Assembly: GCF_964222135.1 (NCBI RefSeq)
Contig: NZ_CAXQBR010000030.1
Span: 53,460-99,514 of the forward strand
From: Euzebya sp.
GTDB taxonomy: Bacteria; Actinomycetota; Nitriliruptoria; Euzebyales; Euzebyaceae
Direction of reading: 5' to 3'
DNA: 46,055 bases
Made by a program: the position numbers and the translations under genes. Below, one piece after another: positions 1 through 46,055 of the stretch; positions within the stretch are counted from its first letter, which is position 1; the number at the start of each line of letters is the position of its first letter. Below the pieces are notes generated by a model. It was not told the origin of the DNA. It did no database searches and saw only the letters and a list, made by a program, of their open reading frames with translations.

Positions 1-1011
1 CTCGAATCCTCGACCTGGGTGCGCGGCACCCTCGACGGCGAGGCCGACGCGATCCCCGCCGTCGTGGCCGACCAGGACCTGGCCGGCGGTGACGACGACC
101 TGGACAACCTCACCCTCACCGAGGTCGAGGCAGCCCTCGAGCTGCTCGACGAGTCGTGGGGCCGCGGCCAGCTGATCGCGCCGCTGTGGACCTCCACCGC
201 CGCCCACGAGCTCCTGCTCGAGCAGGCGGCCAAGGACGGCCGCAACCGGGTCGCCTACCTCGACGCGCCGCTCGTCACCACCTTCGACGACACCGTCCAC
301 ACCACCTGGGCCGGCCTGCGTGACGCCGTCTCCGAGCACCTGGTCGACGGGGTCGACATCTCCCGCCTCGGCCTGCCGTTCCCGGTGTGGCACAACCTGC
401 AGCCGTACGGCACCGGCGACGGAATCCCCCGCCGGGTGCCCGGGTCGGTGTTCGCCGCCGCGGTCACCGCCACCGCGGACCAGACGAACACGCCGAGCAC
501 GATGCCGATCGCCGAGCGGGGCTACCCCGCCGACGCCGGCACCAACGGCGTGTTCCGCGAGCCGGTGCTGACCATCACCGCGCAGCAGCGCACCGCGCTG
601 ACCGCCGACCACATCAACGTCCCGGCCTACGACCAGCAGCTCGGCGCCCGCCTGTACGGGTTCCGGTCGGTGTCGGCCGACCCGATGTGGCGGCAGGGCA
701 ACTGGGCCCGCTACGGCATGTCGCTGCAGGCCCGCCTCGACGCCCGCGCCGAACGGTTCGTCGGCGGCCACATCACCCGCGACACCCTCGCGGAGCTGAA
801 GAACAACGCCGCGTTGGAGCTCACCGCCGACTACGAGGCCGGCGACATCTTCGGTGACACCGTCGACGACGCGTTCACCGTCGACGTCGGCGACACCGTC
901 AACCCGGCCGACGAGATCGCCGCCGGCCGGATGCGCGGCCGCGCCGAGGTCACCATGACCCCGGCCGGTGAGACCGTCATCTTCGACCTGCTCGCCCGCC
1001 CGATCGCCTGA
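1..1011 (+). CDS. Contractile tail sheath protein (C-terminal part, 5' end outside window)
   Basis: The reading frame is open from base 1, so the gene starts upstream; the GTG at 19 is probably internal. The visible 337 codons look like the C-terminal portion of a phage tail sheath. After an acidic linker there is a segment (GLPFPVWHNLQPYG, about residues 125-138 of the visible part), and a C-terminal domain with NWARYGMSLQARLDARAERF, then alternating strands ending in VIFDLLARPIA. Sheath subunits polymerise around the inner tube and contract to drive it into the target cell. The tube gene follows 14 bases downstream with a good GAGGAG Shine-Dalgarno, the usual sheath-tube order. I infer the function from gene order and general resemblance rather than from a catalytic motif. 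Confidence 0.78.
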   Translation, partial: LESSTWVRGTLDGEADAIPAVVADQDLAGGDDDLDNLTLTEVEAALELLDESWGRGQLIAPLWTSTAAHELLLEQAAKDGRNRVAYLDAPLVTTFDDTVHTTWAGLRDAVSEHLVDGVDISRLGLPFPVWHNLQPYGTGDGIPRRVPGSVFAAAVTATADQTNTPSTMPIAERGYPADAGTNGVFREPVLTITAQQRTALTADHINVPAYDQQLGARLYGFRSVSADPMWRQGNWARYGMSLQARLDARAERFVGGHITRDTLAELKNNAALELTADYEAGDIFGDTVDDAFTVDVGDTVNPADEIAAGRMRGRAEVTMTPAGETVIFDLLARPIA

Positions 1012-1025
1012 CCCGAGGAGCACCC

Positions 1026-1475
1026 GTGAACGATCAGATCAGGCCGACCGCGGCGTCACAGCGGACGGTCAACTTCCTCGACCCGCGCACCGGACGGGTC
1101 GTCCGCACCATCCGCGGCTGGGCCGAGACGACCGGACCGCGCACCGAGGTCGAGTCATCGAAGTGGGCCGGCGCCGGCTCCGAGGGCGACCTCCCCGTCA
1201 TGGGGCTCACGAAGACCACCGAGGACATCACCCTCACCACGGCGTTCCCCATCGACGTCGAACCCGAGGTCCGCCGGTGGCTGCGGAACCACATCACCTC
1301 GCCGGTCGAGTACATCGACCAGCCGATCCACCCCCAGACCAAGGAGCCGCTCGGCAAGGCCGACCTGTACCGCGGCTTCCTGAAGGGGGTCGTGCCGCCC
1401 GGTGGTGGCCGGTCGAACACCGCTGAGGCGGCCGAGATCCAGTGCGTCCTCACCGTCCGTGGAGTCGTCGGATGA
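1026..1475 (+). CDS. Tail tube protein of the contractile tail
   Basis: A 149-residue protein directly after the sheath gene. It begins with a short polar arm and a beta hairpin-like stretch (TVNFLDPRTGRVVRTIRGWAE), followed by alternating beta strands, the length and shape expected of a T4 gp19/P2 FII-type tube subunit that stacks in hexameric rings inside the sheath. The GTG start is preceded by GAGGAG at 1016-1021. Its stop overlaps the next start as ATGA (1472-1475), so tube and chaperone are translationally coupled. The position between sheath and tail chaperones is the strongest support; sequence alone is not diagnostic. Confidence 0.75.
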   Translation: MNDQIRPTAASQRTVNFLDPRTGRVVRTIRGWAETTGPRTEVESSKWAGAGSEGDLPVMGLTKTTEDITLTTAFPIDVEPEVRRWLRNHITSPVEYIDQPIHPQTKEPLGKADLYRGFLKGVVPPGGGRSNTAEAAEIQCVLTVRGVVG

Positions 1476-2023
1476 CCAACGAACTCCGCGACGACGACCT
1501 CGGGTTGCAGCCGGCCGCCCCCTCCTCCCCGCTGGCGGACATGCGCGCCGGCCTGTTCGACGGCATCGAAGACGAGATCGCCGAGCAGGAAGAGGAGTTC
1601 CGCTGGCTCAACCTGACCATCGACAAGCTGGACCTGCCCCGCTTCGCGGTGAAGGTCCGCTTCGGGAAGGTCCCCCACGCGCTGCTGCGCCGGCTGTTCG
1701 ACGTGCCGAAAAAGAAGCAGCGCGCCCAGCCCGACTGGGATCTGCAGGGCGCCGTCACCCTGCTTCTGGAGGCCTGTCAGGGCGTGTTCGCCGAGACCCC
1801 GGACGGGGACCGGTACGCGTTCAACCGCACCGCCCCCGACGGGGAGTGGCCGACCTTCGCCGACGACTGGCAGACCATCGCGGCGAACCTGCCCCGCGGC
1901 GACGAGATCACCGGCCCGCGGGCGCTGATCCGCCGGCTGTACGACGACGGGCAGATCCTGGTCACCGCCACCGCGGTGCAGCGCCACTCCGGCTACGACG
2001 AGACGCTGCTCGCGGGAAACTGA
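1472..2023 (+). CDS. Tail assembly chaperone, short form (gpG-like)
   Basis: A 183-residue acidic protein starting at the ATG that overlaps the tube stop. The upstream in-frame codons back to 1442 lie inside the tube gene and are unlikely to be used. It ends at TGA 2021-2023, immediately after a canonical slippery heptamer. In lambda and many other tailed phages two chaperones, G and the frameshift fusion GT, coat and guide the tape measure protein during tail polymerisation. The position between tube and tape measure matches this role exactly. It has a mixed charged N-terminus and a helical core (FGKVPHALLRRLFDVPKKKQ). There is no enzymatic motif, and none is expected. Confidence 0.82.
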   Translation: MTNELRDDDLGLQPAAPSSPLADMRAGLFDGIEDEIAEQEEEFRWLNLTIDKLDLPRFAVKVRFGKVPHALLRRLFDVPKKKQRAQPDWDLQGAVTLLLEACQGVFAETPDGDRYAFNRTAPDGEWPTFADDWQTIAANLPRGDEITGPRALIRRLYDDGQILVTATAVQRHSGYDETLLAGN

Positions 2024-2286
2024 CCCGCCGCACCGGCTGGCATGACTTCGCCGGCCGTGCGGCGCTTCTCGGCCAGACCGCCGACGTCCTCGAGCTGCTC
2101 GGCCGGCCCATCGACGACATCGCCCACGTCGAGCACGCCACCAACGCCGCGGAGGAGCACCTGCACCGGATCCTCCGCAGCTACGTCGGCCTGCTCGTCC
2201 ACGCGATCACCGGCAAGCCGGTCCAGTGGAACGACGACCAGGCCGGCGAGCCGATCCCGATGGGTGAGATCACCGACGAGCAGTAG
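1472..2286 (+). CDS. Tail assembly chaperone, long form made by -1 frameshift (gpGT-like)
   Basis: The frame reached by slipping back one base at GGGAAAC (2014-2020) stays open to TAG 2284-2286 and adds about 89 residues, beginning G-K-L-T-R-R-T-G-W. The added segment is helical and includes DVLELLGRPIDDIAHVEH, with EEHLHRILRSYVGLLVHAI further on. It has no start codon or ribosome site of its own that would explain it as a separate gene. Known biology: the T extension binds assembling tube subunits while the shared G part binds the tape measure, and a low fixed slippage ratio sets G:GT stoichiometry. An annotation pipeline would miss this product or call a spurious overlapping ORF. Confidence 0.85.
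2014..2064 (+). other. Programmed -1 ribosomal frameshift site with downstream stem-loop
   Basis: Slippery heptamer G GGA AAC (2014-2020) lies in the zero frame directly before the TGA of the short chaperone. After a 5-base spacer, an 8-bp perfect stem pairs CGCCGCAC (2026-2033) with GTGCGGCG (2057-2064). A further 4-bp inner pairing (CGGC/GCCG) sits inside the loop. Heptamer class X XXY YYZ, spacer length and stem strength all fit known signals. Confidence 0.88.
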
Positions 2287-2306
2287 CCCCGACGTGAGGA
2301 GGCGTG

Positions 2307-4670
2307 GTGGCCAACGGCGACATCACGATCGTCCTCGACCTGCGCGGCAACGCCGACGTCGACCGGCGGCTGCAGACCACCCGCAGGAACGTCCACGACC
2401 TCGCCTCGGAATCCGACCAGGCCGGACGCAAGGCCACCCTCATGGGGCGGATGTTCTCCGGCGCCGGGTCGGCGATCCAGTCCGTCGGCCGGATCGCCGC
2501 CACCGCGGTCCGCGGGTTCGCCGCCCTCACCGCCGCCGTCGGCGCCGCCGCGCTGACGATCGGCTACCGGTTCACCCAGGCCGCGTCCGATGCCGCAGAG
2601 ACCCGTCAGGCGTTCGACACCGTCTTCCAGGGCGACCCGCTCGAAGGGATCAACGCCTACGTCGAGGAGACGAACCACCGGTTCGGGATCGCCAACACGC
2701 AGCTGCGTGAGGCCGCGTTGACGTTCGGGGTGTTCGGCCAGGCCGCCGGCATCGCCCAGGGCGACCTCGACGACTTCTCTTCGTCGCTCGTCACCGCCGG
2801 GCTGGACCTGTCGAGCTTCCACAACGCCAACCCGCAGGAGGTGTTCGAGGCGCTCCGGTCCGGCCTGTCCGGTGAGGCCGAGCCGCTCCGACGGTTCGGG
2901 ATCTTCCTGTCCGAGGCGTCGCTGCAGGCCTTCGCGCTCGAGCAGGGCATCGGCACCGCCGTGTCGGCGATGTCAGAGCAGGAGAAGGTCGCGCTCCGCC
3001 AGCAGTTCATCCTCGCCAGCCTCGGAGCCGCCCACGGCGACCTGGCCCGCACCGCCGACTCGCTCGCCAACCAGCAGCGTCGCCTGTCCGGCATCTGGCA
3101 GGACAACCGCGAGCGGATCGGCACCGCCCTCATGCCGGTCCTCGAAGGTCTCACCCGGGTCACCGCCGAGCTGGCCGGCGTGCACCTGCCCAACCTCGCC
3201 GCCCAGCTCGAGGCGGTCGTCCCGTCCGCCGACGTCGTCGAGGCCGCCCTGTGGCGGGTCGTCGACCGTGCCGGCGACCTGATCACCACCTTCCGCAGCG
3301 GCGGGCTCGAGGAGGCCCTCGTCTCGGTGTTCGGAGAGGAGTCCCGCGGACTGATCGAAGCCGTCGGCGACATCCTCGAAGACATCGGCCTGGTCGTCGT
3401 CGCCGTCGTCCAGGGGTTCCTCAACGGCGCCGCCGGCATGCGTGAGGTGCTGCCGTGGTTCCGCACCCCGCTGGAGCTGCTCCGCGACGGCCTCGCCTGG
3501 CTGGCGGAGAACCGCGGGGTCGTGTCGACGTTCGGGCAGGTCCTCGGCACCGTCGTCCCGGTCCTCGGGGCGGTCGCCGCCGGCGTCGCCGCGGTCAACC
3601 TGGTCATGTCGGCCAACCCGATCGTGCTGGTCGTCGGCGCCCTCGCCGCGCTGGTCGCCGGGCTGGTGCACGCCTACCGGACGTCCGACGACTTCCGGGC
3701 CCGCGTCGACGCGGTGTGGCAGTGGCTGCAGCAAGCCGCCGGCTGGCTGCGCACCAACGTCCTCGAGCCGCTGGTCGTCTGGTGGTCCACCGTGATGTGG
3801 CCGACCCTGCAGGCCGTCGCCGCTGAGGTGGCGCCGATCCTCGCCGGGATCGTCCGCAACATCGGCGGGACCATCCAGGCGGTCTGGACCGGGATCATCC
3901 AACCGGCCGTCGACTGGTTCACCAGCAACTGGCCACGGATCTCCAACGCCGCAGGACGGGTGTGGGAGCTGATCTCCCCGATCGTCGACGCGATCGTGCA
4001 GGCCCACGAGGCGCTGTGGCACAACGTCCTCGAGCCGCTGCTCAGCTTCTGGGTCGACACGCTGTGGCCGGGCATCAACACCGCGATCAGCGAAGCCGGC
4101 CCGGTCGTCACCGGCATCCTCGAGGCGATCCTCGACCACGTCGAGTGGCTGATCAGCGGTGTCGAGACGGCCGCCAGCGCGGTGTCGTCCTGGTGGGACG
4201 CCCTCGTCGAGGGAGCCCAGGAGGCGTGGGAGCTCGTCCAGCCGATCATCGACAACATCCGGTCGGGGTTCGAGACCGTCACCGACGTCGTCGACCGGCT
4301 CAACCCGTTCTCCGGCGGCACCGCCCCCCGCAACGTCCTGCCCGTCGAGCCGCGCGCCACCGGCGGGCCGGTCGCCGGCGGGATGCCCTACCGGGTCGGG
4401 GAGCTCGGCCCCGAGCTGTTCGTCCCGAACACGTCCGGGTGGATCCTCAACCACCGGCAGACCGCCGCAGCCGCCCCGCAGCTGCACGCCGTCTCCGCCG
4501 CTGCTGACGTCGCACCCCGCCGGGGCGGCGACGGCGCCACCTTCCACATCACCGTCAACGCCACCTTCGACGGTGACGGCACCACCGACCGGCAGCGGGC
4601 CCGCAACATCGGCCGTGAGATCGCCGACGAGGTCCGCCGCCAGCAGCTCGTCGACGAGGTCATCGGGTGA
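2307..4670 (+). CDS. Tape measure protein
   Basis: A long (about 787 residues) protein after the chaperones, the position and size of a tail tape measure that fixes tail length and is ejected through the tube. The N-terminus (DITIVLDLRGNADVDRRLQ) and the following helical, Ala-rich segment are typical. Hydrophobic stretches occur near residues 60-85 and 425-455, and Trp-rich helical repeats (WWSTVMWP, WFTSNWP, FWVDTLWPG, about 490-600) suggest a membrane-active segment. The C-terminus carries the PYRVGELGPELFVPN-type motif common to many tape measures. GTG codons at 2304 and 2307 are both possible; 2307 is better spaced from GAGGAG (2296-2301). At about 1.5 angstroms per residue the tail would be roughly 0.12 micrometre long. 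Confidence 0.87.
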   Translation: MANGDITIVLDLRGNADVDRRLQTTRRNVHDLASESDQAGRKATLMGRMFSGAGSAIQSVGRIAATAVRGFAALTAAVGAAALTIGYRFTQAASDAAETRQAFDTVFQGDPLEGINAYVEETNHRFGIANTQLREAALTFGVFGQAAGIAQGDLDDFSSSLVTAGLDLSSFHNANPQEVFEALRSGLSGEAEPLRRFGIFLSEASLQAFALEQGIGTAVSAMSEQEKVALRQQFILASLGAAHGDLARTADSLANQQRRLSGIWQDNRERIGTALMPVLEGLTRVTAELAGVHLPNLAAQLEAVVPSADVVEAALWRVVDRAGDLITTFRSGGLEEALVSVFGEESRGLIEAVGDILEDIGLVVVAVVQGFLNGAAGMREVLPWFRTPLELLRDGLAWLAENRGVVSTFGQVLGTVVPVLGAVAAGVAAVNLVMSANPIVLVVGALAALVAGLVHAYRTSDDFRARVDAVWQWLQQAAGWLRTNVLEPLVVWWSTVMWPTLQAVAAEVAPILAGIVRNIGGTIQAVWTGIIQPAVDWFTSNWPRISNAAGRVWELISPIVDAIVQAHEALWHNVLEPLLSFWVDTLWPGINTAISEAGPVVTGILEAILDHVEWLISGVETAASAVSSWWDALVEGAQEAWELVQPIIDNIRSGFETVTDVVDRLNPFSGGTAPRNVLPVEPRATGGPVAGGMPYRVGELGPELFVPNTSGWILNHRQTAAAAPQLHAVSAAADVAPRRGGDGATFHITVNATFDGDGTTDRQRARNIGREIADEVRRQQLVDEVIG

Positions 4671-5404
4671 CCGTCAACCGCTACGTCAGGCCCGAGCCTG
4701 CCCGGTCCGGGTGGGCGATCATCCAGACCGACCCTCCACCCCGCCGGACCTTGTGGCTGGACCACAAGCCGCACACGCTCCGGCGGGGCGGGGTCGGCGG
4801 CTGGCGCAGCCGGACCGTGGACCGCGGCCTCGACGTCGTCGAGTTCGGCTCCACCCCCCGCCACACGATGCGGCTCGAGCTGCTGTTCGACGCCGTCGGC
4901 ACCCCCCGTGACGACGTGCAGGCACAGCTGGAGCTCCTCCACCTATTCGGCCGCAAGATCAACCAGGCCGACCCCGAGTCGACCCCCCCGCTGGTCGCGT
5001 TGACGTTCGGCCGGTCCCAGCAGCTCCGCTGGGTCATCGACGACATCGACCCGGTCCGCCAGGTCGAACACCCCGCGACGGGCCGGATCATGCAGGCCGT
5101 CGTCCACGTCGACCTGTCCGAGGCGCGGCTGCCGACGTTGGCGTTCACCGACACCACCCCCGTCGAGGAAGCCCACGCCACCACCGGGCCGGCCCGGCCG
5201 TTCACCCGGCCCGACGACACCGCCGGCGACGGCGGGTTCCCGACGTCGTACACGGTGCAGCCGGGCGACACCCTCATCGGCATCGCCACCCGCCTGTACG
5301 GCGACTGGCGTCGGTTCGAGGACATCTACCAGGCCAACCGGCCTCCGCTCGTCGACCGGGACCTCATCCCGGCCGGCCTCGTCCTGACCCTCCCCGCCCC
5401 ATGA
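4667..5404 (+). CDS. LysM-domain tail tube/baseplate adaptor protein
   Basis: A 245-residue protein overlapping the tape measure by GTGA. Residues about 45-160 form a beta-rich domain (FGSTPRHTMRLELLF, PLVALTFGRSQQLRWVIDDI) like the LysM-type tail proteins (XkdP/Pvc7-like) found next to hub genes. A C-terminal LysM module spans about residues 193-243: SYTVQPGDTLIGIATRLYGD, then a W-R-R-F/I-Y-Q-A-N core and a LIPAGLVLTLP end. In contractile systems these LysM proteins sit between the tube and the hub or bind peptidoglycan. It overlaps the next gene (ATG at 5401), so the two are translationally coupled. Confidence 0.78.
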   Translation: MTVNRYVRPEPARSGWAIIQTDPPPRRTLWLDHKPHTLRRGGVGGWRSRTVDRGLDVVEFGSTPRHTMRLELLFDAVGTPRDDVQAQLELLHLFGRKINQADPESTPPLVALTFGRSQQLRWVIDDIDPVRQVEHPATGRIMQAVVHVDLSEARLPTLAFTDTTPVEEAHATTGPARPFTRPDDTAGDGGFPTSYTVQPGDTLIGIATRLYGDWRRFEDIYQANRPPLVDRDLIPAGLVLTLPAP

Positions 5405-7188
5405 CCAACTCGACGTTGATGCTGCAGCAGGTCGCCATGCTGCTCCGCGACCAGGGCATCGTCGGCGACACGCTCGTGCAGCTGACCGCCGCCTCCGTCG
5501 TCGAGTCCGGCCCCGGCGCCGACGCAGACCCGAACGGGCTGCTGTACGCCGACTGGCAGGCCGTCAACCCCGACGACGCCGACCCGCCCAAGTGGGGGCC
5601 GTCGTACAACTTCCTCCAGGTCAGGTCGCTGCAGCCCGGCCGGCCCGAGCTCGCCCAGGGGTACGCCCACCGGCACCCCGACTTCCTCACCGCATCACCC
5701 GTGAACGGCGCGATCGCCGTCGCCGCCGTCCTCCGCGAGCCCGGCGCGTCGCTCAACCTGTGGTCGTCGATCGCGTCCGGGGACCACCGGCCGTTCATCC
5801 CCGCTGCCCGGGACGCCGCTGCGAACCTGGCGAACACCGAGGTCGCGACCGGCGAGACGACACCGGCCGGCCAGCCCGACCCGTCCCGGCCGCGCGGCCC
5901 CTCATCGTCCTCGGCGCCGACGTCGAGCCTGGTCGCCGGGCTCGGCACCTACGGCGTCAACCAGATCAGCCTCGAAGGCGAACAGCTCTCCGCGATCGCG
6001 ACGGTCCTGAACGCACGGATGCTCCGGTCCATCCGCGACGCCTCCACCCTCACCGTGGTGGTCGCCGATCGGCATGGCCGGCTTCTCCGCTCCCCGCTGC
6101 TCGACCAGCGCTCCCAGTCCGTCGTCGACGGGATCCTGTGGGACCTGTTCGCCTACCGGCGGGTCGGCACCGACCTCGAGCTCACCCTCATCGACGCCGC
6201 CGCCGCCGACCTCGTCCACGACAAGCCCAACCCGCCCGTCGCCCAAGGCCCCGGGGTGGCGACCCGCGGGGCGTGGTGGCGCCGCATCGTCGAACGGCAC
6301 CCGTGGATCCGCTACGACATCGACGCGGAAGACCCCACCCCGACCGAGCTGACCACCGAGGTCGGCGAGTCGAGCTGGCAGGCGCTCGGCCGCACCGCCG
6401 AGCAGGTCGCCATGCGCAGGTTCGCGACCGCGAACCGGATCGTGATCGGCGCCGACGAGTGGCTGATGCGCCGCACCGGCCCGTTCGTCATCCGCGAGGG
6501 GTACGGCGGCATCACCCGCATCGAGTTCGACGTCACCCCCGGCACCCCCGCCGTCAAGGCCACCGTCACCTGCGACGCCCAGCTGTGGGCCGCCCCGCCC
6601 TCCCAGGCCGTCACCGTCGACGACCACGGGCCGGCGTCGGGCGACTGGATGGTCGAGGAGATCGAACGGACCTACGGCTCCACCGAGGCCACCATCCAAC
6701 TGACCCGCGCCCAACCGGCCCTGGTCGAACCGCCACACGAGGCCGACCCCGGCAGCCTCGGCGCCCTCGTCGGCGCCCAACTCGCCGGCGTCGGCGGCCG
6801 CCGGATCGTCCAAGACGTCGTCGCCGCCGCCATGACCCACACCGGCAAGCCGTACGTGTTCGGCGCCAAGGGCCCGTCGGCGTTCGACTGCTCCGGCCTC
6901 GCCACCGCCGCCGCCCGCACCGTCGGGCTGTCGTTCCCCGGCGGGTCGAAGAACCAGTACGCCGCCTGCCGCGACGCCGGCCGGCTCATCCCCGTCGGCG
7001 AGGCCGTCCGCACCTACGGCGCCGCGCTGTTCCGCATGACCGGCGACCCCACCCACGTGGCGATCTCCCGCGGCGACGGCACCACCATCGAAGCGCGCGG
7101 CCGCCGCTACGGCGTCGGCGTGTTCTCCGCCACCGACGGCCGCGCCTGGACCCACGGCGGCCTCATCCCCGGCGCCACCTACATCTGA
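5401..7188 (+). CDS. Baseplate hub with lysozyme-like N-terminus and NlpC/P60 C-terminal peptidase
   Basis: A 595-residue tail hub (gp27/gpD-like). Residues 1-140 resemble a lysozyme-like fold: a helix ending ESG (E35-G37), GPSYNFLQ (66-73), then a helix-Trp-SG end. After a Ser/Pro linker (about 155-180), residues about 190-440 form the hub core with strands like DASTLTVVVADRHGRLL. The last 130 residues are an NlpC/P60 domain: PYVFGAKGPSAFDCSG with catalytic Cys497 and THVAIS with His552. The usual third polar residue is not obvious near IEARG. The protein would sit at the needle tip and cut peptide stems of the target wall on injection. The lysozyme-like call is weaker than the peptidase call. 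Confidence 0.84.
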   Translation: MTNSTLMLQQVAMLLRDQGIVGDTLVQLTAASVVESGPGADADPNGLLYADWQAVNPDDADPPKWGPSYNFLQVRSLQPGRPELAQGYAHRHPDFLTASPVNGAIAVAAVLREPGASLNLWSSIASGDHRPFIPAARDAAANLANTEVATGETTPAGQPDPSRPRGPSSSSAPTSSLVAGLGTYGVNQISLEGEQLSAIATVLNARMLRSIRDASTLTVVVADRHGRLLRSPLLDQRSQSVVDGILWDLFAYRRVGTDLELTLIDAAAADLVHDKPNPPVAQGPGVATRGAWWRRIVERHPWIRYDIDAEDPTPTELTTEVGESSWQALGRTAEQVAMRRFATANRIVIGADEWLMRRTGPFVIREGYGGITRIEFDVTPGTPAVKATVTCDAQLWAAPPSQAVTVDDHGPASGDWMVEEIERTYGSTEATIQLTRAQPALVEPPHEADPGSLGALVGAQLAGVGGRRIVQDVVAAAMTHTGKPYVFGAKGPSAFDCSGLATAAARTVGLSFPGGSKNQYAACRDAGRLIPVGEAVRTYGAALFRMTGDPTHVAISRGDGTTIEARGRRYGVGVFSATDGRAWTHGGLIPGATYI

Positions 7189-7206
7189 CCCTGGAAGGGA
7201 CGCTGC

Positions 7207-7470
7207 ATGGCCAGGTTCCCGCGCAACATCCCGGTCCAGTTCGAGCTGGTCGGCTGCACCATCCGGTCCGCCAACCTCGACGGGACGTGCCGGTGGCAGG
7301 TCGACGACACCGACCGGCTGCGCGGCCCCGCGAGCTACATGCGCGTCGGCGACCAGCAGGCCCCGCCCGCCGACGGTCCGGCGGTCGCGCTGGTGCCGAA
7401 CGGGAACCTCGACGCCGCCGTGATCATCCCGTTCGCCCTGGGCGTCGTCGGCGCCCACACCCACGTGTGA
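7207..7470 (+). CDS. Small baseplate-associated protein, function unknown
   Basis: An 87-residue protein with an AAGGGA Shine-Dalgarno just upstream of ATG 7207. It contains two cysteines (VGCTI, DGTCRW) and a glycine- and valine-rich end (PFALGVVGAHTHV). It lies between the hub and the gp25-like wedge protein, where many contractile systems encode the spike or a spike-tip PAAR protein. The C-terminal HTHV could bind a metal, but I see no PAAR repeat, so I do not assign it as the spike. The tight spacing to both neighbours supports a real gene in the tail operon. Confidence 0.6.
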   Translation: MARFPRNIPVQFELVGCTIRSANLDGTCRWQVDDTDRLRGPASYMRVGDQQAPPADGPAVALVPNGNLDAAVIIPFALGVVGAHTHV

Positions 7471-7480
7471 GGAGCTGCTG

Positions 7481-7777
7481 ATGGCCGACACGCTCGCCTG
7501 GCCGGTCCGTGTCGTCGACGGCGCCTTCGTGATGGTGGAGGTCGGCTCCGAGGAGGAGGCCCGGCAGAACGTCGCCGTGCTGGCCGCCACCCGGCAGGGC
7601 GAGCGGATCCCCGCGCCCGGCTACGGGATCCCGGACCCGACCGGGATCCGCGAGTTCGACACCGCCGAGCTCACCTCCGCCGCCGCCCGGTTCGTCCCCG
7701 GCGTCCCCGTCCGCGTGGTGGAGGACCGAGCCGACGACACCGGCACCTTGACGATCACCGTGGACGTGAACCCGTGA
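7481..7777 (+). CDS. Baseplate wedge protein, gp25-like (W)
   Basis: A 98-residue protein matching the gp25/W family in size and motif. The family core occurs as NVAVLAATRQGERIPAPGYG followed by IPDP: a conserved helix with the Arg/Gly-Glu-Arg segment and the P-x-x-G-x-G turn. gp25 is part of the inner baseplate that nucleates sheath polymerisation. GAGGAGCTG lies just upstream of the ATG. The 3' end overlaps the baseplate J gene (GTGA at 7774), the classic W-J order of P2-like and other contractile tails. Confidence 0.83.
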   Translation: MADTLAWPVRVVDGAFVMVEVGSEEEARQNVAVLAATRQGERIPAPGYGIPDPTGIREFDTAELTSAAARFVPGVPVRVVEDRADDTGTLTITVDVNP

Positions 7778-8931
7778 GCGACCCGTTCGTCGACTACCCG
7801 CTGCCCGTCGACCCCGTCGACCTGACCGTCCGGCAGATCGCCCAGCTCGAAGCGCAGACCGGCGCGGCGGTGAACGAAGGCCACCCGCTGGTCGCCGCCG
7901 TCGAGGGGGTGATGACCCGCATCGCCGAGCTGCGTCTCACCGTCGTCGACGTGACCCGTGCGGCGTTCCGCGACTCCGGCGTGAAGATCGACGGGGTCGC
8001 GTTCATCGACGCCGCGCCGGCCACGGTCGAGACGACGTGGACGATGGTCGACGACGCCGGCTACACCATCGAGCCCGGGGTGCGGATGGCGTACCGGCTG
8101 GCCGGTGACCGGTTCGTCCAGTTCGAACTCGTCGACCCGCTCACCATCGACCCCGGCGACACCACCGCCACCGGCGTGGTCATGCAGGCCATCACCGCCG
8201 GCAGCCACGCGAACGGCCTGGAACCGGCTGGGCTGGTGCCGGTCGACCAGCTGGCCGCCGTCGCCTCCGTAGTGACCACCTCCACCTCCGCTGGTGGTGT
8301 GGATGCCGAGTCCGCGCTCGAGTACGTGAACCGGCTCGTCGCGTTCAGGCGTCGCCGTGGCGACCGGCTGATCACCCCGGAGAACTTCGCCGACGCCGCG
8401 CTCGAGCACCCCGAGGTCGCCCGCGCCGTCGCGATCGCCAACTACGACCCCGACACCGGGGCGACCGACGCCGAACGGCACGTCACCGTCATCGTCCACA
8501 ACGACCTCGGGCTCCCGGTCACAGCCGGCGCGAAGGCCGACATCCTCGCCACCTTCGAGGCCCGCCGCGAGCTCGGGTTCATCGGCCACGTCATCGACCC
8601 GACCTACACCGGCGTCGACATCGACTTCACCGCCACCGCCCAGACCGGGTACGACCCGCTCGAGGTCCGCGCCGCCGGCATCGCCACCGTCACCACCTGG
8701 CTGTCCCCCGCGAATGCCGGCGCCCGCGCGTCGGGGGAGTGGGCCGCCGAGCTGATCATCTACCCGACCGAGATCGCCGCCGCCCTCGACCGCGTCGCCG
8801 GGCTCGAGCTGATCACCGAGGTGCTCGTCAACGGCGGCCGCGACCCCGTCGTCCTGCCCGGCATCGCACCGCTGCCGTCCCCGGTCGACGCCGACGACGA
8901 CCCGTCGACGGTGACCGGCACCGTCACCTGA
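7774..8931 (+). CDS. Baseplate J family protein (gp6-like wedge)
   Basis: A 385-residue protein starting at GTG 7774 and overlapping the W-like gene. The N-terminal 100 residues are helical, with a segment on residue contacts similar to known J proteins (VNEGHPLVAAVEGVM). The middle has the J-typical GV/AG-containing strands (TTATGVVMQAITAGSHANGL) and a characteristic RRGDRLITPENFADAALEHP segment, where J proteins have the RGG/T-ED-Y motif followed by V-x-x-A. Baseplate J subunits form the ring that links hub and fibres and triggers sheath contraction. Gene order (W, J, fibre, I, spike) agrees. Confidence 0.87.
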   Translation: MSDPFVDYPLPVDPVDLTVRQIAQLEAQTGAAVNEGHPLVAAVEGVMTRIAELRLTVVDVTRAAFRDSGVKIDGVAFIDAAPATVETTWTMVDDAGYTIEPGVRMAYRLAGDRFVQFELVDPLTIDPGDTTATGVVMQAITAGSHANGLEPAGLVPVDQLAAVASVVTTSTSAGGVDAESALEYVNRLVAFRRRRGDRLITPENFADAALEHPEVARAVAIANYDPDTGATDAERHVTVIVHNDLGLPVTAGAKADILATFEARRELGFIGHVIDPTYTGVDIDFTATAQTGYDPLEVRAAGIATVTTWLSPANAGARASGEWAAELIIYPTEIAAALDRVAGLELITEVLVNGGRDPVVLPGIAPLPSPVDADDDPSTVTGTVT

Positions 8932-8944
8932 ACCTGGAGGCCCT

Positions 8945-9841
8945 GTGGCTGCTGGCGACACGAACTACCCGGCCCAGCTCGACACCGACGAGAACCTGCC
9001 CGACCTGACCGGCTACCGGCAGTCCGGCTACCTCGACACCGACGGCGTCACCTATGACGAGCACCGCCAGGCGCACAACTGGACCAACACCATCCGCCAG
9101 GCCGTCCTTGCGTTGCAGGCCAAGGTCGGCATCGGCGGGTCCTCCCCGTCGGGCAGCCGAATCCTGCAGGCGTCCGAGGGCGGGTCTGCCTGGGTGACCC
9201 TCGCATCGATCGCCGCGTCGGCGCTCGGCCGCGGCGCCGGCGCTGCCCTGCAAGTCCTGCGGGTGAAGGCGGACGAGACCGGCCTCGAATGGTGGACCGT
9301 CCCGACCGACGACGACCCGGCCACCGCGTCGCTGCGCACGCTCGGCACCGGCGCCCAGCAGGCCGCCGCCGGCAACGACGCGCGGCTCAGCGACGCCCGC
9401 ACCCCCGTCGCGCACGCCGACACGCATGCCGCCGGCGAGGCGGACGAGGTGACCCCCGCGGCGATCGGCGCGGCGACCATCGCGCATGCGGCTACCCACG
9501 CGACCGGCGGGACCGACGAGGTCACCCCAGCGGCCATCGGCGCACCCACCACCGACGACCTCGGCACCGTCGCGGACGCTGTCACCGCTCTCGACGGAGC
9601 CCTGACCGACCACGTCGCGGTCACCGGAGCGGACGGTCACGTCGCCCAGCAGGCCGCCATCGGCGACGTCACCCCGACGACGATCACGGATCCGGCCGAC
9701 GCGCCGGCCGATGCTGATGCGCTGCGTGAGGACCTGGTGGCCAACGTCCTCCCCGACATCGACGCCCGCTTCGACGCGGTCGAGGCGAAGGTCAACGCCA
9801 TCCTGGCCGCGCTCCGCACCGCCGAGGTCCTCGAGACGTGA
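8945..9841 (+). CDS. Tail fibre protein
   Basis: A 298-residue protein whose GTG start (8945) follows GGAGG at 8937-8941. The centre contains the repeated motif seen in many phage fibres, DARLSDARTPVAHADTHAAG followed by VTPAAIGA, here present about twice in imperfect form (a second copy reads IAHAATHATGG then VTPAAIGA). The C-terminus is a heptad-like helix (FDAVEAKVNAILAALRTAEV) that could trimerise. The N-terminus (LDTDENLPDLTGYRQSGYL) is probably the baseplate-docking part. Fibres of this class recognise the surface of the target. It overlaps the next gene (GTGA at 9838). Confidence 0.8.
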   Translation: MAAGDTNYPAQLDTDENLPDLTGYRQSGYLDTDGVTYDEHRQAHNWTNTIRQAVLALQAKVGIGGSSPSGSRILQASEGGSAWVTLASIAASALGRGAGAALQVLRVKADETGLEWWTVPTDDDPATASLRTLGTGAQQAAAGNDARLSDARTPVAHADTHAAGEADEVTPAAIGAATIAHAATHATGGTDEVTPAAIGAPTTDDLGTVADAVTALDGALTDHVAVTGADGHVAQQAAIGDVTPTTITDPADAPADADALREDLVANVLPDIDARFDAVEAKVNAILAALRTAEVLET

Positions 9842-10569
9842 CCGCCGTCCCCTCCGACCTGATCGCCACCACCGACCAGCCGTGGGACGCCGACACCGCA
9901 TGGGGCACCGACATCGCCTACGCGCCGCCGCTGTGCTCCCCGACGACCCTGGCGATCTACGACTGGGTCGGCCCGGCCATGCGAGGCGACGACGCGGCTC
10001 ACGGCTGGGCGTACCTCGCTGTCATCTCCGCTCTGGCGGAGCCGCTGTGGGAGATCGAGAAGATCGCTCGGGCCCGCGACGGCCGCGTCGGCTACGCCGC
10101 CGTGTTCGACCCCGACACCGTCCCCGCCTACGCGCTCGGCTGGTACGAGATGACCGTCGGCCTCACCCCCGCCCCATGGCTGCCCACCGACCGCCGCCGC
10201 GAACGGATGAAGAACAGCCCGGCGTACATCCGCGGCGGCCGTGCCGCCATGCTCGCCGAGGTCCGGCTCACCCTTGACGCCACCCGACTCGTGCACCTGG
10301 TGGAACGGACCGGCATCGACGACCAGTACCTCGACAAGCCGTTCCGGCAACTCGTCCAGACCTTCGCCGCCCAGACCCCCGACCCGGACGCGACCACTGC
10401 GGCGGTGCAGGCCGCCAAGCCCGGCCCCGACATCGTCGACTACCGCGTCATACCCGGCCAGACCTGCGGCCAGCTCGCCGCGCTCGAGCTCAGCTGCGGC
10501 GAGGTCGAGGCCGCGTACGCCGACTGCGACGACGTCGCCACCACCCTGCCTGACGAGGAGCTGCTGTGA
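9838..10569 (+). CDS. Tail protein I / YmfQ-like baseplate wedge protein
   Basis: A 243-residue protein overlapping the fibre gene and followed by the tailspike with a 4-base overlap. It contains the helical pattern of tail protein I/YmfQ-type proteins, including LAVISALAEPLWEIEKIARA then a Trp-containing turn YALGWYEMTVGL, and an arginine-rich segment (TDRRRERMKNSPAYIRGG). In contractile tails the I-type protein connects the J ring to the fibres. The C-terminal tail has four cysteines (GQTCGQ, ELSCGE, ADCDD and others), unusual for this family. Assignment relies on position between J/fibre and spike plus the general pattern. Confidence 0.65.
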   Translation: MTAVPSDLIATTDQPWDADTAWGTDIAYAPPLCSPTTLAIYDWVGPAMRGDDAAHGWAYLAVISALAEPLWEIEKIARARDGRVGYAAVFDPDTVPAYALGWYEMTVGLTPAPWLPTDRRRERMKNSPAYIRGGRAAMLAEVRLTLDATRLVHLVERTGIDDQYLDKPFRQLVQTFAAQTPDPDATTAAVQAAKPGPDIVDYRVIPGQTCGQLAALELSCGEVEAAYADCDDVATTLPDEELL

Positions 10570-12608
10570 CCAAGATCGTCGGTGGCATCACCGTCCCCGA
10601 AGCCCACGACCCCGCGTCGATCCACGAGATCGCCGAGCAGATCGCCAGGGACGTCGGCAACACGTACCGAGCGACGGTGAACCCGAAGGCGGCGGCGTTC
10701 GGGGCCGTCGGCGATGGGGCCACCGCGGATGGCACCGCTCTGCGCGCGGCCGTGGCCGCGCTGACCTCCGGAGACCGCTTCTACCTGCCGCCTGGCGACT
10801 TCCTCTTCTCCGGAGGAGAGTTGCTGATTCCCAACGGTGTCGAGGTGGTCGCCGACCCTGAGTCCCGCATCATCGTCAACGGGGCGCTGAGCAACAACCG
10901 GGTGTTCAGGGTCGCGGGGTCCACCAGCACCCTGACGCCGCTCGATGCGGATGCCGGGGCCGGCGACTGGTCGATCAGCCTGCCGTCCGGCGGGGGGTCG
11001 ATCTTCGCCGTCGGTGACGTGATCGCGATCCAGTCCGAAGCGGCCTGGTTCTCCAGCGGCACGAAGAACCGCGAGCTGCACCGCGTCATCGCCGTCGACG
11101 GCGACACGGTGTACCTCGACGGCCCACTTGTCCGCGACTACCTGGTCGACGACACCGCCCGGTACGCCCGCATCGTGCCCGCGACGGGCCGGCTGCTGCT
11201 GCCTCGCATCGAGGCGACCGCCCCGACGACCCACAAGGGCTACGGCCTCCGCATCGACTACGGCCTCGACATCACTGTCGACGGGTTCCACGCCCACGAG
11301 GCAGGCGGCGGGATCTCCGTCACCGACACCATCGGGCTGCGCGTCAACGCCCCGACCTTCGACGGGCTTCCGAACCTTGCGGACTCCTACGGGTACGGCA
11401 TCGCGCTGAACGGCGCCTGCGCCGACGTCATCGTCGACAGCCCCATGGGGCGCCACTGCCGCCACGTGTTCACGACCCTGCCCTACCTCGGCTACGGCGG
11501 CCCACGCCACTGGAAGGTGAACCACGGCATCGGCCACCTCGGCGAAGGGTCGTCGTCGGTGTGGGACACCCATGTCGAGTCCTACGACGGCGAGTTCAAC
11601 CACTGCCACGCCCTCGGTGCCGACGGCGACACCGGGCAGGGCTACGGGTTCCACATCCGCGGCAAGGTCACCCGCATCAACCACGGCGTCAGCCGATTCG
11701 CCCGACGCGGCGTGTCGATGGACGTCGCCGCCGAGGACCTGACCGTCCACGGCGGCGAGTTCTCCCACGCCGACACCGGCATCGGCCTCGGCGGCGTCGA
11801 CGCGACCCTGCGCGGGGTCCACTGCCACGACAACATCAGCAACGGGATCAGCGCCGCCGGCACCGGCATGAGGATCTTCGACCCCACCATCGAACGCTCC
11901 GGCGCAGCGATCCAGGGCAGCGAGAGCGGCACGGGCCTGTACGTCCAGGGCGGCTACCTGCCCTACGACGCCGCGCTGCAGGGCTACAGCGTCCTGAACC
12001 TGCCCGCCGACGGCATCGTCATCGGCGTTCGCACCCCCGGCTACCCATCCGGTCTGCCAGCCGGATCGGGCATCAACGGCACTGCCGGGCAGCGACGGCA
12101 GATCCTCACCGACACCGGGCCGAACTCCTACCCGACCCTCGGCCGACGAGTCATCACCCCCGGCGCGTTCGAGGCAGCCCACGGAGCTCCGACCGGACCC
12201 AGCAAGGGCACCATCGGTGGCACCGGGTTCCTCTGGTCATCGGTCGCCTACGCCGACACCGGGTTCGAGTCCGCGGTCGCCGTCGTCGACATCCCGCCGG
12301 ACTGGACCACCTGCAACGTCTACCTCTGGTGGACGAACCCCTCAGCCGGCGGAGGCAACGTTGCCTGGAGATGCGACCATCGACAGGTTGCCGACGGCGA
12401 CTCGCTCAACACTGACACCCAGGGGACGACCGTCATCGCAGCCGCTCCCACCCAGTACGGAACCGACAAGCTTCTGGTCATCTCCAACCTGGCGGTCACG
12501 CCCGGCAAGCTGCTACGGCTCGAAGCAGCACGCAACGGTGGGCACGCCTCCGATGATCTCTCAGGAGACGCGCACCTGCTCGGTGTTGTGCTCGAGCAGG
12601 TGATCTGA
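10566..12608 (+). CDS. Tailspike with right-handed beta-helix (pectate-lyase-like fold)
   Basis: A 680-residue protein overlapping the previous gene. Residues about 35-75 contain FGAVGDGATADGTALRAAV, the standard entry motif of phage beta-helix tailspikes and pectate lyase 3-like proteins. A long central body of short strand repeats follows (about 220-470: DITVDGFHAHEAGGGISVTD, DLTVHGGEFSHADTGIGLGG and similar), then a beta-rich C-terminal domain. Such spikes bind and often cleave a surface polysaccharide. No unambiguous catalytic residues can be named without a structure. The last 48 bases overlap the 3' end of the convergent polysaccharide ligase gene. Confidence 0.85.
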   Translation: MTKIVGGITVPEAHDPASIHEIAEQIARDVGNTYRATVNPKAAAFGAVGDGATADGTALRAAVAALTSGDRFYLPPGDFLFSGGELLIPNGVEVVADPESRIIVNGALSNNRVFRVAGSTSTLTPLDADAGAGDWSISLPSGGGSIFAVGDVIAIQSEAAWFSSGTKNRELHRVIAVDGDTVYLDGPLVRDYLVDDTARYARIVPATGRLLLPRIEATAPTTHKGYGLRIDYGLDITVDGFHAHEAGGGISVTDTIGLRVNAPTFDGLPNLADSYGYGIALNGACADVIVDSPMGRHCRHVFTTLPYLGYGGPRHWKVNHGIGHLGEGSSSVWDTHVESYDGEFNHCHALGADGDTGQGYGFHIRGKVTRINHGVSRFARRGVSMDVAAEDLTVHGGEFSHADTGIGLGGVDATLRGVHCHDNISNGISAAGTGMRIFDPTIERSGAAIQGSESGTGLYVQGGYLPYDAALQGYSVLNLPADGIVIGVRTPGYPSGLPAGSGINGTAGQRRQILTDTGPNSYPTLGRRVITPGAFEAAHGAPTGPSKGTIGGTGFLWSSVAYADTGFESAVAVVDIPPDWTTCNVYLWWTNPSAGGGNVAWRCDHRQVADGDSLNTDTQGTTVIAAAPTQYGTDKLLVISNLAVTPGKLLRLEAARNGGHASDDLSGDAHLLGVVLEQVI

Positions 12609-13847
12609 CCGGCGGACACGAGACGCGCAGTAGGTCGCGAGCATCAGCCCGATCGACAGCCACATGTAGCGGTCCCAGAACGAGTTGTTGAAGTTCATGT
12701 GGGCAAAGAACGCGACCAACCCGACCGCGGGCACGATCTCGCCTGCCTGTCGACGTCTTGCTCGGACGCCCATCAACACCGCCGCCAACGTCATCACGGC
12801 GAGACCCAGCAGGCCGAGGGCACCCGCCACATCCCAGGCCTGCAGGTAGATGTTGTGGACGTTCGCGGTCCTGGCAAATCCAGTCCCGATCGCGGGACGT
12901 TCGGTCACCCGACTCCATGCGTCGTCAACGAGCACATCGCGGGTCTGATCGCTCAGGGCGCCGCTCTCATGCAATCCCAGCGCTCGCGTCACGGCGTTGT
13001 ACTCGACCAAGGACTCGGAGGCGACGTTGATGAAAGCGACGTAGCTGCCGGCCAGCAACAGCAGAGCGAGCGGGGCGGCGATCACCGTGCGGCTCCTGAA
13101 CCACAGGACGACTCCGAGCGCTCCGAACACCAGCAGGCCACCGAGCGCGGCCCGTGACCCACTCAGGACGATCCCCACGGCGAGGACAACGAAGGCGGCG
13201 GTCCATCCCAGCCGCGCCGGCCGACTCCGCGCGATGACAGCTAGGAGCACCGCTGCTGGGACTAGCAGCATCGCCGCCGTGGCGAAGTGGTTGTACTGGC
13301 TCGCCCAACCCAGTAGCCGGCGACCTTCCTCCTGGAAGGGAATGGCGTACAGGATGTGCACGACGGTCAGCACGACGGCTGCACCCGATGCGAACACCAC
13401 CTGATCCCACCGGGGCCGCCAGACAAGCCAGGCGAGCAGCGGCACGCCTGCGCCGATCAACGCACGGGTGTACTCCACGAAGCTGGGCTCTGCGCCGAAC
13501 AGCTCCGCTATGGCCCCGCCGGCGAAGAACACCGCCAGCCCAGCCAGAAACAGCGTGATCTCCTGCGGCAGCGGAGACAGCCGCTCCTCACGCCGGACTC
13601 GAACAGCCACCACAGCAGCCACGAACCCAACCAGCAGGACGTCACCCGGAGTCAACGGGCCAGCAACACGCAGCAGCCCCAGGCTGGCCGCGACCGTCGC
13701 CGCTCCCGCGAGCAGAGGCAGCGCCGACGCGTCCACACGCCGACGGACACGACGACCCCGGCGATGCCGCACTACGGCAGCAACCCAGATCGCTGCGGTC
13801 GCCGCGGTCACGATCAGCAACGCGAGCTGCACGGGGTCGAACTTCAC
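12561..13847 (-). CDS. O-antigen ligase/polymerase-like (WaaL/Wzy_C) membrane protein
   Basis: A 428-residue multi-pass membrane protein with about 10-12 hydrophobic segments. It has the Wzy_C-type long periplasmic loop (GLHESGALSDQTRDVLVDDA) with the ligase/polymerase signature RPAIGTGFART-x-NVHNIYLQ, and a preceding GIVLSGSRAALGG motif, where the conserved Arg binds the polymer. These proteins polymerise or transfer polysaccharide chains on the outer face of the membrane. The start is taken as GTG 13847, which overlaps the stop of the methyltransferase (GTGA); the open frame to 14057 is antisense overlap. Placement inside the phage, opposite to the tail genes, suggests serotype conversion. 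Confidence 0.82.
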   Translation of the reverse strand: MKFDPVQLALLIVTAATAAIWVAAVVRHRRGRRVRRRVDASALPLLAGAATVAASLGLLRVAGPLTPGDVLLVGFVAAVVAVRVRREERLSPLPQEITLFLAGLAVFFAGGAIAELFGAEPSFVEYTRALIGAGVPLLAWLVWRPRWDQVVFASGAAVVLTVVHILYAIPFQEEGRRLLGWASQYNHFATAAMLLVPAAVLLAVIARSRPARLGWTAAFVVLAVGIVLSGSRAALGGLLVFGALGVVLWFRSRTVIAAPLALLLLAGSYVAFINVASESLVEYNAVTRALGLHESGALSDQTRDVLVDDAWSRVTERPAIGTGFARTANVHNIYLQAWDVAGALGLLGLAVMTLAAVLMGVRARRRQAGEIVPAVGLVAFFAHMNFNNSFWDRYMWLSIGLMLATYCASRVRRSDHLLEHNTEQVRVS

Positions 13848-14710
13848 CTTGACGATTCCGGCGTGAGTCGTGACGCGATGAAGGCGCGGTCCGCGACCGC
13901 CAGGACGTTCTTGATGTCGCGTCGGCCGACCGCGTCGGACCAGCTGAGCGGCACGAGCGCCCGTTCGTGCGGCTCGTAGATGAACGGTTCGGTGGCCTCG
14001 TCGAGGAGGTCGACAAGGTCTGTGCGGTCGCTGAGTTCGTTTACTTCGATGAGCCAAGCAGCAGGTCGCCGGTCCGCGAGGAGACGTCTGCTGCCACGCA
14101 TGGCTTCGAGTTCGAACCCTTCGACGTCAACCTTGGCGACCACGGGCTGCAGGCTCTCGCAGACCTCGTCCAGCGTCACGACGTCGATCTCTGCGAGCTC
14201 CTGACCGGAGGCCTCGGCACTGGTGATCCGGTTCGTCGCGTCGTGCCCGGAGGTCATCGCAGCCGTGCCTGGCTCGGCTCCCGCCGCAGCAGCGATCAGG
14301 CGTGCCGGGATGTTGTTCAGCTGGAGGTTCTCCCGGAGGATCTCAGCGGTGTCGGCGGCGGGCTCCAGGCAGACAACCAGACCATCAGGGGCCACGATCG
14401 AGCCGGCCAGCACGCTGTACACACCAACGTTGGCGCCGACGTCGAGGAAGGTGTCACCCGGTCGGAGCACGTCGCGGACGAAGGCCATCTCCCACGGGTC
14501 GGGCATGCCGTGGTAGTAGGCGAGAGCTGACGAGGTGCGGTGGGGGTGCAATCGCAGCTTCGCGTTGCCGAATGCGGTCACGGTCATGGGTCGGCGCGCC
14601 AGGCGTTGCCATGCCTGCCAGCGCACAAAGCGGAGCACGACCTGGCCGCGCTGCCCTGCGGCAGCGTCCGCCATGATGACGTCCCGCATCACCGATGCCG
14701 CGTTGGGCAT
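13844..14710 (-). CDS. FkbM-family methyltransferase
   Basis: A 288-residue SAM-dependent methyltransferase. The start ATG 14710 is preceded by GGGAGGGG (14713-14720 read in reverse), and codons upstream of it are not needed. Motif I is DTFLDVGANVGVYSVLAGS (about residues 88-106), followed by an acidic VVCLEP strand and an FkbM-typical VVAKVDVEGFELEAMRG segment. FkbM enzymes methylate sugar hydroxyls, including cell-surface glycans. It is co-transcribed with, and overlaps, the Wzy-like gene, so the pair probably makes or caps a modified surface polysaccharide. A host-derived cargo gene in a prophage is the best reading. Confidence 0.85.
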   Translation of the reverse strand: MPNAASVMRDVIMADAAAGQRGQVVLRFVRWQAWQRLARRPMTVTAFGNAKLRLHPHRTSSALAYYHGMPDPWEMAFVRDVLRPGDTFLDVGANVGVYSVLAGSIVAPDGLVVCLEPAADTAEILRENLQLNNIPARLIAAAAGAEPGTAAMTSGHDATNRITSAEASGQELAEIDVVTLDEVCESLQPVVAKVDVEGFELEAMRGSRRLLADRRPAAWLIEVNELSDRTDLVDLLDEATEPFIYEPHERALVPLSWSDAVGRRDIKNVLAVADRAFIASRLTPESSR

Positions 14711-14803
14711 GGCCCCTCCCTGTCTCGCCTGCCAGCGACTTGAGGGTAGCGCAGAACGCATCGTCGATGGGCTGTCACACCGACGCAACGCCGATCGGTG
14801 AAG

Positions 14804-15031
14804 ATGGCTGCGATGGGGCGGGACGAGCAGGTGGCGCTGGCCAGACTGATGGTGGGTCGAGACGTTGCGGTGCCGGGACCCACGGGCAGCTGCTGGGTCG
14901 GCCGGGGCGCCCACATCGAGGTGGACGGCCAGGAGGTTCGACTGGCCGTCATGATCCCTGCGGTGGGCATCTACGTGCACCCGATCCACGAGATCCGTCC
15001 GATCGTCGACGTCGTCTCGACCGTGCTGTGA
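14804..15031 (+). CDS. Hypothetical small protein
   Basis: A 75-residue open frame from ATG 14804 (alternative GTG 14798) to TGA 15029-15031, in the gap between the methyltransferase and a tiny reverse gene. The composition is protein-like and not repetitive: an N-terminal helix (DEQVALARLMV) and a series of beta strands (AHIEVDGQEVRLAVMIPAVG). No ribosome site stands out and no family is recognised. It is transcribed in the direction of the lysis genes. It could be a small phage late protein or a chance ORF. Confidence 0.42.
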   Translation: MAAMGRDEQVALARLMVGRDVAVPGPTGSCWVGRGAHIEVDGQEVRLAVMIPAVGIYVHPIHEIRPIVDVVSTVL

Positions 15032-15047
15032 TCCTGCTGCACGCGGG

Positions 15048-15206
15048 CTAGTCGTCGGCGGGCCAGAAGAAGTCAGGCCCTGTGTAGGTGTGCTCGTGTC
15101 CTTCCGAGCACGTCACGGCGATCTGGGCAGCCGTCTGCCAGTCGGCCACGTCGAGCCCTGAGTCGACGTCTTCGCCGCAGGTCTTGCACACCACGTGCGC
15201 GGTCAT
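15048..15206 (-). CDS. Tiny zinc-ribbon-like protein
   Basis: A 52-residue ORF, too short for most gene finders, with a convincing metal-binding pattern: VCKTCGEDVDSG near the start (CxxC) and a later TCSEGHEHTY segment providing Cys and His. This four-ligand spacing suggests a single zinc knuckle. The aromatic/acidic C-terminus reads DFFWPADD. It lies on the strand opposite the endolysin, 64 bases upstream of the endolysin ATG. The function is unknown; small zinc proteins in phages often bind nucleic acid or host polymerase. Confidence 0.6.
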   Translation of the reverse strand: MTAHVVCKTCGEDVDSGLDVADWQTAAQIAVTCSEGHEHTYTGPDFFWPADD

Positions 15207-15270
15207 CGGTCAGGACCGTACCGCCTCGCCCCCCGACGTCGATCGTCCGCTCGAGCTGAGGAGCCCGCTC

Positions 15271-16296
15271 ATGACCACCCCTGCGGTCCTACTTGACCAT
15301 GCCCGCCGCTACCTCGGGGTCACCGAGTCGCCTGCCGGGTCGAACCGGCAGCCGTTCGCGGCGATCGCCGGGCACGCCAACGGCTACGCCTGGTGCGCGA
15401 CCTTCGGCGTCGCCATGCAGATCCTCGCCGGCCTCGACCCGGTGTCGCGGTCGGCGTACACCCCGCAGGTCGCCGTCGACGCCGCCCGCACCGGCCGCAC
15501 CGTCCCCCTCGCCGACGCCCAGCCGGGCGACCACGCAGTCGTCGACTTCCCCGGCGGCAAGGGACGCATCGAGCACTACATCATCCTCGAGAAGCCGCTC
15601 GGCGGCGGCCGCTGGCAGACCATCGAGGGCAACACCTCCGGCGCCGGCTCCCAGACCAACGGCGGCGCCGTGCTGCGGAAGACCCGCGACCTGGGTGGGA
15701 TGGTCCGCGTCGTGGTGTTCCGGCCCCGCTACACGGGCGCGGCCGCCGGCGGCGGTCCCACCCGGCCGGAGGGCGCGATCCTGATGCTGGGCGACTCGGG
15801 CGACGCCGCGGTGATCTGGCAGCAGCAGCTGAACCACGTCGCCGACGCCGGTCTGGTCGTCGACGGCGAGTACGGCCCCCTCACCCGCGCCGCCACGCTC
15901 GCCTGGCAGGCCACCCGCGGGCTGCCGCTGTCGGGGATGGTCGGCGCCGGCGATGTCGCCTCGATGGAGGCTCACTACCGCGAGCTCGAGCAGGCTGGCC
16001 GGCCGGTCGAGCCGGATCCACAGCCTGACCTGGAGGTGGCGGTGAGGTACGCCTCCGGTCATCCGGTCGATGAGCGGATCGCCCGCGGGCTCGCCGCCAC
16101 CCTCCACGTCCACGTCGGCCCGCTCGCCGCCCGCCAGCGCGTCGGCCGCGTCTACCTGGTCGGCGGCCCTGCGGTCGACGGGTTCGACCGGCAGCTCGCC
16201 GGCGATGTCGTCGAGCTCGCCGGCCCCACCCGCGCCGAGACGCACGCCGCGGCGAACGCCGTCGAGCTCGCCTACCTGAAGGGACTGGCCGCATGA
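15271..16296 (+). CDS. Endolysin: CHAP amidase/peptidase, peptidoglycan-binding domain, CWB2-like C-terminus
   Basis: A 341-residue endolysin beginning at ATG 15271 after a CTGAGGAG ribosome site (the frame extends upstream to 15088 but that part is not protein-like). Residues 1-150 are a CHAP/NlpC-like hydrolase with catalytic Cys42 (YAWCATFG) and His102 (IEHYIILEK). Residues about 168-236 are a PG_binding_1 domain (LMLGDSGDAAVIWQQQLN, DGEYGPLTRAATLAWQATRG). Residues about 257-341 resemble one CWB2 unit: VYLVGGPAVDGFDRQLAG then AGPTRAETHAAANAVE, matching the GG-P and AG-x-R-x-T-A landmarks. It cuts host peptidoglycan for lysis; the holin overlaps its stop. Confidence 0.86.
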   Translation: MTTPAVLLDHARRYLGVTESPAGSNRQPFAAIAGHANGYAWCATFGVAMQILAGLDPVSRSAYTPQVAVDAARTGRTVPLADAQPGDHAVVDFPGGKGRIEHYIILEKPLGGGRWQTIEGNTSGAGSQTNGGAVLRKTRDLGGMVRVVVFRPRYTGAAAGGGPTRPEGAILMLGDSGDAAVIWQQQLNHVADAGLVVDGEYGPLTRAATLAWQATRGLPLSGMVGAGDVASMEAHYRELEQAGRPVEPDPQPDLEVAVRYASGHPVDERIARGLAATLHVHVGPLAARQRVGRVYLVGGPAVDGFDRQLAGDVVELAGPTRAETHAAANAVELAYLKGLAA

Positions 16297-16550
16297 CCTG
16301 GGACGACCCCACCGGACCGCCGCCGCCGCCGGGCGCACAGCCGGTGCCGACCGCCTGGTGGTACGCGTACCGGCCCAACCCGAAGGTCGCCGCGGCGATC
16401 GTCACCGTGGTGATCGCCGGCCTCGCGCTCGCCCTGCTGCGCGCGATCGGGGTCGTCGACATGGACCTCGACGCGTTCCTCGCCCTCGTCGGCGGCGGGG
16501 CGGGCACCGCCGCGGTGGCGTACATGCGGCCCGACGCGAGCGGCCGCTGA
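16293..16550 (+). CDS. Holin-like membrane protein
   Basis: An 85-residue protein overlapping the endolysin (ATGA). It has a Pro-rich N-terminal tail (TGPPPPPGAQPVP), then two hydrophobic segments (about residues 33-50, AAAIVTVVIAGLALALLRA, and 60-78, AFLALVGGGAGTAAVAYM), and a short charged C-terminus. Size, two membrane passes and position directly behind the endolysin are those of a phage holin, which permeabilises the membrane to release or activate the endolysin at a set time. It is recognised by context rather than by a family signature. Confidence 0.7.
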   Translation: MTWDDPTGPPPPPGAQPVPTAWWYAYRPNPKVAAAIVTVVIAGLALALLRAIGVVDMDLDAFLALVGGGAGTAAVAYMRPDASGR

Positions 16551-16552
16551 CC

Positions 16553-16876
16553 GTGTCCGCCATTCCACCACCCCCGGGCCGCGATGAAGGGGTCACGCTC
16601 GGGGAGATCGCCCGACGGCTGGACCGCAACGAGCAGGAGAGCTCGAAGCGGTTCGACCGGCTCGAGGAACGCATCGAGGGACTCCAGTTCGTGCCTGTCG
16701 GCACCTACACCGCCGAGCGGCAGGCGTTGGAGGCGTCGATCAAGGAGGCACGCGACGACATCGACGGGGTCATCAACGACCGCAAGGACGACCGTCGGCT
16801 GATCTGGGGCTCGTTCGTGTTCCCGATCCTCGTCGCGATCGTCACGGCGGTCGCCCTCGCGGCGGTGGGATTGTGA
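16553..16876 (+). CDS. Coiled-coil protein with C-terminal membrane anchor (lysis cassette)
   Basis: A 107-residue protein with GTG start 16553, two bases after the holin stop. Residues about 13-70 are a charged heptad-like helix (LGEIARRLDRNEQESSKRFD, LEERIEGL, YTAERQALEASIKEARDDID). Residues about 84-107 form a single hydrophobic segment (WGSFVFPILVAIVTAVALAA) at the very C-terminus. A tail-anchored coiled coil next to a holin recalls the DUF7201/XhlA-type accessory lysis proteins. It overlaps the next gene (GTGA at 16873). Exact role unknown. Confidence 0.62.
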   Translation: MSAIPPPPGRDEGVTLGEIARRLDRNEQESSKRFDRLEERIEGLQFVPVGTYTAERQALEASIKEARDDIDGVINDRKDDRRLIWGSFVFPILVAIVTAVALAAVGL

Positions 16877-17469
16877 CCCGGCTGCGCGCGTTCGGGCGGT
16901 GGCTGGCCGACTGGCGCACCGGTGTCGGGTTCGCCGCGGTGCTGGTCGCCGGCGGGTTCCTGGCGCTCGTCATCGGTCTGCTGGCGTCACGTCAGGAGGC
17001 GTTCGACCGTCTCGACCAGGCGCTCGGCCAGCTCGAGGTCGAACTCGAACGTGAGGAGCAGCTGCAGGGCCGCGTCACCGACCTGTCTGCGGAGGTGGCC
17101 ACCCTGACCGAGCAGGTCCGCGTCCTCGTCCAACAGCTCGAGGACGCCGGCATCGTCCCCCTCCTCATCCCACCCGTCGACCCGCCACCCGTCGGCGAGC
17201 CTGCGACCCCGGACGGCGAAGCGACCTCGTCACGCGACCCGCCCCCACCAGCTGCCCCACCCGGCTCCGAGCCCGGTCCAGCACCGGCACCCGACCCGGT
17301 CCCACCAGCTCCACCACCGCCTCAGCCAGCCGACCCACCCGGGGAGCCGACCCCGGATCCACCTGCTGGGGCCGTCGGCGAGCTGCTCGACGGCGCCGGA
17401 GACCTGGGCGACGACACCCTCGACGACGTGGGCGACACCACCTGCACGCTCACCGACATCCTGTGCTGA
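16873..17469 (+). CDS. Signal-anchored coiled-coil, proline-rich protein (possible spanin-like)
   Basis: A 198-residue protein with GTG start 16873 overlapping the previous stop. One N-terminal membrane segment (VGFAAVLVAGGFLALVIGLL, about 17-36) is followed by an outside coiled coil (about 42-95, EVELEREEQLQGRVTDLSAE) and a long proline/alanine-rich stalk (about 97-165). It ends with a helical, acidic segment (ELLDGAGDLGDDTLDDVGD) and a C-terminal pair of cysteines (TCTLTDILC). The topology, a membrane-tethered rod reaching into the wall zone, resembles spanin-type or Rz-like lysis proteins. It ends the lysis operon; the stop codon lies at the edge of a terminator hairpin. Confidence 0.55.
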   Translation: MTRLRAFGRWLADWRTGVGFAAVLVAGGFLALVIGLLASRQEAFDRLDQALGQLEVELEREEQLQGRVTDLSAEVATLTEQVRVLVQQLEDAGIVPLLIPPVDPPPVGEPATPDGEATSSRDPPPPAAPPGSEPGPAPAPDPVPPAPPPPQPADPPGEPTPDPPAGAVGELLDGAGDLGDDTLDDVGDTTCTLTDILC

Positions 17470-17505
17470 TGCCCCCGGCTGGCCCTCGCGGCGGCCGGGG
17501 GCATC
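17468..17505 (+). terminator. Terminator-like hairpin after the lysis operon
   Basis: Perfect 12-bp stem GATGCCCCCGGC (17468-17479) / GCCGGGGGCATC (17494-17505) with a 14-base loop, overlapping the stop codon of the last lysis gene. No U-tract follows, which is common in high-GC actinobacteria. Confidence 0.7.
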
Positions 17506-17561
17506 GTCATGTCCGCGGCTGACTTGGCCGACCCTCTCGCGGATCGGTAGCCTCCCGCCGC

Positions 17562-17601
17562 GGCGCCCGCCCTGCATCGCCCCCCCGTGCAGGCGGGCGC
17601 C
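17562..17601. terminator. Second GC-rich hairpin
   Basis: GGCGCCCGC(CC)TGCA (17562-17576) pairs with TGCA(G)GCGGGCGCC (17588-17601) with one bulged base and an 11-base loop of mostly C. It lies between the lysis operon and the zinc-ribbon gene at 17646. It may back up the first terminator or be a leader structure for the small gene. Confidence 0.5.
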
Positions 17602-17645
17602 GCCTTCAACGTCTGGACGTCGCACCCGACGGGCAGCATCCCGGC

Positions 17646-17816
17646 ATGACCAGGCCACCGCTCGTCGCGCCGCTGCTCGGCCGCTGCCCGCACTGCACCA
17701 ACCCGTTCAAGGCCTCCATCGACCTCGCGCTCGAACCTCCGCGTGGGCGCGCGTCGTGCCCGTGGTGCCGACAGACCGTCGATCTGGGCCTACCGCCAGC
17801 CGAGGCCGCTGGCTAG
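17646..17816 (+). CDS. Small zinc-ribbon protein next to the attachment site
   Basis: A 56-residue ORF (ATG 17646 to TAG 17814-17816), below the usual length cutoff. It has two CxxC pairs 27 residues apart: GRCPHCTNPF and ASCPWCRQTVDLG. This is a complete four-cysteine zinc ribbon and is very unlikely by chance. It is the last gene of the phage element before the tRNA repeat. Its function is unknown, possibly nucleic acid or protein binding. No strong ribosome site is visible. Confidence 0.62.
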   Translation: MTRPPLVAPLLGRCPHCTNPFKASIDLALEPPRGRASCPWCRQTVDLGLPPAEAAG

Positions 17817-17904
17817 GGTGCGCAGTGGCCGGTCGAATCCCCGTTTGGTCGGCTGCTCATGCGGCCCGTCGTCTTTCCCGTCGGCGGGCCGCCCTGCGTC
17901 CTGC

Positions 17905-17952
17905 GCTGCACCACGGTTTGCACCACGGACCGCTGTAACCGCGTGGTGCAGC
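17905..17952. repeat. Triple TGCACCACG repeat (two direct, one inverted)
   Basis: TGCACCACGG occurs at 17907-17916 and 17919-17928 with 12-base spacing, and its inverse CGTGGTGCA at 17942-17950. The outer pair forms an 11-bp perfect inverted repeat (GCTGCACCACG 17905-17915 / CGTGGTGCAGC 17942-17952). It ends 69 bases before the att repeat, where integrase arm-type or excisionase sites of the phage element would be expected. Confidence 0.55.
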
Positions 17953-18021
17953 CACCTCTGTCGACATCCGGGATCCCGCGTGCAGCCCGGGTCTGTAACT
18001 CCCAGATGCGGTTTCCAGATG

Positions 18022-18067
18022 ACTCATAATCGATTGGTTGCGGGTTCGAGCCCCGCCCGGCCCACAA
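18022..18067 (+). repeat. Attachment site, left copy (tRNA 3' half)
   Basis: A 46-bp sequence running from ACTCATAATC to CGGCCCACAA, identical to 30497-30542. It has the parts of a tRNA from the anticodon loop (CAT) through the T arm (GCGGG TTCGAGC CCCGC) to the acceptor 3' strand CCGGCCC-A. No matching 5' half (expected GGGCCGG acceptor strand) lies upstream, so this is a junction copy, not a tRNA gene. The intact tRNA is predicted beyond the left window edge. Confidence 0.88.
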
Positions 18068-18131
18068 AACGCCTCTGACCAGCACTTTCGCTTCACTTCG
18101 GCGAGATCGTCCGGTAGCGTACCGCTCAGAC

Positions 18132-18140
18132 AGCAGATAA
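18132..18140 (+). repeat. AGCAGATAA motif, copy 1
   Basis: AGCAGATAA followed by an A/T-rich GGACGGAATTTT stretch, 65 bases inside the left att repeat and upstream of the integrase ATG. The surrounding CCGCTCAG is shared with copy 2. Candidate arm-type site or integrase promoter element. Confidence 0.5.
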
Positions 18141-18190
18141 TGGACGGAATTTTGGACCCGTCCAGAGAGCGGAAACGGGGCGGTTCTCGG

Positions 18191-19087
18191 ATGAGATCGC
18201 GGAGCCAGATCGAGGCGTTGAGCCGGTCCTTCTCGCGGTGGCTTCGAGCCGCGAACCGGTCCGAGCGAACGGTCGAGACCTACGTGTCCTCGGTGGCCCA
18301 GCTGGTCGACTTCGCCGAGGACCGGGACCTGGATCCGCTGGCCCGCGAGACGGTCACCGAGTACCTGGCCGACCTCGCGGATCGGCGCAAGCCGGCGACG
18401 GTCGCGTTCCGGTATCGGTCGCTGCAGCAGTTCTTCAAGTGGCTCGAGGCCGAGGAGGAGGTCGAGCACTCCCCCATGGCGAAGCTGCGGCCGCCGCGGG
18501 TGCCCGAGCAGCCGGTGCCGATCCTGTCGCCGGACCAGCAGCGGGCGCTGCTGGGGACCTGTGACGGCAAGAACTTCGTCGACCGCCGCGACCACGCGAT
18601 CCTGCGGCTGTTCATCGACACGGGCATGCGGCTGGGCGAGATGACCGGCATCACGTTGCCTGACGTGGACCTGGACGTCGACAAGGTCGTGTGGGTCACG
18701 GGCAAGGGCAACTGGATGCGGGCGTGTCCGTTCGGGCGCCGGACGGGGATGGCGATCGACCGGTACCTGCGGGTGCGGGCCCGCCACCAGCACGCGCAGG
18801 AGGCCGCGCTGTGGCTCGGCGCGCAGGGCCGCGGGCCGCTCGGGTCCTCGGGCATCAACCAGATCGTCAAGCGGCGGGCGGAGCAGGCCGACATCCCCCG
18901 CCTGCACGCCCACATGTTCCGCCACACCTTCGCCGACAACATGCGCCGGGCGGGGATGGACGACGACAGCCTGATGCGCCTGGCCGGGTGGCGGTCACGC
19001 CAGATGCTGTCGCGCTACGGCGCCTCTGCCGCGGACTCCCGCGCCCGCGAGCGCTACCAGTCCATGGCCCCCGGCGACGCCCTCTGA
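18191..19087 (+). CDS. Tyrosine recombinase (site-specific integrase, XerC/D-like)
   Basis: A 298-residue integrase starting at ATG 18191 (an in-frame ATG at 18140 would add 17 residues; the open frame to 18038 runs through the att site and is not coding). Residues about 8-90 are the SAM-like core-binding domain (TVETYVSSVAQLVDFAEDRD). The catalytic domain shows Arg147 (TGMRLGEMTG), a Lys in the VTGKGNWMR hairpin, H241-x-x-R244 (HMFRHTF), Trp267 in the place of the second His (GWRSRQ) and nucleophile Tyr276 (LSRYG). It would integrate the element at the adjacent tRNA sequence. Copies of AGCAGATAA lie on both sides of the gene. Confidence 0.93.
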   Translation: MRSRSQIEALSRSFSRWLRAANRSERTVETYVSSVAQLVDFAEDRDLDPLARETVTEYLADLADRRKPATVAFRYRSLQQFFKWLEAEEEVEHSPMAKLRPPRVPEQPVPILSPDQQRALLGTCDGKNFVDRRDHAILRLFIDTGMRLGEMTGITLPDVDLDVDKVVWVTGKGNWMRACPFGRRTGMAIDRYLRVRARHQHAQEAALWLGAQGRGPLGSSGINQIVKRRAEQADIPRLHAHMFRHTFADNMRRAGMDDDSLMRLAGWRSRQMLSRYGASAADSRARERYQSMAPGDAL

Positions 19088-19258
19088 TCACCGCCCCGTC
19101 CCGCCGCGACACGAGCACACCGCTCAGCAGATAACAGTCGGAAAAACCTGACACAAGCGGCCCCTCTCCCCCGTCTACCAGGACACACGTCTTGCACAGG
19201 CGGACGGCAGGGAGGCAGCAGGTCGGATGTCAGGGACCCAACAGACCGGGTGCGGCCG
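19088..19258 (+). other. Integrase-relaxase intergenic region, candidate oriT
   Basis: 171 bases upstream of the relaxase. It holds AGCAGATAA copy 2 (19126-19134), then an inverted repeat CCTGACA (19147-19153) / TGTCAGG (19228-19234). The origin of transfer of MobF elements commonly lies next to the relaxase gene, so this is the best place to look. No nic site can be named from sequence alone. Confidence 0.35.
19126..19134 (+). repeat. AGCAGATAA motif, copy 2
   Basis: AGCAGATAA followed by CAGTCGGAAAAA, 39 bases after the integrase stop and preceded by CCGCTC as in copy 1. Together with copies at 18132 and 30422 it forms a set located at the two element ends. Confidence 0.5.
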
Positions 19259-22200
19259 GTGACGGTGTCGATGCGGGTGATGTCCGCCGGCGCCGGCTAC
19301 CGGTACCTCCGCGATTCGGTTGCCGTGGGCGACGCCGTCCGTGAGCCCGGACGGGGGCTGGCGGACTACTACACCGCCGAGGGCTGTCCGCCGGGCCGTT
19401 GGCTCGGCTCAGGACTGCCGGGCCTGGGCAGCGGAGAGCTGCGAGCGGGTGTGGTGGTCACCGAGGAGCAGGTGGCGCGCCTGCTGGGTCAGGGCCGCGA
19501 TCCGCTCACAGGCGATCCGTTGGGACGCGCTTACCCCCAGTACCGGTCGCGGGCGGAGCGGATCGCCGACCGCGTCGCCGAGCTCGACCCGAACCTGGAC
19601 GACGACGCCCGCGCAGCTGCAGTCGAGCGGATCGAGCATGAGGAGTCGCAACGGCGTGGCCGGCGTGCGGTGGCCGGGTTCGACCTGACCTTCAGCGTCC
19701 CCAAGTCGGTCTCAGTGCTGTGGGCCCTCGCCGACCCCGACACCCGCGCCCAGGTGGTCGAAGCCCACCACGCCGCGATCGTCGACGTGATCGACCTGCT
19801 CGAGCGGGAGGTCGCCGCCACCCGGATGGGCGCCTCCGGACCGGACGGTGCGGTCGCCCAGGTCCCGGTGGCTGGGGTGATCGCGGCGGCGTTCGACCAC
19901 TACGACTCCCGCGCCGGCGACCCGCAGCTGCACACCCACGTCGTGGTCGCGAACAAGGCCAAGACGGTCCTCGACGGGCGCTGGCGGGCGCTGGACGGCC
20001 GGCCGGTGCATGCGGCGATGGTGGCGCTGTCCGAGCACTACAACGCCGTCCTCGCCGACCTACTCACCGACACCCTCGGCGTCGTCTGGACCCAGCGCGA
20101 CCGCGGCGCCGATCGCAACCCGGCGTGGGAGATCGCCGGTGTGCCCAGGGAGCTCCTCGACGTCTTCTCGTCCCGCACCACCGACATCCAGGTTGCGAAG
20201 GACGAGCTGATCGCCGAGTACGTCGCCACCCACGGCCACCAGCCGTCGGCGACGACCGTCTTGAAGCTGCGCCAGCAGGCCACGCTGGCGACCCGGCCGG
20301 ACAAGACCCTGCACTCCCTCGCCGACCTCACCGGCCGCTGGCGGACAACAGCGGAGTCGCGCGGCCACTCCCCCGCCGACTGGCTGACCCCGGTCCTGGG
20401 CGGCAGGTCGCAGCAACGGCTGCGCGCGGGCGACCTGACGCCGGCGACCGTCGAGGGGATCGCCGCGACCGTGGTCGAGATGGTGGGTGAGCGTCGTTCG
20501 ACGTGGCGCAGATGGAACCTGCACGCCGAAGCCACCCGCCAGCTCATGGGCATCCGCTTCGCATCAGTGCACGACCGCGAGACCATCCTCGCGAGCGTCG
20601 TGCACGCGGCGGAGCGTGCGTCGGTGCAACTCACCCCGCCCGAGCTCGCGTCGGTCCCGGTGGAGCTGCGCCGTGAAGACGGCACCAGCATGTTGCGCCC
20701 GCGGCACTCAGAGGTGTTCACCTCCGCCGAGCTCCTCGCGGCCGAGGACCGTCTGCTCCAGCTATCCAGGGCGACGCACGGACCGCAGGTCCCGGCGGTC
20801 ACGATCGCGTACCACGGCCAGGACCTCGGCAACGATCAGCTCGAGGCCCTCGTGAGCATCGCGACCTCCGGGCGCGTCTTGGACGTTTTGATCGGTCCTG
20901 CAGGTGCGGGCAAGACCACCGCGATGCGCGCCCTCCGCGCCGCGTGGACCCACCTCTACGGCCCTGGGACGGTAGTCGGCCTGGCGCCATCGGCGGCGGC
21001 CGCCGAGGTCCTGGCCGCCGACCTCGAGATCGACACCGAGACCACCGCGAAGTGGCTCCACGAGCTCCAGGCCGGCAAGGCCCGCTTGCATGCCGGGCAG
21101 CTGGTGATCGTCGACGAAGCCTCCCTCGCCGGCACCCACACCCTGCACCGCATCGCCACCGCCACAGCCGGCGCGGACGCCAAGCTGCTCCTCGTCGGCG
21201 ACCCCGCCCAGCTCGCCGCGGTCGATGCCGGCGGCGCGTTCAGGTTGCTCGCGACCGACCGTGACGATGTCGCCGAGCTCACCGACGTCCGACGCTTCCA
21301 CCACGACTGGGAGAAGCACGCGTCCCTGCAGCTGCGCGACGGCAATCCCGCCGTGATCGACACCTACGACCGACAGGGACGCCTGATGGACGGTTACCTC
21401 GACGCGATGCTCGACGCCGCCTACGACGCCTGGCGAGCAGACCTCGCCGCGGGCAAGACCAGCCTCCTCATTGCCCCCACCCGGGAGCACGTGACCGCCC
21501 TCAACCAGCGTGCGCATGCTGACCGGGTCGCCGCCGGCGACGTCGACGCTGCAGTGGTCGTGCGACTACGCGACCACACGTTCGCCGGGGTCGGCGACGT
21601 CATCGTGATGCGCCGCAACCACCGCCAGCTCACTAACACGTCAGGCCGCTGGGTCCGCAACGGCGACCGCTGGACCGTCTCCTCGATCTACCCCGATGGC
21701 ACCCTCACCGTCCGCGGAAACGGCGGCACCGTCCAGCTGCCGGCCGAGTACGTCGCCGACCACGTCGAACTGGGCTACGCCGTCAGCGCCCACCGTGCCC
21801 AGGGCGCCACCGTCGACACCGCCCACGCCATCGTCACGCCCGCGATGACCCGCGAGACCCTCTACGTCGCCATGACCCGCGGCCGGGTCTCGAACACCGC
21901 TTACACCGCCACCGCCGACGCCGACCTCGAGCTTCATCAGGACGACGGCGAAGACGCCACGGGTCGGCATGTGCTGGCCGGCGTGCTCGCTCGCGTGGGC
22001 GCGGAACAGTCCGCCCACGAGACCCTCCGGGAGGAGCAGGACCGCTGGGGCACCATCGCCCAGCTGGCGGCGGAGTACGACACGATCGCCGCCGCCGCCC
22101 AACACGACCGCTGGACCCAACTGATCCGAGCGTCGGGTCTCACCGACGACCAGGCCAACCAAGTCCTCACCTCCGAGGCCCTCGGTGCCCTGTCAGCCGC

Positions 22201-22771
22201 GCTGCGTACCGCCGACGCCCACCACCTCAACCCCGAAGAACTGCTCCCAAAGCTCCTTGACGACCGCGACCTCGATGACGCCGACGACATCGCCGCCGTC
22301 CTGCACCACCGCGTCACCACCGCCACGACCCGCCTCGCCGCGACCCGGCGCCGGCCACCGGACCTGATCGCGGGTCTCATCCCCAAGGCCACCGGTCCCA
22401 TGACCCCCGACACGCGCACCGCCCTGGACGAACGCCGGCAACTCATCGAGCGGCGAGCCCGCAGCCTCGTCGAGACCGCGACCGCGCAACGCGAGCCATG
22501 GCTCCGCCACCTCGGATCCGTACCTCAGAACTGGCATAGCCGCGACCGGTGGGTCCGCACAGCGACCACCGTCGCCGCGTACCGCGACCGCTACCGCATC
22601 ACCACCACCGACCCGCTCGGCCCCGACGCGGCCAACGAGCTGCAGCGTGCCGATGCCGCCCGAGCCCGCGCGGCCATGAACCGACTGCGCCTGGTCCGCG
22701 CCTTGGACCCGGGTACCGCGACGAGTCGGCCAGTTCAGCGAGACTCACCCAGGCTCGGTCGGTCATTGTGA
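19259..22771 (+). CDS. MobF (TrwC/TraI-like) conjugative relaxase-helicase
   Basis: A 1170-residue protein; GTG 19259 (MTVSMRVMSAG) fits the actinobacterial TrwC start better than GTG 19250. The relaxase domain (about 1-300) has the tyrosine pair Y37-Y38 (LADYYTAEG) then PPGRWLGSGLPGLG, FDLTFSVPKSVSVLW, and the three metal-binding histidines H214, H225 and H227 (FDHYDSR, QLHTHVVVANKAK) with the same 11- and 2-residue spacing as TrwC. The helicase half has Walker A GPAGAGKTT (about 546-554), Walker B VIVDEAS (D619-E620), GDPAQL, and AVSAHRAQGATVD with YVAMTRGR near 855-885. It nicks oriT and unwinds the transferred strand. No coupling protein or T4SS gene accompanies it. Confidence 0.93.
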   Translation: MTVSMRVMSAGAGYRYLRDSVAVGDAVREPGRGLADYYTAEGCPPGRWLGSGLPGLGSGELRAGVVVTEEQVARLLGQGRDPLTGDPLGRAYPQYRSRAERIADRVAELDPNLDDDARAAAVERIEHEESQRRGRRAVAGFDLTFSVPKSVSVLWALADPDTRAQVVEAHHAAIVDVIDLLEREVAATRMGASGPDGAVAQVPVAGVIAAAFDHYDSRAGDPQLHTHVVVANKAKTVLDGRWRALDGRPVHAAMVALSEHYNAVLADLLTDTLGVVWTQRDRGADRNPAWEIAGVPRELLDVFSSRTTDIQVAKDELIAEYVATHGHQPSATTVLKLRQQATLATRPDKTLHSLADLTGRWRTTAESRGHSPADWLTPVLGGRSQQRLRAGDLTPATVEGIAATVVEMVGERRSTWRRWNLHAEATRQLMGIRFASVHDRETILASVVHAAERASVQLTPPELASVPVELRREDGTSMLRPRHSEVFTSAELLAAEDRLLQLSRATHGPQVPAVTIAYHGQDLGNDQLEALVSIATSGRVLDVLIGPAGAGKTTAMRALRAAWTHLYGPGTVVGLAPSAAAAEVLAADLEIDTETTAKWLHELQAGKARLHAGQLVIVDEASLAGTHTLHRIATATAGADAKLLLVGDPAQLAAVDAGGAFRLLATDRDDVAELTDVRRFHHDWEKHASLQLRDGNPAVIDTYDRQGRLMDGYLDAMLDAAYDAWRADLAAGKTSLLIAPTREHVTALNQRAHADRVAAGDVDAAVVVRLRDHTFAGVGDVIVMRRNHRQLTNTSGRWVRNGDRWTVSSIYPDGTLTVRGNGGTVQLPAEYVADHVELGYAVSAHRAQGATVDTAHAIVTPAMTRETLYVAMTRGRVSNTAYTATADADLELHQDDGEDATGRHVLAGVLARVGAEQSAHETLREEQDRWGTIAQLAAEYDTIAAAAQHDRWTQLIRASGLTDDQANQVLTSEALGALSAALRTADAHHLNPEELLPKLLDDRDLDDADDIAAVLHHRVTTATTRLAATRRRPPDLIAGLIPKATGPMTPDTRTALDERRQLIERRARSLVETATAQREPWLRHLGSVPQNWHSRDRWVRTATTVAAYRDRYRITTTDPLGPDAANELQRADAARARAAMNRLRLVRALDPGTATSRPVQRDSPRLGRSL

Positions 22772-23062
22772 TAGCGGGGGATCTCCTAGAGGCCAGGCAT
22801 GCGCGCAACTCGCCCTATCTGCTCAATCCCACAAGGCCGTGCCGGGCCAGGGCGCTGTGGAGCCTTCTGGAGCGGAACTGGCTTCCCCTTGCGGGCGTGA
22901 ACGATGCAGCCGGCCACGGCAAGGCCGTGTCGGGCGACGGCGGTCTCGATGGGATGACGGCGTGGTGCTCGCGGGGGGTCCGTGTGGCGATGACGCTCGG
23001 GACGACGGTGCGGTGGTGACGACTCGACGGCTGGCCGGCAAATAGGCTACGCCCCTGCGGCC
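22772..23062. other. Gap without recognisable gene
   Basis: About 290 bases between the relaxase stop and the IS3 relic. Open frames here have no ribosome site and look non-protein-like. A GATCTCCTAG-type patch right after the stop resembles GATCCCC after the relaxase relic at 26282-26298, consistent with shared ancestry of the two relaxase 3' flanks. I see no RNA gene. Confidence 0.5.
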
Positions 23063-23307
23063 GACAACTCCGCCATGGGGAGCTTCTTCGCCCACCTTCA
23101 ACACAACGTCTTGGGACCGTGGCCACTGGGCACTCGGGACGACCTGCGCCTCGCATCCTGGTCTGGACCGAGCGGACTGACGACCGACGACACCGCCAAG
23201 CGCGGCTCGGCCGGTTGACCCCTATCGAGTACGAGTCGATCATGCCCACACCCGCCTGCGGCGGCCTAACCCATCTGCCGGGCGGAACGTGCACCAGTAC
23301 CTATTGA
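23063..23307 (+). pseudogene. IS3-family transposase (OrfB) 3' relic
   Basis: Decayed end of an IS3-type DDE integrase. The first frame reads DNSAMGSFFAHLQHNVLG, matching the DNAAMESFFALLQ region of IS3 OrfB, then TRDDLRLASW, where functional copies have TREELRLAIVTWIE. After a frameshift the other frame reads HRQARLGRLTPIEYESIM, the standard C-terminal motif. Start, DDE motif and OrfA are missing. It lies directly upstream of the secreted CWB2 gene, so an old IS insertion may have accompanied or provided expression for it. Confidence 0.8.
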
Positions 23308-23370
23308 CAATCGGGAGAGGTGGTGGTTGGGTCCGGATGGCGGTAGGAACTTCGTGAAGGGTGGGGCGGT

Positions 23371-25269
23371 ATGGCGGGCGGGCATCGCGCAGTTTTCTGC
23401 GTCTCCTTGGCGTTCATCTTGAGCATGTTCTGGGTCCCTGCGGGTGCACAGGCTGGGCGGTCATCCATTATCGGAGATGATGCAACGTCTCCCGCGGACC
23501 AGGCGATCGCCATCAGCCGGGCCACCTTTGTCGCAGCCGACGAAGTAGTCATCGCACGAGCCGACGTCTTTGCAGATGCTTTGGCCTCGGGAGGGGCCCA
23601 GGTCGGCTCCCGTCCGCTCCTGGCAACACCCGGCGAGGCACTACCAGCTTCCGTGGCTCAAGAGATACGGAGACTTGAAGCCTCATCCATCATAATCCTT
23701 GGAGGCCCCGACGCCGTCTCCGAGGAGATCGAACAGGACCTTCAAGCGCTCGACGTATCCGTGCGCCGCATAGCGGGCCCGTCCCGAATCGAGACGGCCA
23801 CTGCGCTTGCGTCTGAACTCTTACCGCGCGCAACAACGGCCATACTTGTCCGCGCCTTTGGTGCGGGTAGCCAAGCGTACGTTGACTCCATCGCAGCTGG
23901 CTCGCTAGCAGCTCACAGTTCCTCACCAGTCATCTTCACGGACACGGATGAGCTCAGCGCGCCCACTGCTGAGTTCTTGCAGTCGTCCGAGATTGAGCAT
24001 GTAGTCATCGTGGGAGGAACGGACTCCATCTCGACTGAGGTGGAGAAGACACTCCAGTCCTTGGACTTGGACACCACCCGTCTCGCGGGCGCTGAGAGGG
24101 CTGGGACGGCCACTGCTATCGCCAGCCACGTGGGCTTTAACGACGCTACGAGCGCTCTTCTAGTGGACGGCAGCGACACCCCCGGTGCCTGGTTGCCCGC
24201 CTTCGCGGCTGCCGGCTTCTCCGCTGTACGAAACGTGCCAGTCCTGCTCACCACTCCGGGGGGGCTCCCAGCCGCCACAGAGGCATACCTCTCAGAGCAC
24301 GCATTTGAACTCGTGACCTGCATGCCGCCGGTCACAGTGGCCGCGTGCACTAGTGCTACGGGTCAGGATCCAGTCCCCCACTCGACGGTGGATCCGGAGC
24401 ATGCTCTGCTGGTTGAGGCGACAGATGCCGCAACTGCGGGAGAGGACCTCAGTCTGTCCGAGGAGGAAAGGATCCAACTGTCGGAGGCGACGGCGGTCGA
24501 CCACTACAGGTTCTTGGTGGATGGCACCGTCGTGGGGCTGCAAGTCCCAGCGGAGGCCGCGTCCCGTTTCTCCGGGCAGTATGAGTTTGGCATCCCCGGA
24601 GTGATCACTTGTTACCCTGGCTACCAGCCCTCACCACCCAGCCTCGCGGGCAATTCTGACATCTCGCCTATCGATCTGCTGCCCGACGTGGATCTCACTG
24701 CCGACACTATATGTGTAATCAATCCCGAAGTGCGTCAAGCCCTCAATGAGTTGTTGACCGCACAGGTACCACTCGACGAGGCACTCAGACTGGTTGCGGC
24801 AAGTATTCCGACTCAAGTCGATCCCGACAACGTTGGCGGCGCATTCGACGCCTTCGAGTCTGGCTCGGGAGGCAGCGGATGCATCACTCGTGACCTCACG
24901 GTGTCGGCATATGCCACAGCCGGGTTCCGCGTCTGGGACTTCACCAACGTGTCCAGCGTGTGCTTCAACGGCTCCACCTTCACGTCCGACAGGTCAGAGT
25001 CATATCCGAATGTGACCACGCCAGGGTCTCTGGGCAGTTGGGAGTACGATTTCGGCAACGAGAACGAAGAGAACCTGGATGCTACGGTCTCCCATGAGCA
25101 AATGGGGCGGTTTATCCAGTGCATTGACGTCAAGGTCATTCCCAACGTTCCGTTGGGCCAGTTGTGTCCTCGCAGTAGTACCGCGGAGGTCGACTTCCTC
25201 TATGTCTCTCTTAGCGGCGTCGACACGGGGTACATCTGGCATGCTGTAGGCATCGTGGTCCCCACGTAG
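23371..25269 (+). CDS. Secreted protein with N-terminal cell-wall-binding repeat 2 (CWB2) array
   Basis: A 632-residue exported protein. The signal peptide is about 1-28 (VFCVSLAFILSMFWVPAGAQA). Residues about 40-315 hold three CWB2 units, each with a FADAL or SIAAG segment, an IIILGGPDAVSEEI or VVIVGGTDSISTEV hairpin and an IAGPSRIETATALA or LAGAERAGTATAIA tail. Residues about 330-632 are a novel region with scattered cysteines (VITCYPGY, DTICVIN, GSGCITRDL, SSVCFNG, FIQCIDV, GQLCPRS), perhaps disulphide-bonded. CWB2 domains bind secondary wall polymers in clostridial S-layers. GC content and codon use (ATA, AGA, TTA) are visibly lower than in all neighbours, indicating recent import. GTGGGGCGG precedes ATG 23371. 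Confidence 0.84.
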   Translation: MAGGHRAVFCVSLAFILSMFWVPAGAQAGRSSIIGDDATSPADQAIAISRATFVAADEVVIARADVFADALASGGAQVGSRPLLATPGEALPASVAQEIRRLEASSIIILGGPDAVSEEIEQDLQALDVSVRRIAGPSRIETATALASELLPRATTAILVRAFGAGSQAYVDSIAAGSLAAHSSSPVIFTDTDELSAPTAEFLQSSEIEHVVIVGGTDSISTEVEKTLQSLDLDTTRLAGAERAGTATAIASHVGFNDATSALLVDGSDTPGAWLPAFAAAGFSAVRNVPVLLTTPGGLPAATEAYLSEHAFELVTCMPPVTVAACTSATGQDPVPHSTVDPEHALLVEATDAATAGEDLSLSEEERIQLSEATAVDHYRFLVDGTVVGLQVPAEAASRFSGQYEFGIPGVITCYPGYQPSPPSLAGNSDISPIDLLPDVDLTADTICVINPEVRQALNELLTAQVPLDEALRLVAASIPTQVDPDNVGGAFDAFESGSGGSGCITRDLTVSAYATAGFRVWDFTNVSSVCFNGSTFTSDRSESYPNVTTPGSLGSWEYDFGNENEENLDATVSHEQMGRFIQCIDVKVIPNVPLGQLCPRSSTAEVDFLYVSLSGVDTGYIWHAVGIVVPT

Positions 25270-25340
25270 ACCGGCGCGCACGCGCCAGCTAGCCCTGCGC
25301 ACACGGCATCACAAAGCCGTCGCGTACAGTGGTCGTCTAC

Positions 25341-25598
25341 ATGAACACAGGTGCCGCCCCCTCCCATACGCCTCCAGGCTTGTTGGCCATGATCTTCGGC
25401 GTCTTGTCATTCGTCGTGCTTCCGGTGGTGGGTGGCGCATTGGCTCTGTTCTTCGCCCGCAGGTCACGGCTGGAAGGTGAATCCCGACATGGTGCGGACT
25501 ACACGTATGGACGGGTCGGCCAGGTGCTGGGGGTAGCGAACCTGGTTCTTACCGCCCTCTTCATCGGGTTCTTCATCCTCTCCGGCGTGCGTGCGTGA
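25341..25598 (+). CDS. Small DUF4190-like membrane protein
   Basis: An 85-residue protein with two hydrophobic segments (about 14-36, LLAMIFGVLSFVVLPVVGGALAL in part, and 59-80, VLGVANLVLTALFIGFFIL) around a basic loop (ARRSRLEG). Gly at the turn of the first helix and a GQVLGVANLVL second helix match the DUF4190 pattern of actinobacterial membrane proteins. The start is ATG 25341; GTG 25329 is an alternative. It lies 71 bases behind the CWB2 gene and shares its less GC-rich character, so it may have travelled with it. Confidence 0.62.
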   Translation: MNTGAAPSHTPPGLLAMIFGVLSFVVLPVVGGALALFFARRSRLEGESRHGADYTYGRVGQVLGVANLVLTALFIGFFILSGVRA

Positions 25599-25679
25599 GG
25601 GCACCAGGTCAAACTAGGGAGTGGGGTTAGCGCTGCGCTGGCCGACCTCGACCTCAGCACGAAGTTCGGGTCCCCCGCT

Positions 25680-25925
25680 ACCGAGCGGAGGTCGCCGAGA
25701 TCTTCAGCCGAACGACATCGCCTTCACGTACCAGCCGATCGTGACCCGTCACGCCGCCGAGGCCGCCCCGGACACCTACGCAGGCCTGTGGCTGGACGGC
25801 CACGCCGGTGGTGGGCTTCGCATCGCCTTCACCACCGATGCCGATCGCCATGACAATCGGTCGTCCAGAGCCTGGCGGAGTTCAGCGCCGTCCGCGCCCG
25901 TGTCGGTTGCCCGCCTGCCCCCAGA
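25680..25925 (+). pseudogene. Frameshifted relic of an actinobacterial secreted-protein domain
   Basis: One frame reads NDIAFTYQPIVTRHAAEAAP then TYAGLWLDGHAGGGLRIAFT. A shifted frame continues VVQSLAEFSAVRARVGCPP. The AGLW-[LI]D ... hydrophobic-AF pattern resembles a domain found near the N-terminus of actinobacterial secreted peptidase-like proteins, but I do not recognise it with certainty. Start codon and downstream part are missing and the frame is broken. It directly abuts the relaxase relic. Confidence 0.5.
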
Positions 25926-25929
25926 AGCG

Positions 25930-26282
25930 CAGCGCCCTGAACGAACGCCAACAGCTCATCGAACAGGAGCCCGTCGCCTCGTCGAGACCGCCATGGCCAA
26001 GCACGAACCGTGGCTCCGCTACCTCGGAGTCGTACCCAGACCTGACACGGCCGCGACCGGTGGTTCCGGACGGCGACCACCATCGCCGCCTACCGCGACC
26101 GCCACAACATCGCCTCCAACGATCGACTCAGCACGCCGCCGACCATGGGCGCACAACGGACCGATGTGGCCTACGCCGACAAGGCCCTCAACCAGCTGCG
26201 CCTCCATCGTTACCCCCGATCACGCGGCGAGTCGAGCACGACCCATCGGCCGGATACACCCGGCCTCGGTCGACCGTTCTGA
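25930..26282 (+). pseudogene. Relaxase (MobF) C-terminal relic
   Basis: This stretch is a diverged, frameshifted copy of the last part of the relaxase gene (compare 22405-22771). Shared segments include ALNERQQLIEQ (relaxase ALDERRQLIERR), LVETAMAKHEPWLRYLGVVP (LVETATAQREPWLRHLGSVP), then RTATTIAAYRDRHN-type text in another frame, and NQLRLHR near the end. The TGA at 26280-26282 is followed by GGGGGATCCCC, like the region after the intact gene. It is evidence of an earlier MobF element at the same locus or of a partial duplication. Confidence 0.82.
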
Positions 26283-26386
26283 GATCGGGGGATCCCCCAT
26301 GGCGCCGGACGAGGCGGAGTCTCCGTGCGGGACCGCCCGCAATTCACGTCCACGGTCTGGGTGTCCGTCGCGCATGCATCTGCCGT

Positions 26387-26416
26387 CTAGGGCCTCCCGG
26401 CCACGGGTCGCCCTAG
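26387..26416. terminator. Hairpin downstream of the LysM gene
   Basis: CTAGGGC (26387-26393) pairs with GCCCTAG (26410-26416) around a 16-base loop. It lies 140 bases beyond the 3' end of the reverse-strand LysM gene and after the relaxase relic. A weak terminator is possible; no U-tract. The rest of 26283-26555 shows no gene. Confidence 0.35.
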
Positions 26417-26555
26417 ATGAGCGAGTACCGGAGGCGGCCGCGATCGCACGATGCGCCTTACCAACAAGACGAACCCGCGCTGCGTGAGGGACGGGACCCG
26501 CGGCGGCAGGCCCAGGGCAAACGCGATCCGAGATCGGATCCCCCGCCGTGGCGGT

Positions 26556-27968
26556 CTACGGCTCCCAAAGGTCCATGGTCACCGCCGTGACCGCACCGTC
26601 CTCGTCGATGAAGAGGTCGACGGTGAACCATTCGGTGCACGACGACGTGTCCTCTGGCTGGATCCACAGGCGTCGCATGTCCTCCAAGCCCTCCGGCGGC
26701 GGAACAGGCGGTGAGGCGCAGTGGGGATGTGTACCCGCGCCGAAGGCCAACAAGAAGGAAGTGTCGGCGATGAGTTCCAAGGGGTTGAACGGACCGGTGT
26801 AGGCGCGGAATCCCTCCGCCTCGATGGACCAGACCGGCCCGGAGACCTCCTGGGAGGTGAAGGTGGCGCTGGGTGGTCGGTCAGCGAGGTGAAGAGAGAC
26901 CGAGTCGGCCCAGCGCAGCACTGTCGGTCGGCTCGGGAAGTGGGCGAACTGGACGAATGCGTCGAGCAAAGCCCGTTCGTCCTCGCCCAGGGCGGCCTGC
27001 TCCTCCTCACCCGGCGTGGTGCCGGCGGTGTCCGCGGGCGCTGTCGTGGACGACTGGGTGGCGCCCTGCGGGCATCCGGGGATGGTGAGCTCCCGCCCTG
27101 TGGTCAGTGGGTTGTTCCCATTCAGACCGTTGGCCTGGGCGATGACGCCGAACCTGCTGGGATCGCCGTACACGGCCTCGGCGATGCTGGCCAGCGTGTC
27201 GCCGGGCTGGATCAGGTAGGTGCGGTCGGGCGCCTCACACTGCTGGTCCGGCGGTGTCGCGAACTCGGTCGGCTGTCGCTGGGTAGAGGCGGCGCAGACC
27301 GCGACGCGCTCGTCGGCCCGGACGCTGCGTCCGTGGTCTGCATACGGCGTGTCGTTTGCGTCGGTCCAGATGCTCGCACGGCGCGCGACGTCGTTGGCGG
27401 CGTAGAGGTACACCTCATCGGGGCGCTCCCACGGCCGCCGAGCCGGCGACTCCAAGGCCATCGGCGCCAACGTGGCATCACGATCCGGGGACACCCACAC
27501 CGCGATGCCACCGGGGCCCAATCCCAAGACGGGAGCGGCGGTCCACCACGTCGGCGTCTCATCCGCCGGACCCTGCACGGACAGCTGCCACACCGGCCCG
27601 GCGAGCACCCAACCGTCGGCCAACCCAGTCTCGATCGCCTCCTGCATGCCCACACCGACCGGGACGTCGACGGTGCCTCGACGCGCCGCGGCATCCACCT
27701 GCTCACAGGCCTCGTCGACTCCGTCCACCGCTGGGACCCTCCCTGAGGGGGACGGTAGTGGGGGCGGTCCGAGGAGCACCTCGTCACTGCCGGGTTGCAG
27801 CGCCACCACCACACCGGCACCGACCATGAGGACCACGAGGGCCGACACGACCCCCTGAACGCGTCGACGGCGACGCCGAAGCCGATCCGCACGCCCGTGC
27901 ACATCGGCCATCGAGAACCCGGCGGTGCGGGGTTCGCCGTCCCACAGAGCCTCACCGAGATCAGGCAT
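26556..27968 (-). CDS. Transmembrane LysM protein, probable anti-sigma factor partner
   Basis: A 470-residue protein starting at ATG 27968, overlapping the sigma factor stop by 8 bases. A short N-terminal cytoplasmic part (about 1-35, MPDLGEALWDGEPRTAGF) is followed by an arginine-rich stop (DRLRRRRRRV), one membrane helix (about 38-58, GVVSALVVLMVGAGVVVAL) and a large outside region. The latter has a LysM module at about 250-296 (TYLIQPGDTLASIAEAVYGD, RFGVIAQANGL, GRELTIP) and an uncharacterised C-terminal domain (about 320-470). Pairing with an ECF sigma factor and this topology suggest an anti-sigma protein sensing the wall. There is no zinc anti-sigma motif (HxxxCxxC), so the inhibitory role is inferred. 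Confidence 0.68.
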   Translation of the reverse strand: MPDLGEALWDGEPRTAGFSMADVHGRADRLRRRRRRVQGVVSALVVLMVGAGVVVALQPGSDEVLLGPPPLPSPSGRVPAVDGVDEACEQVDAAARRGTVDVPVGVGMQEAIETGLADGWVLAGPVWQLSVQGPADETPTWWTAAPVLGLGPGGIAVWVSPDRDATLAPMALESPARRPWERPDEVYLYAANDVARRASIWTDANDTPYADHGRSVRADERVAVCAASTQRQPTEFATPPDQQCEAPDRTYLIQPGDTLASIAEAVYGDPSRFGVIAQANGLNGNNPLTTGRELTIPGCPQGATQSSTTAPADTAGTTPGEEEQAALGEDERALLDAFVQFAHFPSRPTVLRWADSVSLHLADRPPSATFTSQEVSGPVWSIEAEGFRAYTGPFNPLELIADTSFLLAFGAGTHPHCASPPVPPPEGLEDMRRLWIQPEDTSSCTEWFTVDLFIDEDGAVTAVTMDLWEP

Positions 27969-28458
27969 CCAAGACCACCTCCTCCAGTCCCACATCCCGC
28001 AACGTGGCCAGCGCCTTGTAGGTCAGCGACTTGACCGTGCCTTCCGCACACCCCATCGCCACGGCGGTGTCCGCAACCGAGAGGTCAGCCAGGTAGCGGC
28101 ACGCCACCACCTGGCGATAGCGGGGCGGCAGCGCGGCAACCGCCTCGCGTACCACGACCGCGGTCGTCGTCTGGGGCCCGTGATCGACCGATGCGTCCCC
28201 CGTCGCTCCGTGGCGGGCATACGCCCGGCGCTCCGCTCCTCGGCGTCGCCACCGGGATCGGGCCAGGTTGAAGGCCACTCGGTACACCCACGCCTCCGGA
28301 CGATCCCGCGCACGCACCCGAGACCAGTCCACCAGCGCCCGGGCCATCGCCTCCTGCGCCAACTCCTCAGCGACGCCACGATCCCCGACGTAGAGCGTCA
28401 CGGCAGCGACCAGCGGCCGCGCCAACGGCGCCAGTACCGCATCCGGCGTCTCCTCCAT
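27961..28458 (-). CDS. ECF RNA polymerase sigma factor
   Basis: A 165-residue group IV sigma factor. ATG 28458 (MEETPDAVL) is chosen; upstream codons overlap the broken toxin. Region 2 is recognisable (AEELAQEAMARALVDWSRV, PEAWVYRVAFNLARSRWRRR) and region 4 has LPPRYRQVVACRYLADLS then a helix-turn-helix VADTAVAMGCAEGTVKSLTYKA. It resembles the small actinobacterial SigE-like ECFs. It would direct polymerase to a few promoters when released by the overlapping LysM membrane protein. The partner genes overlap and are surely co-transcribed. Confidence 0.9.
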   Translation of the reverse strand: MEETPDAVLAPLARPLVAAVTLYVGDRGVAEELAQEAMARALVDWSRVRARDRPEAWVYRVAFNLARSRWRRRGAERRAYARHGATGDASVDHGPQTTTAVVVREAVAALPPRYRQVVACRYLADLSVADTAVAMGCAEGTVKSLTYKALATLRDVGLEEVVLDA

Positions 28459-28502
28459 CACCCCATACGATGCACAGACCCCATCAGGAGGTTCACCCAC
28501 AC

Positions 28503-29108
28503 ATTAGAGCGTGCCTGCCGAGCAGTAAGACCGAGGTCCGCGGCGTCCCGCAGGGTGCCGGTCCGGGTCGTGCTGGTCAGCGATCTCGTTGTATGCCCGC
28601 CACTTGCCGACGATCGCCGGCAACAGGTTGGGGATGAGCATGTTCTCGGACCGGCCGTCGTAGCTGATGACCGCTTCCTCGGCATGTGAAAGCAGGTACC
28701 GTCTCCCCCGGGACTTCGAGGGTGTGGGCGGTGGATGGTTCGGTGTGGTCCGTTGAACTTGTCTGGCGCCAACAGATCGACCACCGCGCCATCGCAGTCG
28801 CGGATGAACTGGTGCACGACCTGACCAACCGCCACGTGGGGGCGACCCCGTGGGCGCAGTTGAAGCTGATCGACCAGGGCGTGGGCGAACCGTTCCGTCG
28901 CGTTGGCGAGGGCCACCTGGACATCGACGATCACATCCAGGTCAGTGGTGGTGCGGCGCGGTGTCGCGCCGGCGTGGTGGAGGTGGGCCTGCACCATGAG
29001 CCCACCGATGAGCACCCATCGCGGGAGGTCGTGCCCGGCCATGTCCAGCAGGAGGTTCCACGCGGCGTGTTCTGCCCCTCCCATGGGTGGGACCTCGATC
29101 TCGATCAC
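28503..29108 (-). pseudogene. AbiEii-like nucleotidyltransferase toxin, frameshifted
   Basis: The 5' half is intact: GTG 29108 overlaps the antitoxin stop (GTGA). LIGGLMVQAHLHHAG then TTTDLDVIVDVQVALA forms the GG...D-x-D nucleotidyltransferase core, and DCDGAVVDLLAPDKF the third strand. Near 28730 the frame changes: LEVPGETVPAF lies in a second frame and EEAVISYDGRSENMLIPNLL with PAIVGKWRAYNEIAD in a third, ending at TAA 28503-28505. Read together these make a normal AbiEii/nucleotidyltransferase protein of about 200 residues, so at least two indels inactivated it. Known type IV toxins of this family modify tRNA; this copy should be inert unless the indels are sequencing errors. Confidence 0.78.
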
Positions 29109-29860
29109 GGCGGCGGTCCCATGGACGAAGGGACGTTCGGCCAAGCGACCGACGCGGTGTCGATCGCGCCGAGCAGGACGCGGATGGCCGATACCACTCG
29201 ACCGTCGGCGCGACCGGCGTCGATCGCGTGGTCGAGCAGGTCGGCGGCGACTGCCAGCCGGGGGGACACCTCCAAGCCGTCTAGGAGGGCTGAGTCGTCG
29301 ACAACACGGAGCAGGTGCGTGCCCGTCTCGGAGTCGCGGATCGGCACCGCCGCACGCGCGGCGGTCAAGTCGTCGGCCGCCAGGTAGCCATCCACGTCCT
29401 TGTCGCCGGTCAACCCGTGACCATGGATGCCAGCGCCGGCAACGCCCGACGGGACGACGAGCTCGCGCAACCGGTCAACGCGCGACGGGTGCACGGTCAC
29501 GCGATGGACACAGGCCCGATCTCGGACGACGGCGAGCAGCCGCGCTGGCGCAGCCGAGTCGAGGCGCCGGCGCACCCGGTGACGGGACTTCGGGTCGAGC
29601 GCGTCGAGCAGGCGGTCGTCACCGTCCAGCGCCCGCATGGCGGCCCAGGCGAGTCGGGAGTTCCAGGGGCGGGTCGATGCGTCGGCGATCCCGAGCTCGT
29701 TCATCACCGCACGGCGGGCGACCGAGTCGACGTCGACGAGCCAGCCACTGCCCGTGCGGACGGCGGTGAGCTGTCCCGCCTGGGCGAGCGCGCGGACGCG
29801 GCGTGGCGCGACACCGAGTCGGTCGGCGGCTTCGCTGACGGTCAGCAGTCGCTGGGACAT
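29105..29860 (-). CDS. HTH antitoxin/repressor partner of the AbiE-like system
   Basis: A 251-residue protein starting at ATG 29860 (MSQRLLTVSEAADRLGVAPR). Residues 5-50 are an excisionase/MerR-type helix-turn-helix (LTVSEAADRLGVAPRRVRAL, then a wing TAVRTGSGWLVD). The remaining 200 residues are alpha/beta with no known catalytic motif (HRVRRRLDSAAPARLLAVVR, GYLAADDLTAARAAVPIR, LAVAADLLDHAIDAG). HTH proteins of this type precede AbiEii-like nucleotidyltransferases in actinobacteria and act as antitoxin and autorepressor. The toxin gene overlaps its 3' end but is broken, so this is an orphaned antitoxin. An 8-bp inverted repeat lies just upstream of the start. Confidence 0.72.
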   Translation of the reverse strand: MSQRLLTVSEAADRLGVAPRRVRALAQAGQLTAVRTGSGWLVDVDSVARRAVMNELGIADASTRPWNSRLAWAAMRALDGDDRLLDALDPKSRHRVRRRLDSAAPARLLAVVRDRACVHRVTVHPSRVDRLRELVVPSGVAGAGIHGHGLTGDKDVDGYLAADDLTAARAAVPIRDSETGTHLLRVVDDSALLDGLEVSPRLAVAADLLDHAIDAGRADGRVVSAIRVLLGAIDTASVAWPNVPSSMGPPP

Positions 29861-29861
29861 A

Positions 29862-29895
29862 CCCAACAGCCTACCGGATGCGGAATACTGTTGGG
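29862..29895 (-). promoter_or_regulatory. Candidate autoregulatory operator of the AbiE-like operon
   Basis: CCCAACAG (29862-29869) and CTGTTGGG (29888-29895) form a perfect 8-bp inverted repeat with an 18-base spacer. Its right end on the reverse strand lies 1 base before the antitoxin ATG, so the mRNA is probably leaderless or nearly so and the promoter sits inside the repeat. Such placement is typical for autorepressed antitoxin operons. Confidence 0.6.
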
Positions 29896-30001
29896 CATGG
29901 CGCACGACTGGTAGACGAATCCGGGCCAGATCGGCTGACACAGACGGGCCTCCCGCCCCGTCTGACTCCTCGCTCGCACCCATTCCGACGAGGAGGACCC
30001 T

Positions 30002-30079
30002 GTGAACCCGCACCTGTACGACGACATGGCCCGACCGCGCCCACTCCCCCTGCCCCGCACCGGGACGGCGGCTGCCTGA
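30002..30079 (+). CDS. 25-residue leader peptide upstream of a conserved small ORF
   Basis: GTG 30002 is preceded by a strong GAGGAGGACC ribosome site (29989-29998). The frame encodes MNPHLYDDMARPRP and a Pro/Thr/Ala-rich end, stopping at TGA 30077-30079, which overlaps the ATG of the next gene (TGATG). The good ribosome site belongs to this peptide, not to the next gene, implying that translation of the leader drives translation of the downstream ORF. Confidence 0.55.
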   Translation: MNPHLYDDMARPRPLPLPRTGTAAA

Positions 30080-30357
30080 TGGGACTCACGCCCCAGCAGC
30101 GTTCGATCCGTGCCCGGCTCGCCGCGCACGCCCTGCACGCCAAGACCGATGGCCGCGCCCACACCCGTCCGGCCAGGGACGGGTTCATGCGCCGCTTCGA
30201 GGACCAGGTCGACCCTGACCGCCAGCTCCCCGAGGAGGAGCGGCAGCGACGGGCACAGCACGCCCTGACGGCGCACATGACGATGCTCGCCCTCCGCTCG
30301 GCGAAGGCCCGGCGGAAGGACGCCGGGACGACCCGGAAGCCCTCTGGCGGCGCCTGA
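30079..30357 (+). CDS. Conserved small actinobacterial protein of unknown function
   Basis: A 92-residue protein (MGLTPQQRSIRARLAAHALH, AHTRPARDGFMRRFEDQVDP, LPEEERQRRAQHALTAHM, LRSAKARRK). The pattern of an N-terminal T-P-x-Q-R-x-x-R-A motif, a central R-x-x-F-x-x-x-V-D-P and a C-terminal E-E-R-x-R-R-A-x-x-A segment is a small family common near mobile elements in actinobacteria. It is all-helical and highly charged, perhaps nucleic-acid binding. The start overlaps the leader peptide stop. It is the last gene before the right att repeat. Confidence 0.7.
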   Translation: MGLTPQQRSIRARLAAHALHAKTDGRAHTRPARDGFMRRFEDQVDPDRQLPEEERQRRAQHALTAHMTMLALRSAKARRKDAGTTRKPSGGA

Positions 30358-30418
30358 GCGGTACACTCGAAAACCCTGGAAACGGGGACAGCAATCTATT
30401 GAATTTCAGAGGGGCCTC

Positions 30419-30453
30419 GCGAGCAGATAACACTCGAAGAATTGTCTGCTCGC
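30419..30453 (+). repeat. AGCAGATAA motif copy 3 within a hairpin at the right end
   Basis: AGCAGATAA at 30422-30430 is followed by CACTCGAAGAAT, like copies 1 and 2. Here it is part of a 9-bp perfect inverted repeat, GCGAGCAGA (30419-30427) / TCTGCTCGC (30445-30453). It lies 44 bases before the right att repeat. With the copies near the left end, it fits integrase arm-type or excisionase sites. Confidence 0.55.
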
Positions 30454-30496
30454 CAACTGCAAAACCGCAGGTCGGCACACCGTTGAAACCGATTTA

Positions 30497-30542
30497 ACTC
30501 ATAATCGATTGGTTGCGGGTTCGAGCCCCGCCCGGCCCACAA
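30497..30542 (+). repeat. Attachment site, right copy (tRNA 3' half)
   Basis: Identical over 46 bp to 18022-18067. The 5' flank (CCGATTTA) differs from the left copy and does not complete a tRNA. CGATT-TAACTCAT-AATCG forms a small perfect 5-bp stem across the junction, unlike a true anticodon arm. Confidence 0.88.
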
Positions 30543-30582
30543 CACGCGCCTGGCCACTTCGCGAAGGTTGTGCGCCGCCCAA

Positions 30583-30666
30583 CCCATCGGAGGGGACCGT
30601 CGAGAACTACGGCGACGATGGCGTTCCGGTACCGGTCGCTGCCGTCGCCCTTGCGCTTGAGGGCTA
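30583..30666 (+). pseudogene. Integrase N-terminal relic beyond the right att
   Basis: GACCGTCGAGAACTACGG matches the integrase sequence at 18266-18283 (T-V-E-T-Y region), then skips about 107 bases and continues GGCGTTCCGGTACCGGTCGCTGC, matching 18402-18424 (A-F-R-Y-R-S-L). The position relative to att 30497-30542 mirrors that of the intact integrase relative to att 18022-18067. A third element with the same integrase family evidently once began here. The protease gene's 3' end overlaps the last bases. Confidence 0.75.
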
Positions 30667-31044
30667 TCGGGGGGTCACGTCGAAGCGCAACTCCGCGGCC
30701 TGGATGGTGACCGTGAAGAAGCGGAAGAAGGACTGATGACCCAGGACGCCCCAGCGCTCCAACATCGAGTGGTCGGAGAACCCGACTTCTGCCTCCCAGG
30801 ACAGGCCGGCCGCACGTAGCGGGACGGTCGCGAATCGGGCGACCAGCCCTTGACCGATGCTCACCTGGGTCGGCTCGATCTCGGCCAACTCGATCCCGGC
30901 GACGCGCGCGACCCAGTGCGGCATCAGGGTGTTGATCGCGCCGCTGTCCACGAGCGCGACGGCCGATATGTCACCGCCGACCTGGACCGGCAGCAGCGGA
31001 CGGGGATGTGCCCCGCCGGGCTGTGGCGTGTACTCGACCCTCAT
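30664..31044 (-). CDS. Retropepsin-like aspartyl protease
   Basis: A 126-residue protein with the retroviral-type aspartate motif VALVDSGAINTLMP (D33-S34-G35) and a second hydrophobic GVLGHQSFFRFF segment, which in this fold is the hydrophobic-G turn near the C-terminus. The remaining strands (LLPVQVGGDISA, QVSIGQGLVARFATVPLRAA) match single-domain aspartyl proteases, which are active as dimers. Serine follows Asp where eukaryotic enzymes have Thr; DSG is usual in bacterial members. The start ATG overlaps the upstream stop (ATGA). Substrate unknown. Confidence 0.83.
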   Translation of the reverse strand: MRVEYTPQPGGAHPRPLLPVQVGGDISAVALVDSGAINTLMPHWVARVAGIELAEIEPTQVSIGQGLVARFATVPLRAAGLSWEAEVGFSDHSMLERWGVLGHQSFFRFFTVTIQAAELRFDVTPR

Positions 31045-31679
31045 ACGACCAGGTCGATGTCAGCTTCGCGGCCGGACGAGGGGATGCGTCGTACGACGGC
31101 CTGCCGACCGCTCTCCCGGACTTGCGCGATGACGTCGTCGGGGGAGTCCCCGACTGCGATGACGTCCTCACCTGCCTGGGCGATCCACTTGCCGGCCAGA
31201 TCGTCAACTGCGTCTGAGGGGATGGCGCTGGCGACGTCCTCCGTGTCGTGGAGGCGTGTTCCCGCAGCAGCCACCTCCTGCCACCACCGTGCCACCACGG
31301 GGTCCATCCGGTAGTGCATGATCCCCTCCCGAGCGTCCTGCCAGTTCTCGATGGGCCACGTCTTCTTCGTGAACAGCTCCCGGGCGACGCGCGAGAGGCG
31401 TGCGTGCTCATTCGCCTGCGCGCGCTCGCTGAGGCCGCTGCGGGCCACGAGCTCGGCGAAGGTGACGTCCTCGGGCGAACGCGCCGCGCAGAGCTCGAAG
31501 AGGGCTCTCACCCCCGCCAGGTGCGCCACCCGAGGCCAGAGCAGCGCCAGCATGTCGGCCCTCCAGCTCCCCTGGCCGTGGACGTGGACGACGTCCGCCC
31601 GGGAGCTCAGCAGCTCTCGCAGCTCCTGAGTCAGCCGCTCGATCTCATCCAACCGACGTTCGACTTGGCCGGAGTTCAC
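31041..31679 (-). CDS. Winged-helix regulator-like protein with DUF5678-like C-terminus
   Basis: A 212-residue protein with GTG start 31679 (VNSGQVERRLDEIERLTQEL); the longer open frame upstream is rich in Arg/His and not protein-like. Residues 5-30 form a coiled coil. Residues about 50-140 are helical and resemble a winged helix (LFELCAARSPEDVTFAELVA, RSGLSERAQANEHARLSRV). The last 55 residues (LAGKWIAQAGEDVIAVGDSP, VIAQVRESGRQAVVRRIPSS) resemble DUF5678, which commonly sits next to retropepsin-like protease genes. It overlaps the protease by ATGA, so they act together, perhaps as regulator and protease. Confidence 0.65.
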   Translation of the reverse strand: MNSGQVERRLDEIERLTQELRELLSSRADVVHVHGQGSWRADMLALLWPRVAHLAGVRALFELCAARSPEDVTFAELVARSGLSERAQANEHARLSRVARELFTKKTWPIENWQDAREGIMHYRMDPVVARWWQEVAAAGTRLHDTEDVASAIPSDAVDDLAGKWIAQAGEDVIAVGDSPDDVIAQVRESGRQAVVRRIPSSGREADIDLVV

Positions 31680-31706
31680 GCGGAGGCCCCTTCGACGAGA
31701 CGGGGT

Positions 31707-31720
31707 AGTCGTACACGACT
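31707..31720 (-). promoter_or_regulatory. Candidate operator upstream of the winged-helix gene
   Basis: AGTCGT-AC-ACGACT is a perfect 6-2-6 palindrome 28 bases upstream of GTG 31679, flanked by GGTAG/CTACC with one arm offset by two bases. It lies where the promoter of the regulator-protease pair should be. Autoregulation is inferred. Confidence 0.45.
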
Positions 31721-31892
31721 CTACCAGGACAGCGTCGCCCTCCTCCGTGATCAGCCGAGCATCCACACCACAGGCGGGATGACGGTGCGTTCGACAGCGG
31801 TGCCGAGCTGAGGGGACAAGGCGCGCGTCGCCGTCACGCCGCCATGACGGCTCACCTCCGCGCACCGCCCTCGAAACCTTCGCGGGAACCCC

Positions 31893-31924
31893 TTGTATCA
31901 CTCAGAAAGATAGCGTTAACATCC
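31893..31924 (+). promoter_or_regulatory. Promoter and LacI-type operator of the arabinose transport operon
   Basis: TTGTAT (31893-31898), 18-base spacer, TAACAT (31917-31922) make a plausible sigma70 promoter. The operator GATAGCGTTAACATCC (31909-31924) overlaps the -10 and shares CGTTAACATC and flanks with the site at 37774-37789. The combined consensus approximates the palindrome GATGTTAACGTTAACATC typical of actinobacterial LacI-family sites. Repression by blocking polymerase is expected. The rest of the gap 31680-32023 shows no gene; the RNA leader is about 90 bases. Confidence 0.72.
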
Positions 31925-32023
31925 CGTTGCGATCGCCCGGGCCGGGCGGTGCCCCCCGGAGGCATGCAATCTCCAACCACACGCGCAACGGGCCGGGATA
32001 CGACCGCGTGAGAGGGCCGCAAC

Positions 32024-33076
32024 ATGAACAAGGGAACGCACACCATCAGTCGGGCCGTCATCGCCGTGCTCGCGCTGCTCGCACTGGCTGTCGCGGGCTG
32101 TTCCGGATCGGCCGAGGAGGACGGTGACGACACCGCCTCGGACAGCGCCGCGGCCGACTCCGATGACGCCGCTGCCGAAGACGGCGCGAGCGGGGACCTC
32201 GTCAGCGTCGGCTTCGTCGCCGTCGGTCCCGAGGGTGCCTGGCGAGCCGCCAACGAGGCCAACATGCAGGAGACCTTCAGCGAGGAGAACGGGTTCGACC
32301 TGAGCTACGCCCCGGCCCGCAACCTGGACCAGGCCTCACAGATCGAGGCGTTCACCTCCTTCGTCGACGAGGGCGTCGACGTGATCCTGCTGTCCGCCAC
32401 CGAGGGGTCGGGCTGGGAGGACCCGCTGATGCGGGCCCAGGAGGCGGAGATCCCGGTGATCCTGATCGACCGCGGCATCGAGCCCGACGACGACAGCCTC
32501 TACGTCACCCGGATCGCCCCGGACAACTTCGTGGTCGCGCAGAGCGTCGCGGAGTGGGCCGTCGAGGAGTTCCCCGATGGTGGGACCTACTTCACCCTCG
32601 AAGGCCCGGCTGGCGTCGGGGTCGTGAACGAGCGGAACGAGGGCTTCGACTCCGTCATGGACGAGCACCCGGAGTTCGAGAAGGTGGGCGCGCAGACCGC
32701 CAACTGGTCGGCTGAGGAGGCCAAGAGCGTCTTCGAGACGGTCCTCCGGGCCAACGACAACGAGATCGACTTCGTCTTCGCGCAGAACGACGAGATGGGC
32801 CTCGGTGCGGCACTCGCCGTCGAGGAGGCCGGGCTGGTGCCCGGTGAGGACGTCAAGATCGCCACGATCGACGGCACCATGGGCGCGCTCGAGGCGCTGG
32901 CCGACGGCCGGCTGAGCTTCGTCGCCGAGTACAACCCGCTGTTCGGCGAGACGGCGCTGGAGGTGGTCAACGCCACCCTCGAGGGTGAGGAGGTGGACTC
33001 CTACATCCTCGTGCCCAGCGGCACCTTCGACTCCCCCGAGGCTGCTGCCGAGGCCCTCCCCGACCGCCAGTTCTAG
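32024..33076 (+). CDS. Sugar ABC transporter substrate-binding lipoprotein (YtfQ-like)
   Basis: A 350-residue lipoprotein with lipobox LAVAGC (Cys25) after a hydrophobic signal, then an acidic linker rich in Asp/Glu/Ser/Ala. The body is a type I periplasmic-binding protein (Peripla_BP_4): VGFVAVGPEGAWRAANEANM, VDVILLSATEGSGWEDPLMR, IPVILIDRGIEPDD, DFVFAQNDEMGLGAALAVEE, KIATIDGTMGALEALADGRL. The GPEG-W-R-AAN signature and two separate permeases downstream match the E. coli YtfQRT-YjfF galactofuranose system and its arabinose-linked relatives (AraUVWZ). It is first in an operon adjoining araBDA, so the ligand is probably L-arabinose or an arabinofuranoside. Confidence 0.87.
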   Translation: MNKGTHTISRAVIAVLALLALAVAGCSGSAEEDGDDTASDSAAADSDDAAAEDGASGDLVSVGFVAVGPEGAWRAANEANMQETFSEENGFDLSYAPARNLDQASQIEAFTSFVDEGVDVILLSATEGSGWEDPLMRAQEAEIPVILIDRGIEPDDDSLYVTRIAPDNFVVAQSVAEWAVEEFPDGGTYFTLEGPAGVGVVNERNEGFDSVMDEHPEFEKVGAQTANWSAEEAKSVFETVLRANDNEIDFVFAQNDEMGLGAALAVEEAGLVPGEDVKIATIDGTMGALEALADGRLSFVAEYNPLFGETALEVVNATLEGEEVDSYILVPSGTFDSPEAAAEALPDRQF

Positions 33077-33081
33077 ACACG

Positions 33082-33111
33082 CGCGGCGCCCGGCAGCCGC
33101 CGGGCGCCGCG
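33082..33111 (+). terminator. Intra-operon hairpin between binding protein and ATPase genes
   Basis: Perfect 13-bp stem CGCGGCGCCCGGC (33082-33094) / GCCGGGCGCCGCG (33099-33111) with AGCC tetraloop, right after the binding-protein stop and 34 bases before the ATPase start. No U-tract. Such hairpins stabilise the upstream message or cause partial termination, giving excess binding protein over membrane components. Confidence 0.65.
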
Positions 33112-33145
33112 TTCCAGACCGCACATCGCCTGCGAAGGACCCCCC

Positions 33146-34672
33146 GTGACGCACGTCCAACCGATCGTGCACATGCGTGACATCACGGTCCAGTTCCCTG
33201 GTGTGAAGGCCCTGGACGGCGTCGACCTCCGACTCCTGCCAGGCGAGGTCCACGCGTTGATGGGTGAGAACGGCGCCGGCAAGTCCACGCTCATCAAGGC
33301 GCTGACCGGCGTCAACGCGATCGATGGCGGTGAGATCGTCATCGACGGCGAGACGCGGCGCCTGACCGGCACCGCCGACGCGCAGCGGGCCGGCGTCGCG
33401 GTCGTCTACCAAGAGGTGAACCTCTGCACGAACCTCTCCATCGGTGAGAACGTGATGCTCGGGCACGAGGTCCGCAAGCGCGTCGGGATCGACTGGACGG
33501 CGACGCACCGCGCCGCGATCGAGCACCTCGACAAGCTGGGGCTCGGGCACCTCGACCCCCGTCGGCCGCTGTCCACCGTCTCGCTGGCGGTGCAGCAGCT
33601 GGTGGCGATCAGCCGCGCGATGGTCGGTGACTCGAGGGTCCTGGTCCTCGACGAGCCGACGTCGAGCCTCGACAGCCACGAGGTCGAGCAGCTCTTCACG
33701 GTCATGCGCCGCCTGCGCGCCGACGGGGTCGCGCTGCTCTTCGTCTCACACTTCCTCGACCAGGTCTACGAGATCAGCGACCGCATCACCGTCCTCCGCG
33801 ACGGTCGCCACCAGGGCGAGTACCTGACCGACGAGCTCGACCGCTCCTCCCTCATCTCCAAGATGATCGGCAAGGACCTCCGCACGCTCCGGTCGCTCGA
33901 CGCGGATCGGGATGACCACCGGGCCGAGCGGCACGACGACCGAGTCCTCCACGCGGTCGACATCGGTCGCAGCGGCGCGGTCGCACCGACCGACATCGAC
34001 CTGCACCGCGGCGAGGTCGTCGGGATCGCGGGGCTCCTCGGCTCCGGGCGCACCGAGCTGGCACGGCTCCTGTGCGGCGCGGACCGGGCCGACACGGGCT
34101 CCATCGAGATCGAGGGGGAACCCGTCAGGATGGCCTCGCCCGCGACCGGGCTGGCGCACAACGTCGCCTACTCGAGCGAGAACCGTCGGGACGAGGGCAG
34201 CATCGGCGACCTGACGGTCCGGGAGAACATCATCCTCGCCCTCCAGGCCCAGCGCGGGTGGATGCGACCGATGTCGGCGGAGGAGCAGGACACGTTGGTC
34301 ACCGAGTACATCGCGGCGCTAGGGGTCCGCCCGCCCAACCCGGACATCCCGATGAAGAACCTGTCCGGCGGGAACCAGCAGAAGGTGCTGCTCGCCCGGT
34401 GGCTCGCCACTCAACCCCGGATCCTCATCCTCGACGAGCCCACGCGCGGCATCGACGTCGGGGCGAAGGCCGAGATCCAGGCCGCCATCGCGAAGCTGAG
34501 CGAAGAGGGCGTGTCCGTCGTCTTCATCTCCTCAGAGCTCGACGAGGTCGTCCGCCTGTCCGACCGCGTGGTCGTCCTGAGGGACCGGAGCAAGATCGAC
34601 GAGATCCTGGTCGGGCCGGGCACCACCACGGCGACCGTGGTCGAGATGATCGCGGGGGAGGCGACGCCGTGA
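33146..34672 (+). CDS. Sugar ABC transporter ATPase (duplicated ATPase domains, YtfR-like)
   Basis: A 508-residue sugar importer ATPase with two ABC domains, as in RbsA/MglA/YtfR. The first has Walker A GENGAGKST (about residues 39-47), the degenerate signature LSTVSLAVQQLVAISRAM and Walker B VLVLDEPTSSLD. The second has the degenerate P-loop GLLGSGRTELARLL (about 300), complete signature NLSGGNQQKVLLARWLA and Walker B ILILDEPTRGIDVG. GTG 33146 is used; AAGGA lies 5-10 bases upstream. It overlaps the first permease by GTGA. It powers sugar import by the two following permeases. Confidence 0.93.
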   Translation: MTHVQPIVHMRDITVQFPGVKALDGVDLRLLPGEVHALMGENGAGKSTLIKALTGVNAIDGGEIVIDGETRRLTGTADAQRAGVAVVYQEVNLCTNLSIGENVMLGHEVRKRVGIDWTATHRAAIEHLDKLGLGHLDPRRPLSTVSLAVQQLVAISRAMVGDSRVLVLDEPTSSLDSHEVEQLFTVMRRLRADGVALLFVSHFLDQVYEISDRITVLRDGRHQGEYLTDELDRSSLISKMIGKDLRTLRSLDADRDDHRAERHDDRVLHAVDIGRSGAVAPTDIDLHRGEVVGIAGLLGSGRTELARLLCGADRADTGSIEIEGEPVRMASPATGLAHNVAYSSENRRDEGSIGDLTVRENIILALQAQRGWMRPMSAEEQDTLVTEYIAALGVRPPNPDIPMKNLSGGNQQKVLLARWLATQPRILILDEPTRGIDVGAKAEIQAAIAKLSEEGVSVVFISSELDEVVRLSDRVVVLRDRSKIDEILVGPGTTTATVVEMIAGEATP

Positions 34673-35811
34673 CCCGCCAGCCGGACCTCACCAGCCTCCC
34701 CGTCGACGTCACGGAGGAGTCGGATGCCATCCCCCGGCCCGACGTCGCGCCGCCCACGTCGACTGCCGACGGTGCGCGCGGCGCCCGCGTCCGGGCTCTC
34801 GTCCGGAAGCCCGAGTTCTGGGGCGTCGTCGCCATCCTCGGGCTCCTGGGCCTGAACCTCCTGAACGACCCGGGCTACCTGGAGCTCAGCTACAGCGCCA
34901 ACACCGGCGGGCTCACCGGCAACCTCATCGACATCCTCCGAGCCAGCGCCCCGATCCTGATGATCTCCGTCGGGATGTGCCTGGTCATCGCCACCGAGGG
35001 GATCGACCTCTCGGTCGGGTCGCTCATGGCCGTCTCCGGTGCGGTGGCCATGGAGATCATGAGCTCCCGCCCCGACACCCTGGGGGCGGCGCTGCTCGCG
35101 ATCGCACTCGGCCTCGCGCTGTGCGTCGGCCTCGGCGTCCTCAACGGCCTGCTCATCGCGGTGGTGGGCCTCCAGCCGTTCATCACGACGCTCGTCATGC
35201 TGCTCGCCGGCCGCGGGTTGGCCAAGGTGATCACCTCCGGGCTGAACACGACCGCCTCGAACGACGCGTACCGCTGGGTCGCCAACGGGTACGTCCTCGG
35301 GCTCCCGGTGGTCTTCGTCCTCGCCGTGGCGATCACGGCAGCGGTGATGCTCGTCGTCCGGCGCAGCGCCCTCGGCCTGATGATCGAGTCGCTCGGCATC
35401 AACGCCGAGGCCAGCCGCCTGGCCGGCATCAAGCGCCGGGACCTCCTGATCACGGTGTACGCCGCAAGCGGCCTGCTGGCAGGTGTCGCCGGGATCTTCG
35501 CCACCAGCACGGTGATGACCGTCGACGTGTCCCAGACGGGCTACCAGCTGGAGCTCGACGCGATCCTCGCGGTCGTGATCGGTGGCACCTCGCTCGCCGG
35601 CGGCACGTTCTCCCTCACCGGTGCCGCGGTGGGTGCGCTGCTGATCGCGACCCTCGACAAGACCGTGGTGTTCCTCGGGGTGCCGTCGTCCGCGACGCCG
35701 GCGTTCAAGGCGGTCGTGATCATCGCGCTGTACATCGCGCAGTCCGAGCGGGCGCGAGCGGCGCTCCCGACCTTCGGCCGTCGCCGTCGCGATGAGGTGA
35801 CCACACCATGA
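34669..35811 (+). CDS. Sugar ABC transporter permease 1 (YtfT-like)
   Basis: A 380-residue BPD_transp_2-type permease. GTG 34669 overlaps the ATPase stop. The first 60 residues are a hydrophilic tail, longer than usual for the family. Eight to ten membrane helices follow. The ribose/galactofuranose-permease motifs are ILMISVGMCLVIATEGIDLS with VGSLMAV, then the cytoplasmic LGINAEASRLAGIKRRDLLI coupling loop (EAA-like) and AVVIGGTSLAGGTFSLTG. It forms a heterodimeric channel with the next permease. Overlap with it by ATGA supports equal synthesis. Confidence 0.92.
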   Translation: MTRQPDLTSLPVDVTEESDAIPRPDVAPPTSTADGARGARVRALVRKPEFWGVVAILGLLGLNLLNDPGYLELSYSANTGGLTGNLIDILRASAPILMISVGMCLVIATEGIDLSVGSLMAVSGAVAMEIMSSRPDTLGAALLAIALGLALCVGLGVLNGLLIAVVGLQPFITTLVMLLAGRGLAKVITSGLNTTASNDAYRWVANGYVLGLPVVFVLAVAITAAVMLVVRRSALGLMIESLGINAEASRLAGIKRRDLLITVYAASGLLAGVAGIFATSTVMTVDVSQTGYQLELDAILAVVIGGTSLAGGTFSLTGAAVGALLIATLDKTVVFLGVPSSATPAFKAVVIIALYIAQSERARAALPTFGRRRRDEVTTP

Positions 35812-36830
35812 CCACCATCTCCCGGAGCGACACCGCGGTCGGCGAGGCGCAGGCACCCGGCTGGCTGAGTCGCCACCCGAACCTCGTCCCGACGGGATCG
35901 GCCCTCCTGATCTTCCTCGCGATGGTCGCGTACGGGCAGATCGCCTACGGCGGGATCATCCAGTACAGCACGGTCTCGAACCTGCTGATCAACAACGCCC
36001 ACCTGGTCATCCTGGCCATCGGGATGACGTTCGTCATCCTCACCGGCGGCATCGACCTGTCGGTCGGTGCGATCCTCGCCTTCTCGAGCGTCGCCGGCGT
36101 GCTCCTCGCCAACGCCGGCCTGGACCCCTACCTGTGCATGGTCGTCATGGTCCTGCTCGGCACGCTGACGGGCCTGGCCTCCGGCGTCCTCATCCACTTC
36201 TTCGGCATGCCGCCGTTCATCGCCACGCTGGCGATGATGTTCCTGACCCGCGGGCTCGCCTCGACGCTCAGCACCATCCCGGAGCGACTGGACACCGACT
36301 CACCCATCCGCGACGTCGCGTACCAGTTCAAGATCATCGACGGGGAGCGCGTCAACGACCTCGCCATCACGCCGGGTGTCGTCATCGCCGCCGTGATCGT
36401 CGTCGCCGGGCTGTTCCTGCTGCACCGCACCCGCTTCGGGCGCACCGTGTACGCGATCGGGGGGTCCGAGCAGTCCGCCGACCTCATGGGGTTGGCGGTC
36501 GCCCGCACCAAGATCTGGGTCTACGTGATCAGCGGGACCCTGGCCGGCGTCGCGACGGTGGTCTACACCGCCCGGCTCGGGAGCGCGCAGAACATCACCG
36601 GCATCGGGTGGGAGCTCGACGCGATCGCCGCAGCGGTCGTCGGCGGCACGTTGCTGACCGGCGGATCGGGGTTCCTGGTCGGGTCCGTGATCGGATCACT
36701 CGTCCTGGGCCTGATGACCGTCCTGATCACCCGGGACGGCAGCATCCCCGCAGAGATGACGACGATCATCACCGGCGGCATCCTCTTCATCTTCGTGCTG
36801 CTCCAGCGCGCGATCCGCCGGCGCTCGTAG
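35808..36830 (+). CDS. Sugar ABC transporter permease 2 (YjfF-like)
   Basis: A 340-residue permease of the same family as its neighbour. It contains HLVILAIGMTFVILTGGIDL with SVGAILAF, a coupling loop YAIGGSEQSADLMGLAVART and AAAVVGGTLLTGGSGFLVGS. ATG 35808 overlaps the previous stop. The N-terminus has about 25 hydrophilic residues before the first helix. Two distinct permeases per ATPase is characteristic of the YtfT-YjfF and AraWZ-type transporters, unlike homodimeric ribose permeases, and supports the assignment of the system. It is the last gene of the transport operon, converging on the mutarotase gene. Confidence 0.92.
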   Translation: MTTISRSDTAVGEAQAPGWLSRHPNLVPTGSALLIFLAMVAYGQIAYGGIIQYSTVSNLLINNAHLVILAIGMTFVILTGGIDLSVGAILAFSSVAGVLLANAGLDPYLCMVVMVLLGTLTGLASGVLIHFFGMPPFIATLAMMFLTRGLASTLSTIPERLDTDSPIRDVAYQFKIIDGERVNDLAITPGVVIAAVIVVAGLFLLHRTRFGRTVYAIGGSEQSADLMGLAVARTKIWVYVISGTLAGVATVVYTARLGSAQNITGIGWELDAIAAAVVGGTLLTGGSGFLVGSVIGSLVLGLMTVLITRDGSIPAEMTTIITGGILFIFVLLQRAIRRRS

Positions 36831-36861
36831 CCGACGGCGCTCATCGCCTGCGGCCGGCGGG

Positions 36862-37743
36862 TCAGGTCGCGTCCGCGAGCGCCGCCAGGCGGGGCAGGGC
36901 CGCCGCCAGATCGGCCCCGGTACCCGGTGGGCGGGGGTGCACCGTCCAGCGCACGGGGAGGGCGGTGGACTCCCCCGGTTCGAGGACCACCAGGGGGCCG
37001 AGCACCTCGAGTTCGACGAAGCGCCCGCAGGCGTAGGACTGCACGGTGGCGCCGAGGTCGACGTAGGCGGCGGTGGGTGACCGGGTCGGACCGTGGACGA
37101 TCAGGACCGTGTCACCGACGACGTACGCGGCCCAGGGGATCGACCCGTCGACGCCGAGCTTGATGGGTGGCGCGTCCGGCGCCATCCCGGTGGCGTCGAT
37201 CACGACCACCCCATCGGTGAGGGCGATGCGCGGATCAGCCAGGCGGGTGTAGGGCCAGGTGAGGATCGCGCCGCTGGCCTGGAGCCCGTGCTCGTCCGCG
37301 GGGGTGTCCCCGACCGGCAGGTGGACCACCCCTCCAGGTCGGAGCTGCGTGAGCGCCCACGGCGCCACCGGCAGCGGGTCCGAGCCCGTGTTGGTGATCG
37401 TGTGCTCCAGGCGGACGACGTCACCGTCGGTCGCGACCTCGAGCCGTCGCCGCACCGGGGTGCCGTCGTCGACGGCGACCGCACCGCGCCCGGTCCGCAC
37501 CACCCGCCCGACCGCGTCGTCGCAGGCGTAGGTGACGGCCGGTACCTCGGGAGCGGGCCAGAGGCGATGTCCCCCGCGCAGGTGCGCCTGCGGGCCGGTC
37601 GTCGGTCCCACGGCCACCGGGGGATCGAGGGAGGCCATCAGCTCCTGGCCGTCGAGATCCAGGAGCGACACGACCCGGGGACCGTGCGCGACGTCGACGG
37701 TCAACCGTCGGGTGCCGACCGCGAGCTCCACCGACGTCTCCAT
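36862..37743 (-). CDS. Aldose 1-epimerase-like (galactose mutarotase superfamily) protein
   Basis: A 293-residue beta-rich protein. ATG 37743 has GGAGAA (37748-37753 read in reverse) at good spacing; the long open frame further upstream is antisense to araB. Motifs: HGPRVVSLLDLDGQELMASL, GGHRLWPAPE, a VRRRLEVATDGDVVRLEHTI strand set with ITNTGSDPLPVAPWALTQLR, and SIPWAAYVVGDTVLIVHGP. This is the DUF4380/mutarotase-like galactose-binding fold, though the catalytic His-Glu pair of GalM cannot be pinned down. It is divergent from araB around a shared operator. In Corynebacterium glutamicum ATCC 31831 a mutarotase is also part of the AraR regulon. It would interconvert arabinose anomers. Confidence 0.75.
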   Translation of the reverse strand: METSVELAVGTRRLTVDVAHGPRVVSLLDLDGQELMASLDPPVAVGPTTGPQAHLRGGHRLWPAPEVPAVTYACDDAVGRVVRTGRGAVAVDDGTPVRRRLEVATDGDVVRLEHTITNTGSDPLPVAPWALTQLRPGGVVHLPVGDTPADEHGLQASGAILTWPYTRLADPRIALTDGVVVIDATGMAPDAPPIKLGVDGSIPWAAYVVGDTVLIVHGPTRSPTAAYVDLGATVQSYACGRFVELEVLGPLVVLEPGESTALPVRWTVHPRPPGTGADLAAALPRLAALADAT

Positions 37744-37773
37744 AGCTTCTCCAGCGGTGTTGACGACCATTCT

Positions 37774-37789
37774 GGTAACGTTAACATCG
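37774..37789. promoter_or_regulatory. LacI-type operator between mutarotase and araB
   Basis: GGTAACGTTAACATCG has the core TAACGTTAAC, a near-perfect palindrome, centred in the 72-base divergent gap between starts 37743 and 37816. It matches 31909-31924 at 13 of 16 positions, including an unbroken CGTTAACATC. One site can control both directions. Confidence 0.78.
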
Positions 37790-37815
37790 ACCAACATCTG
37801 ATGGGGAGCGGCGCG

Positions 37816-39519
37816 GTGTACTCGATCGGTCTGGACTACGGCAGCAACAGCGTCCGCGGCCTCCTCGTGCGGTGCACCGACGGCGCCGAGGTCGCCAGCT
37901 CCGTGTTCGACTACCCGTCGGGGACGCGAGGGATCCTGCTCGACGCCTCCCGGCCATCGCTCGCCCGGCAGCACCCGGGCGACTACCAGGACGGCTTCCT
38001 GCACGTCGTGGCCGACCTGGTGGACCAGGGCTCGTCGCTGGCGGACTTCTCGCCCGACGCCGTGGTCGGCATCGGGGTGGACACCACCGGGTCGACGCCG
38101 TTGCCGGTCGACGCCGAGTGCGTGCCGCTCGGGGTGCGCGAGGAGTTGCGCGACGACCTCGACGCCCAGGCGTGGCTGTGGAAGGACCACACCGGGCACG
38201 CCGAGTCGCTCGAGATCACCGCGCTGGCCCACCGCCGGGGCGAGCCGTACCTGCGGGCCTGCGGCGGCACCTACTCCTCGGAGTGGTTCTTCTCGAAGAT
38301 CCTGCACTGCGCCCGGGTCGCACCCCACGTGTTCGACGCCGCCCACTCCTGGGTCGAGCTCGCCGACTACGTGCCGGCGTGGGCCACCGGGGTCACCCAC
38401 CCCGACGACATCGTGCGGGGCATCTGCGCGGCGGGTCACAAGGCGATGTTCGACCCCCGCTGGGGCGGCCTGCCGTCCACGGCGTTCCTCGCCGAGCTGC
38501 ACCCCGGCCTCGCGGCCCTGCGCGACCGCCTGTACGCCGTGGCGTTCCCCTCGAGCCACCCCGCCGGCGGGCTGGCGCCGCACGTCGCCGAGCAGGTCGG
38601 ACTGCCTCCCGGCGTCGTCGTCGCGGTCGGCGGCTTCGACGCCCACCACGGCGCCGTCGGGGCGGGGGTGACCCCCGGGACGCTCGTCAAGATCATCGGC
38701 ACCAGCACCTGCGACATCACGATCGCCCCGCAGGGCGGGACGGCTGTGCCCGACGTGCCCGGCCTGTGCGGCATCGTCCCGGGGTCCGTGACGCCCGATG
38801 CGATCGGCATCGAGGCCGGGCAGTCCGCGGTCGGTGACATCTTCGCCTGGTCCGCGGAGCAGGCGACCAGTGCCGACTTCACCGGTCCCGACGTGCACGT
38901 GGCGCTGTCGAAGGCGGCAGCGACGCTCGCGCCGGGCGAATCCGGGCTGCTCGCCCTCGACTGGCACAACGGGAACCGGACCGTGCTCGTCAACACCCGG
39001 CTGAGCGGCCTGCTGGTCGGCCAGACGCTGCACACGCGGCCGCACGAGACCTACCGCGCCCACGTGGAGGCGACGGCCTTCGGCGCCCGGCGGATCATCG
39101 ACCGCATGGGGGAGCACGGCATCGCCATCGACACCGTCGTCCACACCGGCGGCATCGCGGACAAGAACGACGTCGTCAACCAGATCTACGCCGACGTGCT
39201 CGGTCGCGAGGTCCGCATCGGCGCCTCCGGCCAGATGTGCGCGCTCGGTGCCGCCATCTTCGGTGCGGTCGCCGGCGGGGCGCACACCGACGTCGCCTCG
39301 GCCCAGCGGGCCATGGCGGCCGGCACCAGCCGCACCTTCCACCCCGACCCGGACGCCGCGGCCACCTACGACGTGCTGTACGTCCTGTACCTCACCCTGC
39401 ACGACGCCTTCGGCGGCGTCGACACCGATGACCCAGCCGGTCGGGCCGCCGACATCGCCCGGGTCATGCCCGCGCTGATGGACCTGCGCGACCGCGTCCG
39501 GTCGGGGGGCAGCGCCTGA
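37816..39519 (+). CDS. araB: L-ribulokinase
   Basis: A 567-residue FGGY-family kinase that phosphorylates L-ribulose to L-ribulose 5-phosphate. GTG 37816 gives the standard N-terminus (M)YSIGLDYGSNSVRGLLV and is 7 bases from GGGGAG (37803-37808); ATG 37801 is a less likely alternative. Landmarks: VVGIGVDTTGSTPLPVDAEC, WLWKDHTGHAE, CGGTYSSEWFFSKILH, SWVELADYVPAWATG, VGGFDAHHGAVGAGVTPG then IIGTSTCDI, and an FGGY C-terminal domain with HTGGIADKNDVVNQIYADVL. Normal length for the family. First gene of araBDA; its stop overlaps the araD start. Confidence 0.95.
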   Translation: MYSIGLDYGSNSVRGLLVRCTDGAEVASSVFDYPSGTRGILLDASRPSLARQHPGDYQDGFLHVVADLVDQGSSLADFSPDAVVGIGVDTTGSTPLPVDAECVPLGVREELRDDLDAQAWLWKDHTGHAESLEITALAHRRGEPYLRACGGTYSSEWFFSKILHCARVAPHVFDAAHSWVELADYVPAWATGVTHPDDIVRGICAAGHKAMFDPRWGGLPSTAFLAELHPGLAALRDRLYAVAFPSSHPAGGLAPHVAEQVGLPPGVVVAVGGFDAHHGAVGAGVTPGTLVKIIGTSTCDITIAPQGGTAVPDVPGLCGIVPGSVTPDAIGIEAGQSAVGDIFAWSAEQATSADFTGPDVHVALSKAAATLAPGESGLLALDWHNGNRTVLVNTRLSGLLVGQTLHTRPHETYRAHVEATAFGARRIIDRMGEHGIAIDTVVHTGGIADKNDVVNQIYADVLGREVRIGASGQMCALGAAIFGAVAGGAHTDVASAQRAMAAGTSRTFHPDPDAAATYDVLYVLYLTLHDAFGGVDTDDPAGRAADIARVMPALMDLRDRVRSGGSA

Positions 39520-40244
39520 TGCGCCACGACGACCTGCGCGAACGCGTCTGCGCCGCCAACCTGTCCCTCCCCACCCACGGGCTCGTCCGCCTGACCTGGG
39601 GGAACGTCTCGGAGTTCGACCGCGAGGACGAGATCGTCGCGATCAAGCCGAGCGGGGTGCCGTACGACCGCATGACGCCTGCCGACATGGTCCTGCTGCG
39701 ACTCGACGGGACGGTGGTCGCGGGCGATCTGCGGCCGAGCTCCGACACGCCCACCCACCTGGCGATCTACCGCGCCTTCGACGAGGTCAGCGGCGTCGTC
39801 CACACCCACAGCACCCACGCGACTGCGCTGTGCCAGGTGCGTCGCGAGCTGCCCTGCCTCGGCACGACGCACGCCGACCACTTCGCCGGCACCGTGCCGC
39901 TGACGCGGCAGCTGACCCCGGCCGAGGTGGCCGAGGCCTACGAGGCCAACACCGGCCGGGTGATCGTCGAGGCGTTCGCCGACCGGGGGCTGTCCCCCAC
40001 CCACGTGCCCGCCGTGCTGGTCGCCGGGCACGGCCCGTTCACGTGGGGCACCGACGGCCAGGACGCGGTCCACAACGCCGTCGCGCTCGACGCGTGCGCC
40101 GAGATGACCCTGCTGACCGGGCAGGCCGAGCGCGACCTGCCACCCCTCGAGCCCCACCTGCTCGACAAGCACCACACCCGCAAGCACGGACCGCGCGCCA
40201 CCTACGGCCAGGCCGACCCCCACACGAGCGGAGCACCACGATGA
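39519..40244 (+). CDS. araD: L-ribulose-5-phosphate 4-epimerase
   Basis: A 241-residue class II aldolase-family epimerase that makes D-xylulose 5-phosphate for the pentose phosphate pathway. All known catalytic residues fall at exactly the E. coli AraD numbering: zinc ligands His95 and His97 (HTHSTHATA) and His171 (AGHGPFTWG), acid/base Asp76 (SSDTPTHL), Asp120 (THADHFAG) and Tyr229 (ATYGQ). The N-terminus LTWGNVSEFD, then AIKPSGVPYDRMTPADMV, matches the phosphate-binding part. The ATG overlaps the araB stop (TGATG) and the 3' end overlaps araA (ATGA). Confidence 0.96.
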   Translation: MRHDDLRERVCAANLSLPTHGLVRLTWGNVSEFDREDEIVAIKPSGVPYDRMTPADMVLLRLDGTVVAGDLRPSSDTPTHLAIYRAFDEVSGVVHTHSTHATALCQVRRELPCLGTTHADHFAGTVPLTRQLTPAEVAEAYEANTGRVIVEAFADRGLSPTHVPAVLVAGHGPFTWGTDGQDAVHNAVALDACAEMTLLTGQAERDLPPLEPHLLDKHHTRKHGPRATYGQADPHTSGAPR

Positions 40245-41743
40245 GGATCGACCTGACCGACTGGCACGTCCGCTTCCTGGTCGGCAGCCAGGACCTGTAC
40301 GGCGACGAGGCGCTGCAGCAGGTCGACCGCCACACCGAGGCGATCGTCGACGGCCTCAACGCGGCCGGCGACCTGTTGCTGCCGGTCCGCGCCATCGGCG
40401 TCCTCCGGACCGCGGACGCGATCACCGAGGCGATCCAGGAGGCCAACGCCGACCCCACCTGCGTCGGCGTCATCACGTGGATGCACACCTTCAGCCCCGC
40501 CAAGATGTGGGTCGACGGGCTGCAGGCGCTGCGCCGGCCCCTCCTGCACCTCCACACGCAGTTCAACCGCGATCTCCCCTGGGCGGAGATCGACATGGAC
40601 TTCATGAACCTGAACCAGGCCGCCCACGGCGACCGGGAGTTCGGCTACATCTGCACGCGCATCGGCCTCGAGCGGAAGGTCGTCGTCGGCCACCACGCCG
40701 ATCCCGGGGTCCACGCGCGCATCGACGCCTGGATCCGTGCCGCCGCCGCGCACCACGACCTGTCGCGGGGCACCATCGCGCGGCTCGGCGACAACATGCG
40801 CCGCGTCGCCGTGACCGACGGCGACCGCCTGGAGGCCGAGCGGCGGTTCGGCTACCGGATCGACTACTACGGCGTCGGCGACCTGGTCGCCCGCGTCGCC
40901 GAGGTGACCGAGGAAGCGGTCGACCACCTCTGCAAGGAGTACGGCGAGGCCTACGCGGTGGCGTCCGAGCTCGAGCCCGGGGCGGCGCGGCACGAGTCGA
41001 TGCGCGAGGCCGCCCGGATCGAGCTCGGCATGCGGATGCTGATCGACGACCTCGGCGCGATCGCCGTGACCGACACCTTCGAGGACCTGCACGGGCTGCG
41101 CCAGCTGCCGGGCATCGCCGCCCAGCGGCTGATGGCCGACGGCTACGGCTTCGGCGCCGAGGGGGACTGGAAGACCGCCGGCCTGGTCCGCGCGATGAAG
41201 GTGATGGAGACCGGCCTCGGTGGCGGCACCTCCTTCATGGAGGACTACACCTACCACCTGGCCGAGGGCGAGGAGCTGGTGCTCGGCGCGCACATGCTGG
41301 AGATCTGCCCCTCGATCGCGCGGGAGACGCCGACCGCCGAGGTGCACCCGCTGTCCATCGGAGACCGTGAGGACCCGGTCCGCCTGGTGTTCAACGCCCA
41401 CGCGGGTGAGGCGGTGGTCGCCTCCCTGATCGACATGGGCGACGGCATGCAGCTGGCGGTCAACGAGATCGAGGTCGTCGACCCGCCGGCGGACCTGCCC
41501 AACCTGCCGGTGGCGCGCGCCGTGTGGCGACCGAAGCCGGACCTCGCGACCTCCGCGGAGTGCTGGATCCAGGCCGGCGGCGCCCACCACACGTGCCTGA
41601 GCTACGCCGTGACGACGGAGATGCTGCGCGACTACGCCGTCATGGCCGGCATCGATGTCCTGGCGATCACGGCCGACACGGACGCGACCGCGTTCGTCGA
41701 CGGCCTGCGCGCGCGCCGTCGAGGACGCGGCATCGACCGCTGA
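40241..41743 (+). CDS. araA: L-arabinose isomerase
   Basis: A 500-residue isomerase converting L-arabinose to L-ribulose. ATG 40241 overlaps araD; the open frame to 39830 is antisense-like overlap and is discarded. It starts FLVGSQDLYGDEALQQVDRH, the usual N-terminal signature. The metal and catalytic residues are visible: Glu307 (GFGAEGDWKTAG), Glu334 (TSFMEDYTYH), His351 (GAHMLEICPS) and His450 (GGAHHTCLS), equivalent to E. coli E306, E333, H350 and H450. The enzyme needs Mn2+ or Co2+ in other species. Last gene of araBDA, followed by a terminator hairpin and a convergent regulator. Confidence 0.97.
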   Translation: MRIDLTDWHVRFLVGSQDLYGDEALQQVDRHTEAIVDGLNAAGDLLLPVRAIGVLRTADAITEAIQEANADPTCVGVITWMHTFSPAKMWVDGLQALRRPLLHLHTQFNRDLPWAEIDMDFMNLNQAAHGDREFGYICTRIGLERKVVVGHHADPGVHARIDAWIRAAAAHHDLSRGTIARLGDNMRRVAVTDGDRLEAERRFGYRIDYYGVGDLVARVAEVTEEAVDHLCKEYGEAYAVASELEPGAARHESMREAARIELGMRMLIDDLGAIAVTDTFEDLHGLRQLPGIAAQRLMADGYGFGAEGDWKTAGLVRAMKVMETGLGGGTSFMEDYTYHLAEGEELVLGAHMLEICPSIARETPTAEVHPLSIGDREDPVRLVFNAHAGEAVVASLIDMGDGMQLAVNEIEVVDPPADLPNLPVARAVWRPKPDLATSAECWIQAGGAHHTCLSYAVTTEMLRDYAVMAGIDVLAITADTDATAFVDGLRARRRGRGIDR

Positions 41744-41744
41744 G

Positions 41745-41760
41745 ACCCCGGAGGGATCCG
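41745..41760. terminator. Bidirectional terminator hairpin between araA and the regulator
   Basis: CCCGGA (41745-41750), loop GGGA, TCCGGG (41755-41760): a perfect 6-bp stem in the 27-base gap between convergent stop codons. Short, without a T-run on either side, but ideally placed. Confidence 0.5.
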
Positions 41761-41770
41761 GGCGGCGCCG

Positions 41771-42760
41771 TCAGCCCGGCGGCGGGGCGGTACTGTCGCG
41801 CAGGACCACGTCGGCGTCGACCACCGGGTAGCGCACGGTCGCGCCACCGTTGTCCACCTCGTCGAGCAGCAGCGCGATGCTCAGCTTCCCGACCTGGCCG
41901 AAGTCCTGGCGGATCGTCGTCAGGGGCGGGGCGTAGTAGGCGGCCTCGGGCACGTCGTCGAAGCCGACGATGCTGAGGTCCTCGGGGATCCGCCGGCCGA
42001 GCTCCGCGGCCGCGCGGTACAGGCCGAGGGCCAGACGGTCGTTGGCGGCGAACACCGCGGTCACCTCGGGGTGCTCCACCAGCAGCTGCCGCCCGAGCTC
42101 GTAGCCGGACCGCGCGTCCCAGTCCCCCTGCAGCAGGTCGGGCACGGGCCGGTCAGCGTCGCGGAGCGCCGTGGCCCACGCCTCGGCGCGCTCCTGCGCC
42201 TCGAGCCACTCCTGCGGGCCGGCGATGTGCCAGATCGTCTCGTGGCCGAGGGAGAGCAGCAGGTTCGTGGCCCGACGTGCACCCGCGCGCTGGTCGATGG
42301 TGACCGCCGCCGCCCCGTGCCCCGTCCTGCCGTGCACCGTGACGATGGGCACGTCGCAGTCGAGCGCCTCGACCCCGGCCACGGCGTCGCGGTGCGGGGT
42401 CATGATCACGATGCCGTCGACCGGTTGGCGTCGGAGCGCGTCGACGGCCGTGCGGATGCCGACGGTGTCCAGGGCGTCGGCCGTGATGACCGACACGGTG
42501 TACCCGGCGGATCGCGCGACGCGTTCGATCTCGTGCAGGGTCGAGGTCGGGCCGAACAGCGTCGCGTTGTGCGACACCACGCCGAGCCGACTCGACCGCC
42601 CGGTCGCGAGCGCGCGGGCGGCGGTGTTCGGCTGGTAGTCGAGGCTCCGCATCGCCGCCAGCACCCGCTCGCGCGTGGCGGGGCGGACGGTGGCCGTGCC
42701 GTTGATGACGCGCGAGACGGTCATCTGCGAGACGCCGGCCAGCGCGGCCACATCGGCCAT
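41771..42760 (-). CDS. LacI-family transcriptional regulator (AraR-like)
   Basis: A 329-residue LacI/GalR regulator. ATG 42760 opens directly into the helix-turn-helix MADVAALAGVSQMTVSRVIN and the hinge DYQPNTAARALATGRSSRLG. The ligand domain is of the periplasmic-binding type (VDGIVIMTPHRDAVAG, AAVTIDQRAGARRATNLLL, GPQEWLEAQERAEAW, FAANDRLALGLYRAAAELG, DLSIVGFDDVPEAAYYAPPL). Location beside araBDA and the two LacI-type operators make it the arabinose repressor, as LacI-type AraR is in corynebacteria, with release by arabinose or a derivative. I see no operator copy in its own upstream region, so it may not be autoregulated. Confidence 0.88.
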   Translation of the reverse strand: MADVAALAGVSQMTVSRVINGTATVRPATRERVLAAMRSLDYQPNTAARALATGRSSRLGVVSHNATLFGPTSTLHEIERVARSAGYTVSVITADALDTVGIRTAVDALRRQPVDGIVIMTPHRDAVAGVEALDCDVPIVTVHGRTGHGAAAVTIDQRAGARRATNLLLSLGHETIWHIAGPQEWLEAQERAEAWATALRDADRPVPDLLQGDWDARSGYELGRQLLVEHPEVTAVFAANDRLALGLYRAAAELGRRIPEDLSIVGFDDVPEAAYYAPPLTTIRQDFGQVGKLSIALLLDEVDNGGATVRYPVVDADVVLRDSTAPPPG

Positions 42761-43205
42761 CAACGCGCGCCCCGGAGGGGCGGTGACGTCGGGCCGTTCG
42801 GCATCGTGAGGCGGGGGGTTCGCGGCCAGTGGAGGTCCAAGCCTTCGGCGAAGGGGAAGGGGCGGCCCAGGGGGTCTCAACTCTATCCGTGCCGGGTCAC
42901 CGGCCACACCGGCGGGACTCGTCACCCCGAACTGCCGCGTCGCTCCAGCTCGGTGACGGCGACCCCGCGCTGGGCGACGGGCGCCTGCACGGCACCGGGT
43001 GGTGGGGGTGGGTCGACTGCACGATCTCCCGGAGGGTCCTGGGTCGCGTGCAGTCGCCCGATCGGGTCGACCGGACTACGTGCGGCCGACCTCGCACACG
43101 AGGGGCAGCCGTGCCCCTCGTCAGAGCGTCGGCGCACCACTCAGCGCGTGATGCGGTGAGTTGGCCGGCACCGCCGTCGCCTGACCCACCCTCCCCGGCG
43201 CCGGC
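42761..43205. other. 445-base non-coding gap rich in hairpins
   Basis: The gap holds the promoter side of the LacI-family gene and the 3' flank of the DUF1059-like gene; no convincing ORF. Two strong structures: CGACTGCACG (43014-43023) / CGTGCAGTCG (43047-43056), extended by GGG/CCC past a bulge; and ACGAGGGGCA (43098-43107) / TGCCCCTCGT (43112-43121) with GCCG tetraloop. The second is a good reverse-strand terminator candidate for the gene ending at 43206. No known riboswitch consensus is recognised. Confidence 0.55.
43098..43121 (-). terminator. Terminator-like hairpin after the DUF1059-like gene
   Basis: 10-bp perfect stem ACGAGGGGCA/TGCCCCTCGT with a 4-base loop, 85 bases downstream of the stop of the reverse-strand gene at 43206-43466. 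No U-tract. Confidence 0.5.
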
Positions 43206-43466
43206 TCAGCGCCCGTCGACGGGGACGGCGGGCTGCTCGGGGAGCGCCGCGAAGTCGCGGATCACCTGGCGGTACCACTTGAGCCCGGAGACCGGCCGGC
43301 GCCACCGCCCCCGCATGTCGTCGTTCGCGGGCTCGTGATCGGTCCGGCCGGCGGCGACGGCGTCCTTCAGGTGCTGGTCCTGGGCCTGGATGACCTCGTT
43401 GGCGTCCTCGCCGTGGTGGGCGAGGTCGCAGGGTCCACCCAGCTCGCGGCACGTCATCGTCTTCAT
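43206..43466 (-). CDS. DUF1059-like small protein
   Basis: An 86-residue protein. ATG 43466 has GGGAGA 6 bases upstream. The N-terminus MKTMTCRELGGPCD matches the conserved start of DUF1059 proteins (M-K-x-[ML]-x-C-x-x-[LM]-G-x-x-C-D), followed by ANEVIQAQDQHLKDAV and a C-terminal YRQVIRDFAALPEQPA. The family is small, widespread in bacteria and archaea, and of unknown function; the two cysteines could bind a metal. The open frame further upstream to 43754 is discarded. Monocistronic. Confidence 0.78.
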   Translation of the reverse strand: MKTMTCRELGGPCDLAHHGEDANEVIQAQDQHLKDAVAAGRTDHEPANDDMRGRWRRPVSGLKWYRQVIRDFAALPEQPAVPVDGR

Positions 43467-43644
43467 CGTCGTCTCCCGGTGTCGTGCGGTCGACGGGGTG
43501 CCGGCCGCGTGAGGCGACGGTAGGCCCGGACCGGCGGGTGGTGCTTCTCCGATCCTGACCATCGGATGACGGATCGCGTGACCCCACGCGCCGCTGCCTA
43601 GCATGCGCGCCGCCAACCCCCCGGAGCGACGAGGAGCGAGACAG

Positions 43645-45390
43645 ATGGGTGAACGGGACCGCACCAGCGTGCGAGCGCAGGAGCCGTCGTGGACGACGCG
43701 GGCGGTGGCGGTGGTCGCCACGGCGCTCGTCGTCCTGCTGGGGGTGCAGGTCACCCCCGCCGGCGCGGCGCTGGTGGCCAGCTACGGGCTGCAGCGCACG
43801 TTCGACGCCGACAGCCCCGACGACCCGGCCCTGACGCCGGTGGGCGACGTCCCGCACGTCTTCCGGACCGAGACGGTGCTGGGTCAGGCCCGCACGGTCC
43901 TGGCCTTCGCCTGCCAGACCGGCCTCCGCGTCGAGACGCCGCAGGTGCCCGCCGACGAGTACTCGATCGCGGTGCTCATGCGGTTCTCGAACCTGACCGG
44001 CTACAACCGGATCATCGACTTCAACGACGGGGTCGGCGACGACGGCCTCTACGTCCTCGGTGGGGCGCTGAACTTCTACCCGGTCACGACCGCGGAGGGG
44101 ACGCAGTTCGCCGAGGACGTCTACGCCCAGGTCGTGCTGACCCGCACCGCCGCCGGCCAGGTCACCGGGTACGTGAACGGCACCGAGGCGATCACCTTCG
44201 AGGACACCAACGGGCTCGCCCTGATCGAGGACGGCGCCCTGCGGTTCTTCCGGGACAACGACGGCGGTGGCGGACCGACGACGGAGGCATCCGCGGGCGC
44301 GGTGGCCGCGATCGAGCTGTTCGACCACGTCCTCTCCCCCGCCGAGGTCGCCGCCCTGCCTGACACCCCGCCGACCGCCCCGCCGGCGACGCTCGAGAGC
44401 GACCGCTGCGACACCGAGCCGCCCGCCCCGGACGAGGACACGCCCCGGATCGAGGGTGATGACGTCCAGCGCATCGCGATCAACGTCTGCACCTTCCTGT
44501 TCGACCAGCCGGACGCCGCCGCCGCCGTCGTCCTGGCGCGCGACGACGTGTTCGCCGACGCGCTCGCGGGCTCGCCCCTCGCCGGGGACGACTCCTGCGT
44601 GCTGTACACCGCCGGCGGGCCCGACCAGCCCCTCGACCCCGAGACGCGCGCGGAGATCGACCGGGTGCTGCCCGACGGCGGGCCGATCCGGATCCTCGGC
44701 GGGCCCAACGCGGTGTCGACGACCGCCGAGGCCGAGCTCGTCTCGGCCGGCTACGCGATCCAGCGCTTCGAGGGGCCGACGCGCATCGAGACCGCCGTCG
44801 AGGTCGCCCGTGCCGTCCGGACCGCGAACCCCGGCGGCACCGACGCGCTGCTCGCCTCGGGCGACACGTTCCCCGACGCGGTCACCGGCGGCGCCTACGG
44901 CGCGGAGACCGGCACCCCGATCCTGCTGACGGGCGGCGCGTCCCTGCACCCGGCGACGGCGGCAGCGATGGACGAGCTCGGCGTCACCCGGACGATCGTC
45001 CTGGGCGGGCCGGCGGCGGTGTCCGATGCCGCCGCCGACGCGGCGCCGGGCAGCACGCGGGTGGCCGGCGGGAACCGGATGGCCACCGCAGCCGCGGTCG
45101 CCACGGAGCTGTGGGGCTCGGTCCTCGACACCGTCGACCAGGTCGTCGTCACCAACATCGAGCGGGCGGACGGCTGGGCATTGACCCTGGCCTCCGCGCC
45201 CGTGTCGGCCCGACGTGACGCACCGCAGCTCGGCACCGGCGCGACGACCTACCCGACCGAGACCGCCGGGTTCCTCCGCGGGCTCACCCCACCGGCCGGC
45301 ACCGCGTTCATCATCGGCAACGCCGACTTCATCAGCGACGACGTCGCCGGCCAGATCGCCGCCGACGTCGGGGCGGACGACGGCGAGTAG
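43645..45390 (+). CDS. Secreted LamG-like domain protein with C-terminal CWB2 repeats
   Basis: A 581-residue exported protein; ATG 43645 follows GAGGAGCGAG, and the earlier GTG/ATG at 43603 lacks this. The signal segment is about 19-40 (VAVVATALVVLLGVQVTPAG). Residues about 42-230 resemble a LamG/concanavalin-like jelly roll (YSIAVLMRFSNLTGYNRIID, LYVLGGALNFYP, QVVLTRTAAGQVTGYVNGTE, AAIELFDHVLSPAEVAALPD). Residues about 265-580 hold three CWB2 units (DDVFADALAGSPLAG, IRILGGPNAVSTTAEAEL, FEGPTRIETAVEVARAV; TIVLGGPAAVSDAAADA, VAGGNRMATAAAVA; final TAFIIGNADFISDDVAGQI). It would be anchored to a wall polymer and bind glycans or proteins. Host-like GC. Confidence 0.88.
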   Translation: MGERDRTSVRAQEPSWTTRAVAVVATALVVLLGVQVTPAGAALVASYGLQRTFDADSPDDPALTPVGDVPHVFRTETVLGQARTVLAFACQTGLRVETPQVPADEYSIAVLMRFSNLTGYNRIIDFNDGVGDDGLYVLGGALNFYPVTTAEGTQFAEDVYAQVVLTRTAAGQVTGYVNGTEAITFEDTNGLALIEDGALRFFRDNDGGGGPTTEASAGAVAAIELFDHVLSPAEVAALPDTPPTAPPATLESDRCDTEPPAPDEDTPRIEGDDVQRIAINVCTFLFDQPDAAAAVVLARDDVFADALAGSPLAGDDSCVLYTAGGPDQPLDPETRAEIDRVLPDGGPIRILGGPNAVSTTAEAELVSAGYAIQRFEGPTRIETAVEVARAVRTANPGGTDALLASGDTFPDAVTGGAYGAETGTPILLTGGASLHPATAAAMDELGVTRTIVLGGPAAVSDAAADAAPGSTRVAGGNRMATAAAVATELWGSVLDTVDQVVVTNIERADGWALTLASAPVSARRDAPQLGTGATTYPTETAGFLRGLTPPAGTAFIIGNADFISDDVAGQIAADVGADDGE

Positions 45391-45420
45391 GCCCCGGCTC
45401 CTCACCCTCTCCGCGACGGC

Positions 45421-46055
45421 TCAGGTCGTCAGCCGGAAGGTCCGACGGCCGATCTGCACCTCGGTCTCGGGCAGCAGCCGGACCGATCCGCCCGGCACGA
45501 GCACGGTCCACCCCGCGCTCGACGGCGGGCGGACGGCCGTGCCGTTCGCCGCCTGCCGGTCCTCGAGGACGACGTCCCACCCGTCGACCCACAGCACCGC
45601 GTGCGCCCGCGACACCGACCGCTGGGAGTCGGTCAGGGCCAGCGCGGCGACCCGCCCCTCCCCCACCAGAGGGTCGGCGGCGGGCTCGCGGCCGATCAGC
45701 ACCGACCCGCACAGCGGCAGGACCCGCGCGTCGTCGAGGACGACCCTCGCGACCGGGACCGTCGGCTCGACCACGAGCCGGCGCGGTGGCCGCAGGACCT
45801 GGTGGCACGCGGCGCACAGCACCGTCAGGGGGTGCACGAAGGCGCCGCAGGCACAGCGCGTCCCCTCCACGTCACCCCGCCCCTCCCCCAGCACCTCGGC
45901 GGTCCGCAGCCACACCCCCGCACCGCTCCGCGTGCCGTCCGGCAGGCCGATCAGGGCGGCGGGTGGCCGCAGGGCGCTGCCGACGGGCACCAATCCGACG
46001 CGGACGGGGTCCGTCACCACCTCCGCGACCGGGCCGGCCAGCACCCGCCGGTGGC
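45421..46055 (-). CDS. FHA-domain protein with zinc-ribbon (5' end outside window)
   Basis: The reverse frame is open through the window edge, so the start (shown GTG 46044 is only one possibility) may lie beyond it. Residues about 60-85 of the visible part hold a zinc ribbon (RCACGAFVHPLTVLCAACHQ: CxC...CxxC). The C-terminal 110 residues are an FHA domain: LIGREPAADP (strand with the Gly-Arg), SQRSVSRAHAVLWVDGWDVV (conserved Ser and His) and an LEDRQAANGTAVRPP Asn-Gly-Thr turn, ending IGRRTFRL. FHA domains bind phosphothreonine, usually in serine/threonine kinase networks. Convergent with the LamG-CWB2 gene, 30 bases between stops. Confidence 0.87.
   Translation of the reverse strand, partial: HRRVLAGPVAEVVTDPVRVGLVPVGSALRPPAALIGLPDGTRSGAGVWLRTAEVLGEGRGDVEGTRCACGAFVHPLTVLCAACHQVLRPPRRLVVEPTVPVARVVLDDARVLPLCGSVLIGREPAADPLVGEGRVAALALTDSQRSVSRAHAVLWVDGWDVVLEDRQAANGTAVRPPSSAGWTVLVPGGSVRLLPETEVQIGRRTFRLTT

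Follow-up and report, generated by a model that had tools for sequence, protein, structure and literature searches.

A Euzebya prophage endolysin with a C-terminal domain related to a single CWB2 repeat, a putative wall-binding unit

Does the endolysin encoded by a Euzebya sp. (Actinomycetota; Nitriliruptoria) at positions 15271-16296 of the window defined below end in a domain derived from cell-wall-binding repeat 2 (CWB2), a module by which surface proteins are fixed to the wall, and was this domain taken from the surface proteins of the host? Both claims were made in an initial annotation that was based on the sequence alone, and they are followed up here in the window, that is, the whole stretch of 46,055 nucleotides analysed (contig NZ_CAXQBR010000030.1, positions 53,460 to 99,514). 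As far as our literature search shows, CWB2-derived lysin anchors had been reported from no phages other than those of Clostridia, and no lysin studies in the Euzebya lineage were found. We consider, with a probability of about three in four, that the gene encodes an endolysin of a myovirus-type prophage whose tail consists of one shortened CWB2 unit, of the kind present in CTP1L, CD27L and CD16/50L, and that this tail holds the enzyme on the wall.

The endolysin gene and its prophage

The gene, its parts and the adjoining holin-like gene are located as follows.

15271..16296, + strand: endolysin gene, 341 amino acids, with a CHAP-like catalytic domain, a PG_binding_1 domain and a putatively CWB2-derived tail
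15271..15777, + strand: catalytic domain, residues 1-169, matching the endolysin family phrog_21825
15808..15948, + strand: PG_binding_1 domain, residues 180-226 (PF01471)
16021..16293, + strand: C-terminal putative wall-binding domain, residues 251-341 (91 residues), apparently CWB2-derived and of the CTP1L/CD27L type
16132..16251, + strand: core of the detectable CWB2 similarity, about residues 288-327 (tail positions 38-77, window sequence alone aligned to host repeats)
16293..16550, + strand: holin-like gene for an 85-residue hydrophobic protein, overlapping the endolysin stop codon at ATGA

The start at 15271 is supported because a relative with 75% identity, encoded in another Euzebya genome (L024, the same as L026), keeps both the start codon and the frame. 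Residues 2-169 matched the phage endolysin family phrog_21825 (E 4e-25), and distant relatives from other hosts (L025, L032, L048 and L074) share C42 (within WC), H102 and EGNT at residues 119-122 with it. As expected, these conserved residues fit a predicted CHAP-like cysteine hydrolase; the Pfam CHAP model gave no match to the protein. PF01471 matched residues 180-226 with an E value of 9.8e-5 and 22.9 bits, narrowly missing the cut-off of 23 bits, and counterparts of this PG_binding_1 domain were found among solved structures. The tail lies downstream of both domains as a compact single C-terminal unit.

The endolysin gene belongs to the lysis cassette of a myovirus-type prophage. Upstream of it in the window lie tape-measure, LysM, NlpC/P60, baseplate and tail-spike genes; farther left, the contig has genes for portal, protease and capsid proteins, a sheath-domain protein, DnaB and an integrase. 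The holin-like protein contains a hydrophobic segment (maximum 19-residue KD 2.46), and a family search with it gave no match. That the product is an endolysin, as claimed in the initial annotation, was borne out by the phrog_21825 match and the lysis-gene context; the gene encodes a genuine endolysin, predicted to be of the CHAP type by its family match, its Cys/His and EGNT residues and its lysis context. Past the holin-like gene, two more genes (16547-17469) encode membrane-anchored coiled or proline-rich products and may be part of the lysis cassette; the second of them gave no match among PHROG families.

A tRNA-Met gene is located at the left (L062:14386-14461), and copies of its 3' end are present at 18021-18072 and 30497-30547 of the window; two elements are therefore integrated in tandem. 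The first of these is the prophage, which is about 43.7 kb long and has its right end near 18072. Directly adjoining it at the tRNA-Met 3'-end copy is a 12.5-kb integrated element (18021-30547), which encodes an integrase of its own, a TrwC/MobF relaxase and a CWB2 protein with three repeats (23371-25269). The best plasmid relatives of the relaxase, from Microbacterium and related genera, are 53-55% identical, and the element is probably a mobilisable one that carries a surface protein. A prophage related to the one studied here was found in another Euzebya genome (L026, at about 139583-176887 of G001:C4). At the DNA level, the endolysin genes of the two prophages are 79% identical over 1021 bases, and elsewhere only two short matches were found. 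Because the two prophages have so little DNA in common beyond this gene, the endolysin looks to have been swapped between prophages as a module.

Similarity of the tail to CWB2 repeats

The tail contains VYLVGGP at residues 294-300 and LAGPTRAET at residues 316-324. The landmarks GG-P and AGPTR-x-x-T-A, which the initial annotation had assigned to the last 85 residues, are thus present, but the second one reads AGPTRAETH, without T-A, and the GG is unconserved, reading GR in the close relative. A CWB2 profile search, proposed by the same annotation as a check, was negative with Pfam model PF04122 (CWB2), both with the whole protein to E 1 and with the tail alone to E 5, and no CWB2 match came from scanning the tail with Pfam and NCBIfam models. 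The tail comprises one unit at most, as against the three tandem repeats expected for PF04122 and present in the host proteins.

Profile-profile comparison by hhalign was performed between a tail profile, composed of the window tail and the tail of one close relative, and 43 CWB2 repeats of the host, which were compared in the register of the tail, which runs from the first strand of a given unit up to where its successor begins. The correct register sets in behind the first motif, since the tail straddles the boundary between two consecutive repeat units. A host profile in the Pfam register was unconvincing, its score being reached by 53 of 5000 shuffles. In the register of the tail, the tail pair scored 37.4 with a probability of 88%, as compared with 21.0 for the best of 1000 column shuffles and 19.2 for the best of 136 decoys, which were segments of other window proteins. 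The single tails scored 39.9 (window) and 23.7 (relative). The second half of the tail alone scored 38.1 (best of 400 shuffles, 17.0); the first half showed no similarity to CWB2 or CD27L and, against CWB2, scored the same as shuffles. The similarity of the tail to CWB2 is beyond chance, and is confined to the second half (about 40 residues). A search of 101 genomes with this profile gave, apart from the two endolysins, nine weak non-self matches; three of the nine (L057, L051 and L059) proved to be true CWB2 repeats, aligned in register, and most of the remaining matches lie in implausible frames. The tail also matched a profile of seven CD27L-type domains, with a score of 27.9 that none of 500 shuffles attained (best 17.2).

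It is highly improbable, in our judgment, that the resemblance arose by chance in an unrelated small alpha/beta domain encoded by GC-rich sequence. Such an origin would agree with the missing Pfam match, with the shortness of the matching segment and with a profile search of PDB sequences, in which the tail pair yielded just chance-level matches to pyruvate kinase. However, neither the 1000 shuffles nor the 136 decoys reached the observed score, the reciprocal search yields CWB2 repeats in the right register, and two separate groups, host CWB2 repeats and CD27L-type domains, are matched.

AlphaFold modelling of the tail with two close homologues alone failed (pLDDT 33.9), and modelling with 30 CWB2 repeats of the host genome in the alignment (26 from loci and 4 from the window) gave a pLDDT of 85.6; these repeats bias the model towards the CWB2 fold, and it serves as a compatibility test only. 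The closest solved folds were those of CTP1L (5A6S, Z 10.2, 28% identity; 4CU2, Z 9.8) and CD27L (4CU5, Z 9.4). Next came an archaeal S-layer anchor (9FSA, Z 7.3) and SlpA of C. difficile (8BBY, Z 7.1), at values level with those of unrelated folds such as MurR (7.8), and Z values below 8 may come from a common arrangement alone. The model suggests that the tail is compatible with a CTP1L/CD27L-type fold and is closer to endolysin domains than to CWB2 proteins. The proposal of a CWB2-like tail, while unsupported by the Pfam model, is upheld by the profile-profile statistics, the reciprocal search and the fold comparison. Most likely, judging from its sequence, the tail is a single, shortened, CWB2-derived putative wall-binding domain.

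Origin and possible function of the tail

The initial annotation held that the phage had borrowed the surface anchor of its host, and noted two further CWB2 proteins in the window, one of them chromosomal. Both proteins are real and have three repeats each, and the one at 43603-45390 is located outside both integrated elements; its repeats accompany a Laminin_G_3/concanavalin-like domain. The two nearby genes are uninformative on borrowing, however, because CWB2 is abundant in this genome and its sisters, and they were rejected as a sign of it. At least 160 CWB2 matches were found in the host genome (G000). CWB2 is greatly expanded across the genus, with 339-471 first-look candidates per genome in the host and its sisters (G001-G003).

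The tail scored a median of 29.5 (range 17.9-38.5) against random sets of six Euzebya repeats, and 27.6 against six clostridial CWB2 repeats, as compared with the 37.4 obtained with all 43 host repeats; the fit of the tail to Euzebya CWB2 thus about equals or slightly exceeds its fit to clostridial CWB2. No single donor stood out among the host repeats compared. Catalytic-domain relatives in other hosts have other C-termini in place of the tail, and the whole endolysin was found, among 396 genomes of the phylum, only in the two Euzebya prophages, which fits modular acquisition in this lineage. In IMG/VR, close homologues of the tail were limited to one contig, the relative's own prophage, and a tblastn search of phage records with a host CWB2 stretch gave no match. 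It is plausible that the tail was taken from the host.

A different origin, compatible with the proposed wall-anchoring function, would be an old family of wall-binding domains that is specific to phages and common to clostridial and actinobacterial ones, from which, and not from Euzebya, the tail would descend. The nearest folds being clostridial endolysin domains and not CWB2 proteins, together with the direct sequence match of the tail to CD27L-type domains, speaks for such a family. We nevertheless consider it unlikely: CD27L-type domains are far nearer to clostridial CWB2 (40.9; best of 300 shuffles, 18.3) than to Euzebya CWB2, to which their match is weak (median 18.6 with six repeats); the fit of the tail to Euzebya CWB2 is no worse than its fit to CD27L-type domains; the catalytic-domain relatives in other hosts lack the tail; and the common fold may stem from the same shortening. 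It is possible, at somewhat less than even odds, that a CWB2 repeat was captured independently by phages of Bacillota and by phages of Actinomycetota, in each case from the phage's own host, and was cut down in both to one and the same kind of compact, dimerising wall-binding domain. If true, capture and reduction of S-layer anchors would be a general route to endolysin targeting.

With the tail acting as a wall anchor, holin action would come first, and the CHAP-like cysteine hydrolase domain would then cut peptidoglycan, while the PG_binding_1 and C-terminal domains would keep the enzyme on the wall. We infer that the most likely ligand of the C-terminal domain is the secondary wall polymer used by the CWB2 surface proteins of the host; CWB2 members are expected to bind an anionic polymer of this kind. 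By analogy, the tail probably works as a dimer, and not as the three-repeat pseudotrimer of the host proteins.

One further sequence feature lies at the border of the tail.

16032..16044, + strand: possible internal ribosome site, GGAGGTG with an in-frame GTG (V258), at the linker/tail junction

Two such sites (6 nt or longer), including this one, were found in the 7739 codons examined. The sequence raises the suggestion that an internal start here might yield a free tail domain. At the same junction, the relative L024 has GTC and is without a Shine-Dalgarno-like sequence, and the internal start was rejected as a conserved feature. A free wall-binding domain is made from an internal start in CTP1L and CD27L, and in CTP1L the domain controls oligomerisation by way of this secondary translation product (PMC4777826). 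The tail studied here, though CWB2-derived, might have ceased to bind the wall and may mainly serve in oligomerisation or regulation of the enzyme; PG_binding_1 would then bind the wall instead. The presence of a separate PG_binding_1 domain in the same endolysin and the GGAGGTG and GTG at the junction are consistent with such a role, but the relative lacks the internal start, and the domain of CD16/50L binds wall polymer strongly (PMC9045149). We regard this role as quite improbable, and wall anchoring by the tail remains the preferred reading.

Relation to clostridial endolysins and CWB2 surface proteins

The principle of a CWB2-derived lysin anchor has already been published for C. difficile phages (PMC9045149). 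What is new, as far as checked, is its probable occurrence in a Euzebya prophage, together with the host phylum and the combination with a CHAP-like enzyme and a second wall-binding domain. The wall-binding type of CTP1L, CD27L and CD16/50L would extend from clostridial phages to a Euzebya phage, which provides a second case for asking whether phages cut the three-repeat anchor of the host to one unit, and points to adaptation of one and the same anchor by phages of two phyla. The literature search found no studies of the wall polymer and role of Euzebya CWB2 repeats; the tail may become a reagent for finding the polymer bound by CWB2 proteins in Actinomycetota.

CTP1L, from a Clostridium tyrobutyricum phage, and CD27L, from a C. 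difficile phage, also have a single C-terminal unit of about 80-90 residues. They provide the best fold matches of the Euzebya tail (Z 9.4-10.2), and the sequence match to CD27L-type domains lies in its second half. Unlike them, the Euzebya lysin has an actinobacterial host, a CHAP-like catalytic domain, an extra PG_binding_1 domain and an unconserved candidate internal start.

CD16/50L, an endolysin of C. difficile phages, contains a shortened single CWB2-derived wall-binding domain that is missed by Pfam; this domain was described as a remote CWB2 homologue, and experiments demonstrated its strong binding to wall polysaccharide and its dimerisation (PMC9045149). The Euzebya tail is likewise single, slightly shortened, remote from CWB2 and below Pfam detection. 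Binding and dimerisation of CD16/50L were shown by experiment, whereas the Euzebya tail is known from sequence and a model, and the host phylum differs.

Compared with the CWB2 repeats (PF04122) of SlpA, Cwp6, Cwp8 and the Euzebya surface proteins, the tail is one unit as against three in tandem, has a shorter middle and falls below Pfam detection. It has in common with these repeats the second-half pattern VYLVGG...AGxxRxxT and, as far as the model indicates, the fold.

Follow-up and report, generated by a model that had tools for sequence, protein, structure and literature searches.

The 46,055-nucleotide window analyzed here, that is the whole stretch of DNA between positions 53460 and 99514 of contig C30 in the Euzebya sp. 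genome (G000), very probably forms part of an array built by tandem accretion at one tRNA-Ile2(CAU) gene, in which a prophage, an integrative mobilizable element and a decayed third element were each inserted by a tyrosine integrase of their own. The array is ordered as tRNA (left of the window), 43.6-kb prophage, att, 12.5-kb island, att and decayed third element, and a directly repeated fragment of the tRNA is present at the first three boundaries (3 copies). Contig C30 is 99,514 bases long, so the right edge of the window is also the end of the contig. Arrays that grow by tandem accretion at a tRNA gene are already known, and the Euzebya array is a new example of them; serial site-specific integration at one tRNA, as put forward in the original prediction, is supported by the three cores, the intact tRNA and the distinct integrases.

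The two tRNA 3' halves found in the window are direct copies of 46 bp, identical and in the same orientation; counting from the tRNA they are the second and the third of the array:

18022-18067, + strand: att copy 2 (tRNA 3' half), prophage/island junction; from the repeat, the own-genome search and the core pattern
30497-30542, + strand: att copy 3 (tRNA 3' half), island/relic junction; from the same three sources

The 46-bp identity begins a 60-bp repeat which is 93% identical between copies 2 and 3. A pattern built on the 44-bp core, allowing up to 3 mismatches, matched the window twice, at these copies, and gave no match in 100 shuffles. When the left window copy was searched against its own genome, three places were obtained, the two in the window and C30:27874-27918; all three cores are identical and lie on the + strand. 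ARAGORN found no tRNA in the window, so the copies at 18022 and 30497 lack a 5' half, as had been proposed. The accompanying claim that both copies flank an integrase-relaxase element was also borne out, this element being 12.5 kb long and carrying a full-length tyrosine integrase together with a MobF relaxase.

An intact tRNA with a CAT anticodon and the same 3' half had been expected to the left, bordering the prophage, and ARAGORN located it at C30:27845-27920 (positions 7846-7921 of locus L004), 25.5 kb left of the window. Although labeled as Met by this program, the target is most likely tRNA-Ile2(CAU) and not a methionine tRNA. The base pairs C4-G69 and C5-G68 are a mark of tRNA-Ile2; a literature search for this rule (TilS identity pairs) found no paper on it. 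We also take the target to resemble E. coli ileX. An elongator tRNA-Met, which both the ARAGORN label and the CAT anticodon would fit, is an improbable target and was rejected on two grounds. Genes with the anticodon loop CTCATAA number three in each of the related genomes G001, G002 and G003 (leaving aside a displaced half in G002), namely the initiator, an elongator-like gene with a GGCGGCG acceptor and the target itself with a GGGCCGG acceptor, so that the relatives have a separate initiator and a separate elongator-like gene besides the target; and PF01171, a TilS-type family, scored above its cut-off in all four genomes. With the same loop pattern the draft G000 gives only the initiator and the target. 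As a side observation, the rebuilt tRNA of G000 ends with an encoded CCA (L004 7919-7921), which probably came with the phage, while the same gene in G001, G002 and G003 is without it.

Since the remaining copy is the intact tRNA with a phage integrase beside it, the 43,561 bp separating the tRNA from the left window copy are filled by the 43.6-kb prophage, whose right part opens the window:

1-18021, + strand: right-hand 18 kb of the prophage (43.6 kb in all), with tape measure, tail, tail spike and endolysin genes, the remainder lying left of the window; from PHROGs and the tRNA-to-att distance
17907-17950: phage-type arm-like repeats TGCACCAC (17907 +, 17919 +, 17943 -), with a matching trio at the other prophage end

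The phage tyrosine integrase (386 aa, full length) starts 68 bp after the last tRNA base. Among ten ORFs scanned, nine had PHROGs matches, and the genes recognized comprise helicase, terminase, portal, capsid, tail sheath, tape measure, tail spike and endolysin; together with the integrase, genes for packaging, for capsid and tail and for lysis are thus all placed between two att sites, which identifies the element as a prophage. Tail and lysis genes extend to 16.3 kb and the right-end repeats to 17.95 kb, near copy 2, confirming that the prophage ends at the left copy. When compared with sequenced phages, the integrase displayed 27-31% identity (best 12 of 191 records) and the terminase 33-37% (best 8 of 1699 records), every record being below 60% for both proteins. 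The repeat TGCACCAC occurs seven times in the prophage, six of these within 130 bp of its ends; a first-order Markov model gave a mean of 1.6 copies and a maximum of 5 in 100 runs. We also considered tRNA-dependent lysogeny, which the available text of PMC10865867 characterizes by a short core, a tRNA that is not rebuilt and a phage-borne tRNA, and rejected it: the core here has 44-46 bp, the tRNA is intact, and neither the window, nor L005, nor the part of L004 behind the target yielded a further tRNA with ARAGORN.

Between copies 2 and 3 lies the island (18022-30542), with the following features:

18132-18140, + strand: island arm-like repeat AGCAGATAA, left end; 3 in the window versus 0.01 expected, offset from the core as in G002
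18140-19087, + strand: island tyrosine integrase, 315 aa, full length; PF00589, E 1.3e-28
19126-19134, + strand: island repeat AGCAGATAA behind the integrase gene
19250-22771, + strand: MobF/TrwC relaxase-helicase, 1173 aa; NF041492 (247.8 bits, cut-off 100) and PF08751, E 4.8e-92
23371-25269, + strand: cargo, protein with cell-wall-binding repeats (CWB2); PF04122
25876-26273, + strand: remnant of a second relaxase (C-terminal end), interrupted by a stop; the DNA repeats are 80% identical
26556-27995, - strand: cargo, LysM-domain protein; PF01476
27961-28500, - strand: cargo, ECF-type sigma factor; PF08281 and PF04542
29105-30013, - strand: excisionase-like helix-turn-helix protein, candidate directionality factor or regulator; TIGR01764 above cut-off
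29878-30357, + strand: small conserved island protein; 67% over 78 aa in G002, matches in L072 and L073
30422-30430, + strand: island arm-like repeat AGCAGATAA, right end

Given that it has an integrase and a relaxase, and that a Pfam scan of 17 island ORFs found neither a mating-pair apparatus nor a coupling protein, the island is best called an integrative mobilizable element. The best four plasmid relatives of its relaxase are 53-55% identical and come from Microbacterium, Glutamicibacter and Paenarthrobacter; among the 5000 matches listed, one falls at 60-80% identity. The island may be a composite, as the fragment of a second relaxase C-terminus at 25876-26273 suggests. Homologs of the small protein encoded at 29878-30357 are present in three related loci having related integrases. 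A search of genome contigs with the island integrase returned one relative, from Lentzea atacamensis, at 38%. Considering the six best relatives of this integrase, a tRNA is found within 150 bp of the aligned start in five of them (Ile2, Val twice and Arg twice), both Arg tRNA genes being oriented opposite to the integrase; around the sixth relative, which matches in part, a stretch of 19 kb contains no tRNA.

The same tRNA was compared among three relatives of the same genus, one of which, G003, is Euzebya pacifica (5 kb of its second replicon match NZ_CP031166.1 exactly). In G001 and G003 the left flank is syntenic and the core occurs once, so that an unoccupied tRNA site is seen in each. 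As a landmark on the other side we used icd, the gene for a monomeric NADP-isocitrate dehydrogenase identified by its G000 homolog, which is found in one copy in each of the 4 genomes; it lies 3.1 kb from the tRNA in G001 and 4.6 kb in G003. At this tRNA G002 carries one homologous island, 12,780 bp from core to core, and no prophage; its integrase is 61% identical to that of the G000 island and its relaxase 57% over 1127 aa. Beyond the second core of G002, icd is reached after about 2.06 kb. A further tyrosine recombinase-like match was observed in G002 on the 5' side of the tRNA (C1:2851900-2852583; about 15901-16584 of L067). In G000, icd and a tRNA-Asn are on contig C32, where icd ends 4.8 kb from the contig end; 71.6 kb on C30, and possibly 4.8 kb on C32, thus stand against a few kb and at most one island in the relatives. 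The right end of the array is absent from the assembly, since C30 stops at the window edge and icd belongs to a different contig, C32, in which a search allowing up to 3 mismatches in 24 bases gave 0 matches to a further att copy. An empty site joining the left flank directly to 30543 had been anticipated and did not appear, as the single-copy relatives have other DNA after the tRNA, leading to icd and tRNA-Asn. The sequence from 30543 onward was also tried as a collinear ancestral right flank and rejected, given that the tRNA-icd interval of the relatives is not collinear with it, the one similarity being a small reversed gene.

Behind copy 3 the following features were recognized:

30548-30642, + strand: integrase relic with an internal deletion, 95 bp, left end of the third element
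30664-46055, no strand: stretch that includes an arabinose operon and extends to the contig end; it lacks collinearity with the tRNA-icd interval in the three relatives

The relic matches the island integrase in two collinear parts, 30548-30611 to 18222-18284 at 69% and 30610-30642 to 18393-18425 at 91%. About 150 bp lie between the repeat and the matching part in the intact integrase and 5 bp at the relic; hence, of the claim that a deleted integrase fragment follows the right copy in the same relative position, the fragment was recovered, and its position is not exactly the same. The stretch that holds the island's left arm repeat is missing there, and independent excision would therefore not be expected from this end. 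To the right of the relic, no other significant piece of an integrase (E 0.078 or weaker) or of a relaxase (beyond 26273, E 0.16 or weaker) was detected.

The relic is short, and one may ask if the similarity is due to chance, with ordinary chromosome from 30543 onward and no third element at all. Its best single alignment was equalled by 4 of 2000 control segments; in a tblastn search of the integrase against 22.8-46 kb it amounted to 13 residues (E 0.23), ranking below two chance matches (0.078 and 0.18); and a DUF1059-like gene near 43.3 kb (43206-43466, family score just under the cut-off) displays 65% identity over 81 aa to a gene lying in reversed orientation 0.7-0.9 kb behind the tRNA of G003. 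We consider this reading unlikely nonetheless: the two collinear matches form a chain with a score of 49, reached by none of the 2000 random 220-bp segments of the window (best 40; the controls leave out any segment that overlaps the integrase or relic regions), the 60-bp repeat continues 14 bp past the identity into sequence resembling the left end of the island (10/14 for the first 14 bp after copy 3), and apart from that one small gene there is no collinear match in the tRNA-icd interval of the three relatives. Moreover, araA is found in one of the four genomes, G000, and was not found in G001, G002 or G003. Taking the third element as real, the segment 30664-46055 may belong to it, including the arabinose-use operon at 32024-41743 (binding protein, ABC transporter, kinase, AraD and AraA). 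The gene at 43206-43466 may represent either a duplicate or a fragment of old flank that was rearranged; given its resemblance to the gene behind the G003 tRNA, the right segment could in part consist of such flank.

The phage and island integrases share 27% identity over 248 aa, and the end repeats of prophage and island differ, being TGCACCAC and AGCAGATAA respectively; both motifs were chosen by eye from the sequence before counting. The 9-mer AGCAGATAA has three copies in 46 kb, all inside the island, near each end and behind the integrase gene; the last of these sits 1 kb within the island, which counts against the arm-repeat reading. G002 offers an independent check: its island end repeat is a different one, AGCAACAAAC, with 2 copies in 40 kb, and the offsets from core to repeat are equal in G000 (AGCAGATAA) and G002 (AGCAACAAAC), 67 bases at the left end and 75 at the right. 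By their position and repetition, the end repeats are predicted to be arm sites bound by the integrases. As read from these motifs, two integrases that differ in lineage and in their putative arm-like repeats share one core. The idea of at least three elements using related integrases is therefore retained for the island and the relic, while the phage integrase, at 27% and with end repeats of its own, falls outside it.

As to the mechanism, the tyrosine integrase of each element very probably carried out its insertion, by recombination between a copy of the tRNA 3' half and either the tRNA or a resident att, the crossover presumably taking place in the anticodon region. The incoming element would rebuild the tRNA and the old 3' half would be displaced outward; each complete element should still be able to excise by itself. 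As all three cores are identical, the arm repeats are proposed as the discriminator between ends, the phage integrase reading TGCACCAC and the island integrase AGCAGATAA. Excision of the entire prophage-island block would be disfavoured, since the pair formed by the tRNA copy and copy 3 does not offer either integrase both of its arms.

A joint entry of prophage and island, or an origin of the repeats by homologous recombination or duplication of one att-bearing element, is very improbable: identical cores permit homologous exchange, and the duplicated relaxase tail fragment indicates that some rearrangement occurred in the island, but the two integrases are only distantly alike, end repeats and gene content are different, and G002 has the homologous island at the same tRNA without the prophage. 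Under serial insertion, the decayed third member is likely the oldest. For prophage and island the proposed stacking toward the tRNA is not supported, as the cores are identical and the map comes out the same whether the newcomer entered at the tRNA or at the distal att of the resident, and their order is not recoverable.

To see how common such arrays are, the core pattern was searched in 66 genomes of the class. More than one copy was present in three of them, with three copies in G000, two in G002 and two in G032; the pattern is strict, any match to it being obtained in 14 of the 66. In G032 the element at the same tRNA (L071, 4.2-16.1 kb) has a 407-aa integrase, a resolvase and a DNA methyltransferase; this integrase is 27% identical over 183 aa to the phage integrase and gave no significant match to the island integrase. 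A stray tRNA 5' half was also observed in G032, about 200 bp upstream of the intact tRNA gene. Two more displaced tRNA-Ile2 3' halves, of its own allele, were found on separate contigs of G040 (L146 1930-1991 and L147 4192-4241) with integrase-like matches near both, and are probably another, broken-up array. Displaced tRNA-Ile2 3' halves are thus present in at least 4 of 61 class genomes.

With the Euzebya array, a lineage of MobF mobilizable islands comes to light, as does a landing site used repeatedly in Euzebya and its class. A broader scheme can be offered tentatively, and we would give it less than even weight: tRNA-Ile2(CAU) would be a class-wide landing pad on whose 44-bp core integrases of separate lineages have converged, arm-repeat codes, whose letters drift while their distances stay fixed, would keep the members of an array separately mobile, and the decayed third member would have brought the arabinose operon, which became fixed once integrase and arms were lost, a case of cargo capture by decay. 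A clean three-copy array with identical cores and different end repeats is a natural setting for the question of how integrases choose their site pairs, and G002 (single island) together with G001 and G003 (single copy) are its natural controls.

Arrangements of this kind have been described in other bacteria. In the available text of a review (PMC5704250), integrative mobilizable elements are found in tandem with other elements, among them prophages and decayed ones; their integrases are distant relatives that have a similar specificity, and a newcomer enters at the att of a resident; tandem accretion of IME, ICE and CIME at tRNA 3' ends is shared with the Euzebya array, whereas the worked tandem of that text is from Streptococcus agalactiae and the one described here joins a 43.6-kb prophage, a MobF island and a relic. 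The tandem prophages of Mycobacterium abscessus T36, as presented in the accessible part of PMC9934374, are likewise two head-to-tail units formed in an actinobacterium by an integrase acting at the attL or attR of a resident; both units are prophages there, while in Euzebya one is a mobilizable island and a decayed third element follows. tRNA-Ile2-CAT is an actinophage attB according to PMC10865867, in which it is the attB-13 of mycobacteriophage Yoshi; tRNA species, core (43/45 bp) and rebuilding of the tRNA on integration are as in Euzebya, but there the phage is listed alone and in another host, unlike the array. The tandem arrays of Islander, from what the extract of PMC4383910 sets out, are of the anticodon-centred crossover class, presumably shared by Euzebya; as the third member in Euzebya has no working integrase, the Islander rule would resolve two islands there. 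Our literature search for a tandem prophage or ICE at the same tRNA gene in Actinobacteria found no paper, and a search for papers naming both Euzebya and a prophage, which mostly did not extend to subscription journals, found none either; with looser terms, no paper on Euzebya stood among the best 10 of 6,544.

Finally, a short motif, AAACCGCAGGTCA, was observed at L004 7925-7935, at 30463-30473 of the window, and downstream of tRNA-Val(tac), Gly(tcc) and His in G000; within the window alone it is not enriched. After removing duplicate tRNA rows, 43 tRNAs were left, and the motif lies 3-6 bp past the end of the tRNA gene in 4 of the 43 when exact over 11 bases, and in 6 when up to one mismatch is allowed. 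An integrase-like match is present within 3 kb of 4 of the 6 tRNAs with the motif, compared with 3 of the 37 others (Fisher p 0.0037), one of the 6 flanks ending at 414 bp with its contig. As for the 14-mer AAACCGCAGGTCAG, which was also matched in viral contigs, among 83 occurrences listed two follow a tRNA T-arm and two have such an integrase within 3 kb; it stands in a longer conserved context, and the genes around it are mixed (75 of 143 neighbouring ORFs searched).
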